This document shows, piece by piece, positions 1-34,269 of a stretch of DNA of 34,269 bases (position 1 is the first letter of the stretch; each line of letters opens with the position of its first letter). The stretch is taken from positions 1-34,269 of the forward strand of contig JAUSHL010000045.1 in NCBI GenBank assembly GCA_030648645.1. The letters run 5' to 3'. The notes under the pieces are model-generated. The model made no database searches. It was not told the origin of the DNA and saw only the letters and a program-made list of their open reading frames with translations. The translations under genes were made by a program, and so were the position numbers. The DNA is from Candidatus Daviesbacteria bacterium. Its GTDB lineage: Bacteria > Patescibacteriota > Microgenomatia > Daviesbacterales > UBA10151.

Positions 1-213
1 GAAAATTATCCAGCCGATAAGCAATATGGCGGAATAAATGCTTAGGAATAAAGCCCAATCATTGCCTTTTATATTTATAGTCCTCTCACTGATAAAATAT
101 AAGGCCGGCGGTAAAATAATGAAAAAAATAAGAAAAATCGACTCAAAGACCAGGGCAAGTTTGTGGCGCCTAACCTTTAAAATAATTTTCTCATTTGGGT
201 CAATGTCCAGCAT
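1..213 (-). CDS. PH-domain-like (YdbS/bPH2-type) membrane protein, 3' end cut by the window
   Basis: An open frame runs from an ATG at 213 to the left edge without a stop, giving 71 residues. It starts MLDIDPNEKIILKVRRHK, a charged opening typical of bacterial PH (YdbS-like) proteins, then has two hydrophobic helices (about residues 24-42 and 54-71). The ATG lies 6 nt after the stop of the upstream membrane gene at 220, so the two probably form one transcript. The family assignment rests on the short DP-x-EK-x-I-x-x-x-RRH opening and the helix layout only; the PH domain itself would lie beyond the edge. Role unknown; members of the family sit in the cytoplasmic membrane. Confidence 0.6.
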   Translation of the reverse strand, partial: MLDIDPNEKIILKVRRHKLALVFESIFLIFFIILPPALYFISERTINIKGNDWALFLSIYSAILLIGWIIF

Positions 214-219
214 GAATAT

Positions 220-504
220 TTACAGAGAGTTAAGGTAAACAATAAGAGAAACAACCATCAGTACAAGCAACACTGAAGAAACGGAAAAATACAATATTGC
301 CGCCTTTCCCATTACAAACATTTCCAGGCCGAAACTCTTCCAGTGATAGGAGAGAACGAAGCTAACAACAGTAAAAAACACACCGACCAATATGACCAAC
401 AGCCAAACAAATTCCGGTTTAATAACGACAAACGAACTCAAAAATTCCAAAGGGGAAAATTGATTATAATTTACCGGGTTTTGATATAAAGGAAGTTCGA
501 GCAT
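220..504 (-). CDS. Small two-helix membrane protein
   Basis: Ninety-four residues from the ATG at 504. A hydrophilic N-terminus of about 30 residues is followed by two strong transmembrane segments (roughly residues 35-57 and 72-92) and almost no C-terminal tail. An in-frame GTG at 549 would add 15 residues, but it reaches toward the hairpin after the tRNA gene, so the ATG at 504 is preferred. No Shine-Dalgarno is visible. It is followed 6 nt later by the PH-like gene, which suggests the two proteins act together at the membrane. I do not recognise a family. Confidence 0.6.
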   Translation of the reverse strand: MLELPLYQNPVNYNQFSPLEFLSSFVVIKPEFVWLLVILVGVFFTVVSFVLSYHWKSFGLEMFVMGKAAILYFSVSSVLLVLMVVSLIVYLNSL

Positions 505-556
505 AAAAAATAACTGTCGCCTTTGCGAACCAAAGGCTGGTTCTACCACGCCGAAT

Positions 557-572
557 GTCCGCTTCGGCGGAC
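557..572 (-). terminator. Perfect 6-bp hairpin after tRNA-Asp
   Basis: GTCCGC and GCGGAC pair perfectly around a 4-nt loop (TTCG on plus, CGAA on minus), 7 nt beyond the tRNA-Asp discriminator base. There is no U-run, so it may be a processing or termination hairpin or a member of the short palindromes scattered through the window. Confidence 0.4.
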
Positions 573-578
573 CGAAGG

Positions 579-851
579 CGGGGACAACGGGACTCGAACC
601 CGCAACCTCATCCGTGCATGTAATCCAATATTTTCATATCAGCATGGACTATATCTTCGCCATATTAAAATTAACTTAGGCGCTCCGGTATCTAGTCTCT
701 ACGGCGCTCTCGCCAGTTGGCGAGTTCCCACGGTATTAGCATATTATAAAAATTTAGCCTTCACCGTTATCCCGGAATTTTCTCATCCTAGAATTTCTTC
801 TAGGAGCTGCATTTCTACAGGGAAGCGCTCTAACCATTGAGCTACGACCCC
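579..851 (-). tRNA. tRNA-Asp(GUC) interrupted by a group I intron
   Basis: The 5' exon (851-817) gives acceptor GGGGTCG, a D-arm with GCTC/GAGC, anticodon-stem strand CTTCC and loop start CTGT. The 3' exon (616-579) gives CAC, GGATG, variable AGGTT, a T-arm GCGGG-TTCGAGT-CCCGT and acceptor TGTCCCC. Joined, the loop reads CTGTCAC, so the anticodon is GTC (Asp). The splice lies between U35 and C36. The discriminator is G and is followed by CCT, not CCA. Odd points: a T-T mismatch in the acceptor stem (5:68), a G-T pair at 7:66, and a T-T mismatch in the anticodon stem (28:42). The gene may therefore be weak or decaying. The homing-endonuclease gene upstream overlaps the first 10 bases. Confidence 0.85.
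617..816 (-). ncRNA. Group I self-splicing intron, 200 nt, in the tRNA-Asp anticodon
   Basis: The 5' exon end CTGT pairs with GCAG inside the intron start (AGAAATGCAG), forming P1 with the required U-G at the splice site. The intron ends in G (position 617), as group I introns do. The R-like element GAGACTAGATACCGG (about 685-699) and the S-like element GAAGATATAGTCC (646-658) supply GACTA/TAGTC for P7. A perfect CTCGCC-AACT-GGCGAG hairpin supports a P5/P6-type arm. There is no ORF inside; at 200 nt it is near the small end for the class. Subclass not decided. Likely self-splicing; activity has not been shown. Confidence 0.85.
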
Positions 852-1582
852 AAATTTTTGATCCCTTTTTCTAGGATTACCCTTTTTCGTTCAAGACATG
901 GTAAACCTAATTCAGGATACATGAAACTGTATAATTTTACCACATTACAGTAACTAAATGATAGTGTATAGGCACCACTGTGACTACAAATAGACCCACC
1001 TTTAATTTTAACTACTTCGATTAATCTTTTATGAAGCGATTTAAGAAAGTGTTCACTACCAGATGTAAGTCTTAAAGTTAGTATTTTGTAAAGTTTATTT
1101 TTTCTATCAACACGATGATAATAATGCAAATAAGCACATCCATCACCATCAAAATATCCTCTTAGGAAATGTCCTAGCATATTATTTGGGATTATTGGAA
1201 GTTTTAAAGTTAAACTTTTTTTAGGAGTAAAACCAATTTCTAATAATCTGAAAAACATTTTCTTACTACCTATTTGAAGAGTATATCTAATTTTAGTATT
1301 ACCTTTTGGTTGATAAATTTCAATAATGTTTTTAACCATTATAATATTTTTAATAGTTTCAATGAGCTCTTTATCAGCAGAAGTAAAAGAAATATAATAT
1401 GAACCACGTTTATTTCTATACATTGAGCCATCTGAAGCAAAATATCCAAGGACATATGCCATATCTCTTGTCCAATTATCGAAAAAAGATTCTGCATCTC
1501 TTTGAGGCCAACGGAGGCTCTTCAAAATAATCTCAGGTCCTAAAACTGGAGATTTAAGATGCTTTTCCATTTTGGATTTCAT
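842..1582 (-). CDS. LAGLIDADG homing endonuclease next to the intron-bearing tRNA-Asp
   Basis: A 246-residue protein with two LAGLIDADG helices, LGYFASDG (45-52) and RGYFDGDG (141-148), each with the catalytic Asp. This is the usual monomeric two-motif layout, so it should cut a long asymmetric site. It is not inside the intron but directly upstream on the same strand. Its last codons GGG-TCG-TAG are bases 2-10 of the tRNA, so the tRNA supplies the stop. A TAAAAT box (1590-1595) lies 7 nt before the ATG, which fits a leaderless mRNA. A start four codons in (MEKHLK) is possible. The likely target is the intronless tRNA-Asp gene (inference). Confidence 0.9.
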   Translation of the reverse strand: MKSKMEKHLKSPVLGPEIILKSLRWPQRDAESFFDNWTRDMAYVLGYFASDGSMYRNKRGSYYISFTSADKELIETIKNIIMVKNIIEIYQPKGNTKIRYTLQIGSKKMFFRLLEIGFTPKKSLTLKLPIIPNNMLGHFLRGYFDGDGCAYLHYYHRVDRKNKLYKILTLRLTSGSEHFLKSLHKRLIEVVKIKGGSICSHSGAYTLSFSYCNVVKLYSFMYPELGLPCLERKRVILEKGIKNLGS

Positions 1583-1589
1583 TAGGGTA

Positions 1590-1595
1590 ATTTTA
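1590..1595 (-). promoter_or_regulatory. -10 box of the homing endonuclease gene
   Basis: TAAAAT on the minus strand, 7 nt before the ATG at 1582. No good -35 is visible. The spacing matches many other genes in this window. Confidence 0.4.
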
Positions 1596-1627
1596 TTGTA
1601 ATTACTTGATAGAACATTATCAATCCA

Positions 1628-1666
1628 GAGGTTAGTTTATATGTTCAATTCCCGTCGATTCCGCCA
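1628..1666 (+). pseudogene. tRNA 3'-end fragment with CCA
   Basis: The plus strand reads AGAGGTTA, then a T-loop TTCAATT (1644-1650), CCCGT, an acceptor-like CGATTCC, discriminator G and CCA (1664-1666). The 5' side of the T-stem is replaced by GTTTATAT, and no D-arm or 5' acceptor strand is found upstream. It resembles a tRNA-Asp 3' end. It lies on the opposite strand, on the far side of the homing endonuclease gene. Confidence 0.45.
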
Positions 1667-1746
1667 AATAAAAATTTCATAATTATCTTCAGCTTGACAA
1701 AAGGTAAGAAATCGAGTAAATATATTGCTAGAGAATACCTGCCTGC

Positions 1747-1828
1747 ACCCGTTCAAGTTTTGAGTATCAAATCAAAATTTGCTTGGGTAAACCCGTCATA
1801 AATTTCGAAGAAATTTTGTTCGGGTAAA
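1747..1828. repeat. Two adjacent palindromic repeats (ACCCG...CGGGT family)
   Basis: The first palindrome (1747-1791) runs from ACCCGTTCAAGTTTTGA to TCAAAATTTGCTTGGGT. The second (1791-1828) runs from ACCCGTCATAAATTTC through GAAG to AAATTTTGTTCGGGTAAA. The second is present as an identical 38-bp inverted copy at 7076-7113, also beside a less perfect partner. No ORF is inside. It sits in the leader of the LysM gene. Confidence 0.75.
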
Positions 1829-1854
1829 TACAACAAAAGTTAGGAGGTGAAAAA

Positions 1855-2532
1855 ATGCCAAGAACTACAAAAAATAAAAAAATAAGCTCAAAGACTGCTA
1901 ATGTTTCTTTATTGCAAAGATTACAATCTCAAATGCAGGATGACCAATCTTATTTAAGTTTAATTTTAGGACTTCTAATAGTCTTAATTGCCGGAATTCT
2001 AGTTTTCAATTACTTTAAAAAAGCTCCTGCTGATTTAGGAAGTGCTGGAAAAACAGAACAAACAGATGTCGCTCCTGAAAATTTACCGGGACAATATACA
2101 GTTAAAGAAAATGACACTCTCTTTACCATTGCTCAGACTTATTACAATGATGGATATAAATTTACCGAAATTGCCAAAGAAAATAGCCTAGCTAATGCTG
2201 ATTCTATTGAAGTAGGACAAGTTTTAGAAATTCCTAAATTAGAAGAATCACAGATACTAGCAGAAGCAGAAATTACTCCATCAGAAGTTACTCCATCAGA
2301 AATTACTCCAACAGATATAGTTGAAAGTGGAGTTGGTGGGGCTATTAATGAAACAACTTGGGGAGAAAAAATCGAAGGAGAATCTTACACTGTAGTAGAA
2401 GGAGACTGGTTGTCAAAAATTTCAGGTAGAGCTTATGGAGATATAATGGCTTTTGATAAAATTGCCAAAGCAAACAACATTGCTGATCCTAATATAATTG
2501 AACCAGGAACTGTTTTACAGATACCTAGATAA
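1855..2532 (+). CDS. Membrane-anchored protein with two LysM domains
   Basis: A 225-residue protein: a basic cytoplasmic N-terminus, one transmembrane helix (about 35-54), LysM 1 (80-127, opening YTVKENDTLFTIA), a linker with TPSE-type repeats (141-154), and LysM 2 (177-224, opening YTVVEGDWLSKIS). LysM modules bind N-acetylglucosamine-containing glycans, so this likely holds peptidoglycan from the outer face of the membrane. The start is well supported by TAGGAGGTG, one of the few strong Shine-Dalgarno sites in the window. No catalytic domain is present, so it is a binder or scaffold and not a hydrolase. It is followed by the tRNA-Gly gene. Confidence 0.85.
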   Translation: MPRTTKNKKISSKTANVSLLQRLQSQMQDDQSYLSLILGLLIVLIAGILVFNYFKKAPADLGSAGKTEQTDVAPENLPGQYTVKENDTLFTIAQTYYNDGYKFTEIAKENSLANADSIEVGQVLEIPKLEESQILAEAEITPSEVTPSEITPTDIVESGVGGAINETTWGEKIEGESYTVVEGDWLSKISGRAYGDIMAFDKIAKANNIADPNIIEPGTVLQIPR

Positions 2533-2577
2533 TATTCCTTGATGCAACTGGAGTGTTATAATTAATCCTGCAGAAAT

Positions 2578-2648
2578 GCGGGGTTCGTACACCGGTAGTA
2601 TGCTTCCTTCCCAAGGAGGAGAAACGAGTTCAATTCTCGTACCCCGCT
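2578..2648 (+). tRNA. tRNA-Gly(CCC)
   Basis: A full 71-nt cloverleaf: acceptor GCGGGGT/ACCCCGC perfectly paired, D-arm GTAC/GTAT, anticodon stem CTTCC/GGAGG with loop TTCCCAA, a 4-nt variable region and T-arm ACGAG-TTCAATT-CTCGT. Anticodon CCC. The discriminator is T, unusual for Gly in many bacteria. CCA is not encoded. Confidence 0.93.
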
Positions 2649-2707
2649 CTAAATTAGAGTGTTCCGACAAGGTGGAAATGTCGAGGGTTCAAGTCCCTTC
2701 TCCCGCT
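2646..2707 (+). pseudogene. tRNA-Gly-like remnant without its 5' acceptor strand
   Basis: This starts inside the end of tRNA-Gly(CCC). It has a D-arm-like GCTC-TAAATTA-GAG, a weak anticodon arm TTCC...GGAA with an 8-nt loop, a good T-arm GAGGG-TTCAAGT-CCCTT, and acceptor CTCCCGC (2700-2706). The matching 5' strand GCGGGAG is absent and the D-loop lacks GG. The 3' half resembles tRNA-Gly. It looks like a recombination or deletion product. Confidence 0.55.
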
Positions 2708-2757
2708 CATAAGTGACAGAAATGTACCTAAAGTAACAGGAAAGTTGCAATAACAAT

Positions 2758-3870
2758 ATGTCAAGAGAAATATACAGAGATATCGTCAGTCCTGTTCTAG
2801 ATAGACTAGATTCTGAAGCATGGCATATTAGAGCCAGAGAAGCACTTCATTTAGCAGAAGCCAATCCTTTTACATTGAAACTTTTAGAACAATTTGCCTA
2901 TCAACGTAAACGATTTACAGATAAAAGATTGCAAGTGGTTTTAGGCGGTATTCAATTTGATAATCCGCTTGTGGTTGGAGCTGGTTGGGACAAAGTTGGC
3001 AGAGCGGTAAAAGCTCTTTATACGCTAGGCTTTTCGGGAGTTGAGGTTGGCTCTGTACTTACCTATCCACAGCCTGGCAAATCAAAACCTAGACAATTCA
3101 TGATTAGCTCAGGTGTTGCTCTTAATAGGTTGGGGTTCAATAGCCCTGGTGTAGATGAAGTTGCTCTAAATCTAAGACGATATAGAAAAAGTGGAATTCC
3201 CATTGGGATAAGTCTTGGTAAAAATAAAGAAGTTGAGCCTAAATATGCACCAGAAGCACATGCTATTGTTGCCAGAAGACTTTATGAAGATGCAGCTTAC
3301 TTTGTAATAAATGTTTCTTCTCCCAATACTCCAGGTTTGCGAAAATTGCAAGATAAAGGACCGTTAACTGATATTGTTCAGGCAGTGAATGGGGTTATGG
3401 ACAAAATAGGTGAAAGAAAACCCACATTTGTTAAAATTTCTCCAGATTTAACAAACGAAGCGGTTGATGATGTAATAAGAGTAGTAGCGGACAATGGTCT
3501 AGCAGGAATAATTGCAACAAACACGACTATCCGACCAGAGCTTAAAGCAAAGTATGGTGAACAGTGGAGAGATCAAGCTGGAGGTTTAAGCGGAAATGAT
3601 CCAGAATTTCGCAGGATGGCTACAGAAAAAGTCGCGCATATTTATCGAGAGACTGGTGGAAAAATGGAAATTATCGGAATTGGTGGAGTTAAGGATACTG
3701 AAACTACATTGGAGAAAATCAGAGCTGGTGCAAGAATTGTGCAAATTGTTACGGCTATTAGAGGCGAAGGAACTACACTTTCTGGGAAAATTAATAGCGG
3801 AATAATTGACTATATGGAGCAAGAAGGAATAAGCAATTTAAATGAAATAATCGGGAGTGACGTTCATTAG
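2758..3870 (+). CDS. pyrD: Dihydroorotate dehydrogenase, class 2 (quinone-linked)
   Basis: A 370-residue protein of normal class 2 length. It oxidises dihydroorotate to orotate in pyrimidine synthesis, using FMN and passing electrons to quinone. The catalytic loop NVSSPNTPGLRKLQ (185-198) has the class 2 catalytic Ser (Ser188). Other family marks are GAGWDKVGRA (74-83), NRLGFNSPG (123-131), ATNTTI, GGLSG and IIGIGGV near the C-terminus. The N-terminal helices, where class 2 enzymes meet the membrane, are present. No other pyr gene is nearby. A weak AGGAAAG sequence lies upstream, so the ATG at 2758 is likely but not certain. It follows the tRNA remnant by 50 nt. Confidence 0.93.
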   Translation: MSREIYRDIVSPVLDRLDSEAWHIRAREALHLAEANPFTLKLLEQFAYQRKRFTDKRLQVVLGGIQFDNPLVVGAGWDKVGRAVKALYTLGFSGVEVGSVLTYPQPGKSKPRQFMISSGVALNRLGFNSPGVDEVALNLRRYRKSGIPIGISLGKNKEVEPKYAPEAHAIVARRLYEDAAYFVINVSSPNTPGLRKLQDKGPLTDIVQAVNGVMDKIGERKPTFVKISPDLTNEAVDDVIRVVADNGLAGIIATNTTIRPELKAKYGEQWRDQAGGLSGNDPEFRRMATEKVAHIYRETGGKMEIIGIGGVKDTETTLEKIRAGARIVQIVTAIRGEGTTLSGKINSGIIDYMEQEGISNLNEIIGSDVH

Positions 3871-3943
3871 AAAGTAATAAAGCTTTTAATACTTATATGG
3901 CTCTTTAGAGCACTAAGTTGTAAAATTAAATCTGAAGTAATAA

Positions 3944-4098
3944 GACGGTGGTAGGTTCGAGCGCATTATCGTTACCAGCTTTGAAATGGTAATACGCCCC
4001 CCACCGAAACGGGGATGTCGGGGGCTTCTCCTGTTCAAAATAGTATTGCAAACAGGTAAAGTAGAGGCAAGTAGATTTACTCTGCTCACTTGCTCATG
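3944..4098. ncRNA. GC-rich structured stretch of unknown type
   Basis: This non-coding segment is much richer in GC than its AT-rich flanks. It can fold into several arms: GGTGG with CCACC (about 3947-4004) around TTACCA/TGGTAA; CCCC-ACCGAAAC-GGGG; CCTGTT...AACAGG (about 4030-4056); and GCAAGT...ACTTGC (about 4067-4093). The second arm contains CTTTGAAATGG, like a tRNA-Ser(UGA) anticodon arm, but no acceptor stem is found. I do not see RNase P, tmRNA or SRP RNA signatures. It may be a small RNA, a decayed tRNA or a repeat element. Confidence 0.3.
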
Positions 4099-4130
4099 TA
4101 GAACTAATCGTAATTTGATCCATGGTATAG

Positions 4131-4136
4131 TATAAT
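4131..4136 (+). promoter_or_regulatory. -10 box TATAAT 7 nt before a start codon
   Basis: A perfect TATAAT ends 7 nt before the ATG at 4144. No clear -35 box. It suggests a leaderless mRNA for the small gene at 4144. Confidence 0.5.
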
Positions 4137-4143
4137 TCTTTAC

Positions 4144-4263
4144 ATGAATAGACAAGAAGTTCAGATACCTATCCCTAAAGATGCTATTGAAGTTACATTA
4201 GATGGACATGTAGGCACCTATTTTGTCAATCCCGATCCAGCTAAGCAGAGTTTACACATGTAA
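4144..4263 (+). CDS. Small orphan protein, 39 residues
   Basis: A short frame beginning MNRQEVQIPIPKDAIEVTLD and ending in TAATG, where the stop shares one base with the start of the next small gene. A TATAAT box 7 nt upstream supports the start. The layout allows translational coupling. It is equally possible that this and the next frame are one protein of about 105 residues split by a frameshift, since the next frame continues with similar composition. No family recognised. Confidence 0.5.
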   Translation: MNRQEVQIPIPKDAIEVTLDGHVGTYFVNPDPAKQSLHM

Positions 4264-4463
4264 TGAATGTTTTAGGAACTGATGGTGCATCTTATCAGTT
4301 TACTCCTGATGAAGTAATAATTACTTCTTATTCCACTTATGATCATAACTACAATAATGTCCAAACAATATACAAAAATCCTTGTAGACAATTTTGGGAA
4401 TGGCAGGAGGTTCTTCAACAAAAATTATATAAAGTTAATGAAGTTTACATAACTCAAGAATAA
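4263..4463 (+). CDS. Small orphan protein, 66 residues, coupled to the preceding frame
   Basis: It starts at the ATG in TAATG, overlapping the previous stop by one base. The protein is rich in Tyr, Asn and Thr with no membrane segment, and includes CRQFWEWQEVL near the C-terminus. No separate Shine-Dalgarno. It may be the second half of a frameshifted gene. Function unknown. Confidence 0.5.
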   Translation: MNVLGTDGASYQFTPDEVIITSYSTYDHNYNNVQTIYKNPCRQFWEWQEVLQQKLYKVNEVYITQE

Positions 4464-4529
4464 GGCTTCATAATTCACAATATTAGTCGTATAAAGAAAG
4501 ATTAATATTTCTTTTAAATTAAAAAATGC

Positions 4530-4535
4530 TAAAAT
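4530..4535 (+). promoter_or_regulatory. Extended -10 box upstream of tRNA-Thr
   Basis: TAAAAT preceded by TGC (TGn extended -10), 16 nt before the mature tRNA 5' end. The same TGCTAAAAT string precedes ileS. Confidence 0.45.
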
Positions 4536-4551
4536 GAACTAAGAAGCGAGT

Positions 4552-4624
4552 GCCGACTTAGCTCAGTTGGTAGAGCGACTGTTTCGTAAACAGTAGGTCA
4601 TTGGTTCAATTCCAATAGTCGGCT
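4552..4624 (+). tRNA. tRNA-Thr(CGU)
   Basis: A complete 73-nt cloverleaf: acceptor GCCGACT/AGTCGGC, D-arm GCTC-AGTTGGTA-GAGC, anticodon stem ACTGT/ACAGT with loop TTCGTAA (anticodon CGT), variable AGGTC and T-arm ATTGG-TTCAATT-CCAAT. The discriminator is T; CCA is not encoded. All stems pair without mismatch. Confidence 0.95.
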
Positions 4625-4637
4625 CCGGAAATTAAAC

Positions 4638-5372
4638 ATGAAAAGATACAGATCTAATTATAAATCTAGTTTAACCAGAAGAATTGAAAGAAAAAGTAAA
4701 AAGCGGCTTTTCTTCACTTTTTTGATTATATTAATTCTGCTTTATTCCTTCTTCACTTGGTTTTTCCCTACACTAATTGGAAATTTAACTTTTATTAATA
4801 AATTAAAAGAACAACCAAAAAAAGTTATTCCTGTATCTGAAAATACGACTTTAGCCCCCCCAGTTTTTAATATTCCATTTGATGCTACAAATAGCTCTGC
4901 CATAATTATCAGAGGTTATTCGGCTCCTGAAAAACAAGTTGAAATTTATATTGATGACAATCTTTCAGATACCATTAAAGTTAATAAAGATGGCAGTTTT
5001 ATTTCGAGCAAACTTTACTTAAATCTTGGTACCAGTAATATTTACGGTAAAACTATTGATGATCAGGGGGTTAAAAGTTTGCCCTCCAAAACAATCCGCA
5101 TTCTTTATAGTAATGAAAAACCAAAATTAGATGTCAGTGAACCATCCGATAATCAAACTATAAACGGTGGAGATAAAAAAATAAAAGTTTCCGGAAAAAC
5201 GGATCCGGATAATACAGTCACAATTAATGGTAGTAGAGTTATTGTTAATAATGATGGAAATTTTTCTCAAACTCTTGAAATTAATGAAGGTGATAACAAT
5301 ATCGTAATTTCGTCAACCAATAGTACCGGAAATTCAACTCAAATTGGCCGAAAAGTCACATATCAGCCTTAA
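4638..5372 (+). CDS. Membrane-anchored protein with two Ig-like domains
   Basis: A 244-residue protein: a basic N-terminus, one transmembrane helix (about 24-45), then an extracytoplasmic part with two beta-rich repeats (about 72-155 and 160-242). These are of the type annotated as bacterial Ig-like or glucodextranase-B-like domains: each has a GYSAPEKQVEIYID or GKTDPDNTVTINGS strand, an NKDGSF or NNDGNF turn and a final GxNxI strand. Likely role is surface binding or scaffolding. It ends 2 nt before the start of the O-antigen-ligase-like gene, so the two probably form one transcript that begins just after tRNA-Thr. Confidence 0.8.
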   Translation: MKRYRSNYKSSLTRRIERKSKKRLFFTFLIILILLYSFFTWFFPTLIGNLTFINKLKEQPKKVIPVSENTTLAPPVFNIPFDATNSSAIIIRGYSAPEKQVEIYIDDNLSDTIKVNKDGSFISSKLYLNLGTSNIYGKTIDDQGVKSLPSKTIRILYSNEKPKLDVSEPSDNQTINGGDKKIKVSGKTDPDNTVTINGSRVIVNNDGNFSQTLEINEGDNNIVISSTNSTGNSTQIGRKVTYQP

Positions 5373-5374
5373 CC

Positions 5375-6574
5375 ATGCTTTCATTTCTCTCTTTAATTTT
5401 ACTTTTTTCTATCATTGCAGGACAGTTAATAAAAATCCCTCTGGGATCAGGTGGCTTAACTTTATTAGATATCACAGTTTTAATTTTAGATATTTATGCT
5501 TTAACCAAAATTAAATATGGTTCAATTAAATTTCCCTTCTGGTTTAAATTAATCTTAATTTTTTGTTTCATTGGCTTTATTTCTTTGCTTTTTTCTCCTT
5601 TAAAATTGTCATTACAACAATTTTTAATTAGTATCTCTTACAATTTTAGATTACTGGCATATTTCTCATTTGGATATTTTCTGACTTTAAATATTTTTCC
5701 CTCACTGAAAAAAGATGTTTTTAAAATTTTAATTTATTCAGGAATTATTTTAGCAATTTTAGGAATATTGCAATTTATTTTTATTCCTAATTTAATTTTC
5801 TTGCAACAATATGGCTGGGATCCACATTATTTTAGAGCTGTATCTACTTTTTTAGATCCAAATTTTCTAGGAGCATTTTTAGGACTTACTTTACTTTTAA
5901 TTTTAAAAAATTCCCAAAAATTATTTTCTAAAAAATTCCAATTTATTTTTTTTGCTTTAGTTTATATATGTTTATTATTAACTTTTTCCCGAAGTGCTAT
6001 CTTACTCCTAGGAGTCAGTTTATTAACATTTTCACTTTTAAAAAAATCTATAAAATTGACAATTCTTACATTTCTACTCTGTATAGGTTTTGGAATTAGT
6101 TTCTATATTTATACCCAACTTGTATTAATTCCCAAAGGAATTAACAGAGAAGAATCTGCTTCTTTTCGTATCAGTACATGGCAGGATGGATTAAAAATTT
6201 GGCAGTCTTCATCTATTTTTGGAGTAGGATTCAACAGCTACAGGTATGCTTTAATAAAATTAAATCCAAATTCAGAAAATTTTACAAATAGTCATGGGGC
6301 TTCAACAAATGATTCCAGTTTATTATATGTTTTGGCAACCACAGGAATCATAGGATTAGTAATTTATTTATTTTTTTTACGATCAATCCTCTGGCTTCCA
6401 GTTCTTTTGGGGTTAATTATTAACAGCTTTTTTATCAACAGTCTCTTCTATCCCAGTATCTTAATTTGGATAATTCTTTATGTAGGTACTGAGGGATTAA
6501 GTCTACTCCGACATTCGTCGGAGATCTTGTCCCGACACAAGGTCGGGATTGAACCCCCGACATCTACAATTTAA
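5375..6574 (+). CDS. O-antigen ligase / polymerase-like membrane protein
   Basis: A 399-residue protein with about ten transmembrane helices and the large extracytoplasmic loop of the Wzy/WaaL (O-antigen ligase) family, including FLDPNFLGAFLG, a TFSRSA turn and the loop segment GVGFNSYRYAL. It probably links or polymerises a surface glycan. It starts 2 nt after the Ig-like gene. The last 25-30 residues (from about position 6485) are read from the antisense strand of a tRNA-Val remnant with inserted hairpins. That tail is therefore probably not native, and the original C-terminus seems to have been lost when this debris arrived. Confidence 0.8.
   Translation: MLSFLSLILLFSIIAGQLIKIPLGSGGLTLLDITVLILDIYALTKIKYGSIKFPFWFKLILIFCFIGFISLLFSPLKLSLQQFLISISYNFRLLAYFSFGYFLTLNIFPSLKKDVFKILIYSGIILAILGILQFIFIPNLIFLQQYGWDPHYFRAVSTFLDPNFLGAFLGLTLLLILKNSQKLFSKKFQFIFFALVYICLLLTFSRSAILLLGVSLLTFSLLKKSIKLTILTFLLCIGFGISFYIYTQLVLIPKGINREESASFRISTWQDGLKIWQSSSIFGVGFNSYRYALIKLNPNSENFTNSHGASTNDSSLLYVLATTGIIGLVIYLFFLRSILWLPVLLGLIINSFFINSLFYPSILIWIILYVGTEGLSLLRHSSEILSRHKVGIEPPTSTI
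6482..6570 (-). pseudogene. tRNA-Val 3'-half remnant with hairpins inserted in the T-loop
   Basis: The flanks match the intact tRNA-Val at 6693-6764. On plus, GTAGGTACTGAGGGATT corresponds to acceptor and T-stem, and TTGAACCCCCGACATCTACAAT to the T-arm and anticodon stem. Between them about 50 nt are inserted, holding two perfect 7-bp hairpins: CTCCGAC-GTCGGAG (6507-6522 region) and CCCGAC-GTCGGG (6531-6547 region). GGGATT occurs at both edges of the insert (6493-6498, 6545-6550). The 5' half is absent. Confidence 0.6.
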
Positions 6575-6577
6575 TTA

Positions 6578-6692
6578 TGGTGGAGCCATGTGGATTCGAA
6601 CTACAGACCTTTGCAATGTGAATGCAACGCTCTTTACCCGAACAAGTTTTGCTTCGCAAAATTTGAACGGGTAAACCAACTGAGCTAATCTG
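6578..6692 (-). pseudogene. tRNA-Val(CAC)-like gene with a palindrome in the D-loop and no matching 5' acceptor
   Basis: The minus strand has D-stem GCTC/GAGC, an anticodon arm TTGCA-TTCACAT-TGCAA (anticodon CAC), a T-arm TGTAG-TTCGAAT-CCACA with one mismatch, acceptor TGGCTCC, discriminator A and encoded CCA (6578-6580). The D-loop AGTTGGT is interrupted by a 43-nt palindrome (6633-6675). The bases where GGAGCCA should stand are unrelated. It follows the intact tRNA-Val directly. Probably inactive unless the insert and 5' end are handled in an unusual way. Confidence 0.6.
6633..6675. repeat. Palindromic element of the ACCCG...CGGGT family inside a tRNA D-loop
   Basis: TTTACCCGAACAAGTTTTGC, a TTC loop, then GCAAAATTTGAACGGGTAAA form a 20-bp arm pair with three mismatches. 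The outer TTTACCCG/CGGGTAAA is shared with the elements at 1747-1828 and 7076-7150. It splits the D-loop of the tRNA-Val-like pseudogene. Confidence 0.75.
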
Positions 6693-6764
6693 TGGGTACT
6701 GAGGGATTTGAACCCCCGACATCTACAATGTGAATGTAGCGCTCTACCACTGAGCTAAGTACCC
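6693..6764 (-). tRNA. tRNA-Val(CAC)
   Basis: A complete 72-nt cloverleaf: acceptor GGGTACT/AGTACCC, D-arm GCTC-AGTGGTA-GAGC, anticodon stem CTACA/TGTAG with loop TTCACAT (anticodon CAC), variable ATGTC, T-arm GGGGG-TTCAAAT-CCCTC, discriminator A. The upstream GIY-YIG gene runs into its first 10 bases. Confidence 0.93.
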
Positions 6765-7024
6765 ATTTCCTTCCAATAATTTTTCAAAGTTCTTTTAATA
6801 TAATTCCTTCCCCATTGGGTTTTAAGAAACTTTTCTCTGGCTGTTGCATCCTGTTGATGCAAATATGCTTCACAATATATTAATTTAAATGGTCTTCTAT
6901 ATTTAGTTGCTTCTACCTTACCATCATCATAGTATTTCAGTCGACTTTTTAAGTCTGCTGTGTAACCAGTATACAATTTTCCATCCTTCAAACTTTTAAG
7001 TACATAGACAGCATACACATTCAC
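6755..7024 (-). CDS. GIY-YIG nuclease-domain protein ending inside tRNA-Val
   Basis: An 89-residue single-domain GIY-YIG protein (UPF0213/YhbQ-like size). The first motif is VYVLKSLKDGKLYTGYT, where Y-V-L and Y-T-G-Y stand for GIY...YIG. Later come the Arg of LKSRLKYY, the segment KLIYCEAY and the Glu of TAREKFLK. The cellular substrate of this group is not settled. The last codons ATG-GGT-ACT-TAG run into the tRNA, whose T8-A9-G10 is the stop. The frame opens with GTG at 7024. A second GTG at 7018 has TAAAAT exactly 6 nt upstream and gives the more typical N-terminus MYAVYVLKS, so it may be the true start. Confidence 0.85.
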   Translation of the reverse strand: MNVYAVYVLKSLKDGKLYTGYTADLKSRLKYYDDGKVEATKYRRPFKLIYCEAYLHQQDATAREKFLKTQWGRNYIKRTLKNYWKEMGT

Positions 7025-7075
7025 ATTTTAACATTCTAATTACTACTAGACAACTCAAAATTATGAATTAAATAC

Positions 7076-7150
7076 TTTACCCGAACAAAATTTCTTCGAA
7101 ATTTATGACGGGTTTACCCGATAAATTTTGCAATACAAAATTTAAACGGG
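7076..7150. repeat. Two adjacent palindromic repeats, inverted copy of the pair at 1747-1828
   Basis: Positions 7076-7113 are the exact reverse complement (38 of 38 bases) of 1791-1828. The adjoining palindrome 7113-7150 (TTTACCCGATAAATTTTG ... AAATTTAAACGGG) is the counterpart of the less perfect copy at 1747-1791. So the two-palindrome unit occurs twice, in opposite orientation, 5.2 kb apart. Confidence 0.8.
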
Positions 7151-7154
7151 CCTC

Positions 7155-7184
7155 TTGCCTTACAAACTTATTATCTGAGATAAT
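7155..7184 (+). promoter_or_regulatory. Promoter of lepB
   Basis: TTGCCT (7155-7160), 18 bp, GATAAT (7179-7184), then 6 nt to the ATG at 7191. The spacing points to a leaderless transcript. Confidence 0.5.
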
Positions 7185-7190
7185 CCTTTT

Positions 7191-7817
7191 ATGAAACCTG
7201 AAACAGTTGTACCACAATATTATGGAGATGGGGAAGATAAACCATCTTTCTGGTCAAATTTTAAAAATCATTTTGCTGAAACTTTAGAATTTATTGCAGT
7301 TTTGGCTGCAATATTTATTTTCATCCGTTTAATTGTGGCTGAACCACATAAAGTGTCAGGAAGATCGATGGTACCTAATTTTCAGGATGCTGATCTATTA
7401 ATTACCAATAAACTTGCCACTAATTTATCACCACTTAGCAGGGGAGAAGTAATAATCCTAAAAAATCCCCGCGATAATAATGTAGCTTTTATTAAAAGAG
7501 TTATCGGACTCCCAAATGAAAAAGTTATGATCAGAGATGGAAAAGTATATATTAATGGGGAAATATTAAATGAGCCATATTTGCCGGCAGGCACTATTAC
7601 CACTGGTGAATCATTTTTACAAACCGGAGGGGAAGTTTTAATTCCGGAAGGTCAGTATTTTGTAATTGGAGATAACCGCGGGGGAAGTTCAGATTCCAGA
7701 GAATGGGGTCCAATTAAAAAAGATTTAATCGTTGGGCAAGCTTATATCCGTTATTGGCCAATACCAAAATTCACAATTATACAAACAGGAAAAGCTTCTA
7801 TATCCAAAATATTCTAA
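7191..7817 (+). CDS. lepB: Signal peptidase I
   Basis: A 208-residue serine-lysine protease that removes signal peptides from exported proteins on the outer face of the membrane. One transmembrane helix (about 33-49) precedes the catalytic domain. Box B is SGRSMVPNF with nucleophile Ser59, box D is FIKRVIGLP with the general-base Lys102, and box E is GDNRGGSSDSREWG (about 160-173). It is a single-helix, short type as in Gram-positives. The start is supported by GATAAT 6 nt upstream. It is transcribed toward the parB gene on the other strand. Confidence 0.95.
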   Translation: MKPETVVPQYYGDGEDKPSFWSNFKNHFAETLEFIAVLAAIFIFIRLIVAEPHKVSGRSMVPNFQDADLLITNKLATNLSPLSRGEVIILKNPRDNNVAFIKRVIGLPNEKVMIRDGKVYINGEILNEPYLPAGTITTGESFLQTGGEVLIPEGQYFVIGDNRGGSSDSREWGPIKKDLIVGQAYIRYWPIPKFTIIQTGKASISKIF

Positions 7818-7887
7818 CTTACGACTGTTAATTAATATTTTGGATTCAAAACATTTAACGAGAGTTACAAAATCGAGTTAAATTGAT

Positions 7888-8742
7888 TTAATTAGATCTA
7901 AAATAAGTAGTTATCGCTTCGTAAATTTTTCTCATATTACCTGCTGTGTACTCAGAATTTCCCGGAAGTTTAATTTCCAGTTTTGCATAGTTTCCGGTTA
8001 GAACATACTTCACTCCGGCTTTTTCATCATCAGCAAAACTTAAAGTTCGAGCAAGTCCACCCTGAATTTTCTCGACTTCATCATTTAGAATATACATTAA
8101 ATCTTTTCTGGCAGTCTTCTTTGCAGCTACACCATGTTCAGATCGTAATTTTCTGACCAATTCTTCTGCTCCTCTGACTGACAGGCTTCTGCGGAGCACT
8201 TCTTTATAAGCATCAATTATTAAATGCGGATCATCCAAGGAAGCCAAGGCTCGGGCATGACCTTCTGTAGTTTGTCCCGACATCAATGCATCTTTTAGTG
8301 CATCCGGAATAGTTAATAATCTAATGGTGTTGGAAACATAAGCCGGACTTTTTCCCACTCTTTGAGCAATTTCCGAAGTTCCAAGTCCAAACTCATCCAT
8401 TAATCTTCGGTAAGCTTGTGCTCTTTCCAAACAATTTAAATCCTGTCTTTGCACATTTTCCACAATTGCCATTTCCAACATTCCTTGTGGAGTGGTTTCT
8501 TTGATGACCACCGGCACTCGGGTTAACCCTGCAAGTTTTGAAGCTCTCCAACGTCTTTCTCCGGCAATTATTTGAAATCCGGCCGGTGTTTTAGCAATCA
8601 CTAATGGTTCCAAAATTCCATGCTCTTTAATTGATTCTGCAAGCTCGGCCAGTGATTCCGGTGTGATAAGACCACGAGGTTGTAAGGGGTTTGGTTCTAA
8701 TAAATTAATATCTAATTCAAAAATTTGATCGTTATTGTCCAT
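7888..8742 (-). CDS. parB: Chromosome-partitioning protein ParB/Spo0J
   Basis: About 284 residues from the ATG at 8742. ParB family proteins bind parS sites and act as CTP-dependent clamps with ParA in chromosome segregation. The N-terminal CTPase part carries NPLQPRG, IKEHGILEPLVI and the nucleotide motif GERRWRA. The helix-turn-helix DNA-binding part follows (LGTSEIAQRVGKSPAYVSN). The C-terminal dimer domain is short. A longer frame (to 8796) would run into rpmA and is rejected. The start lies 7 nt after the rpmA stop, so parB may be co-transcribed with the ribosomal genes. No parA is present in the window. Confidence 0.9.
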   Translation of the reverse strand: MDNNDQIFELDINLLEPNPLQPRGLITPESLAELAESIKEHGILEPLVIAKTPAGFQIIAGERRWRASKLAGLTRVPVVIKETTPQGMLEMAIVENVQRQDLNCLERAQAYRRLMDEFGLGTSEIAQRVGKSPAYVSNTIRLLTIPDALKDALMSGQTTEGHARALASLDDPHLIIDAYKEVLRRSLSVRGAEELVRKLRSEHGVAAKKTARKDLMYILNDEVEKIQGGLARTLSFADDEKAGVKYVLTGNYAKLEIKLPGNSEYTAGNMRKIYEAITTYFRSN

Positions 8743-8749
8743 TATGCAT

Positions 8750-9013
8750 TTATGCTGAGCTTGCCGTAGCATTAACCTGAATAACTTTTTTTCCATTCTT
8801 TTTAATAAATTGTACTTTTCCGGAAGTTACGGCATAAATTGTGTAATCATTTCCAACTTTTGTGCCAACTCCGGAAAAGAAATGACTGCCTTTTTGACGG
8901 ATTATAATGTTACCTGATTTAACGGATTCTCCTCCATATTTTTTTACTCCAAGTCTTTTTGAGTTAGAGTCTCTGTTTGTTTTTGTTGATCCACCTGCTT
9001 TTGTATGTGCCAT
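8750..9013 (-). CDS. rpmA: 50S ribosomal protein L27
   Basis: An 87-residue protein starting [20 protein letters not shown], with the conserved motif [12 protein letters not shown] and the [16 protein letters not shown] region of L27. Its N-terminal arm reaches toward the peptidyl transferase centre. It lies downstream of rplU, the usual bacterial gene order, and 7 nt before parB. Confidence 0.97.
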
Positions 9014-9052
9014 ATTAGTAAGATAAGACTTTTCGTGAAAATTTTCAAGACA

Positions 9053-9370
9053 TCATTTTTTCACAATTTTTTCTTCCATTAATTTTATTCTGCTCATTTC
9101 TCTCTTTTGTCCTCTGACTTTCCTAAAATTAGCTTTTGCCTTATAAACAGAAACTCTGATTTTTGGTTTTTGGACATTTTCCAGTACTTCAAAAGTCAGA
9201 CCTTCTTTCAAATAAGGCTTACCGATTTCAACTTTTCCATTTTTCACAGAAAGTAAAACCTGATCTAACTTTAAGGTTTTTTCATTACCCTGCAGTTTAT
9301 CAATTTCAATAAAACTGCCCGGTTTAACTAAATATTGTCGGCTGTTGATTTGCACTACACTCAAGTCCAT
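9053..9370 (-). CDS. rplU: 50S ribosomal protein L21
   Basis: A 105-residue protein with the L21 marks QYLVKPGSFIEIDKL near the N-terminus, VLLSVKNGKVEIGKPYL in the middle and KAKANFRKVRGQKRE in the basic C-terminal loop. It opens the rplU-rpmA-parB cluster. It has the clearest promoter of the window directly upstream, with TAAAAT 7 nt before the ATG. Confidence 0.96.
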   Translation of the reverse strand: MDLSVVQINSRQYLVKPGSFIEIDKLQGNEKTLKLDQVLLSVKNGKVEIGKPYLKEGLTFEVLENVQKPKIRVSVYKAKANFRKVRGQKREMSRIKLMEEKIVKK

Positions 9371-9377
9371 GAGATGA

Positions 9378-9406
9378 ATTTTACCTTGAATACCCTAAAG
9401 TGTCAA
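9378..9406 (-). promoter_or_regulatory. Promoter of rplU-rpmA
   Basis: On the minus strand TTGACA (9401-9406), 17 bp, TAAAAT (9378-9383), then 7 nt to the ATG at 9370. A consensus -35, ideal spacing and no room for a 5' leader make this the best example of the leaderless pattern. It overlaps the end of the rodA/ftsW gene. Confidence 0.8.
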
Positions 9407-10473
9407 TCAAATTTTTGTTTTGCAGAAAATCTTGAAGCTGAAGCAATAAAACTTAATGCAATTAGAGTAGAGATAAGTGAACTACCCCCATATGAAAGTA
9501 AGGGCAAAGTAATACCTGTAACCGGAACAATTCCTATATTCATTCCAATATTTACTATTACCTGAAAGAAAAACATGCCAATCACACCGATAATAATGAG
9601 ACTCTGAAATCTATTGCGGATAATCGACACAATTTTTAAGGATCTGAAAAAAATCATTCCGTAGAGACTTAAGACAATTAAAGAACCAAAAAATCCTAAT
9701 TCTTCTGCAATTGAGGCAAAAATAAAATCAGTTCGAAACTCCGGTAAAAATTGCAACCTTGATTGAGTTCCCCGGCCCAATCCCCGGCCAAAGGATTGAC
9801 CGGAACCTACTGCAATCATTGATTGAATTACGTTGTACCCAGTACCCAATGGATCCGCGGATGGAGATAAAAATGTAGCAATTCTCTCTTTTTGATAACT
9901 TTTAAGAAAAAACCAAAAAACAGGAGCCATTAAAAATGTAAAAGAAGCCATAATTACAATTTTTAGTAAAGAAATATTAGCTCCAAAAAGCATTATTATC
10001 CAGATAAAAGCAATTGTCAGAGTTGTACCTAAATCAGGTTGTTTAAAAACTAGTAATATTAGAGGCAGAATATAAAGGAAACTTTTTAAAATATTTTTCC
10101 AGGTAGTTTTGTTACTAGTCCAAAATTGAGCCAGAAATAAGATTACAATTGGTTTAGCAAGCTCTGAAGGCTGAATCTGTAAAAATCCAATTGAAATCCA
10201 TCTCAAAGATCCTCTTGTTTCGATTCCGATAATAAAAACTATAATTAATAAAAGTAAAATAAAAATATAAGAATAATTAATATATGGACCCAATGATTCA
10301 AAATCGAAATTAGATAAAATAAAATAAATTGAAATTCCGATCAGAGCAAGAATAGCTTGCTGAACAGCCATTCTTGGATCGGAAGAATAAATTACTAAAA
10401 CTCCCAAAGAAATTAATAAAATTGCCGGTAAAGTGATTAAAATATCAGGTATAAAAGAAGACTTTCCACTCAT
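9403..10473 (-). CDS. SEDS-family peptidoglycan glycosyltransferase (RodA/FtsW)
   Basis: A 356-residue polytopic membrane protein with about ten helices. Family marks are GSLRWISIGFLQIQPSELAK (loop and Pro-Ser-Glu motif), KQPDLGTT, the EELGFFG helix start, and NIGMNIGIVPVTGI followed by PLLSYGGSS at the C-terminus. SEDS proteins polymerise lipid II with a partner class B PBP, either in side-wall growth (RodA) or division (FtsW). The sequence alone does not decide which, although GMNIGIVPVTG is rather RodA-like. Its ATG overlaps the ileS stop by 4 nt, so it is coupled to ileS. Confidence 0.9.
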   Translation of the reverse strand: MSGKSSFIPDILITLPAILLISLGVLVIYSSDPRMAVQQAILALIGISIYFILSNFDFESLGPYINYSYIFILLLLIIVFIIGIETRGSLRWISIGFLQIQPSELAKPIVILFLAQFWTSNKTTWKNILKSFLYILPLILLVFKQPDLGTTLTIAFIWIIMLFGANISLLKIVIMASFTFLMAPVFWFFLKSYQKERIATFLSPSADPLGTGYNVIQSMIAVGSGQSFGRGLGRGTQSRLQFLPEFRTDFIFASIAEELGFFGSLIVLSLYGMIFFRSLKIVSIIRNRFQSLIIIGVIGMFFFQVIVNIGMNIGIVPVTGITLPLLSYGGSSLISTLIALSFIASASRFSAKQKFD

Positions 10474-13367
10474 GTAATTACTTCAATTAAAAGTTCATCA
10501 CCTAAATTCAAACTTTCTGAATTTGTTTGTTTCATAATCATATCTTTGAATTCAGGATTTTCAGGAATATTTGGAGATTTAACTGCAATTTTATCCTTTA
10601 AAGTTAATCCTTGTTCTTTCCTTAAACTTTGTATTTGTCTGATTAAATCTCTAACTTCACCCTCTTCTTTAAGTTCCTGAGTAATATTTGTATCCATCTC
10701 CCCTTTCAATTCTTTTTCTGAGGACTTCTGGTACTCAATCTTTTTAACATTTAATTCTTCTGCCATTATTTTTTCCAAATCTTCTCCCAATTTTTCCTCA
10801 GCAAAATATTTAAATCCTGCCAAAGGTTGCCTCAGTTTCATATTTGCCTCTTTTCTTTGTGCATGCCCCATCTCAACTAATTCCCTTACTATCCCCATCT
10901 CCCTTACTAGCCTTTCATCCAATAATGATTTGTCACCCATAGGAAAATCCTGCAAATGCACGGATTCCTCTCCGGTTAGATTTCTAAAAATTTCCTCAGA
11001 AATAAATGGCATAAAAGGAGCCAGTAATTTACTTAGTGTTACAAACACTCCATAAGTTGTTGTCAAAAATATCCCTTCATCAATTTTATCCACATTTGGA
11101 CCAACTCTATCTCTTGATCTTCGGATATACCAAGTAGACAAATCATTAACTACAAAATCCTCAATAGCTCTGGCAGAAGACATGGCATCATATTTTTCCA
11201 ATTTCTCATTTACTGTTAAAGTAACTTCAGTCAATCTGGCCAATATCCACCTATCCAAAAATGTTAATTTATCTTTGATATTTTCCGGAGTTTTTGAACA
11301 ATCCCAAGCTATTAAACTTGCATAATCTACAAAAAATTTATAACAATTCCAGAATATTAAATAGAATCTTCGCTTTACCATATCAGTTACTTCATATCCA
11401 AAATTAAGATTATTTTCTGGGTTCTGTGTTACATAAACCCATCTCATTACATCCACCCCAATTTTATCTGCCGCCTCATTGAATTCAATTGAATTACCTT
11501 TAGATTTATGCATTTCTTCACCTTTTTCATCTCGAACTGAGGCAAAACCCAAAACATTTTTGAATGAATTTGTCTGCTTTAAGGCAGTGCCCATGGCAAT
11601 AAGCGAATAAAACCAATTTTTAAATTGTCCGGGGAAGCTTTCTGTAATAAAATCTGCCGGGAACCATTCAGATGACATTGTTGAAAAAGGTACAATTCCA
11701 GCATCAAGCCATGGATTGCCAACATCAGGAATTCTTGAGGCAATTTCGCCGCATTTTGAACATTTAATTTTTACCTCATCAATCCATGGCTTATGAGGGC
11801 TGTGACCTTCAAATTTATCCATACCTTCAATTGCTTTTTCTTTTAATTCTTCAATGCTTCCAAAAACCTCAAAACTTCCACATTGTCTGCATTCCCAAAT
11901 TGGTAAAGCTAATCCCCAATATCTTTTTTTGGAAATTAACCAATCATGCATATTTTTTAACCAATCAAGCTCTCTATCCAATCCCCACTTTGGCATCCAA
12001 TTTATCTGTTTTGCTACCTCCACCATTTGCTGACGATAAGTTTGACCTGAATCATCTTTTCTATCCATAGCAATATACCATTCATCAACTACACGCCAGA
12101 CAAGTTCTGTCTTACATCTCCAACAAGCAGGATAACGGTGTTTTATTCTTATTGTAGTAAATAAAAATTTGCCATTCTCATGATTCTTTAAAAAATCAAT
12201 AATCAACTCTGGATGTTTTTTGGCATTTTCACCAGAAAAATTTTCCATTCCATCTAAATAATTTGCCTCTTCATTAATTAGTTCAATTACAGGGAGTCCA
12301 ACTTTTTTACCTAATTTAAAATCTTCTGCTCCAGCTCCAGGAGCAATATGAACTAAACCAGTTCCTTCCTCAGTGCTAATAGGAAGGATTAATTCATCAT
12401 TTGCTATAACACGATGTGTATAGTTTCTCAGTGCTTCATTTACTCTTGGTAAATTATCAAAAGGCACATCATATTCCAAATCTATTAATTCTTGTCCTTT
12501 TATCTTTTTCCCTTTTTTTAATTCTTCTAATACATCTACTCTTTTTTCCATAATCCACACATAATCTCCATTTTCCAATTCTACTTGTACATAATCTGCT
12601 TTTGGATCCACTGCTACTGCAACATTTCCAGGGATTGTCCAAGGTGTTGTAGTCCAAACAAGTAAGTATTCATTTGTTCGACCTTTAATTGGTAATTTAA
12701 AATAAACTGATTCATGATCAATTTCTTTATAATCCTCAGTTAAAATTTCATGTTGAGAAATCGCAGTACCACATCTTGGGCACCATGGAACAGAATCTCT
12801 TCCTTTATAAAGCCAGCCTTTTTCATTTATAACTTTAATAAAATTCCAGATGGCATAATTATTTTCCTCTGATGAAGTATGATATGAATTATCCCAGTCC
12901 ATAAAATAACCAAGTCTTTTAGATTGTTCCGTTTGGACTGCAGAATATTTTTTGACTCTTTCTTTACAAAGTTTAATAAATTTTTCCAGACTTTTAAATT
13001 TGTCTCCTGATATTAAATTCTCAATATCTTTTTTATTATGAAGTTCTAACTCTTTTTCTACTTCTACTTCCACCCAAAGCCCTTGTTCATCAAAACCATT
13101 CTGAAACCTTTGTTTACAACCTTTCATATTATAAAATCTTTGCCAAAGATCTTTATAAGTTCTGCCCCAAGCATGATGAACTCCCATTGGATTATTAGCA
13201 GTTATTGGACCATCCAAAAAAGAAAATTGTTTTGTAGAGTTTTCGTTTCTTTTTAAATATTTTTCTACAATTCCATTCTTGGACCAATATTCCAGGAGTT
13301 CTTTTTCCAAAGCTACAAAATCTACCTGTGATGAAACTGGTTTAAATTTATTACTTAAAGTACTCAT
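10470..13367 (-). CDS. ileS: Isoleucyl-tRNA synthetase
   Basis: A 965-residue class I synthetase that charges tRNA-Ile. The HIGH motif is PMGVHHAWG (60-68) and the KMSKS motif is MHKSKGN (near residue 615). The editing domain has WTTTPWTIPGNVAVAV. CPRCGTAISQHE, CWRCKTELVW and the pair CRQCG/CSKCG are likely zinc-binding knuckles. The anticodon-binding domain follows. The HHAWG form and knuckle pattern resemble the archaeal/eukaryal-like IleS type, which is linked with mupirocin resistance and is common in CPR (inference). It is transcribed from an extended -10 just before its ATG, with the SEDS gene overlapping downstream. Confidence 0.95.
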   Translation of the reverse strand: MSTLSNKFKPVSSQVDFVALEKELLEYWSKNGIVEKYLKRNENSTKQFSFLDGPITANNPMGVHHAWGRTYKDLWQRFYNMKGCKQRFQNGFDEQGLWVEVEVEKELELHNKKDIENLISGDKFKSLEKFIKLCKERVKKYSAVQTEQSKRLGYFMDWDNSYHTSSEENNYAIWNFIKVINEKGWLYKGRDSVPWCPRCGTAISQHEILTEDYKEIDHESVYFKLPIKGRTNEYLLVWTTTPWTIPGNVAVAVDPKADYVQVELENGDYVWIMEKRVDVLEELKKGKKIKGQELIDLEYDVPFDNLPRVNEALRNYTHRVIANDELILPISTEEGTGLVHIAPGAGAEDFKLGKKVGLPVIELINEEANYLDGMENFSGENAKKHPELIIDFLKNHENGKFLFTTIRIKHRYPACWRCKTELVWRVVDEWYIAMDRKDDSGQTYRQQMVEVAKQINWMPKWGLDRELDWLKNMHDWLISKKRYWGLALPIWECRQCGSFEVFGSIEELKEKAIEGMDKFEGHSPHKPWIDEVKIKCSKCGEIASRIPDVGNPWLDAGIVPFSTMSSEWFPADFITESFPGQFKNWFYSLIAMGTALKQTNSFKNVLGFASVRDEKGEEMHKSKGNSIEFNEAADKIGVDVMRWVYVTQNPENNLNFGYEVTDMVKRRFYLIFWNCYKFFVDYASLIAWDCSKTPENIKDKLTFLDRWILARLTEVTLTVNEKLEKYDAMSSARAIEDFVVNDLSTWYIRRSRDRVGPNVDKIDEGIFLTTTYGVFVTLSKLLAPFMPFISEEIFRNLTGEESVHLQDFPMGDKSLLDERLVREMGIVRELVEMGHAQRKEANMKLRQPLAGFKYFAEEKLGEDLEKIMAEELNVKKIEYQKSSEKELKGEMDTNITQELKEEGEVRDLIRQIQSLRKEQGLTLKDKIAVKSPNIPENPEFKDMIMKQTNSESLNLGDELLIEVIT

Positions 13368-13373
13368 GGGTAA

Positions 13374-13382
13374 ATTTTAGCA
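13374..13382 (-). promoter_or_regulatory. Extended -10 box of ileS
   Basis: TGCTAAAAT on the minus strand, ending 6 nt before the ATG at 13367. It is identical to the box before tRNA-Thr. No clear -35, as allowed for TGn promoters. Confidence 0.5.
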
Positions 13383-13419
13383 GAAAATATAAAATGAAAC
13401 TAGTTGTTGAGTTCTAAAT

Positions 13420-13440
13420 ATCCAACCTCGGGGGTTGGAT
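13420..13440. repeat. 8-bp hairpin, ATCCAACC-TCGGG-GGTTGGAT
   Basis: A perfect stem with 5-nt loop, between ileS and the GNAT gene. It is the inverted version of the hairpin at 18966-18986: the loop TCGGG is the reverse complement of CCCGA, and one stem pair is changed on both sides. A terminator for the GNAT gene is possible. Confidence 0.6.
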
Positions 13441-13446
13441 AGATTA

Positions 13447-14001
13447 TTAAACTACTTTCTTATACATGTAGATATGATCTACTGGTACATCTGCATGTAA
13501 AATTCCTTCAGGAAGATTGCCATATTCCAAAAAACCAAATTTTTTATATATACCTTGAGCAATTTTATTGTCTCCAAATACTCCTAAAATTATAATTTTT
13601 AGACCCTGGAGATTTTTTTCAGCTTCTTTTATTACTACATCAGTTAAAAAAGTACCAATTCCTTTACCACGAAAATCCTTTGCAATAGAAATCCCAAAAC
13701 CTCCAATATGTTTTTCAGCTTTATCTTTTAATTCAATTCCAGAAATACCAATCAATTTATTTTCATTAAATACAAGCAACATCGTTGTTTTCTTATCTTC
13801 AAACTTTTTTAATTGACTATCCAAATATTTCTGTTCGTCTTCCAAACTAGTTTGCTCACCCTGAAATAAAATGAAGGTTTTCTCGCTGGAAAGCGTATTA
13901 ATATACTCGCACATTTGTTGTGCGTCACCTGATTGAGGATAACGCACTAAAATATCTAATTCATTTTTTATTTTTCCCTGAAATACAATTTGTCCTGACA
14001 T
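13447..14001 (-). CDS. GNAT-family N-acetyltransferase
   Basis: A 184-residue protein with the GNAT fold. The acetyl-CoA loop (motif A) is AKDFRGKGIGTFLTD, with R-G-K-G-I-G, and the C-terminal motif is NKIAQGIYKKFGFLEYG. The N-terminal region is the RimI/RimJ-like substrate half. The acceptor, amine or protein N-terminus, cannot be told from sequence. It has its own promoter (TTGAAA, 16 bp, TATAAT, 6 nt to ATG). Confidence 0.88.
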   Translation of the reverse strand: MSGQIVFQGKIKNELDILVRYPQSGDAQQMCEYINTLSSEKTFILFQGEQTSLEDEQKYLDSQLKKFEDKKTTMLLVFNENKLIGISGIELKDKAEKHIGGFGISIAKDFRGKGIGTFLTDVVIKEAEKNLQGLKIIILGVFGDNKIAQGIYKKFGFLEYGNLPEGILHADVPVDHIYMYKKVV

Positions 14002-14007
14002 AGAGTA

Positions 14008-14035
14008 ATTATAAACTTACTGCCAAAGTTTTCAA
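14008..14035 (-). promoter_or_regulatory. Promoter of the GNAT gene
   Basis: TTGAAA (14030-14035), 16 bp, TATAAT (14008-14013), then 6 nt to the ATG at 14001. Leaderless arrangement. Confidence 0.65.
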
Positions 14036-14097
14036 GCTTTGCTTATAACAAAAAGACTAATTTTTGTATCAAATGAAAGTAAGAAATAAAATTTTGA

Positions 14098-14103
14098 TAT
14101 ACT
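14098..14103 (+). promoter_or_regulatory. -10 box TATACT, 7 nt before a start
   Basis: TTGATATACTTT, where TG precedes the -10 (extended type). The ATG at 14111 is 7 nt downstream. The same TTGATATACTTT string occurs before the methyltransferase at 31328. Confidence 0.55.
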
Positions 14104-14110
14104 TTAACTT

Positions 14111-14509
14111 ATGAAGTTTATAGCATATACCACCAAAGGATTGGAATTTGTTGCTGAAAAGGAGATTAAAGCTCATATTTCTGATGCAAAAATTATCGAG
14201 GTATCTGACAAAAGAATTATTTTCGAAAGTAATACAGGTTTTAATAAACTGATTGAATTAAAAACTGTTGATGATTTAGGTTTTCATGAGAATCTCTTTA
14301 TCATATTTGCAAATGACTCAAACTTTTGGACTGGAAAGGCTACTGAGGATTCAATATATAAATTCTTTAGAGGAGGTGTAGAACTTCAAGGAACGATAAC
14401 AAAACCTACGGGGAAAAGGGATCATGCAATAGAGCTTAGAGGAAATTATATGGTAAAGTGGGAAGAAATGAATGAAAAATTAAAATACTGGGCTTCTTAC
14501 ATAGAATAA
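14111..14509 (+). CDS. THUMP-like small protein
   Basis: A 132-residue protein. The opening MKFIAYTTKGLEFVAEKEIK and the following VSDKRIIFES resemble the start of THUMP-domain RNA methyltransferases (TrmN/Trm14, RlmL type), in which the GLE..A..EI segment opens the RNA-binding module. The usual Rossmann methyltransferase domain with its NPPY motif is absent. The last 35 residues (TKPTGKRDHAIELRGNYMVK) are polar and unfamiliar. It could be a stand-alone RNA-binding domain or a truncated enzyme. The start is supported by an extended -10 seven nt upstream. Confidence 0.6.
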   Translation: MKFIAYTTKGLEFVAEKEIKAHISDAKIIEVSDKRIIFESNTGFNKLIELKTVDDLGFHENLFIIFANDSNFWTGKATEDSIYKFFRGGVELQGTITKPTGKRDHAIELRGNYMVKWEEMNEKLKYWASYIE

Positions 14510-14514
14510 TACCT

Positions 14515-14561
14515 CTCAATACTCAAAGGAGAACCAAGCTAGTATTTAAGCTCCTATTGAG
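14515..14561. terminator. Hairpin between convergent genes
   Basis: CTCAATA (14515-14521) pairs with TATTGAG (14555-14561), and inside this GGAG (14528-14531) pairs with CTCC (14551-14554). It lies between the ends of the THUMP-like gene and the Cas4-like gene, so it could serve both directions. No U-tract. Confidence 0.4.
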
Positions 14562-15219
14562 CAGTTTTATTAACATATGAGCAATAGCTACACTCCTGCG
14601 AGGAATCAGGAATTTTTCCATCTAAAATCTTTCTAGCCTCTAATATCTTATCCTCAACCCAACTATCATCACCATCATAAGGTTGAACCTTAATATCAAA
14701 GCTTAATTTTCCCTTTGCAAAACCATTGTCTTTATTGACTCTACAATATACAAAATAGCCACGTTTTAAAACTTTGAAGCCATTTTGTCTCAAGAGCCAT
14801 TGATAAATCTCCATCTGGCGTTTGTAACTATCATAAAGTTCACCTTCCTTAGCTCCTGAAGCCTTATAATCAATCACCATCAAGTTTCCTTTGGAATCTA
14901 CCCAAACATCATCAACTGCACCAAAAACAAGACAATCAGTCTTTTTATGATGATACTGAATTCCAGTAAAATTATGTCTCCATTTATCAATATCTTCATG
15001 CATAAAGGGAATAGCATCTATACCTTCTCTTGTGATTAGCCAATGAGCTGTACCATTCTTCCTGTGTTCATCAAATTCTTGCTTCAGAAGAAAATCCACA
15101 GCATTATTGATTGTGTAAGGTGCCCCGAATGGTCTAGCTATACCTTTTCCAGCATAAAGCCAGAAACATCTGGGACAGTCAAATAGTAATTCAATTTTTG
15201 ATCTTGATAGTTTAATCAT
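14554..15219 (-). CDS. Cas4/RecB-like PD-(D/E)XK protein with four-Cys cluster, copy 1
   Basis: A 221-residue nuclease-fold protein. CPRC (15-18) near the N-terminus and CSYC near the C-terminus make the four-Cys pattern of iron-sulfur Cas4/AddB-like exonucleases. Catalytic motifs are GAVDDVW (Asp) and LMVIDYKAS (D-x-K), followed by the QMEIYQWLLR helix typical of RecB-like nucleases. A DNA end-processing role is likely; no CRISPR locus is in the window. It is paralogous to the broken gene at 18119-18917. The start has AGGAAGAAG upstream and overlaps a 13-codon leader frame by 8 nt. Confidence 0.8.
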   Translation of the reverse strand: MIKLSRSKIELLFDCPRCFWLYAGKGIARPFGAPYTINNAVDFLLKQEFDEHRKNGTAHWLITREGIDAIPFMHEDIDKWRHNFTGIQYHHKKTDCLVFGAVDDVWVDSKGNLMVIDYKASGAKEGELYDSYKRQMEIYQWLLRQNGFKVLKRGYFVYCRVNKDNGFAKGKLSFDIKVQPYDGDDSWVEDKILEARKILDGKIPDSSQECSYCSYVNKTAQ

Positions 15220-15253
15220 TCTTCTTCCTATTTGGATTGTAGTATTGTGACAT
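15212..15253 (-). CDS. 13-codon leader frame overlapping the Cas4-like gene
   Basis: ATG at 15253 reads MSQYYNPNRKKND and stops at 15212, 8 nt inside the nuclease gene (ATGATTAA contains both start and stop). TATAAT (15261-15266) stands 7 nt before this ATG. The first seven codons match the true N-terminus of the paralog at 18917 (MSQYYNP). So this is either a relic of the original N-terminus cut off by a frameshift or a leader peptide that couples translation to the nuclease. Confidence 0.45.
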   Translation of the reverse strand: MSQYYNPNRKKND

Positions 15254-15260
15254 TATTTAG

Positions 15261-15266
15261 ATTATA
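15261..15266 (-). promoter_or_regulatory. -10 box before the leader frame
   Basis: TATAAT on minus, 7 nt from the ATG at 15253. It lies in a 28-bp segment that the paralogous upstream region at 18918-18953 lacks. Confidence 0.45.
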
Positions 15267-15287
15267 CCCTTTTTTCTTCATATTTAT

Positions 15288-15317
15288 ACTTTAATCCATA
15301 ACTTACCCGAACGTCAA
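15288..15317 (-). promoter_or_regulatory. Promoter shared with the paralogous gene
   Basis: TTGACG (15312-15317), 18 bp, TAAAGT (15288-15293). The string TTGACGTTCGGG and the downstream TTAAAGTATAAATATG are shared with 18918-18953, where the same promoter drives the second copy with a 6-nt gap to its ATG. Confidence 0.5.
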
Positions 15318-15371
15318 TACGGAGTTGTTCAAGTAGTAATTATACCGATGCTTATAACAGATATTTAGAGT

Positions 15372-15377
15372 TATAAT
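15372..15377 (+). promoter_or_regulatory. -10 box of ftsA
   Basis: A perfect TATAAT, 8 nt before the ATG at 15386. It decides for this start over the GTG at 15380, which would be only 2 nt away. Confidence 0.55.
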
Positions 15378-15385
15378 GAGTGTCC

Positions 15386-16627
15386 ATGACGGAAAAAGAC
15401 AGGGTTTTATGTAGTGTTGATATTGGCTCCTCTAAAATTGTTACTCTGATTGTATCTGTTGGAGAAAATGAAAGAATTAATCTAATAGGAGCATCATCTG
15501 TTCCTTCTAAAGGCATTAAAAAAGGTCAAATAGTGGATATTGAAAGTGCTTCTCAAGCTATTATCAAAAGCCTGGAAGGAGCAGAGAGGATGGCTGGAAT
15601 ATCCATATCTTCAGCTTATGTATCAATCAGTGGCACACACATTGAAAGCACAAATACCCATGCTGTAATTGCAGTATCCCAAAGAGAATCAGATATAGAT
15701 TTAAAAGACTTGGCAAGGTTAGATAGAATTGCTAGAGCCATTTCCTTACCCCAAAAAGAGATACTTCATGCTTTACCAGTTATGTATACCATTGATGGAC
15801 AAACAGGCATTAAAAATCCTCTTGGAATGTTTGGAAATAGATTAGAAGTAAAAACTCACATTATTGCAGGATCAACAATTGCCATTAGTAATCTGGTTAA
15901 ATGCTTTAGCAGGGTTGGGGTAAATATAGAGGAGATTGTATTTTCAGGTATTGCTTCATCCAAAGCAGTTCTGACTGAAACAGAAAAAGCATTAGGAGTG
16001 GTTTTAATTGATATTGGGTATGAAACAACAGCAATGACAGTATTTTTTGAAGATGCTCTAATTTATTCATCAGTTATACCAATTGGAGCTAGGTTTATAA
16101 CTAACGACATGGCTGTAGGTTTAAAAGTTTCTCTGGAATCAGCAGAGAAAATTAAACATAAATTGGCAGATTATAAAGAAGATGTACTTGATCTTAAAGA
16201 GTTGGGTATAACGGAAGATACAGATAAAATTTCAATTAAATTTACCAGAGATACCATTATGAAAGCAAGAATTAGAGAAATCCTTGAACTGGTAAAAAAA
16301 GAAATTAAAAAGAGCGGGTTTGGAAATATTGTTCCTTTTGGTGTTGTGATGTGTGGAGGTGGAGCTTTAACTGCTGGAATCCTTGAACAATCAAAGCCAA
16401 TATTGGGTTTTTCAGCAAGAGTAGGCGAAATTGAAGGTTTTAGTGGTCTTTCAGAAGAGATTGATTCCCCAGCCTTTGCCACAGCTTCAGGACTAATTCT
16501 TTATGCAGTAGAACAATCTGCAAATAGTAAATCGGAGAACACTCTTGGTTTTAATAAACATTTACCTGGATTAATAAAAGATTGGTTTAGTAAATTAATA
16601 CAATCAATAAGGTCTGTATTCAAATAA
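15386..16627 (+). CDS. ftsA: Cell-division protein FtsA
   Basis: About 413 residues, an actin-like ATPase that anchors FtsZ filaments to the membrane. Phosphate 1 is CSVDIGSSKIV near the N-terminus, the 1C subdomain follows (SAYVSISGTHIES), phosphate 2 is VVLIDIGYETTAM, and the adenosine motif is VMCGGGALTAG. The last helix (LPGLIKDWFSKLIQSIRSVF) is the amphipathic membrane-targeting sequence. A GTG six nt upstream opens the same frame, but the ATG fits the -10 spacing better. The usual ftsQ/ftsZ neighbours are not present: the next gene lies on the other strand. Confidence 0.93.
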   Translation: MTEKDRVLCSVDIGSSKIVTLIVSVGENERINLIGASSVPSKGIKKGQIVDIESASQAIIKSLEGAERMAGISISSAYVSISGTHIESTNTHAVIAVSQRESDIDLKDLARLDRIARAISLPQKEILHALPVMYTIDGQTGIKNPLGMFGNRLEVKTHIIAGSTIAISNLVKCFSRVGVNIEEIVFSGIASSKAVLTETEKALGVVLIDIGYETTAMTVFFEDALIYSSVIPIGARFITNDMAVGLKVSLESAEKIKHKLADYKEDVLDLKELGITEDTDKISIKFTRDTIMKARIREILELVKKEIKKSGFGNIVPFGVVMCGGGALTAGILEQSKPILGFSARVGEIEGFSGLSEEIDSPAFATASGLILYAVEQSANSKSENTLGFNKHLPGLIKDWFSKLIQSIRSVFK

Positions 16628-16668
16628 ATATAACCGGATTAAATAGAAGGTGGTATTTTTTAAAATTA

Positions 16669-17547
16669 TTAATTCTTCTTAGACCAAAAATTTCTAGTAA
16701 ACTCATTATATTCAAGTGAATCCTTACTAAGCTGTGATTTCTTTATTAATTGTGGATATTTCTTATTAAGACTCGTAAAAATTGTTTCATATGAATTATC
16801 TATTTGTGGTTCAAAAAATGCTCCATTATAACTATATACTGCCCAAGCCACTGGCCGTCCCCTGCCACCTTTTTCCCTAATGGCAATTCTCTTTGCGTCT
16901 TGTGAAAATTCAGTTACATCCTGTTCTTTAAATTCATTATCTATTGCTTCCTCTTCAATACTACTAAGTTTGCCGTCAGTAGGATATTCATCAACAGTTT
17001 CAATTACATCTAAAGACCCATTATTATCCACATCTTCAACAATTAAACCACCAATATTTCCTGAATAAAATAAACAATCATATGGCCCCGTTGGTTGACC
17101 TACAAAACAAACAGGAAGCAGTAAATCCCTGGTCAGTCCAAAAAACATTGTTTCCATTTGATGTGGACCAACTGTAAAATCCATGCTAAATAATTCTATT
17201 TTGTCATCAGATTTAACTAGATAAGTTTTAAATGATTTATCCATGGGGATATTAATTGGCATGTCAAAAGGAAGCTTCCCAATTTCTTTGTCTGAAGAAT
17301 CATAAGCAATCATTTTTTCTATAACGCGGGAATTAATATCTTCCGGATTTTTTACAACCACATAGTCTTTATTTCCATCACCATCCAAATCAAGTTGAAT
17401 GTTACCCCTATTTGTTTCCATAACTACAGGTTTAATTTTGTTAGAAAACCGATCTTTAAAAAAGATCAATGAAAAAACTAAAACTAAAATCGAAACTACT
17501 GATATTTTAATAATTTTTTTCATATTTCTGTTAAAAGGATTTCTCAT
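16669..17547 (-). CDS. Membrane-anchored protein with FG-GAP/EF-hand-like calcium motifs
   Basis: A 292-residue protein with a single N-terminal transmembrane helix (about 11-29) and an extracytoplasmic domain. Two loops, LDLDGDGNKDYVVV (about 52-65) and VEDVDNNGSLDVIE (about 170-183), are Dx-DxDG-type calcium-binding loops of the FG-GAP/VCBS kind. Internal start MKKIIKISVV (eight codons in) is possible. The remainder has no motif I know. It probably acts at the cell surface. The downstream end faces ftsA. Confidence 0.7.
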   Translation of the reverse strand: MRNPFNRNMKKIIKISVVSILVLVFSLIFFKDRFSNKIKPVVMETNRGNIQLDLDGDGNKDYVVVKNPEDINSRVIEKMIAYDSSDKEIGKLPFDMPINIPMDKSFKTYLVKSDDKIELFSMDFTVGPHQMETMFFGLTRDLLLPVCFVGQPTGPYDCLFYSGNIGGLIVEDVDNNGSLDVIETVDEYPTDGKLSSIEEEAIDNEFKEQDVTEFSQDAKRIAIREKGGRGRPVAWAVYSYNGAFFEPQIDNSYETIFTSLNKKYPQLIKKSQLSKDSLEYNEFTRNFWSKKN

Positions 17548-17678
17548 ATTCTAAAAACACTTCCGCTTATGGGTAGTTTACCAGATTTCAGATATTCAGA
17601 AAAAGCAAAACCGATAGGTCTTTTTCTTCGCTATTAAAAAACTTAAACATTTAGGGTATTGTAACAAATTTTATTTTA

Positions 17679-18122
17679 CTAAATTTCTTGCTTCATCTCA
17701 GTAACAACAGAAAGAAAAACACCTTTAACGGAACTGTCGATTCTCAATTTAGTGTCAAACGAGTGATACCAAAAGCAATTATATTTTTCATCAATTTCAA
17801 GTTGAGCATCTTTCTTAATATAGACATAGTTTCCCATACCACCAGAGTAGTTAATGAAAAGATTCGCATTTTGATTAATCCGCTCTGACGTAGCATCGTA
17901 TGAATCTTTATCTATGGATACATTGGTTTCATAAGTAATTAGATTATCTTTGTCGTCTAGTAGATATATGAGAAGCCCACCTTCATTGCCCATAGCCCCC
18001 GTGGGAGAAATTTCACAATAAATCACTTTATCAAAATCGATGGAATCTAAATTTTCAGCTGTAATGATTAAGCTTTCTGGAAAAACTATCGGTTTTTCTG
18101 ATGTTCCTCGATATAATTTCAT
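17679..18122 (-). CDS. Orphan protein, 147 residues, coupled to the broken Cas4-like gene
   Basis: Begins MKLYRGTSEKPIVFPESLI; predicted beta-rich, soluble, with no membrane segment. It overlaps the end of the Cas4-like pseudogene by 4 nt, so it was built as the second gene of that operon. A Gly-rich stretch (YSGGMGNYVY) lies in the middle. No family recognised. Its coupling suggests it may have worked with the nuclease; the frameshift upstream could now reduce its translation. Confidence 0.65.
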   Translation of the reverse strand: MKLYRGTSEKPIVFPESLIITAENLDSIDFDKVIYCEISPTGAMGNEGGLLIYLLDDKDNLITYETNVSIDKDSYDATSERINQNANLFINYSGGMGNYVYIKKDAQLEIDEKYNCFWYHSFDTKLRIDSSVKGVFLSVVTEMKQEI

Positions 18123-18917
18123 AAAACTATTTTAGCATTTTTTACAGCTTTCCGATATTTACAAAAGTCACAATCGTTACCACTATCAGGAAGTTTTTCT
18201 GACTTTAAACATTCAATTGCATCTAGTACTGTTTGTTCAACCCAAGATGCGTCTCCAATATAGGGGAGAATTTTAATATCAAATTCCAATTTTGAATCAA
18301 AGGCTTCTTTGTCAGTATTACCATTACAATAAACAAAGTATCCGGTATTAGAGACTTTAAAACCATTCTTTCTAAACAACCACTGATATATTTCCATCTG
18401 ACGCTTATACCCAATCTGCCAATCAGCATCTAACGTAACCTCTTCTTCTTTTGAAGTAGCTTTATAAGCGGAGCTTGTCAGCGACGCTTACAGCTTGCTG
18501 ATAATCCACAATGATAAACTCTCCATCCGGTTTGACCCAGACATCATCAACACCACCGGTTATGACAATATTTTCACCATCAACTTTAAAAGTAATACCG
18601 GCTCTTAAAGAATCCCGCCATTCATTCATTTTTTCATGAGATAGTGGTACTGCATCAATGTCGTATTTTTTCATCAGGGGATGAGTTGTACCATTAGCAC
18701 GATGAATATCAAACTCTTTCTTTAAAAGTTTATCTACAGCTGAATTAAGAGAAAATGGATATCCAGGCGGTTGAGCAACTTCAAGTTTTCTGTCCAGATA
18801 AAAACATCTCGGACAAGCAATAAAATTATCAATTTTGCCCCGACTTAATCTAAACTCCTTTTCAGAATCTTTTTCATACATATTCCTTGTTCTTTGGGGA
18901 TTATAATATTGTGACAT
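18119..18917 (-). pseudogene. Cas4/RecB-like PD-(D/E)XK gene, copy 2, broken by a palindromic insertion
   Basis: Two frames, 18917-18462 and the frame reaching 18119, together encode one protein like the gene at 14554. The first has CPRC near the N-terminus, GGVDDVW and FIIVDY; the second has YKRQMEIYQWLFR, YFVYC and the final CDFC. Between them 37 extra nt (33 plus a 4-nt duplication) follow the codon for the Tyr of the D-Y-K motif, destroy the catalytic Lys and shift the frame. Taking them out restores VDYKATSKEEE in frame. The gene had the leaderless promoter TTGACG-18-TAAAGT-6-ATG. Confidence 0.85.
18468..18500. mobile_element. 33-bp palindromic insertion with ATAA target duplication
   Basis: GCGGAGCTTGTCAGCG...CTTACAGCTTGCTG is an imperfect palindrome centred on AGCG-A-CGCT. 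It is flanked by ATAA at 18464-18467 and 18501-18504. Removing it with one ATAA restores the reading frame of the nuclease gene. It has no coding capacity, so it must have been moved in trans. Confidence 0.75.
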
Positions 18918-18923
18918 ATTTAT

Positions 18924-18953
18924 ACTTTAAACCATATCTTCCCCGAACGTCAA
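18924..18953 (-). promoter_or_regulatory. Promoter of Cas4-like copy 2
   Basis: TTGACG (18948-18953), 18 bp, TAAAGT (18924-18929), 6 nt to the ATG at 18917. It matches the promoter at 15288-15317 base for base in both boxes. Confidence 0.55.
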
Positions 18954-18965
18954 GATTCGATTTAC

Positions 18966-18986
18966 ATCCCACCCCCGAGGTGGGAT
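18966..18986. repeat. 8-bp hairpin, ATCCCACC-CCCGA-GGTGGGAT
   Basis: A perfect stem in the divergent region between the Cas4-like copy 2 and the gene at 19042. Related copies are at 20003-20020 and, inverted, at 13420-13440. Confidence 0.65.
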
Positions 18987-19041
18987 ATCTACATAATAAA
19001 ACTTGAATTTAATGAATCAATAGTTTAAGTTTGAAAGAAGA

Positions 19042-19485
19042 ATGTCTAAGAAATTTCGTAGTCATATTAAGAAACTTGCTATTCCGAGAGATATTATATT
19101 GCCTGCCAAGCAAAATAAGGTTCCAGAAAATCACGACCTTCGAATTGATCACGAATTTTCTTTATCCGAAACTGAAAGAGTTAAATATATTTATACGCAT
19201 GACAACAACAAGAAAATTACTAATATAGTATGTGTATCCTATGATATTTATATTAATAAGGAATGGATAACAATTATTTTTTATGATAGTGAGCATGGTT
19301 TTTTACACAGACATGAAACAATCTCACTTGAAAATAGAAATGATGTCATCACTGAAGAGCAAGTCAAAAAGAGGGGTCAGAAAAAAGACTGGTTGACTTG
19401 GGCCATAAAAGATATTCAGAAAAGGTATATTTATTATAAAAAACTCTTTTTTAAAAGAAGTAATATTGACATTGATGCCAGTTGA
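19042..19485 (+). CDS. Orphan protein, 147 residues
   Basis: Begins MSKKFRSHIKKLAIPRDI; basic N- and C-termini with a beta-rich middle containing YIYTHDNNKK, DIYINKEWITIIFYDSEHG and HRHETISLE. A paired-strand core with His and Asp/Glu in HGFLHRHETI could bind metal, but no known catalytic set is clear. No membrane segment. It is followed 34 nt later by another small gene on the same strand. Function unknown. Confidence 0.65.
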   Translation: MSKKFRSHIKKLAIPRDIILPAKQNKVPENHDLRIDHEFSLSETERVKYIYTHDNNKKITNIVCVSYDIYINKEWITIIFYDSEHGFLHRHETISLENRNDVITEEQVKKRGQKKDWLTWAIKDIQKRYIYYKKLFFKRSNIDIDAS

Positions 19486-19519
19486 CGCTAATCTATTATT
19501 AGTTTATCATTAACGCTCT

Positions 19520-19777
19520 ATGACAAAACAAGCTCAAACTTCTAAAAATTTAAAACTTTCTGCAAAAGCAGCTGAATATATTTCTGAGAACCCTGATTCA
19601 ATTAAAGATTTTACTGGAAATTTATCTTTTGTGGTCTTTTCTGCAAATGATGATTCTTTAAACAAGATCAATACCAACTTAGCGAAAAAATTAAAGAATG
19701 AAAGTAAAAATGTAATAAAAGTTCAACAAACAAACGATAAAAAATTTCCTTGGAAATTCACTTCTCTTTCAATATGA
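19520..19777 (+). CDS. Orphan small protein, 85 residues
   Basis: Starts MTKQAQTSKNLKLSAKAAEY, a helical basic N-terminus, then a strand LSFVVFSAN and a Lys-rich segment. The ATG lies 34 nt after the gene at 19042 and the frame ends just before a GC-rich hairpin cluster that may terminate it. No family recognised; codon use is like its neighbours. Confidence 0.5.
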   Translation: MTKQAQTSKNLKLSAKAAEYISENPDSIKDFTGNLSFVVFSANDDSLNKINTNLAKKLKNESKNVIKVQQTNDKKFPWKFTSLSI

Positions 19778-19782
19778 AGCTC

Positions 19783-19905
19783 CCTCGACCTTACGGTCGG
19801 GGTATCTTCTCCCTATGCTTCGTCGGGAGCGAAATTCCTCCGAAGCAGAAAACACTCCGCATTCATCCGCGAGCTTGCGCTCTCGGTTTTCTGCGAAGGG
19901 GGATA
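19783..19905. repeat. GC-rich multi-hairpin element
   Basis: Three nested or adjacent hairpins: CCTCGACC/GGTCGGGG (19783-19802); CTCCC...GGGAG (about 19810-19829); and a long arm CCTCC-GAA-GCAGAAAAC paired with GTTTTCTGC-GAA-GGGGG (about 19837-19902), where the two GAA form a symmetric inner loop. Composition is unlike the AT-rich flanks. It may be a terminator plus mobile repeat. It has no ORF of note. Confidence 0.5.
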
Positions 19906-20002
19906 AATAACATCCACTATGTATATATTTGTATATACTTAGTTATTGCCAGATGATACAGCTCAGATTCCTCTCCAGCAAGTAAGATCTTCAAATCTAA
20001 CT

Positions 20003-20020
20003 TCCACCCCCGAGGTGGGA
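20003..20020. repeat. Hairpin TCCACC-CCCGA-GGTGGGA
   Basis: A copy of the 18966-18986 hairpin with the same CCCGA loop and a shorter stem, upstream of the convergent end of the defence operon. Confidence 0.55.
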
Positions 20021-20065
20021 TATTTAAACCAGAATTAAAAAAATTTTCTGTGGTTTCTTGTAATA

Positions 20066-20542
20066 TTATGCTTTAATAACTCGATCTAATTTAAGCAAAT
20101 CATCTCTATGAATCATAGTATTTCTGCCAAAAGTTTTTGTTTGAATATTATTCATAGCAATAGTTTTAAATAATTCAGCTTTACTTATCCCCAATATATC
20201 TGTAGCTTCTTTAAGTGTAACGTGTTTTAGTTTTTCTTCTTTTTTTCCTTTTCTGGTAAGACCTGCCATCTTTTTATATTCCGCATAACTCATTTCTTCC
20301 CCCTCATAAAATACTTTTACCTTTTTACTTCTTCCTATAAAATAATCATCCGGAATATAGCGTATTTCCTTATCATCTACAGCAAATCTTTTTCTGGTAT
20401 TGGAAAACTGGACTATAATTTCTTCTTCAAAAAATCCACGTACCTGCCCTAACCCATATTTTTTGGAATAAATCGTTTCTCCGTATTGTAAATCTTTAAA
20501 ACTTTCCAAAAGCGGAGAACTATCTAAATCAAATGTTTTCAT
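20066..20542 (-). CDS. Tudor/CarD-like plus helix-turn-helix protein, last gene of the defence operon
   Basis: About 158 residues from the ATG at 20542 (a second ATG at 20557 adds five). The N-terminal half has GETIYSKKYGLGQVRGFFEEEIIV and a following QFSNTRKRF strand, the beta-barrel pattern shared by CarD and the C-terminal Tudor-like part of UvrD/PcrA. The C-terminal half (LKEATDILGISKAELFKTIA then RNTMIHRDDLLKL) is an excisionase/MerR-like DNA-binding helix-turn-helix. It overlaps the previous gene by 14 nt. A likely role is a DNA- or polymerase-contacting accessory or regulator of the restriction operon (inference). Confidence 0.65.
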   Translation of the reverse strand: MKTFDLDSSPLLESFKDLQYGETIYSKKYGLGQVRGFFEEEIIVQFSNTRKRFAVDDKEIRYIPDDYFIGRSKKVKVFYEGEEMSYAEYKKMAGLTRKGKKEEKLKHVTLKEATDILGISKAELFKTIAMNNIQTKTFGRNTMIHRDDLLKLDRVIKA

Positions 20543-20996
20543 GATTTTGTAATGCAAGTTTCTTCAAGCGTTTATTAATTGCGTCCTTGATAGTGGAAAG
20601 TTCAGCTGTATCATCTTCGCAGAGATTATCCAAGAACTCATCAAAATTGTCGAATATAATATCCCGTAAATTATCGTTAATATAACTATCTATATTAGGT
20701 AATTCTTTCCATTCTTGTGATCCATAATCCCAATAAATTTTATTAAAGGAGTAACCGTAAGGCTTTTCTAGTTTGCTTAACATTGCCTCCACGATATTTA
20801 TTGAGAACCCTGAATCAAAATATAAACTTTTCAGAAATCGTAATTCTTCAATCTCAAATCCCTCATATTCTTCTTTGCCTGTTGGGTTAAAAGATAATAA
20901 GTTTTCTTTGAATAATAGATCTGCCTGATGTAAACTACACCCACTTTCAGTCAATTTATGTTTAAATAAGTCTGTTTGTCTATTTGGTACTATCAT
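20529..20996 (-). CDS. Orphan protein with MerR-like features, third gene of the defence operon
   Basis: A 155-residue acidic protein. FEIEELRFLKSLYFDSGF followed by IVEAMLSKLEKPYGY resembles the helix-turn-helix and wing order of MerR-type proteins but is not conclusive. The C-terminus is rich in Asp and Glu, then ends in a basic helix (NKRLKKLALQNH). It starts 4 nt after the methylase stop and overlaps the Tudor/HTH gene, so its place in the operon is firm. No catalytic motif is visible. Confidence 0.6.
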   Translation of the reverse strand: MIVPNRQTDLFKHKLTESGCSLHQADLLFKENLLSFNPTGKEEYEGFEIEELRFLKSLYFDSGFSINIVEAMLSKLEKPYGYSFNKIYWDYGSQEWKELPNIDSYINDNLRDIIFDNFDEFLDNLCEDDTAELSTIKDAINKRLKKLALQNHENI

Positions 20997-21000
20997 AAAA

Positions 21001-24000
21001 TCAATTTTTACCTAAATTATCTGATATAAATTTTTCATAATCTTCTCTAGTCGTCTTAAATTCTTTGTCTACTATCAATACCTCTTCATAAGTGAGATCG
21101 TAGAGTTTATAAACAAGCTGATCAATTTGTGATTCAAGATTTTTAGTATCTGCATCTTTGTTTTGTTTTTTGAGAGTTAGAATTTGATCAACAAGGGATT
21201 CGATTTTATTTTTTAGTGATTTTTCAACATTATCTAATTTCGGAATTGGTAATTGACTTAAATACACTCCGTTAAATGAAATATAATTACCAGACAAATT
21301 GTTTGATGCAAACTTCTTTGTATACCAATAATTTAATAGCTGGCTATTCAATAAACCAAGAATAAATATATTCAACGCATAATGCTCATCATCGTTAAAA
21401 ATGATTGAGTAAAGGGAAACATTGGCATAACCACATTCATCAATAGCAGCGGTCAATTTTAAAGCAGTACCCTTTATGGTCACTTTTGGATTTATTTTAA
21501 ATACATCCCATTTATTAACCCCAATTAAGCTATTATCGAACGTAATAATTGCATCTCTATATTTATTTTTTGCAACTCTTATCTCACCGCCCCAGCTTAT
21601 TGCGAAGCGGCTAACATTTGAGACATTGATTAGTTTGAGTTGGTTGTTCTGTAGATTGCCATCAAATTCATTGATCAACTTTGGCCACTCATAATACAAA
21701 CTTATCGCAGGGGTTCCTGTTAAAACTTTTGATATTTCTCCCAATCGAAAACAATTGCTTTCAATCTTATCAAAGATCGGTCTTTCTTCATTATTTATTT
21801 CAATATCAAAAATTTGATTCTTATTAATTAAAAAATTGCTTTGCTTAATTTTATTCCATTCTATATTTTTAGGTTCTACCCATATTTTTAAAGACTTAAC
21901 ATTTACAAAATAATTATCTTCTGGTAATTCCTTTTTAAATATACTAACAAGCGAATACACAGAAGCAGTTTCAAATATTTTGATTTGCGAAAGATCCAAC
22001 AATGAGTATATTTTAAAATTCTTTAAAATTAATGGTCTTAACTTATTACCATATCGCTTAGTCAGATACTTATTGGGCGTAATATAGCTAATCAGCCCTG
22101 CTTTTTTAGATAAGTTGAAAGCGCGTTCAAGAAAAGGAACGTACATATCATAATTACCAAAAACTGTTACATAATGATCTCTAATAAAATTATCATAAGT
22201 TTTGTGAATACCACTCACTCTTACATATGGAGGATTTCCAATCACTATATCAAACGCCTGAACTCCATGCATTAATTCCGGATCATAAAATTCAGATGAC
22301 GAACTAATATCAAACGGTTTATAACTTTTTAACTGCTGTGTTTTTTTGTTATCAAAAAAACCTTCTTGCTGTGTAAGTTTTAAATAATCTTTTTGAAGCT
22401 TTTCTTTTTTTATTTTGCTGCTTGTCTTAAAATAATCGTCACGAATAGTGATCAACTTATCTTTAAAATCATGATCAGTGAAAAATGTTGCCTGCTTATT
22501 ATCGTCGAGCGGAATTAATGTATTGGCACAAACAAATTTAAATTCAAGATTTGGAAGCGGTTCAACTTTTTCTACATCTGGAATATCCACGATAATTGAG
22601 AGCCAAGCTCGAAGGCGTGTGATTTCAATGGCGGTTTGCTCAATATCTACCCCATATAAGGATCGTGATAAAATAGCACGCTTTAATCCAGAAACATCTT
22701 TTTCAAATTTTGGATCAAGACGAGAATACACTTTTACTAGTAAATGAAGCATTCCCATTGGGAATGCGCCTGAACCGACTGCGGGATCAAGAATAAGTAT
22801 TTCATCTAGGGCGTGTATAACATTATCTTTGCCTAAATTATTACGCCACTTGTCTCGCTTATTTTGATCTTGGTCACGAAATATTGTTTCAGGTAATCGT
22901 AGCAATTCGTCTATGCGACTATCCCGCTCAGGCGAATCGGTAATTTTGGTTTTTAGATATTCAATCAGTGACTGCTCGCACATATAACTCACGATTTCTC
23001 GCGGTGTGTAGAACGCACCAGTAGCCTTCTTTCTGTTGTTACCTGTATTTTCATCAATCTGCTCGGCAAGTAAACTTTCAAAAATACGCCCTAACATTTC
23101 TGGATCAATAGCCACATGCTGAAATTCAGGACTACTTTCATCAACTGTAAAATTATATTTGTTTAACGTTTCGAAAAGATCCTTAAAATATCCATTGGGA
23201 AAAGTTAATTTTGGATCACCACAAAAATCAGTATTACTCTTGTCGAAAAGACCACCGTTTAGATAAGGAGTGATCTTGTCAATATTGTTTCTTTCTAACT
23301 CACTGGTATTTAGTACTTCAAAAAAGAGTTTTTCTAATTTTGTTTTATAGTATTCCTTTTGTTTTTCCGAATCGGGTACCGAAAAATAATCAATGTTGGC
23401 ATTGACTAAGTTTTTCTTTTTCAAAAACCAGATAAAAAGTAAACGACCAATCAAACGAGTGGTGAACATCACTGACGGCTTACGACCGAGATCTTTTTCC
23501 AAATGGTGAACCAAAATACTGAAATGCTCGACCAATTCAAGGTAGAATTTGCGATTGATTGGTTCGAAGTTAAAGGCACTCCAGAGTACTGTGTGATATG
23601 CAGTTTTTTCATTTAATAATGAGACATTATTATCCTTAATTTTTATGACATTTGTTAAAATTTCGCGGTCAGTGATAGATAAATGATTATGCAATTCCAG
23701 AACACGCAATTTATAGTTATTGGAAACAATAATATATACTCTGTCACATGATTCGGGAACAACCAAATCAATTCCCACATTTTTGTGCTGCATTGTAGTA
23801 GAATCTTCAAAATTATCGGCAGCACCAGCGATCCAAGATAAATTAGTCTTGCTGGGTTTCTTCATCCAATATAGTTTTATTTCAACAGCCTTCTCATTGG
23901 AATGACGAGCCTCATATGCTGCTGGGTTATTAACGGTTTCAAAAGCGGTCACAAAGCGTGAGGCTTCTGCTACAATACGAGGATCCTGCCATAATTTAAA

Positions 24001-24120
24001 TCTATCAGTGTCAATTCCAAAAATACTCGTGATGACCTTACAAGTTTCAACGGCGGTTTGCCAATTATGATTAGCAGCTAACTGTAATAACTGTGCTGAT
24101 AATGTGTCTAGCTCTTCCAT
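21001..24120 (-). CDS. Eco57I-like adenine DNA methyltransferase with specificity region
   Basis: A 1039-residue type IIG/ISP-like protein. After an N-terminal domain (1-130) of uncertain fold comes a helical part, then the N6-adenine methylase core: GAFYTPREIVSYM (369-381), SAM motif LDPAVGSGAF (444-453) and catalytic NPPY (629-632). A TaqI-like target-recognition region (about 780-980) and a coiled tail (to 1010) follow. The N-terminal domain has GIDLVV...VYIIVSNNYKLRVLE but no clear D-x-n-(D/E)-x-K, so it may lack nuclease activity. Its ATG overlaps the end of the helicase gene by 13 nt. The two proteins likely form one restriction-modification complex. Confidence 0.9.
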   Translation of the reverse strand: MEELDTLSAQLLQLAANHNWQTAVETCKVITSIFGIDTDRFKLWQDPRIVAEASRFVTAFETVNNPAAYEARHSNEKAVEIKLYWMKKPSKTNLSWIAGAADNFEDSTTMQHKNVGIDLVVPESCDRVYIIVSNNYKLRVLELHNHLSITDREILTNVIKIKDNNVSLLNEKTAYHTVLWSAFNFEPINRKFYLELVEHFSILVHHLEKDLGRKPSVMFTTRLIGRLLFIWFLKKKNLVNANIDYFSVPDSEKQKEYYKTKLEKLFFEVLNTSELERNNIDKITPYLNGGLFDKSNTDFCGDPKLTFPNGYFKDLFETLNKYNFTVDESSPEFQHVAIDPEMLGRIFESLLAEQIDENTGNNRKKATGAFYTPREIVSYMCEQSLIEYLKTKITDSPERDSRIDELLRLPETIFRDQDQNKRDKWRNNLGKDNVIHALDEILILDPAVGSGAFPMGMLHLLVKVYSRLDPKFEKDVSGLKRAILSRSLYGVDIEQTAIEITRLRAWLSIIVDIPDVEKVEPLPNLEFKFVCANTLIPLDDNKQATFFTDHDFKDKLITIRDDYFKTSSKIKKEKLQKDYLKLTQQEGFFDNKKTQQLKSYKPFDISSSSEFYDPELMHGVQAFDIVIGNPPYVRVSGIHKTYDNFIRDHYVTVFGNYDMYVPFLERAFNLSKKAGLISYITPNKYLTKRYGNKLRPLILKNFKIYSLLDLSQIKIFETASVYSLVSIFKKELPEDNYFVNVKSLKIWVEPKNIEWNKIKQSNFLINKNQIFDIEINNEERPIFDKIESNCFRLGEISKVLTGTPAISLYYEWPKLINEFDGNLQNNQLKLINVSNVSRFAISWGGEIRVAKNKYRDAIITFDNSLIGVNKWDVFKINPKVTIKGTALKLTAAIDECGYANVSLYSIIFNDDEHYALNIFILGLLNSQLLNYWYTKKFASNNLSGNYISFNGVYLSQLPIPKLDNVEKSLKNKIESLVDQILTLKKQNKDADTKNLESQIDQLVYKLYDLTYEEVLIVDKEFKTTREDYEKFISDNLGKN

Positions 24121-27100
24121 AAAGTTTTATTGTAAAAATTTGTCAGTTGTTTTATTTCACCTGCGATTTGTGGTGCTGGTTCTTGTTGTTGTGGTAATAA
24201 TAACTTTAATTGAGCAACATATTCTTTGTGATCCGCATTATTTCTCACAGCTGAATTGATGGCTGTTTTCAATTGTGTAACTCTTTTTTTCGTAATGACG
24301 TTACGAGTTCTGAATAGTTGCGCCAGTTTTTCAATATCAATTCCATTCCACTCATACTCATTCTGCACCAATTCAAGTACCTTACGCTCTGAATCTAGAG
24401 TGCGGGTGGAAATATTTGTGTCGTAAAGGATAAAATCTTCTGCTTTTTCCTGAAGTTTTGATGAAATTTGAGTACTTTCTGGAGGTAAAGTGGCAAAAGT
24501 TCTAGTCTTGTCTCTACTTCTAATTTTGCGTAATGCAACACCGTCCAACATCGCGCCATAGTTACCTTCTTGGCTATACAAAACCACATTTTTTGACTGG
24601 CCGTTATCGAATGTGACATGCAAAAAATGTAAACTATAAATATCAGCATTATGCAACATCCCCCATTTACCATCTGGTATATATTGAATTGCTAATTTTT
24701 CTGCAACTGTGGCATTTTTAGTAAAGTCGTGCAAGTCATTAATAAATTCATCATCGGTAAAATTTTCTGCTTTAGATTCCATAGATTTATACGCCTCAGA
24801 CGCAGTAGCAACGTTAGAACTATACACACCAGTAAAGTCTAGGGGATTTGCTTCTTCGCCCAAAATAGAGGAGTCTGTTCCAATAGTTGCCTTAATCATT
24901 TCAATTTTATCTTGCAATGTTTTATGCAACTTCAAAAAACGCTCTACTTGGGTATGAGGTATCATATTTACAACTTGAACAAGATTGTGATCTGATCCCA
25001 GTCGATTGACTCTACCATTACGTTGAATCATACGCACAGGATTCCAATGCAGATCGTAGTTAATCACAATCGCACAGTCTTGTAAATTCTGTCCTTCTGC
25101 TAAAACATCTGTTGAAACAAGATAATCTATTTGAGTTTCCTCTGGTTTCAGATTGTAGTTTTTTGCTTTTGGAGCAAATAGTTTAGCACTATGTATTGCG
25201 TTGTTTTTATTACTGCCTGAAACAAACCCATGCCTATTTGAATTATCTCCAAAATAATTTTTTTGCTGTATCTTTTCTTGTATTAAATTTACAGTATCTG
25301 TAAAGAATGAAAAAGTTAGTATTTTTGCATTTGGATTATTTTGTTTAATTTTTTCTACTTGTGCAAAATATGTAGTAATTTTTGTATCATCTTTATCTAA
25401 TATGTCTGCCAGTATCAGCAATTCTTTCAATACCAGCTTTTCACTAGCGATATCTTCTTTTAAAGCTACAACATTATGAGTAGATTCTGATACATCTTGT
25501 GCTCGTGATTTTATCATCTCAATCACACCTGGATCATCCAAATTTAGTTCTAATTGCTCACCATCTTCAGCTAAATATTCATCTTCAATGTCATCTATAT
25601 CTCCCAACGATACAACTTTATTTTGGTTCATAAGTATCGACTCGAATAGGGTTAATCTTCTCTGATATTTTTCTATAGACTTTTTAAGGGCTTTTGATGA
25701 AGATTCTAACCTTTTCATAAACACAGTACGGATAATTCCATATAAACTAATTTGCCTAGATAAGCTGACAGCTAAAGACCCTTTAATATCCAAATCAATT
25801 CTATTTTTACCATAAACTTCATGGTGGTACATGTCATAGCGATATGGAACTAGAGACAGTGAAAGTATTACTTTATAAAGCAATTCAATAATACCTTCAC
25901 TTCCAATTTCTTCTATTGGTTTATCTGTATCTGCTTGGCGACGTGGGTGAAGCAATATATCCGTCGTGTCGGCAAGTTTTTCTAATGTTTGCGAGGATAT
26001 ATTCTTTAAGACACTAGACATATCTGAAGAGGCGACTGTAATATGATCTAAATCAAACTTAACATTACTCATTTCAACCTTTGGGAAAGTTCGTAATACT
26101 CCATCTATTTCAACACCCCCAAATTCTCGCTCAATTCCATCGCGCGTATTTCGCACAACAAAAGCACGCATTATTGGATCTATATACTCTCGCACTTCTT
26201 TATATACCTCAAATAATCTTTTATCCTGTTCCTCATCGCTTATATTCTGTGATCGTTTTTTTACTTGATTTATACGTTTTTTAATATTTTCTATTGCCTC
26301 ACTAAAAGAAACTTGCCTGATAATACCTTGGTCATTTTTAAAATTTATGGGCAGAATATCTTGATCTCCCGCTGAACCCAATAATATTTGGTTTGACAAA
26401 TCAGCTAATGAGTTATTGATTGGCGTTGCAGTAATAAGAAGTGTATGGCTATCTATGTTATTACCAATCCATTCAGTTAGTTGTTTGTATCGAACTGAAG
26501 AACTACTGCGTAAATTGTGTGCCTCATCAATTACATATAATCCTATTGGAGCATATTTATCAATTGTCATCATATTTTCTATTTCGACTTTATTTTGTAG
26601 AGATACTACTTGAACTTCATACATTCCTGCTTCTGCTAACTCTTCTCGCCATTGCAATACAAGTGAGGCCGGAGATATTACTACAACGCGCTGTTTTAAT
26701 ATTTTGTACTGCTTAATAACACCAATAGCACTAATTGTTTTGCCTAGACCGACAGAATCGGCTAGCATTGCAACGCCAAATTTACTCAGTCTATATAACA
26801 ATTGTTTTACGTTTCTTTCTTGAAAAGCAGCTAAAGTTTTCCCTGTAATTTTTTCAATTTGCCGATCATCTTTTAGTTGATCTTCATACCAAAAATGTAG
26901 AGTTTTTATATACATTTCATAAGGACTGTACACTAAATCTCCATGGTTTGAACCACTGACCAATTCGATAAACTGACCTGACCAATCAATACAACCATCA
27001 TCTGTCCATACTTCTTCAAACCAAGACAAATGACCATGCTCTTGCGTTTCATTTTTTGGATTAAACTGAACTACTCGCTGATCATCTTCGCCAGCATTTA

Positions 27101-27563
27101 ATTCACGATTGGTAGTAAGCCCGTTTTTGGTAAAATTTGATGATCCAATAATTCCTAGTGCAGTTTCTGATTCAAAATTTCCAAAAATATAACATTTAGC
27201 ATGCAAAAAGGCTATCTTAAATACTTTTACTTCGAGGATTTTGTTATCTACTAACTGTTTTAAATCTTTTACTGTTAAATTTAAATTGCTGTCAATTTTC
27301 AATCTTTGCAAGTCTTCAAAAATGTCCTTATCTGGAAAATCTGGTTCCACCTCGTTTAACTGGTGACGTGGAATTAACGGTTCACGTCCAATAAGTAAAC
27401 GAATTTTTTTATATTTCTTAAGATACGGTAATAGTAGTGCTGTAGCTTCAAGATCCCAATAACCCGTTGCAATAGAAATTTGATCATAATTACCACTAGC
27501 TTCTATCAATGTGTCTAGTAATTTTATTCTTTCGTTATCAATAATCTTAGGAAACTTTTTCAT
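24108..27563 (-). CDS. PLD-nuclease plus SNF2-type helicase, first gene of the defence operon
   Basis: A 1151-residue protein. The N-terminal phospholipase-D-like nuclease domain (about 1-165) has the single HKD motif HAKCYIFG (121-128) and GSSNFTKNG (140-148). The SNF2/RapA-like motor has Walker A ADSVGLGKT (268-276), DEAH (346-349) and LLITATPINN (375-384). Its second RecA lobe has STDVLAEGQNLQD and RMIQRNGRVNRLG (about 830-870). In DISARM class 1 a SNF2 helicase works with a methylase, and in type ISP enzymes nuclease, motor, methylase and TRD are fused. Here the nuclease and motor are in one chain and the methylase and TRD in the next. It is likely the ATP-dependent restriction subunit. 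Confidence 0.9.
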   Translation of the reverse strand: MKKFPKIIDNERIKLLDTLIEASGNYDQISIATGYWDLEATALLLPYLKKYKKIRLLIGREPLIPRHQLNEVEPDFPDKDIFEDLQRLKIDSNLNLTVKDLKQLVDNKILEVKVFKIAFLHAKCYIFGNFESETALGIIGSSNFTKNGLTTNRELNAGEDDQRVVQFNPKNETQEHGHLSWFEEVWTDDGCIDWSGQFIELVSGSNHGDLVYSPYEMYIKTLHFWYEDQLKDDRQIEKITGKTLAAFQERNVKQLLYRLSKFGVAMLADSVGLGKTISAIGVIKQYKILKQRVVVISPASLVLQWREELAEAGMYEVQVVSLQNKVEIENMMTIDKYAPIGLYVIDEAHNLRSSSSVRYKQLTEWIGNNIDSHTLLITATPINNSLADLSNQILLGSAGDQDILPINFKNDQGIIRQVSFSEAIENIKKRINQVKKRSQNISDEEQDKRLFEVYKEVREYIDPIMRAFVVRNTRDGIEREFGGVEIDGVLRTFPKVEMSNVKFDLDHITVASSDMSSVLKNISSQTLEKLADTTDILLHPRRQADTDKPIEEIGSEGIIELLYKVILSLSLVPYRYDMYHHEVYGKNRIDLDIKGSLAVSLSRQISLYGIIRTVFMKRLESSSKALKKSIEKYQRRLTLFESILMNQNKVVSLGDIDDIEDEYLAEDGEQLELNLDDPGVIEMIKSRAQDVSESTHNVVALKEDIASEKLVLKELLILADILDKDDTKITTYFAQVEKIKQNNPNAKILTFSFFTDTVNLIQEKIQQKNYFGDNSNRHGFVSGSNKNNAIHSAKLFAPKAKNYNLKPEETQIDYLVSTDVLAEGQNLQDCAIVINYDLHWNPVRMIQRNGRVNRLGSDHNLVQVVNMIPHTQVERFLKLHKTLQDKIEMIKATIGTDSSILGEEANPLDFTGVYSSNVATASEAYKSMESKAENFTDDEFINDLHDFTKNATVAEKLAIQYIPDGKWGMLHNADIYSLHFLHVTFDNGQSKNVVLYSQEGNYGAMLDGVALRKIRSRDKTRTFATLPPESTQISSKLQEKAEDFILYDTNISTRTLDSERKVLELVQNEYEWNGIDIEKLAQLFRTRNVITKKRVTQLKTAINSAVRNNADHKEYVAQLKLLLPQQQEPAPQIAGEIKQLTNFYNKTLWKS

Positions 27564-27775
27564 ATTTATTTCAAATATTATATACTCATTCAGATCAATT
27601 TTAGCACTTCACTAAGTTCAGTGTAAACACTTCGGCAAGCTCAGTACTATAGCACTTCGGTCCTTCGATTCACAGAGCTCACTCAGGATTATAACTCACT
27701 CACTTCAATAAAATTTCAGTGTAAGCACTTCAATACTTCACTTCAATGCTTCAGTGCAAGTATTTTTACTGTTAT

Positions 27776-27798
27776 CCTCCCAGACGTCCTCTGGGAGG
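27776..27798. repeat. 9-bp hairpin CCTCCCAGA-CGTCC-TCTGGGAGG
   Basis: A perfect stem with loop CGTCC. The core CAGACGTCC is shared with hairpins at 27838-27868 and 28709-28738. Confidence 0.65.
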
Positions 27799-27837
27799 CT
27801 ACTACTTTCAATTCCATTCAATCCAGGTGGACGCCTG

Positions 27838-27868
27838 TAGCTTCCTCAGAGGACGTCTGAGGAAGCTA
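27838..27868. repeat. 13-bp hairpin TAGCTTCCTCAGA-GGACG-TCTGAGGAAGCTA
   Basis: A perfect 13-bp stem with loop GGACG, the reverse complement of the CGTCC loop next door. The third relative (28709-28738) is imperfect. Confidence 0.7.
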
Positions 27869-27902
27869 ATTTTAAAACACCTTATCTAAACCACGCAAAA
27901 TA

Positions 27903-27926
27903 GTGCCATGTCGCTAATTTGTGATA
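27903..27926 (+). repeat. Left direct repeat flanking the toxin-antitoxin pair
   Basis: It carries ATGTCGCTAATTTGTGATA (27908-27926), identical over 19 bp to 28634-28652, and extends to 24 bp with one mismatch. Confidence 0.7.
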
Positions 27927-27929
27927 ATC

Positions 27930-28304
27930 TCAAGAATTAAATTTGATATTTATCCCATTTTTGGTAACAGAAATTAAACATCCCTTAGACTGAGACTTAG
28001 ATATATTTCTAAGAACTTTACAAATTTTAAGATCAGATTCTGTATCTGTTAAATTTGTAGATAGCGATATCACTGATGTAGAGTTCTTATTAATGAGTGG
28101 TTTAAAATGTTTTGTATTAAATACCACTGGTAATCTTCCTTCTTTTTCCGCCATTTGAAAGATAACTTTGTCAGATTTACTTTTATTTTTTGTATTAACA
28201 ATATGTAAAACATCATGTAAACTATTTAGTTTTGGATAGGAGACGGGAAGATGCAAACCTTCATCCAGAAGAAGCTTATATCTTTTGAACTTTCTCGAAC
28301 TCAT
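27930..28304 (-). CDS. DUF5615-like (PIN-fold) toxin
   Basis: A 124-residue protein. YKLLLDEGLHLPVSYPKL near the N-terminus fits the L-L-D-E-x-L opening of PIN-like DUF5615 proteins, and VVFNTKHFKPL fits the second acidic/TKD region, although the expected Asp there is replaced (TKH). It overlaps the DUF433 gene by 29 nt, the usual antitoxin-toxin layout. Such pairs are read as toxin-antitoxin modules; the toxin would act on RNA. The missing Asp may mean weak activity. The gene ends 3 nt after the left direct repeat. Confidence 0.65.
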   Translation of the reverse strand: MSSRKFKRYKLLLDEGLHLPVSYPKLNSLHDVLHIVNTKNKSKSDKVIFQMAEKEGRLPVVFNTKHFKPLINKNSTSVISLSTNLTDTESDLKICKVLRNISKSQSKGCLISVTKNGINIKFNS

Positions 28305-28512
28305 TCAACCCTGCTTTCATTAGATAAGCTATTGTAAATTGAATTTTCTTCTCATCTACCCAGGAATATTCATCTTTAAGGGCTTCCAATGAATGGCCTT
28401 GTTTTATAAGTTCATAAATTCGCTCCACAGGAATTCTTGTACCAGATATCACAGGAGTACCACCAAGTATTTCTCTATCCACAGTAATATATTTTTTTAA
28501 AGCTTTAGACAT
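28276..28512 (-). CDS. DUF433-family antitoxin
   Basis: A 78-residue protein with the DUF433 signature: IVD-like opening ITVDREILGGTPVISGTRIP, then the helix-turn-helix VERIYELIKQGHSLEALKDEYSWV and the DEKKIQFTIAYL helix. DUF433 proteins pair with DUF5615 toxins and bind DNA to repress their own operon (family knowledge). It precedes and overlaps the toxin gene. A TACAAT box 8 nt before the ATG serves as -10. Confidence 0.85.
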   Translation of the reverse strand: MSKALKKYITVDREILGGTPVISGTRIPVERIYELIKQGHSLEALKDEYSWVDEKKIQFTIAYLMKAGLNEFEKVQKI

Positions 28513-28520
28513 AGACTAGT

Positions 28521-28526
28521 ATTGTA
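28521..28526 (-). promoter_or_regulatory. -10 box of the antitoxin-toxin pair
   Basis: TACAAT on minus, 8 nt before the ATG at 28512. No matching -35. Confidence 0.4.
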
Positions 28527-28589
28527 CTATCATTTTCCATTAAATTCTATGACCTGTCAATATATCGTTAATTTGGAGCAAAAATGGCC

Positions 28590-28634
28590 TCCGTTAACGG
28601 TTTTTAAAACTAAAAACCGCACAAAATTGTGCTA
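28590..28634. repeat. Cluster of small palindromes by the right direct repeat
   Basis: CCGTTAACGG, CGGTTTTT...AAAAACCG and GCACAAAATTGTGC lie side by side and could fold into two or three short hairpins. The last touches the right direct repeat. Confidence 0.45.
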
Positions 28635-28652
28635 TGTCGCTAATTTGTGATA
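28629..28652 (+). repeat. Right direct repeat flanking the toxin-antitoxin pair
   Basis: It carries the same ATGTCGCTAATTTGTGATA (28634-28652) as the left copy, 726 bp away in the same orientation. Confidence 0.7.
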
Positions 28653-28708
28653 TTTTATTTAAGACTCCATCACCGAGGTGTCAGCACAAAATCAGTACTA
28701 GTACTTAG

Positions 28709-28738
28709 TAGCCTTACCAGGGGACGTCTGGGAAGCTG
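28709..28738. repeat. Imperfect hairpin with CAGACGTCC core
   Basis: AGCCTTACCAG and CTGGGAAGCT pair imperfectly around GGGACGT. It is related to the hairpins at 27776-27798 and 27838-27868, so the family brackets the toxin-antitoxin cassette. Confidence 0.5.
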
Positions 28739-28791
28739 GAGGGAAAAATCTCTGCAAGAAAATTCCCATTTCCGCAGGCTGGCTCTAAAAA

Positions 28792-28917
28792 TCAAGTGTC
28801 AATTCTTTCTGTCTCTTGCTTCACTAAGTCCAGCATTGCGGTTACTTCACGTTCTGCTGTAAATACTTCACCGTGATCGGTTACTCTTTTTTTTGAGTTT
28901 ACTTGATTATTTGTCAT
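28792..28917 (-). pseudogene. N-terminal stub of a DNA methyltransferase
   Basis: A 41-codon frame starting 3 nt after the nuclease stop. It reads MTNNQVNSKKRVTDHGEVFT then AEREVTAMLDLVKQETERID and stops. This is the conserved N-terminus of a family of N6-adenine methylases of restriction systems, where the text normally continues with a SRFLEP-x-CG-x-GNF SAM motif. That motif and the catalytic NPPY are missing; repeats and the toxin-antitoxin cassette follow instead. So it is a truncated partner of the nuclease upstream. Confidence 0.75.
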
Positions 28918-28920
28918 AAT

Positions 28921-29847
28921 TTATCCCTTAATTAACTTAAAACTAACTTTATATGTAAAAAAATCAATACTTTGCGTAACTGCTAATGCTCTTCTCATAC
29001 GGATATCGTCTTCCAACGCGATGATTACTCCCTGGACAGTTTGTCCTTTTTCTGCAAGTTCTTCTTTTACATAACCCATATATCTTTGAATTTGTCCAAT
29101 AACTGCATCGCTCGCTCTTCCTTTTTTTAGTTCAACTACTAATAATTCTTTTTTATCTTTACTTATTGCTAAAATGTCTATTGGTCCTGTATCGCTTGGA
29201 TATTGTTGACCAACAAGTTCTCCTTCTTCTTCAAAAATATTATATTTTTTACCTAATTCTGTGTGTTCCCAATTCTGCACTAAAAAATCTTCAAGGTGCA
29301 TTTCCAAAGCAAAAGTTGATGGGTCTTCAACAGACTCATCAGTTGAAATAATAGTTGGTGGGCGATCTCCAGCAATAAAATTCTCTATCTCTTCGGCATA
29401 TTGAGTAATATTGCTTACTGTCCCGATCGATCCTGCAGAATTTTGGAGAGGTTGACTCATTTGAGATCTTTCAATCGTCTTTGGAAACCAGCGAACATCA
29501 CGACGATGAGGAAGAATCTCACCCTTATGATAGCTATAATTTGTAGTAAGTTCTCCAACAAAATAGGAGCCTTTGTTATTTGGACATAACACAATATCAT
29601 TTATTTGAAGCCCTTTGCATATTGTCCATAACATTCCACAAGCAAGACCGGCAGCAACCTTTGTTTTATCAAGATGCTTTTCAAGAAATATGGGGATGAA
29701 CTCTTTGTTAAAATCCCGCCAATTTTCTGGAAGTTTATTACTCAAATCCATATCTAATCCAAAATCAGCACCAACGAAATTACCTGTATGTGCTTCCTCT
29801 GCATATAAACTTTTGCGACCAAGCATAATTCGATAGTAGTTTTTCAT
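28921..29847 (-). CDS. Restriction-type nuclease: PUA/EVE-like reader plus NucS-like PD-(D/E)XK domain
   Basis: A 308-residue protein. The N-terminal half (about 1-125) has INDIVLCPNNKGSYFVGELT and HRRDVRWFP, the pattern of PUA/EVE-like modified-base readers. The C-terminal half (180-300) is a DUF91/NucS-like nuclease with Glu in LEMHLEDFL, Asp224 in GPIDILAIS and E239-x-K241 in LVVELKKG, followed by the helix IGQIQRYMGYV. It should cut DNA, perhaps guided by base modification. It was in one operon with the methylase whose stub follows 3 nt later. The partner's loss raises the question how the host is protected. Confidence 0.8.
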   Translation of the reverse strand: MKNYYRIMLGRKSLYAEEAHTGNFVGADFGLDMDLSNKLPENWRDFNKEFIPIFLEKHLDKTKVAAGLACGMLWTICKGLQINDIVLCPNNKGSYFVGELTTNYSYHKGEILPHRRDVRWFPKTIERSQMSQPLQNSAGSIGTVSNITQYAEEIENFIAGDRPPTIISTDESVEDPSTFALEMHLEDFLVQNWEHTELGKKYNIFEEEGELVGQQYPSDTGPIDILAISKDKKELLVVELKKGRASDAVIGQIQRYMGYVKEELAEKGQTVQGVIIALEDDIRMRRALAVTQSIDFFTYKVSFKLIKG

Positions 29848-29918
29848 ATTTTCTTGCCTAATTATTGCACAAAAGGGGTTGAAATAGTATTAACTATTAT
29901 TTATTGGTTTACTTATAG

Positions 29919-29924
29919 TATTAT
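29919..29924 (+). promoter_or_regulatory. -10 box of the protease gene
   Basis: TATTAT, 6 nt before the ATG at 29931. Weak on its own; included because the spacing fits the window-wide pattern. Confidence 0.35.
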
Positions 29925-29930
29925 TACCTC

Positions 29931-31193
29931 ATGATAACGGCTATGAAAAAAGTCTGGAAGTTTGTAAAGAAATTATTCACTAGACTTAGGACTTTTTTAA
30001 GAAAACTCCTTTTTCCTCTGTATTTCTTCCCTTTAAAACTAATTACCTATTCTACTTATTATCTCCTAAAATTCCTGATTAAATTAATCTTTGCCTTGTT
30101 TGGATTGATTATTGATTGTATTGTTTACCCTTTCAAAAGCATGAAAAATTTACTTAAATTTATCCTTATATTAATTGCTATCTTATATTTGTTTGCCTCT
30201 CTTTTTGTAATTGCAGATTATCTAAAGAAAGAATATGGCTGGTGGGGTAAATATTTTTGTTCTATTGGCACAAAGGAAAAGCTTCAGAGTAATGTTTTAA
30301 GAATTGTGGGAGGTTATTCTGAAGGTTCAGGTTTTTTCATCTCAGAAAATCAAGTATTAACTAACTTCCATGTTATTGCAGATGAACCAAGTCCTAAAAT
30401 AATATTCCCTGACGGGAGTTTTATTACTCCTTATCAAATTTTGGGAGATAAAAATGCTGATTTAGCAATTCTACTTACAAAAGAAAAATACCCTGATAAA
30501 GTATTATCTATTCCAGATCGGATAAATCTTTACCCTGATGAACCACTTCTTTCCGCGGGCTATCCAATGGGAACTGATTTGGCAGGTAAAGCAACTGTTG
30601 TCCGTGGTAATTTTATTGACTTTCGCTACTCTAAAAAGAATCCTGTTTATTATCTTCAAACAAATCTTAGTCTAGTTGAAGGTATGAGTGGTGGACCTCT
30701 GACAGATCAATGTGGGCAAGTTGTAGGTATAAACACAATGGGTTTGGCAGGATTATCTATGTTTATTGGAGCTGACCAGGCAAAATCTATGGTTCCGCAG
30801 TTTACTGATATGGAAATTGAAAAGATTAATGTTGATCCCTCTCTATCCCCAGAGGATTCAGTCAGGGCTTTTTATACTTATCTTAAAGCCAGAAGAATGG
30901 AAGAAGGATTTAAATTACTAAGCACAATATATCTTCAGAAAACAAACTTTCAGGAATGGACCAACAGATTTACAGATATTTTAGATGTAGATGTTATTAA
31001 GTCTGAAAGGTATAAAGATACAGATGATACTGCTTCTGTTAAATTTGCTACAAAAAACTGGGTAGACGGAGAGGTTGAAATACATTTTTATGAAGGAAAC
31101 TGGGAAACTGTTAAAGAAGATGGAGTTTATAAAATGAATAAAAGCAAGATTTTAGAAGTAGAAAATCCTGATTATTCATGGTTTTATGAGTAA
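29931..31193 (+). CDS. Membrane-anchored trypsin-like (DegP-type) serine protease with C-terminal NTF2-like domain
   Basis: A 420-residue protein. Basic N-terminus, hydrophobic helices at about 26-62 and 74-95, then a trypsin fold with the triad His147 (LTNFHVIA), Asp177 (NADLAIL) and Ser253 (GMSGGPL). No PDZ domain follows. Instead, residues about 285-415 (SPEDSVRAFYTYLKARRMEE to the end) look like an NTF2-like/DUF4878 ligand domain. A start four codons in (MKKVWK) is possible. It probably does surface protein quality control or processing. It is divergent from the nuclease gene, with about 80 nt between. Confidence 0.85.
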   Translation: MITAMKKVWKFVKKLFTRLRTFLRKLLFPLYFFPLKLITYSTYYLLKFLIKLIFALFGLIIDCIVYPFKSMKNLLKFILILIAILYLFASLFVIADYLKKEYGWWGKYFCSIGTKEKLQSNVLRIVGGYSEGSGFFISENQVLTNFHVIADEPSPKIIFPDGSFITPYQILGDKNADLAILLTKEKYPDKVLSIPDRINLYPDEPLLSAGYPMGTDLAGKATVVRGNFIDFRYSKKNPVYYLQTNLSLVEGMSGGPLTDQCGQVVGINTMGLAGLSMFIGADQAKSMVPQFTDMEIEKINVDPSLSPEDSVRAFYTYLKARRMEEGFKLLSTIYLQKTNFQEWTNRFTDILDVDVIKSERYKDTDDTASVKFATKNWVDGEVEIHFYEGNWETVKEDGVYKMNKSKILEVENPDYSWFYE

Positions 31194-31315
31194 CATTAAA
31201 TGTTAAATTGATAAGTGATAAAATTAAAAAATTATGAATAAAGCAAAAACAAAATGATTGTATAACGAAAATTGTGTGTTAGATAATCCTAATGTACGAT
31301 GTTGAAATTTCTTGA

Positions 31316-31321
31316 TATACT
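31316..31321 (+). promoter_or_regulatory. Extended -10 box before the methyltransferase gene
   Basis: TTGATATACTTT; TATACT ends 6 nt before the ATG at 31328. Same string as before the THUMP-like gene. Confidence 0.55.
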
Positions 31322-31327
31322 TTTGTT

Positions 31328-32086
31328 ATGTCAAAAGATTTTTATGATAAAGTCGCTAAAAAATTAGGAGGCTATGGATATGGTATTAGTCCTCAATATG
31401 AAAAGGAATTTCCAGCAGAAGACCCTGAAAAGATTTTTAAAGAAAAAATTATAGAGTTAAGTTCAAAAGATAAAACTGCTTTGGATATTGGATGTGCTGA
31501 TGGTAAATTTACTCTTTCTATTGCACCTTCTTTCCAAAAAATATATGGGATTGATACTTCAAAAGTAAATTTGGGTATAGCAGAAAGCCATAGTGATGAT
31601 GGAAGAAGTAAAAATGTCGAATACTCGTTGCAAGATGCTAGCAATACCTCATTTAATGATTCCTTTTTTGATCTTGCCTATTGTCGAAGAGGACCATCTT
31701 ATTATGAGGAATACTGCAGGATTCTTAAACCTGAAGGATATTATCTTGAAATTGGGATAGGGGAAAAAGATTGTACAGAGTTAAAAAAGATCTTTGGCAG
31801 AGGACAAAATTATGGAAAATGGGATAGATCTACTTTAGATGAAAATCTAGAAGAACTTCAAAAATTAGGTTTTAAAGTTATTTTTGCAGATAATTTTCAT
31901 TACTTTGAATATTACCCCTCTTATGATGAATTTGATCTTTTTTTACAGGGTGTTCCTATTTTTGAAGACTTTGATTCAGAAAAAGATAAAAAATTATTAC
32001 AAAAATATGTTGAAAAGTTTACAACTGATAAAGGTATTCAGTTATCACGCCACCGATTAGTAATGGTAATGCAGAAAGTCAGCTAG
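31328..32086 (+). CDS. SAM-dependent methyltransferase, class I
   Basis: A 252-residue protein. Motif I is ALDIGCADGKFTLS (about 56-69) with the G-x-x-D-G loop; motif II is IYGIDTSKVNLGIAE, with the acidic residue that binds the ribose; SLQDASNTSFNDSFFDLAYC fits motif IV. The C-terminal half (FHYFEYYPSYDEFDLFL) resembles UbiE/arsenite-type small-molecule methyltransferases. Substrate unknown. It begins the run of metabolic small genes; the amidohydrolase follows 9 nt later, so the two are likely co-transcribed. Confidence 0.85.
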   Translation: MSKDFYDKVAKKLGGYGYGISPQYEKEFPAEDPEKIFKEKIIELSSKDKTALDIGCADGKFTLSIAPSFQKIYGIDTSKVNLGIAESHSDDGRSKNVEYSLQDASNTSFNDSFFDLAYCRRGPSYYEEYCRILKPEGYYLEIGIGEKDCTELKKIFGRGQNYGKWDRSTLDENLEELQKLGFKVIFADNFHYFEYYPSYDEFDLFLQGVPIFEDFDSEKDKKLLQKYVEKFTTDKGIQLSRHRLVMVMQKVS

Positions 32087-32095
32087 ATAATTTTT

Positions 32096-32896
32096 ATGAT
32101 TATTGATTCTCATGTTCATCTATCTATTTATGAAAAGCAGGCAATTTCTTTGCAAGATGCTTTAGATGAATTACTAGAGGAAATGAGGAGAAATAATGTA
32201 AGCTATGCAATTATTATTCCTGATAACATAGAAAATGATGCCAAAATTGCTGATTTGGATTCTGCAATTTCTCTAATTAAAGGAAAGAATAATTTATTTC
32301 TTTTAGGTAGTCCGCAAATTATTCAAAGAGGAAGTAGTGAGGCTAATAGATATAAAAAATTATTTATTCAAGGAACAATTAAAGGTATTAAGTTTTTTCC
32401 TGGGCATGATCCATATTATCCTACAGATGAAAGATGCCTGTCTTACTTCGAAATGTGCCAAAATTTGGGTATTCCTGTTATTTTTCATACTGGAGAAAAT
32501 TCAAACAATCCTGAGTTATCCAAATATAATGATCCAAAATATATAGTAGAAGTGGCTAAAAAGTACCCAAATTTGAAGGTAGTTATTACTCATTATTACT
32601 GGCCTAGAATTGAATACTGCTATGAAGTTACTAAAAATATTCTAAACATCTATTTTGAGTTAGCAGGAACAGCTGACGATGAAGTTTTAGAAAAAAGCGG
32701 AGGTATAGAAAAAATGAGAGAGGTTTTATTAAAAACTGTTAAAGATAGACCAGATCAAGTTATTTTTGGAACTGATTATCCAATGTGTAGTATCAAAAAA
32801 CATATTGAATTAGTGCGGTCTCTTAATTTATCAGAAGATATAAAAGAAAAAGTTTTCAGTGGAAATGCTATAAATCTTTATAAATTATCTATATAA
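32096..32896 (+). CDS. Amidohydrolase-2 family metal-dependent hydrolase
   Basis: A 266-residue TIM-barrel hydrolase. The metal ligands are visible: H-x-H in IDSHVHLS (6-8), His in VIFHTGEN, His in VVITHYYW, and the catalytic Asp in VIFGTDYPM. Family members hydrolyse or decarboxylate small cyclic or aromatic substrates; the actual substrate is unknown. It starts 9 nt after the methyltransferase stop. The C-terminal NAINLYKL is the usual end of the family. Confidence 0.85.
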   Translation: MIIDSHVHLSIYEKQAISLQDALDELLEEMRRNNVSYAIIIPDNIENDAKIADLDSAISLIKGKNNLFLLGSPQIIQRGSSEANRYKKLFIQGTIKGIKFFPGHDPYYPTDERCLSYFEMCQNLGIPVIFHTGENSNNPELSKYNDPKYIVEVAKKYPNLKVVITHYYWPRIEYCYEVTKNILNIYFELAGTADDEVLEKSGGIEKMREVLLKTVKDRPDQVIFGTDYPMCSIKKHIELVRSLNLSEDIKEKVFSGNAINLYKLSI

Positions 32897-32966
32897 TAAT
32901 TTAGATATGGTGAAAACGACCTTAATAACTACGTATATGATTTTAAGCAAAATAATTTAGATTTTT

Positions 32967-33323
32967 ATGATTATCAAATGGAAAAACGTTCCTGATATTT
33001 ACAATTATGTGTGTAAAACATTGGCTATGGAAGCTGAGGATATCCCTATAGATAAAATTGATAAAGGTATATGGTATCTGGATGAAATTGATATTTCTCA
33101 AATTATTACTGATAAAGAAATGATCGAGAGGCATGATCAAAATTCTTTGCATATCCAGAGAAGAGATAATTTTATAGATTTAATTAAAAAAGGTAAAGAA
33201 ATATTACCTTTAATTATTTTAGGAGAAGATTTATTCTTAGTCGATGGTTATGCAAGATATAGAGCTTTGAAGAAATTAGAAATAAATAAAGTTAAGTTAT
33301 TTAGACAGAGATTTAGTTTGTAA
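32967..33323 (+). CDS. ParB/sulfiredoxin-like small protein
   Basis: A 118-residue protein. EILPLIILGEDLFLVDGYAR followed by YRALKKLEI matches the core of the ParB/Srx fold (PIIV....LVDG.HR..A...LG), in which the nucleotide-binding G-H-R has become G-Y-A-R. No DNA-binding domain is attached. The N-terminal half is unfamiliar. It is followed 19 nt later by a second ParB-like gene. It may be a stand-alone nucleotidase or kinase-like member of the fold. Confidence 0.65.
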   Translation: MIIKWKNVPDIYNYVCKTLAMEAEDIPIDKIDKGIWYLDEIDISQIITDKEMIERHDQNSLHIQRRDNFIDLIKKGKEILPLIILGEDLFLVDGYARYRALKKLEINKVKLFRQRFSL

Positions 33324-33329
33324 AAATAG

Positions 33330-33335
33330 TATACT
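33330..33335 (+). promoter_or_regulatory. -10 box before the second ParB-like gene
   Basis: TATACT, 6 nt before the ATG at 33342. It also lies just past the end of the preceding gene. Confidence 0.5.
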
Positions 33336-33341
33336 TTCCCT

Positions 33342-33779
33342 ATGGCTAAAAAATTTACTTTAGAAAGTGCTTTGAAGGCAAGAAAAGAAGCAAATTTGGA
33401 AGAATGGGTTCAGCAGTATTTGAGGGATGAAGGGCATAATATAAAATTAGCTGATATTTTAAGAGAAAATAAAATTGTTTGGGTAGATTTAATTAAATAT
33501 AATCTGGATAAATTAAAAAGGGCAATGGGACCAGAGGAAGAAATGCCTTTTAAAGAAGAAAAAGAAAAATGGGAAGAAAGAATAGAAAATTTTTCTGTCT
33601 TGATTAAAGGAGGATTTACTCCTCCTCCTATTATAGCAACTGATTTTTGGGATGATATTTCTATCTCTGATGGAACTCATAGATTTGAAGCATTAAAACA
33701 AACAGGTCATAAAAAATATTGGGTAATCTTTTTTATTAAAAATTCTATTTCCAAACAGAAAATATTAGAAAATCTGTAA
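33342..33779 (+). CDS. ParB-like small protein with SDGTHR motif
   Basis: A 145-residue protein. The N-terminal 90 residues are helical and charged. The C-terminal part GGFTPPPIIATDFWDDISIS then DGTHRFEALKQTG fits the ParB/Srx core, here with the intact G-T-H-R nucleotide-binding signature. It has its own -10 box 6 nt upstream. Adjacent to another ParB-like gene of different sequence; not a duplicate in any obvious way. Function unknown; not a chromosome-partition ParB, since no HTH domain is present. Confidence 0.7.
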   Translation: MAKKFTLESALKARKEANLEEWVQQYLRDEGHNIKLADILRENKIVWVDLIKYNLDKLKRAMGPEEEMPFKEEKEKWEERIENFSVLIKGGFTPPPIIATDFWDDISISDGTHRFEALKQTGHKKYWVIFFIKNSISKQKILENL

Positions 33780-33822
33780 AATATGATTCACACTTTAGCT
33801 AAAAGTGTTATATATATAATAT

Positions 33823-34269
33823 ATGACTTTATACAAAGGCAAAATTTATAGTCAGGATGATGTTTCCCTCAGAGAGCCAAATATTGATCTTATCAATGAG
33901 ATAAATAAAATAAACTTTACAGAGTTAGATTGGATCAAATGGAGGAAATTAGCCCAAAAAGATAACAGTGTCTATTATTTTGCCATCTATTATAAAGATG
34001 AATTAGTAGGTGAGATATTTTTACATGACATTAATCAAAAAACTAAAGAAGCTTTATTAGGTTATCATCTTTTTAATCCTGATTATAGGGGAAAGGGAAT
34101 TGGTACTTTAGCCCTTGGATTGTTACAAAAAATTGTTAAAAATGAAATGAATTTATCTAAGCTAATAATTATTACTGGGATAGATAATGTTCCATCTAAA
34201 AAAATTGCAGAAAAATGTAACTTTAAGTATGTTAGTCCTTCTTGGGAAGACCCCAAAAAAGTTGTTTAT
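33823..34269 (+). CDS. GNAT-family N-acetyltransferase, 3' end cut by the window
   Basis: An open frame of 149 codons from the ATG at 33823 to the right edge. LGYHLFNPDYRGKGIGTLAL holds the acetyl-CoA loop (R-G-K-G-I-G), and LIIITGIDNVPSKKIAEKC then FKYV is the C-terminal motif. Little of the protein is missing. Upstream are CACTTT-AGCTA-AAAGTG (33789-33805), a small hairpin, and TATATATAAT boxes 2-6 nt before the ATG. Confidence 0.8.
   Translation, partial: MTLYKGKIYSQDDVSLREPNIDLINEINKINFTELDWIKWRKLAQKDNSVYYFAIYYKDELVGEIFLHDINQKTKEALLGYHLFNPDYRGKGIGTLALGLLQKIVKNEMNLSKLIIITGIDNVPSKKIAEKCNFKYVSPSWEDPKKVVY

Follow-up and report, generated by a model that had tools for sequence, protein, structure and literature searches.

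The LAGLIDADG gene and the GIY-YIG gene that run into tRNA genes on a Candidatus Daviesbacteria contig (JAUSHL010000045.1, assembly GCA_030648645.1) are probably both members of a widespread group of selfish nuclease genes that target tRNAs in Patescibacteria and come in at least two architectures. Each of the two would be a free-standing gene for a homing-type endonuclease, sitting directly at the start of the tRNA gene that its product probably recognises. The window, i.e. the whole stretch of 34,269 nt analysed from this uncultured, tiny bacterium, contains the following features:

577..851, minus strand: tRNA-Asp(GUC) in two exons (851..817 and 616..577) around an intron (ARAGORN with introns)
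617..816, minus strand: group I intron of 200 nt (Rfam RF00028, 50.4 bits, E 1.4e-11)
842..1582, minus strand: LAGLIDADG gene, 246 aa (PF14528, 49 bits)
844..842, minus strand: TAG stop of the LAGLIDADG gene, identical with T8-A9-G10 of the tRNA-Asp that starts at 851
6484..6571, minus strand: 3′ half of a tRNA-Val, with exact matches to tRNA nt 36-57 and 57-70
6579..6691, minus strand: dead second tRNA-Val(CAC), without nt 1-6 (24.9 bits for 6581-6656)
6692..6764, minus strand: intact tRNA-Val(CAC) (73.4 bits), sharing its first 10 bases with the GIY-YIG gene
6755..7024, minus strand: GIY-YIG gene, 89 aa (PF01541, 45.4 bits)
6757..6755, minus strand: TAG stop of the GIY-YIG gene, identical with T8-A9-G10 of tRNA-Val
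7076..7116, no strand assigned: palindromic repeat TTTACCCG...CGGGTTTA, upstream of the GIY-YIG gene

As the original prediction had it, both nuclease reading frames overlap the start of a tRNA and stop on its bases T8-A9-G10, which can be read directly in the sequence. Such overlap with tRNA 5′ ends vastly exceeds chance and is peculiar to nucleases. In our census of the own genome, which drew on tRNA-centred loci and coordinates, all seven ORFs that reach 70 aa and end between -10 and +76 of a tRNA encode nucleases or nuclease-like proteins: three GIY-YIG (at tRNA-Glu, tRNA-Val and tRNA-Asn), two LAGLIDADG (both at tRNA-Asp), one HNH (HNH_3, at tRNA-His) and one LAGLIDADG-like protein recognised by its motif only (at tRNA-Ile). 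The other genes upstream of tRNAs in the census end at -13 to -58, except for a dubious 103-aa ORF at -5 in one relative, and every ORF that overlaps a tRNA is a nuclease. Among 178 GIY-YIG ORFs of relatives, 43 have the start of a same-strand tRNA at most 80 bp from their stop, as opposed to none with a tRNA on the opposite strand, and the three censused genomes have 25 GIY-YIG genes, seven of them directly adjoining a tRNA, where 0.07 would be expected by position (P ~2e-12). Since about 100 of the 178 have no tRNA within 300 bp, the GIY-YIG family is only partly tRNA-linked. Of 48 LAGLIDADG ORFs, 40 terminate at a tRNA (tRNA-Asp in 21 cases, tRNA-Leu in 14, tRNA-Cys in three, tRNA-Phe and tRNA-Ser in one each), and their linkage to tRNA-Asp, tRNA-Leu and tRNA-Cys is constant across the phylum.

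The first architecture is a GIY-YIG cassette, in which a tRNA promoter is followed by the 5′ part of a tRNA with a palindromic hairpin, the GIY-YIG gene and a complete tRNA. A 5′ remnant of the same tRNA was detected upstream of 19 of 42 GIY-YIG genes at z >= 6, compared with five of 111 control tRNAs and none of 15 LAGLIDADG genes; the latter count led us to reject LAGLIDADG genes as carriers of tRNA duplications. All 26 remnants at z >= 4 contain a palindrome with a stem of at least 6 bp. Moreover, in all four Asp cassettes, which come from four genera, the letters of the remnant match each host's own, differing tRNA, and the hairpin is common to all of them. Boxes resembling a -10 element occur at the start of 11 of the 26 remnants (2.9 expected) and before 71 of 119 control tRNAs (18.1 expected), and before five of the 42 tRNAs that follow a GIY-YIG gene (9.2 expected). 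Because these last tRNAs are without a promoter-like box, one transcript likely covers the GIY-YIG gene and the following tRNA. In 12 of 13 cases the 3′ remnant starts within the T loop, 4-8 nt beyond G53. The cassette may be pictured as entering the tRNA gene in its anticodon arm or its T loop and regenerating the tRNA 5′ part on the far side, so that the tRNA would survive, now processed out of the nuclease transcript.

In the window itself, the dead tRNA-Val directly abuts the 3′ end of the intact one and holds a TTTACCCG...CGGGTAAA hairpin in its D loop, and the T loop of the tRNA-Val 3′ half carries an insert of ~52 nt with two hairpins. The TTTACCCG...CGGGTTTA repeat upstream of the gene is the repeat found in the D-loop remnants of three relatives (L031, L033 and L210), and its seed has six exact copies genome-wide. 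A 5′ tRNA remnant is not clear for this GIY-YIG gene (z -0.3); we count it as a cassette member because of its clade, the common hairpin and the dead tRNA-Val pieces downstream. Elements of ~40-130 bp that have tRNA remnants and no GIY-YIG gene exist as well.

Could the truncated, hairpin-bearing tRNA copies instead be neutral debris into which dispersed palindromic repeats have fallen, unrelated to the arrival of GIY-YIG genes? We regard this as rather unlikely. The TTTACCCG repeat is indeed found elsewhere in the genome too, and remnants without GIY-YIG occur, among the controls and as 3′ remnants. However, the hairpin is present in every remnant, the remnants are strongly enriched at GIY-YIG genes, and one hairpin is shared by the Asp cassettes of four genera whose tRNA letters differ. 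With regard to the cassettes, we tentatively put forward, as a possibility we would not yet bet on, that they form a class of their own among the miniature mobile elements of bacteria, inserting into tRNA genes at the anticodon arm or the T loop, and that the GIY-less elements are its non-autonomous relatives, mobilised in trans. Such an element would consist of an Slx1-like nuclease with one domain, a hairpin-forming palindrome and a duplicate of the host's own tRNA 5′ part, and would rebuild the tRNA and capture its promoter.

The GIY-YIG protein carries the GIY-YIG core with its catalytic Tyr, Tyr, Arg and Glu (Y7, Y18, R28 and E64, invariant at n=13) and is a bare 89-aa domain without a separate DNA-reading domain. 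Its nearest matches are UPF0213 (1zg2, E 6e-7) and Slx1, which are structure-specific nucleases. These structural matches and the retained catalytic residues would also suit a host repair or tRNA-processing nuclease of the UPF0213/Slx1 type that is usefully co-transcribed with tRNAs and not parasitic. We consider this improbable in view of the distribution of the genes. The gap between tRNA-Phe and tRNA-Gly measures 4-5 bp in three genomes and has a GIY-YIG gene inside it in five others; GIY-YIG insertions between tandem tRNAs are thus present in some genomes and absent in others, and single genomes hold up to 16 copies. Furthermore, GIY-YIG clades, like LAGLIDADG subfamilies, keep one tRNA isotype across genera and phyla: on the GIY-YIG tree the isotype changes 25 times, compared with 40.2 times after shuffling, and none of 200 shuffles came that low. 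The adjoining partial tRNA duplications likewise speak against a host function.

Phages T4 and T6 encode, in their tRNA region, the free-standing GIY-YIG homing endonuclease SegB (PMC13096335, which cites Brok-Volchanskaya et al. 2008 on SegB). Its cleavage sites lie within tRNA genes, in a motif corresponding to the T loop, and segB often co-localises with phage tRNAs (PMC13096335). In the genomes studied here, too, free-standing GIY-YIG genes are genetically linked to tRNA genes and lie beside them. The SegB cleavage motif, RAWTSGAAC (PMC13096335), is the reverse complement of the T-loop consensus, and our 3′ remnant junctions fit it. In contrast to SegB, the present gene is chromosomal and patescibacterial, encodes 89 aa nearest to UPF0213/Slx1 with no PHROG match at E 0.1, ends on or inside the tRNA, and is flanked by a shortened copy of that tRNA with a hairpin. 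By analogy, the GIY-YIG elements appear SegB-like in biology without being SegB members by sequence. A phage origin of the two proteins was rejected, as viral contigs gave no relatives of either the GIY-YIG or the LAGLIDADG protein at the sensitivity used.

In the second architecture, that of the LAGLIDADG genes, the gene simply runs into the tRNA without any tRNA duplication. The LAGLIDADG gene product has the features of a homing endonuclease: two motifs (GYFASDGS and GYFDGDGC), acidic residues D51, D145 and D147 that are invariant in an alignment of 28 homologues, and a predicted alpha-beta fold (pLDDT 90.7) whose top Foldseek matches are LAGLIDADG homing endonucleases (E 1e-9). The junction with the downstream tRNA is as claimed; this tRNA, however, is no ordinary one but an intron-split tRNA-Asp(GUC), with mismatches T5-T68 and T28-T42 as judged by eye. 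Its intron lies between anticodon bases U35 and C36, matches the full RF00028 model above the gathering score, and has a conserved catalytic core and a splice-competent site. There is no ORF inside these 200 nt. We rejected the idea of an intron-borne gene, as the LAGLIDADG gene lies outside the intron and often occurs without any: among 21 tRNA-Asp loci with the gene, eight have the intron too and 13 are intronless. Conversely, three genomes of the order have the tRNA-Asp intron without the gene. Over 45 genomes, four have both, three the intron alone, two the gene alone and 36 neither, a co-occurrence in excess of chance (P = 0.003).

This association could mean that the protein mainly serves as a splicing maturase of the tRNA-Asp group I intron, a reading also favoured by bI3 maturase and I-AniI among its Foldseek matches; we think it quite unlikely, considering the intronless majority of tRNA-Asp loci, close homologues at intronless tRNA-Leu and tRNA-Cys, and the invariant catalytic acids. 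An endonuclease gene and an ORF-less intron at one target gene, as at the eight tRNA-Asp loci, are a feature of collaborative homing, which is known from phage cases in which the endonuclease gene lies separately beside the same target gene (reviewed in PMC3984707). The enzyme encoded in the window, where both are found on one tRNA-Asp, may accordingly cut the intron-insertion site. What differs from the phage cases is that a bacterial tRNA would be the target and that gene and intron are found separately as well. Bacterial tRNA genes with group I introns, those of Patescibacteria among them, are described by Lui et al. 2021 (PMC8172020) and, as cited in PMC12641178, in a preprint by Nakagawa et al. 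2025. The present intron resembles the known ones in its position in the anticodon and in its bacterial group, whereas the prior work consulted concerned introns or rRNA-borne LAGLIDADG genes and not nuclease genes that overlap tRNA 5′ ends. In the openly accessible literature we found no report on nuclease genes at tRNA 5′ ends of Patescibacteria; the Nakagawa et al. preprint probably covers related ground.

With regard to the shared stop, the original prediction of repeated insertion at the 5′ boundary holds insofar as different nuclease families dock there independently; nothing is special in T8-A9-G10 itself. Of the 39 own tRNAs, 21 have TAG at positions 8-10, as do 26 of 45 tRNAs of two relatives. 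Genes of any family might thus be expected to end there, yet the ORFs of at least 70 aa that do so are all nucleases (3/3 in the own genome, 2/2 in G041 and G029 together), so the refuting check named with the original prediction did not overturn it. Sister nuclease genes stop at -9 to -2, 11, 13, 19, 20, 21, 29, 34, 36 and 42, and their constant feature is the tRNA 5′ boundary, not the stop position. By a hand tally, ~7 of 13 independent overlapping lineages use the 8-10 stop where the tRNA offers one, against an expected one third per reading frame (P = 0.10); given the overlap, the shared stop is not beyond chance. A special role for T8-A9-G10 was rejected, as other stops are equally common and TAG is tRNA consensus. 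The shared codon would simply be the earliest stop that a reading frame entering many of these tRNAs happens to meet.

A stop within the tRNA might nevertheless be selected, if RNase P strips the stop codon from the message and thereby ties nuclease expression to tRNA processing. The geometry of the junction fits, so that the coupling appears geometrically real, and a joint transcript is suggested by the missing promoter boxes of tRNAs behind GIY-YIG genes. Selection for it seems quite unlikely to us, however, as roughly every second docked GIY-YIG gene ends before the tRNA and internal stops range from 8 to 76, following the first in-frame stop. Mere coincidence, with genes of a compact genome running into the next gene and tRNAs supplying TAG at 8-10, is very improbable overall: it holds for which stop is used, where both the TAG frequency and the one-third usage fit, and is already refuted for the overlap by the spacing of non-nuclease genes, the all-nuclease overlappers and the strand bias of GIY-YIG genes.

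Two further systems invite comparison with the selfish nuclease genes proposed here. In the ORF360/atp6 element of Allomyces mitochondria, an endonuclease gene travels with a partial copy of the host gene and restores the host gene on insertion. The GIY-YIG cassettes would likewise carry a partial copy of the host gene and restore it, whereas the Allomyces element involves a protein-coding gene of a fungal mitochondrion and has no hairpin-bearing tRNA remnant. Genomic islands enter tRNA genes by means of tyrosine recombinases, with partial duplication and restoration of the tRNA. Target, partial duplication and restored tRNA are shared with our elements, which in contrast measure 0.1-0.4 kb, lack an integrase, overlap the tRNA with their nuclease gene and, in the GIY-YIG type, duplicate the 5′ end.

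Being essential, highly conserved and often present in one copy, tRNA genes are ideal homing targets for an invader that leaves them working. Our data suggest that several nuclease families converged on this niche in the most genome-reduced bacteria, which runs counter to the idea that reduced genomes contain little mobile DNA. The arrangement predicts which tRNA each nuclease would cut, the release of the tRNA from the nuclease message by processing, and exact gain or lack of the element between strains. The elements may also be a source of compact nucleases with new tRNA-gene specificities. Furthermore, duplicated tRNA ends hamper automatic tRNA annotation, and the tRNA-Asp at 851..577, missed by a plain tRNA scan because the group I intron splits it, is recovered by ARAGORN once introns are allowed.

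Both nuclease junctions in the window are as the original prediction described them: the LAGLIDADG gene (842-1582, minus strand) and the GIY-YIG gene (6755-7024, minus strand) each stop on T8-A9-G10 of the tRNA that follows. This trinucleotide is not a special shared stop, since TAG is common at positions 8-10 (21 of the 39 tRNAs of the genome holding the window and 26/45 tRNAs of two relatives) and docked genes of the same families, that is, genes whose stop lies just before or inside a same-strand tRNA, stop elsewhere. Docked GIY-YIG genes stop at tRNA position 8 (n = 13), 13 (n = 3), 19 (n = 2) and between -9 and -2 (n = 14), and docked LAGLIDADG genes at 8 (n = 9) and 13 (n = 8), the rest being spread from -8 to 65. 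Where a tRNA has no stop at 8-10, the reading frame continues to a later one: tRNA-Glu carries TCG there and its GIY-YIG gene stops at 13, and tRNA-Leu usually carries TGC or TGG and its LAGLIDADG gene stops mostly at 11-42. By a hand count, about 7 of the 13 overlapping lineages offered a stop at 8-10 used it (1/3 expected per frame, P = 0.10).

What our counts mark as special, unlike the exact shared stop, is docking at tRNA 5′ ends. In a census of the genome (962 kb in 45 contigs, the window being contig C24), all ORFs of 70 aa or more whose stop fell between -10 and +76 of a tRNA were nuclease or nuclease-like, so the test that the original prediction named for its own refutation did not overturn it. 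These were GIY-YIG at tRNA-Val, Glu and Asn, LAGLIDADG at tRNA-Asp twice, and two further proteins:

C34:21867-24940 (locus L013): HNH_3 zinc-ribbon endonuclease ORF, 156 aa, overlapping tRNA-His with its stop at tRNA position 21 (Pfam, 42 bits)
C40 (locus L007): HTH protein, 231 aa, ending 8 bp before tRNA-Ile; assigned only by its LAGLIDADG-like motif, GLFLYWGEG

The HNH_3 ORF adds a third fold to the nucleases docked on tRNAs; a Pfam search of the 231-aa protein returned HTH only and no matching nuclease family. Beyond this set, upstream genes in the genome end at -13 or further. Across the order and the window's nearest named relatives by GIY-YIG protein, Levybacteria and Roizmanbacteria (Microgenomates part of Patescibacteria), a same-strand tRNA starts within 80 bp of the stop of 43/178 GIY-YIG ORFs and an opposite-strand tRNA of none, while about 100 have no tRNA nearby. 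In this and all other counts related genomes enter separately, and the totals are influenced by spurious ORFs and by intron-split tRNAs that were missed; the binning of one contig labelled Nitrospirae (L037) may be wrong. The three censused genomes have 25 GIY-YIG genes, of which 7 lie against a tRNA where position predicts 0.07. In a set of 380 genomes from the phylum, the most similar LAGLIDADG homologues lie directly before tRNA-Asp wherever the contig extends far enough, whereas less similar ones precede tRNA-Cys, Leu or Phe.

Judged from their sequences, the GIY-YIG and LAGLIDADG genes represent two architectures, and duplication goes with GIY-YIG. Of the 42 docked GIY-YIG genes, 19 are immediately preceded by a shortened copy of the 5′ part of their tRNA (z >= 6), compared with 5/111 control tRNAs and 0/15 LAGLIDADG cases; neither the duplication nor the hairpin of the GIY-YIG cassettes (remnant with palindromic hairpin, GIY-YIG gene, complete tRNA) was seen at LAGLIDADG genes. 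All 26 remnants (z >= 4) contain a palindrome, with a stem of at least 7 bp in 81% (shuffles average 4.9). Four tRNA-Asp cassettes, each from a different genus, have the hairpin GTCCGATGnnCATCGGAC in common, although the remnant sequence to either side of it follows the tRNA of the respective host, and these tRNAs differ. The agreement between remnant and host tRNA reflects either a fresh duplication at each arrival or conversion keeping the copies equal. The same hairpin also occurs in a tRNA-Val remnant (L161), and GTCGCCGCGGCGAC is found in remnants of both Gly and Val from separate lineages.

No 5′ remnant can be recognised upstream of the window's GIY-YIG gene (z -0.3). From the same clade, L031, L033 and L210 carry a tRNA-Val remnant with a TTTACCCG-kind hairpin in the D loop, and the window retains the following:

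7076-7116: TTTACCCG-kind hairpin, upstream of the GIY-YIG gene
6579-6691: dead tRNA-Val with the same kind of hairpin as a palindromic insert in the D loop, directly downstream of the intact tRNA-Val
6484-6571: tRNA-Val 3′ half with a palindromic insert in the T loop, beyond the dead tRNA-Val

The two dead copies thus stand in tandem behind the intact tRNA-Val. The locus has the look of an insertion that is older and has decayed in part.

Among the 5′ remnants, several break off at the T-loop GGTTC and others in the anticodon arm. Separate 3′ remnants, from many isotypes and with or without an intervening GIY-YIG gene, start within the T loop or at its end, 4-8 nt past G53, in 12/13 cases; the thirteenth is ambiguous through sequence repeats. 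SegB of phage T6, a GIY-YIG enzyme, cleaves inside tRNA genes at RAWTSGAAC (PMC13096335), a motif whose complementary strand reads as the T-loop consensus; the likeness to the cassette enzymes is one of position and motif, not of sequence homology. At eight loci (L010, L027, L029 and L008 in this genome; L190, L210, L078 and L101 in relatives), a 3′-end duplicate starting in the T loop follows the working tRNA after an ORF-free gap of about 50-140 bp, mostly 100-140; L190 (Gly) and L210 (Leu) have a conserved core in common. In the window, 2652-2708 resembles a tRNA 3′ half directly behind tRNA-Gly(CCC).

A -10-like box precedes 71/119 control tRNAs (18.1 expected by shuffling) and 11/26 remnants (2.9 expected), but only 5/42 tRNAs behind GIY-YIG genes (9.2 expected); for tRNAs behind LAGLIDADG genes the count is 11/40 (6.0 expected). 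These counts are most simply explained if the cassette inserted into the tRNA gene downstream of its promoter, so that the working tRNA would now be made from the nuclease transcript. We infer that RNase P cleavage before G1 would then part the message from its stop codon.

Between tRNA-Phe and tRNA-Gly, three genomes have a gap of 4-5 bp and a fourth has one of 25 bp, and in five others it measures about 300-600 bp and holds a GIY-YIG gene, broken in L101. Arrays of the form tRNA - GIY-YIG - tRNA - GIY-YIG (L047, L128) indicate repeated insertion within one tRNA cluster. On a GIY-YIG domain tree, isotype needs 25 changes versus 40.2 when shuffled (0/200 shuffles as low), although with 72 columns only, many forks are weak. 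The window's protein belongs to a Val clade together with four others, and clusters are likewise seen for Asp, Leu, Lys and one group of Asn. Both nuclease families are probably working enzymes, because their catalytic residues are invariant. Fold matches were as expected, with LAGLIDADG homing endonucleases and UPF0213/Slx1, respectively.

The tRNA behind the window's LAGLIDADG gene is a tRNA-Asp(GUC) whose anticodon is interrupted between bases 35 and 36 by a group I intron of 200 nt, placing gene and intron on one tRNA. A second intron-split tRNA-Asp locus, on contig C17, has its own LAGLIDADG gene (47% identical to the window's), which likewise stops at tRNA position 8; no unsplit tRNA-Asp was called among the 38 Rfam-found tRNAs of the genome at the loci examined. 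The window's split tRNA-Asp (577-851) has mismatches T5-T68 and T28-T42 and, given the second split copy, may be decaying. Just upstream of the LAGLIDADG start, a degenerate tRNA-Asp-like 3′ half lies on the opposite strand (1583-1666, plus strand). Among 45 genomes of the order, four have both intron and LAGLIDADG gene, three the intron only and two the gene only (P = 0.003); over all loci, the intron is present in 8 of the 21 tRNA-Asp genes behind this nuclease. In phages such an arrangement of endonuclease gene and intron is named collaborative homing (PMC3984707), and the window's pair, described here from sequence, is a candidate for it, in which the enzyme would cut at the intron insertion site. 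Group I introns occur in 34/45 genomes of the order, with tRNA-Asp, Asn, Thr, Leu and Gln among their hosts.

Follow-up and report, generated by a model that had tools for sequence, protein, structure and literature searches.

A recurrent PLD-SNF2 nuclease-motor and methyltransferase gene pair followed by two orphan genes in a Candidatus Daviesbacteria genome

The two genes at the core of the locus analyzed here have a described counterpart on the Lactococcus plasmid pLd8, where orf33 and orf34 match them protein for protein and domain for domain, coding for a PLD-SNF2 protein and an Eco57I/IIG-type methyltransferase (MTase) with a TaqI_C domain, and were annotated by the same reasoning (PMC6098607). 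A mechanistic precedent is given by CglI and NgoAVII, which use a PLD nuclease and an ATPase (PMC4267653, PMC5737866). These enzymes and BceSIV comprise a PLD nuclease, a DNA-dependent ATPase and a separate methyltransferase, and their cutting is ATP-dependent; in the members that have been characterised, nuclease and ATPase are two different chains, but the CglI work of 2014 also mentions more than 95 PLD-ATPase fusions (PMC4267653). SauUSI, an endonuclease that translocates with ATP and shreds DNA, targets methylated DNA with its own recognition domain (TRD) and needs no methylase partner (PMC7913695). Type ISP enzymes such as LlaBIII and LlaGI, which are single polypeptides with nuclease, motor, MTase and TRD, provide a mechanistic analogue for motor-driven cutting (PMC7049714). 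In the BREX-related (BR) type-2 systems, an HKD nuclease lies N-terminal to a Swi2/Snf2 helicase and is accompanied by an N6-MTase in which the TRD is nested (PMC12839542). DISARM class 1 also brings together an SNF2-type motor, an N6-adenine MTase and a PLD nuclease.

The window, a stretch of 34,269 nts that makes up an entire contig of a Candidatus Daviesbacteria genome (0.96 Mb, 95% complete, 45 contigs), carries four open reading frames (ORFs) on the minus strand between positions 27563 and 20066 (Table 1). The layout given in a preliminary description of this DNA was recovered: all four ORFs are present, genes 1 and 2 overlap by 13 nts (24120/24108) and a gap of 4 nts separates genes 2 and 3 (21000-20997). 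The reported overlap of 14 nts between genes 3 and 4 is obtained when the internal ATG at 20542 is taken as the start of gene 4, giving 158 aa, but grows to 29 nts with the mechanical TTG start at 20557, giving 163 aa. The lengths of ORFs 1 and 2 are far above chance expectation. The two small ORFs have an in-frame codon bias of +0.17 and +0.30 per codon, nearly all other frames being around 0 or below; because these scores resemble those of long genes, genes 3 and 4 are probably real, protein-coding genes. The spacing suggests that the four genes may be carried by one transcript; promoter-like and terminator-like sites at the operon were not above chance.

Table 1. Coordinates of the four genes, of other features of the window and of features in related loci.
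Feature	Sequence	Coordinates	Strand	Details
Gene 1, PLD (HKD-type) nuclease + SNF2/SF2 motor	window	24108..27563	-	1151 aa, ATG start
Gene 2, Eco57I-type N6-adenine DNA methyltransferase + C-terminal TaqI-like TRD	window	21001..24120	-	1039 aa, ATG start
Gene 3, putative orphan accessory protein	window	20529..20996	-	155 aa, ATG start
Gene 4, putative orphan accessory protein	window	20066..20542	-	158 aa, ATG start
Overlapping DUF433 and DUF5615 genes, toxin-antitoxin-like	window	27930-28512	-	78 aa and 124 aa
PADLOC PDC-S02 match	window	28921-29847	-	full length, 548 bits
PDDEXK_1/Cas4-like gene, apparently split	window	18119-18917	-	ORFs 18462-18917 and 18119-18397
PDDEXK_1 ORF	window	14554-15219		uninterrupted
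GC-rich palindromic repeats	window	19780-19930; 27760-27880		short, intergenic
Pair compared with window 21001-27563	L008 (Patescibacteria bacterium)	601-7074		51% identity to window
DUF3644 over two overlapping ORFs	L017	3786-4882	-	each ORF matches its half of the family
TaqI-like specificity gene and Mpi-family invertase after the pair	L012 (Lactococcus pJM1F)	5425-10230		specificity gene on opposite strand
Hypothetical gene and Mpi-family invertase after the pair	L014 (Lactococcus pUCCL629A)	11683-16365		

The domain calls made earlier for the two large proteins were borne out. In Pfam, gene 1 matched PLDc_2, RE_NgoFVII, SNF2-rel_dom and Helicase_C, with a PLD-like match at residues 23-165 (domain about 1-200) and an SNF2/helicase match at about 246-856 (motor about 240-900), in agreement with its best PADLOC profile, C3a139 'HKD+Snf2'. 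Aligning six proteins, among them five relatives that are 34-52% identical to the window, showed that the PLD site (H121-x-K123, N143, E154), the Walker A motif GLGKT (272-276), the DE[AS]H box (346-349) and motif VI (Q847-R854, in the stretch IQRNGRxNRxG) are kept; from what is known of PLD nucleases and SF2 motors, we take these residues to be catalytic. Gene 2 matched Eco57I (124 bits), N6_Mtase and, at residues 834-959, TaqI_C; its DPAxGSGA (445-452) and NPPY (629-632) motifs are invariant in six aligned proteins. Profile searches detected no nuclease domain in gene 2, as had been remarked from the sequence, and no separate TRD in gene 1; they assigned no domain to the first 180 residues of gene 2. 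Since gene 1 has no TRD of its own in these searches, gene 2 is the presumed recogniser of the site to be cut.

The closest relative of the window at this locus is the pair of the Patescibacteria bacterium L008, and the divergence between the two is very uneven along the genes. In gene 1, the PLD part is 76-92% identical and the motor about 45%; in gene 2, the N-terminus is about 40% identical and the MTase core about 85%. Within the MTase, identity is 70-96% across most of the catalytic core, drops to about 20% over residues 750-950, which hold the TRD, and rises again to 52-66% in the C-terminal tail; this drop is the pattern that a swapped recognition domain would leave. At fourfold sites, conservation is poor (17 of 52 in the PLD part and 51 of 112 in the MTase core), yet the amino acids of these blocks are about 84% identical, so selection keeps the proteins of genes 1 and 2. 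A mosaic formed by recent exchange was also considered, but is weakened by fourfold sites that are near saturation in both blocks, and recent exchange is thus not shown. Exchangeable specificity is echoed in Lactococcus. On plasmid pJM1F, a gene of opposite orientation, annotated as a TaqI-like specificity domain, comes after the pair, and an Mpi-family invertase comes next, an arrangement that suits a recognition domain open to swapping; plasmid pUCCL629A has the same invertase, with a hypothetical gene in the place of the spare TRD. The spare TaqI-type gene and the invertase point to a probable phase-variable, or switchable, specificity of the restriction pair in this genus.

We then compared the locus with the described systems. 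Two features of pLd8 orf33/orf34 are found in the window: an N-terminal HKD/PLD domain fused to an SNF2 motor, and an adjacent co-directional Eco57I-type MTase with a C-terminal TaqI-like TRD and, according to profiles, no nuclease of its own. The homologues of the pLd8 pair on Lactococcus and Lactiplantibacillus plasmids have the same gene order, with overlaps of 14-17 nts, and are about 32-36% identical to the window. Pairs of this type, compared by published description for pLd8 and by sequence for its homologues, lack the 155-aa and 158-aa genes. CglI, NgoAVII and BceSIV share with the window the PLD nuclease, the DNA-dependent ATPase and the separate methyltransferase; in the window, however, nuclease and ATPase form one chain, the ATPase is of SNF2 type and recognition probably passes through the TRD of the MTase. 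The locus was therefore not placed in this class, on a comparison that covered its characterised members. The SauUSI nuclease is of the PLD/HKD type. Gene 1 resembles SauUSI in that nuclease and translocating ATPase lie in one chain, and differs in having a methylase partner.

Other assignments were rejected on gene content and architecture. The earlier statement that the layout departs from DISARM and type ISP stands: PLD is fused to the motor, the genome gave no MZB match, and two chains are present where a type ISP enzyme would need one. In the 95%-complete genome, no match was found to MZB (for DrmB, MZB/DUF1998), to a DUF499 (BrxC-like) ATPase or to PglZ; as the assembly may lack about one twentieth of the genome, these genome-wide absences are provisional. 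Gene 1, the only SNF2-family match of the genome, scored 143.7 bits with DrmD against a cut-off of 610, and gene 2 scored 53 bits with DrmMI compared to 449 for REase_MTase_IIG. DISARM membership was thus set aside for want of an MZB/DUF1998 gene and with DrmD and DrmMI under the family cut-offs, and membership of BREX or BREX-related systems for want of DUF499 and PglZ. The BR type-2 HKD-Snf2 helicase is a cousin of gene 1 by architecture; a BR type-2 system was nevertheless rejected because the genome has no DUF499, the ten window proteins searched (four of the operon and six neighbours) gave no Pfam match to DUF3780 at E <= 1, and the TRD is C-terminal rather than nested.

The pair is not confined to this genome. 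With both proteins required at phmmer E <= 1e-20 in one script, 26 non-redundant loci were found including the window (25 others), a number that is not a frequency since the loci were selected for their similarity to the pair. Both genes are on the same strand in every locus, most pairs abut or overlap, and the order is nuclease-motor then methylase in 20 of the 26, two of these 20 (L028 and L101) having an extra gene in between. The nuclease motif HxK...(G)S(S/N)N occurs in all 26 (for L008, from the alignment). Hosts include Patescibacteria, Lactococcus and Lactiplantibacillus plasmids, cyanobacteria, Deinococcus, one archaeon and viral contigs. The pairs of two other genomes of the phylum are 40-41% identical to the window, those retrieved from Lactococcus and Lactiplantibacillus plasmids 34-36%, and those on cyanobacterial, Deinococcus and archaeal plasmids and on viral contigs are more distant. 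The pair is rare in the genomes drawn, with two occurrences besides the window in 286 genomes of the phylum and none besides the window in 281 genomes of the class.

Combined, these comparisons indicate that genes 1 and 2 are a strong, recurrent and widespread two-gene unit, as judged from sequence, and one that is already described. The sequences show the domains with their motifs intact, a pairing that keeps one direction across loci, a TRD that varies and strong constraint on the proteins. Of these, motifs and constraint are indirect evidence of function; no report of activity of a PLD-SNF2 and MTase pair was found in the literature searched. The locus had been proposed as an uncharacterised variant of ATP-dependent restriction. 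The restriction-like core of that proposal is well supported by domains and motifs, whereas the pair itself was known (PMC6098607, PMC4267653), and novelty shrinks to two orphan genes behind it. With the window, the range of this compact and little-characterised pair for ATP-dependent restriction now includes a bacterium with an ultra-small genome.

What lies beside the pair varies from locus to locus. The slot taken by genes 3 and 4 in the window holds a 348-aa DUF3644 protein in L008, a DUF3644 gene in L017 whose division over two ORFs suggests a frameshift, and proteins of 362 aa and 1240 aa, w/o significant profile matches, in L018. Other slots contain Fic, KilA-N, SMC/AAA ATPase, DprA-like or DUF262 proteins, or a nucleotidyltransferase with SLATT or AbiEii-type genes; in Lactiplantibacillus, no co-directional third gene directly follows the pair. 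DUF3644 is a domain of the HEPN superfamily, most families of which are predicted RNases (PMC3710099). In an ORF search near the pairs that covered 30 retrieved loci, overlapping copies counted, single-sequence comparison found homologues of genes 3 and 4 at none of the 25 other loci. A positive control failed, as a search with the L008 DUF3644 protein missed its split counterpart in L017 although Pfam finds both; absence of distant homologues of genes 3 and 4 is therefore not proven, and very diverged ones could escape such a search. The idea that the small genes are conserved neighbours of the pair has thus largely failed. One alternative, possible though on the whole unlikely, is that genes 3 and 4 are passengers with no relation to the pair, or that they form a module of their own, of abortive-infection or toxin-antitoxin-like kind, inserted behind it. 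In its favour, two relatives carry DUF3644/HEPN in this slot and further loci carry other defence genes there, and a DUF433/DUF5615 toxin-antitoxin-like pair lies just upstream in the window. Against it, the overlapping start and the near-abutting gap suggest co-translation with the methylase, and no similarity to known toxins or antitoxins was seen in either small protein.

Searches beyond the pair loci led to the same picture. No homologue of the 155-aa or 158-aa protein was found in the 286 genomes of the phylum, save weak matches to the generic helix-turn-helix (HTH) part of the latter, and none was accepted in the 281 class genomes, which were searched with the 155-aa protein only. Weak matches to the 155-aa protein (E about 0.003-0.01) were discarded as chance, lying mostly inside larger ORFs or containing a stop. 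Plasmids and phages (tblastn) and viral contigs (peptide pattern search) yielded no homologue of the small proteins. Genes 3 and 4 would thus be lineage-specific accessory genes behind an ordinary two-gene core. They are separate genes and not, as had been written, fused into the operon.

The labels given to the small proteins fared unequally. 'MerR-like', for the 155-aa protein, found no support from any tool: Pfam gave no MerR match up to E 10, and the AlphaFold2 model (pLDDT 39) is unusable. The model of the 158-aa protein has a mean pLDDT of 72, with block means of 78-92 over residues 101-158. Its C-terminus superimposes on the DNA-binding domain of pSK1 Par (Z 8.6, rmsd 1.1 over 52 residues), followed by RacA (Z 7.8) and by MerR-type regulators, among them NmlR (Z 7.3); the Pfam profile HTH_17 scored 17.8 bits against a cut-off of 27. 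The HTH half of the Tudor/HTH label is plausible, and the modelled C-terminus is plausibly a DNA-binding helix-turn-helix of the MerR/ParR type; the HTH fold being common, the match supports DNA binding rather than a family. The Tudor half is weak, being below every cut-off: DUF3553 scored 14.4 bits against a cut-off of 20.3, and the N-terminal barrel gave a weak Foldseek match to the UvrD C-terminal domain (E 0.26). The list of PDB structure matches was filled by the C-terminal HTH, with no barrel match listed, and is therefore uninformative on the barrel. A small beta-barrel at the N-terminus is possible, and its Tudor-like character doubtful.

The earlier suggestion that the small genes supply a regulator or loading factors to the operon is a guess. 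Restriction systems often carry transcriptional controllers. The HTH-type C-terminus of the 158-aa protein would suit such a role, and the small genes may, with rather low probability, delay expression of the nuclease as type II C proteins do; they are, however, last in the operon and not ahead of the nuclease gene, and the 155-aa protein has no identified fold. In a further reading, both small proteins are essential members of a system of four components: the Tudor/HTH protein would attach to DNA or to the motor and permit cutting, taking the place of the Tudor domain that BREX-related helicases carry and that was lost in type-2 BR (PMC12839542). If true, PLD-SNF2 restriction would here have a new layer of control or licensing, in the form of a Tudor-type reader and a DNA-loading HTH supplied in trans, parts with which pairs elsewhere dispense. 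The 4-nt gap and 14-nt overlap, the plausible DNA-binding C-terminus and the weak barrel hint are consistent with this reading, but we consider it very unlikely: no homologue of either small gene lies beside any of the 25 other pairs, the Lactiplantibacillus pair has no third gene of the same direction directly after it and the Tudor assignment is under every cut-off.

We consider it probable that genes 1 and 2 form an ATP-dependent two-component restriction-modification system to which genes 3 and 4 are lineage-specific accessories. The TaqI-like TRD would let gene 2 recognise a specific site, and host DNA would be marked by methylation of an adenine. On unmarked foreign DNA, the methylase-TRD would presumably recruit and activate the SNF2 motor, which would translocate along the duplex, driven by ATP, and position the fused PLD nuclease domains; these would cut the DNA, probably as a dimer. 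By analogy with CglI, SauUSI and type ISP, the order of recognition, ATP hydrolysis, translocation and PLD cutting is the most likely one. Genes 3 and 4 would most likely be regulators or DNA-binding helpers in a slot of variable content. The pair can thus be seen as a small, mobile (plasmids, viral contigs) and portable core that carries very different accessory genes. Genes 3 and 4, the two orphans, are candidate new regulators or effectors, of unproven importance.

Several neighbouring genes of the window deserve mention (Table 1). The DUF433 and DUF5615 genes overlap each other. A strong full-length match to the candidate defence profile PDC-S02 has a NucS/YhcG-type PDDEXK C-terminus, which gives this part of the window the look of a small defence island. 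On the other side of the operon, a PDDEXK_1/Cas4-like gene appears to be split, as if by a frame change or a small insertion; another PDDEXK_1 ORF of the window is uninterrupted. Finally, the short palindromic GC-rich repeats flank the operon on both sides and are possibly small mobile or structured elements.
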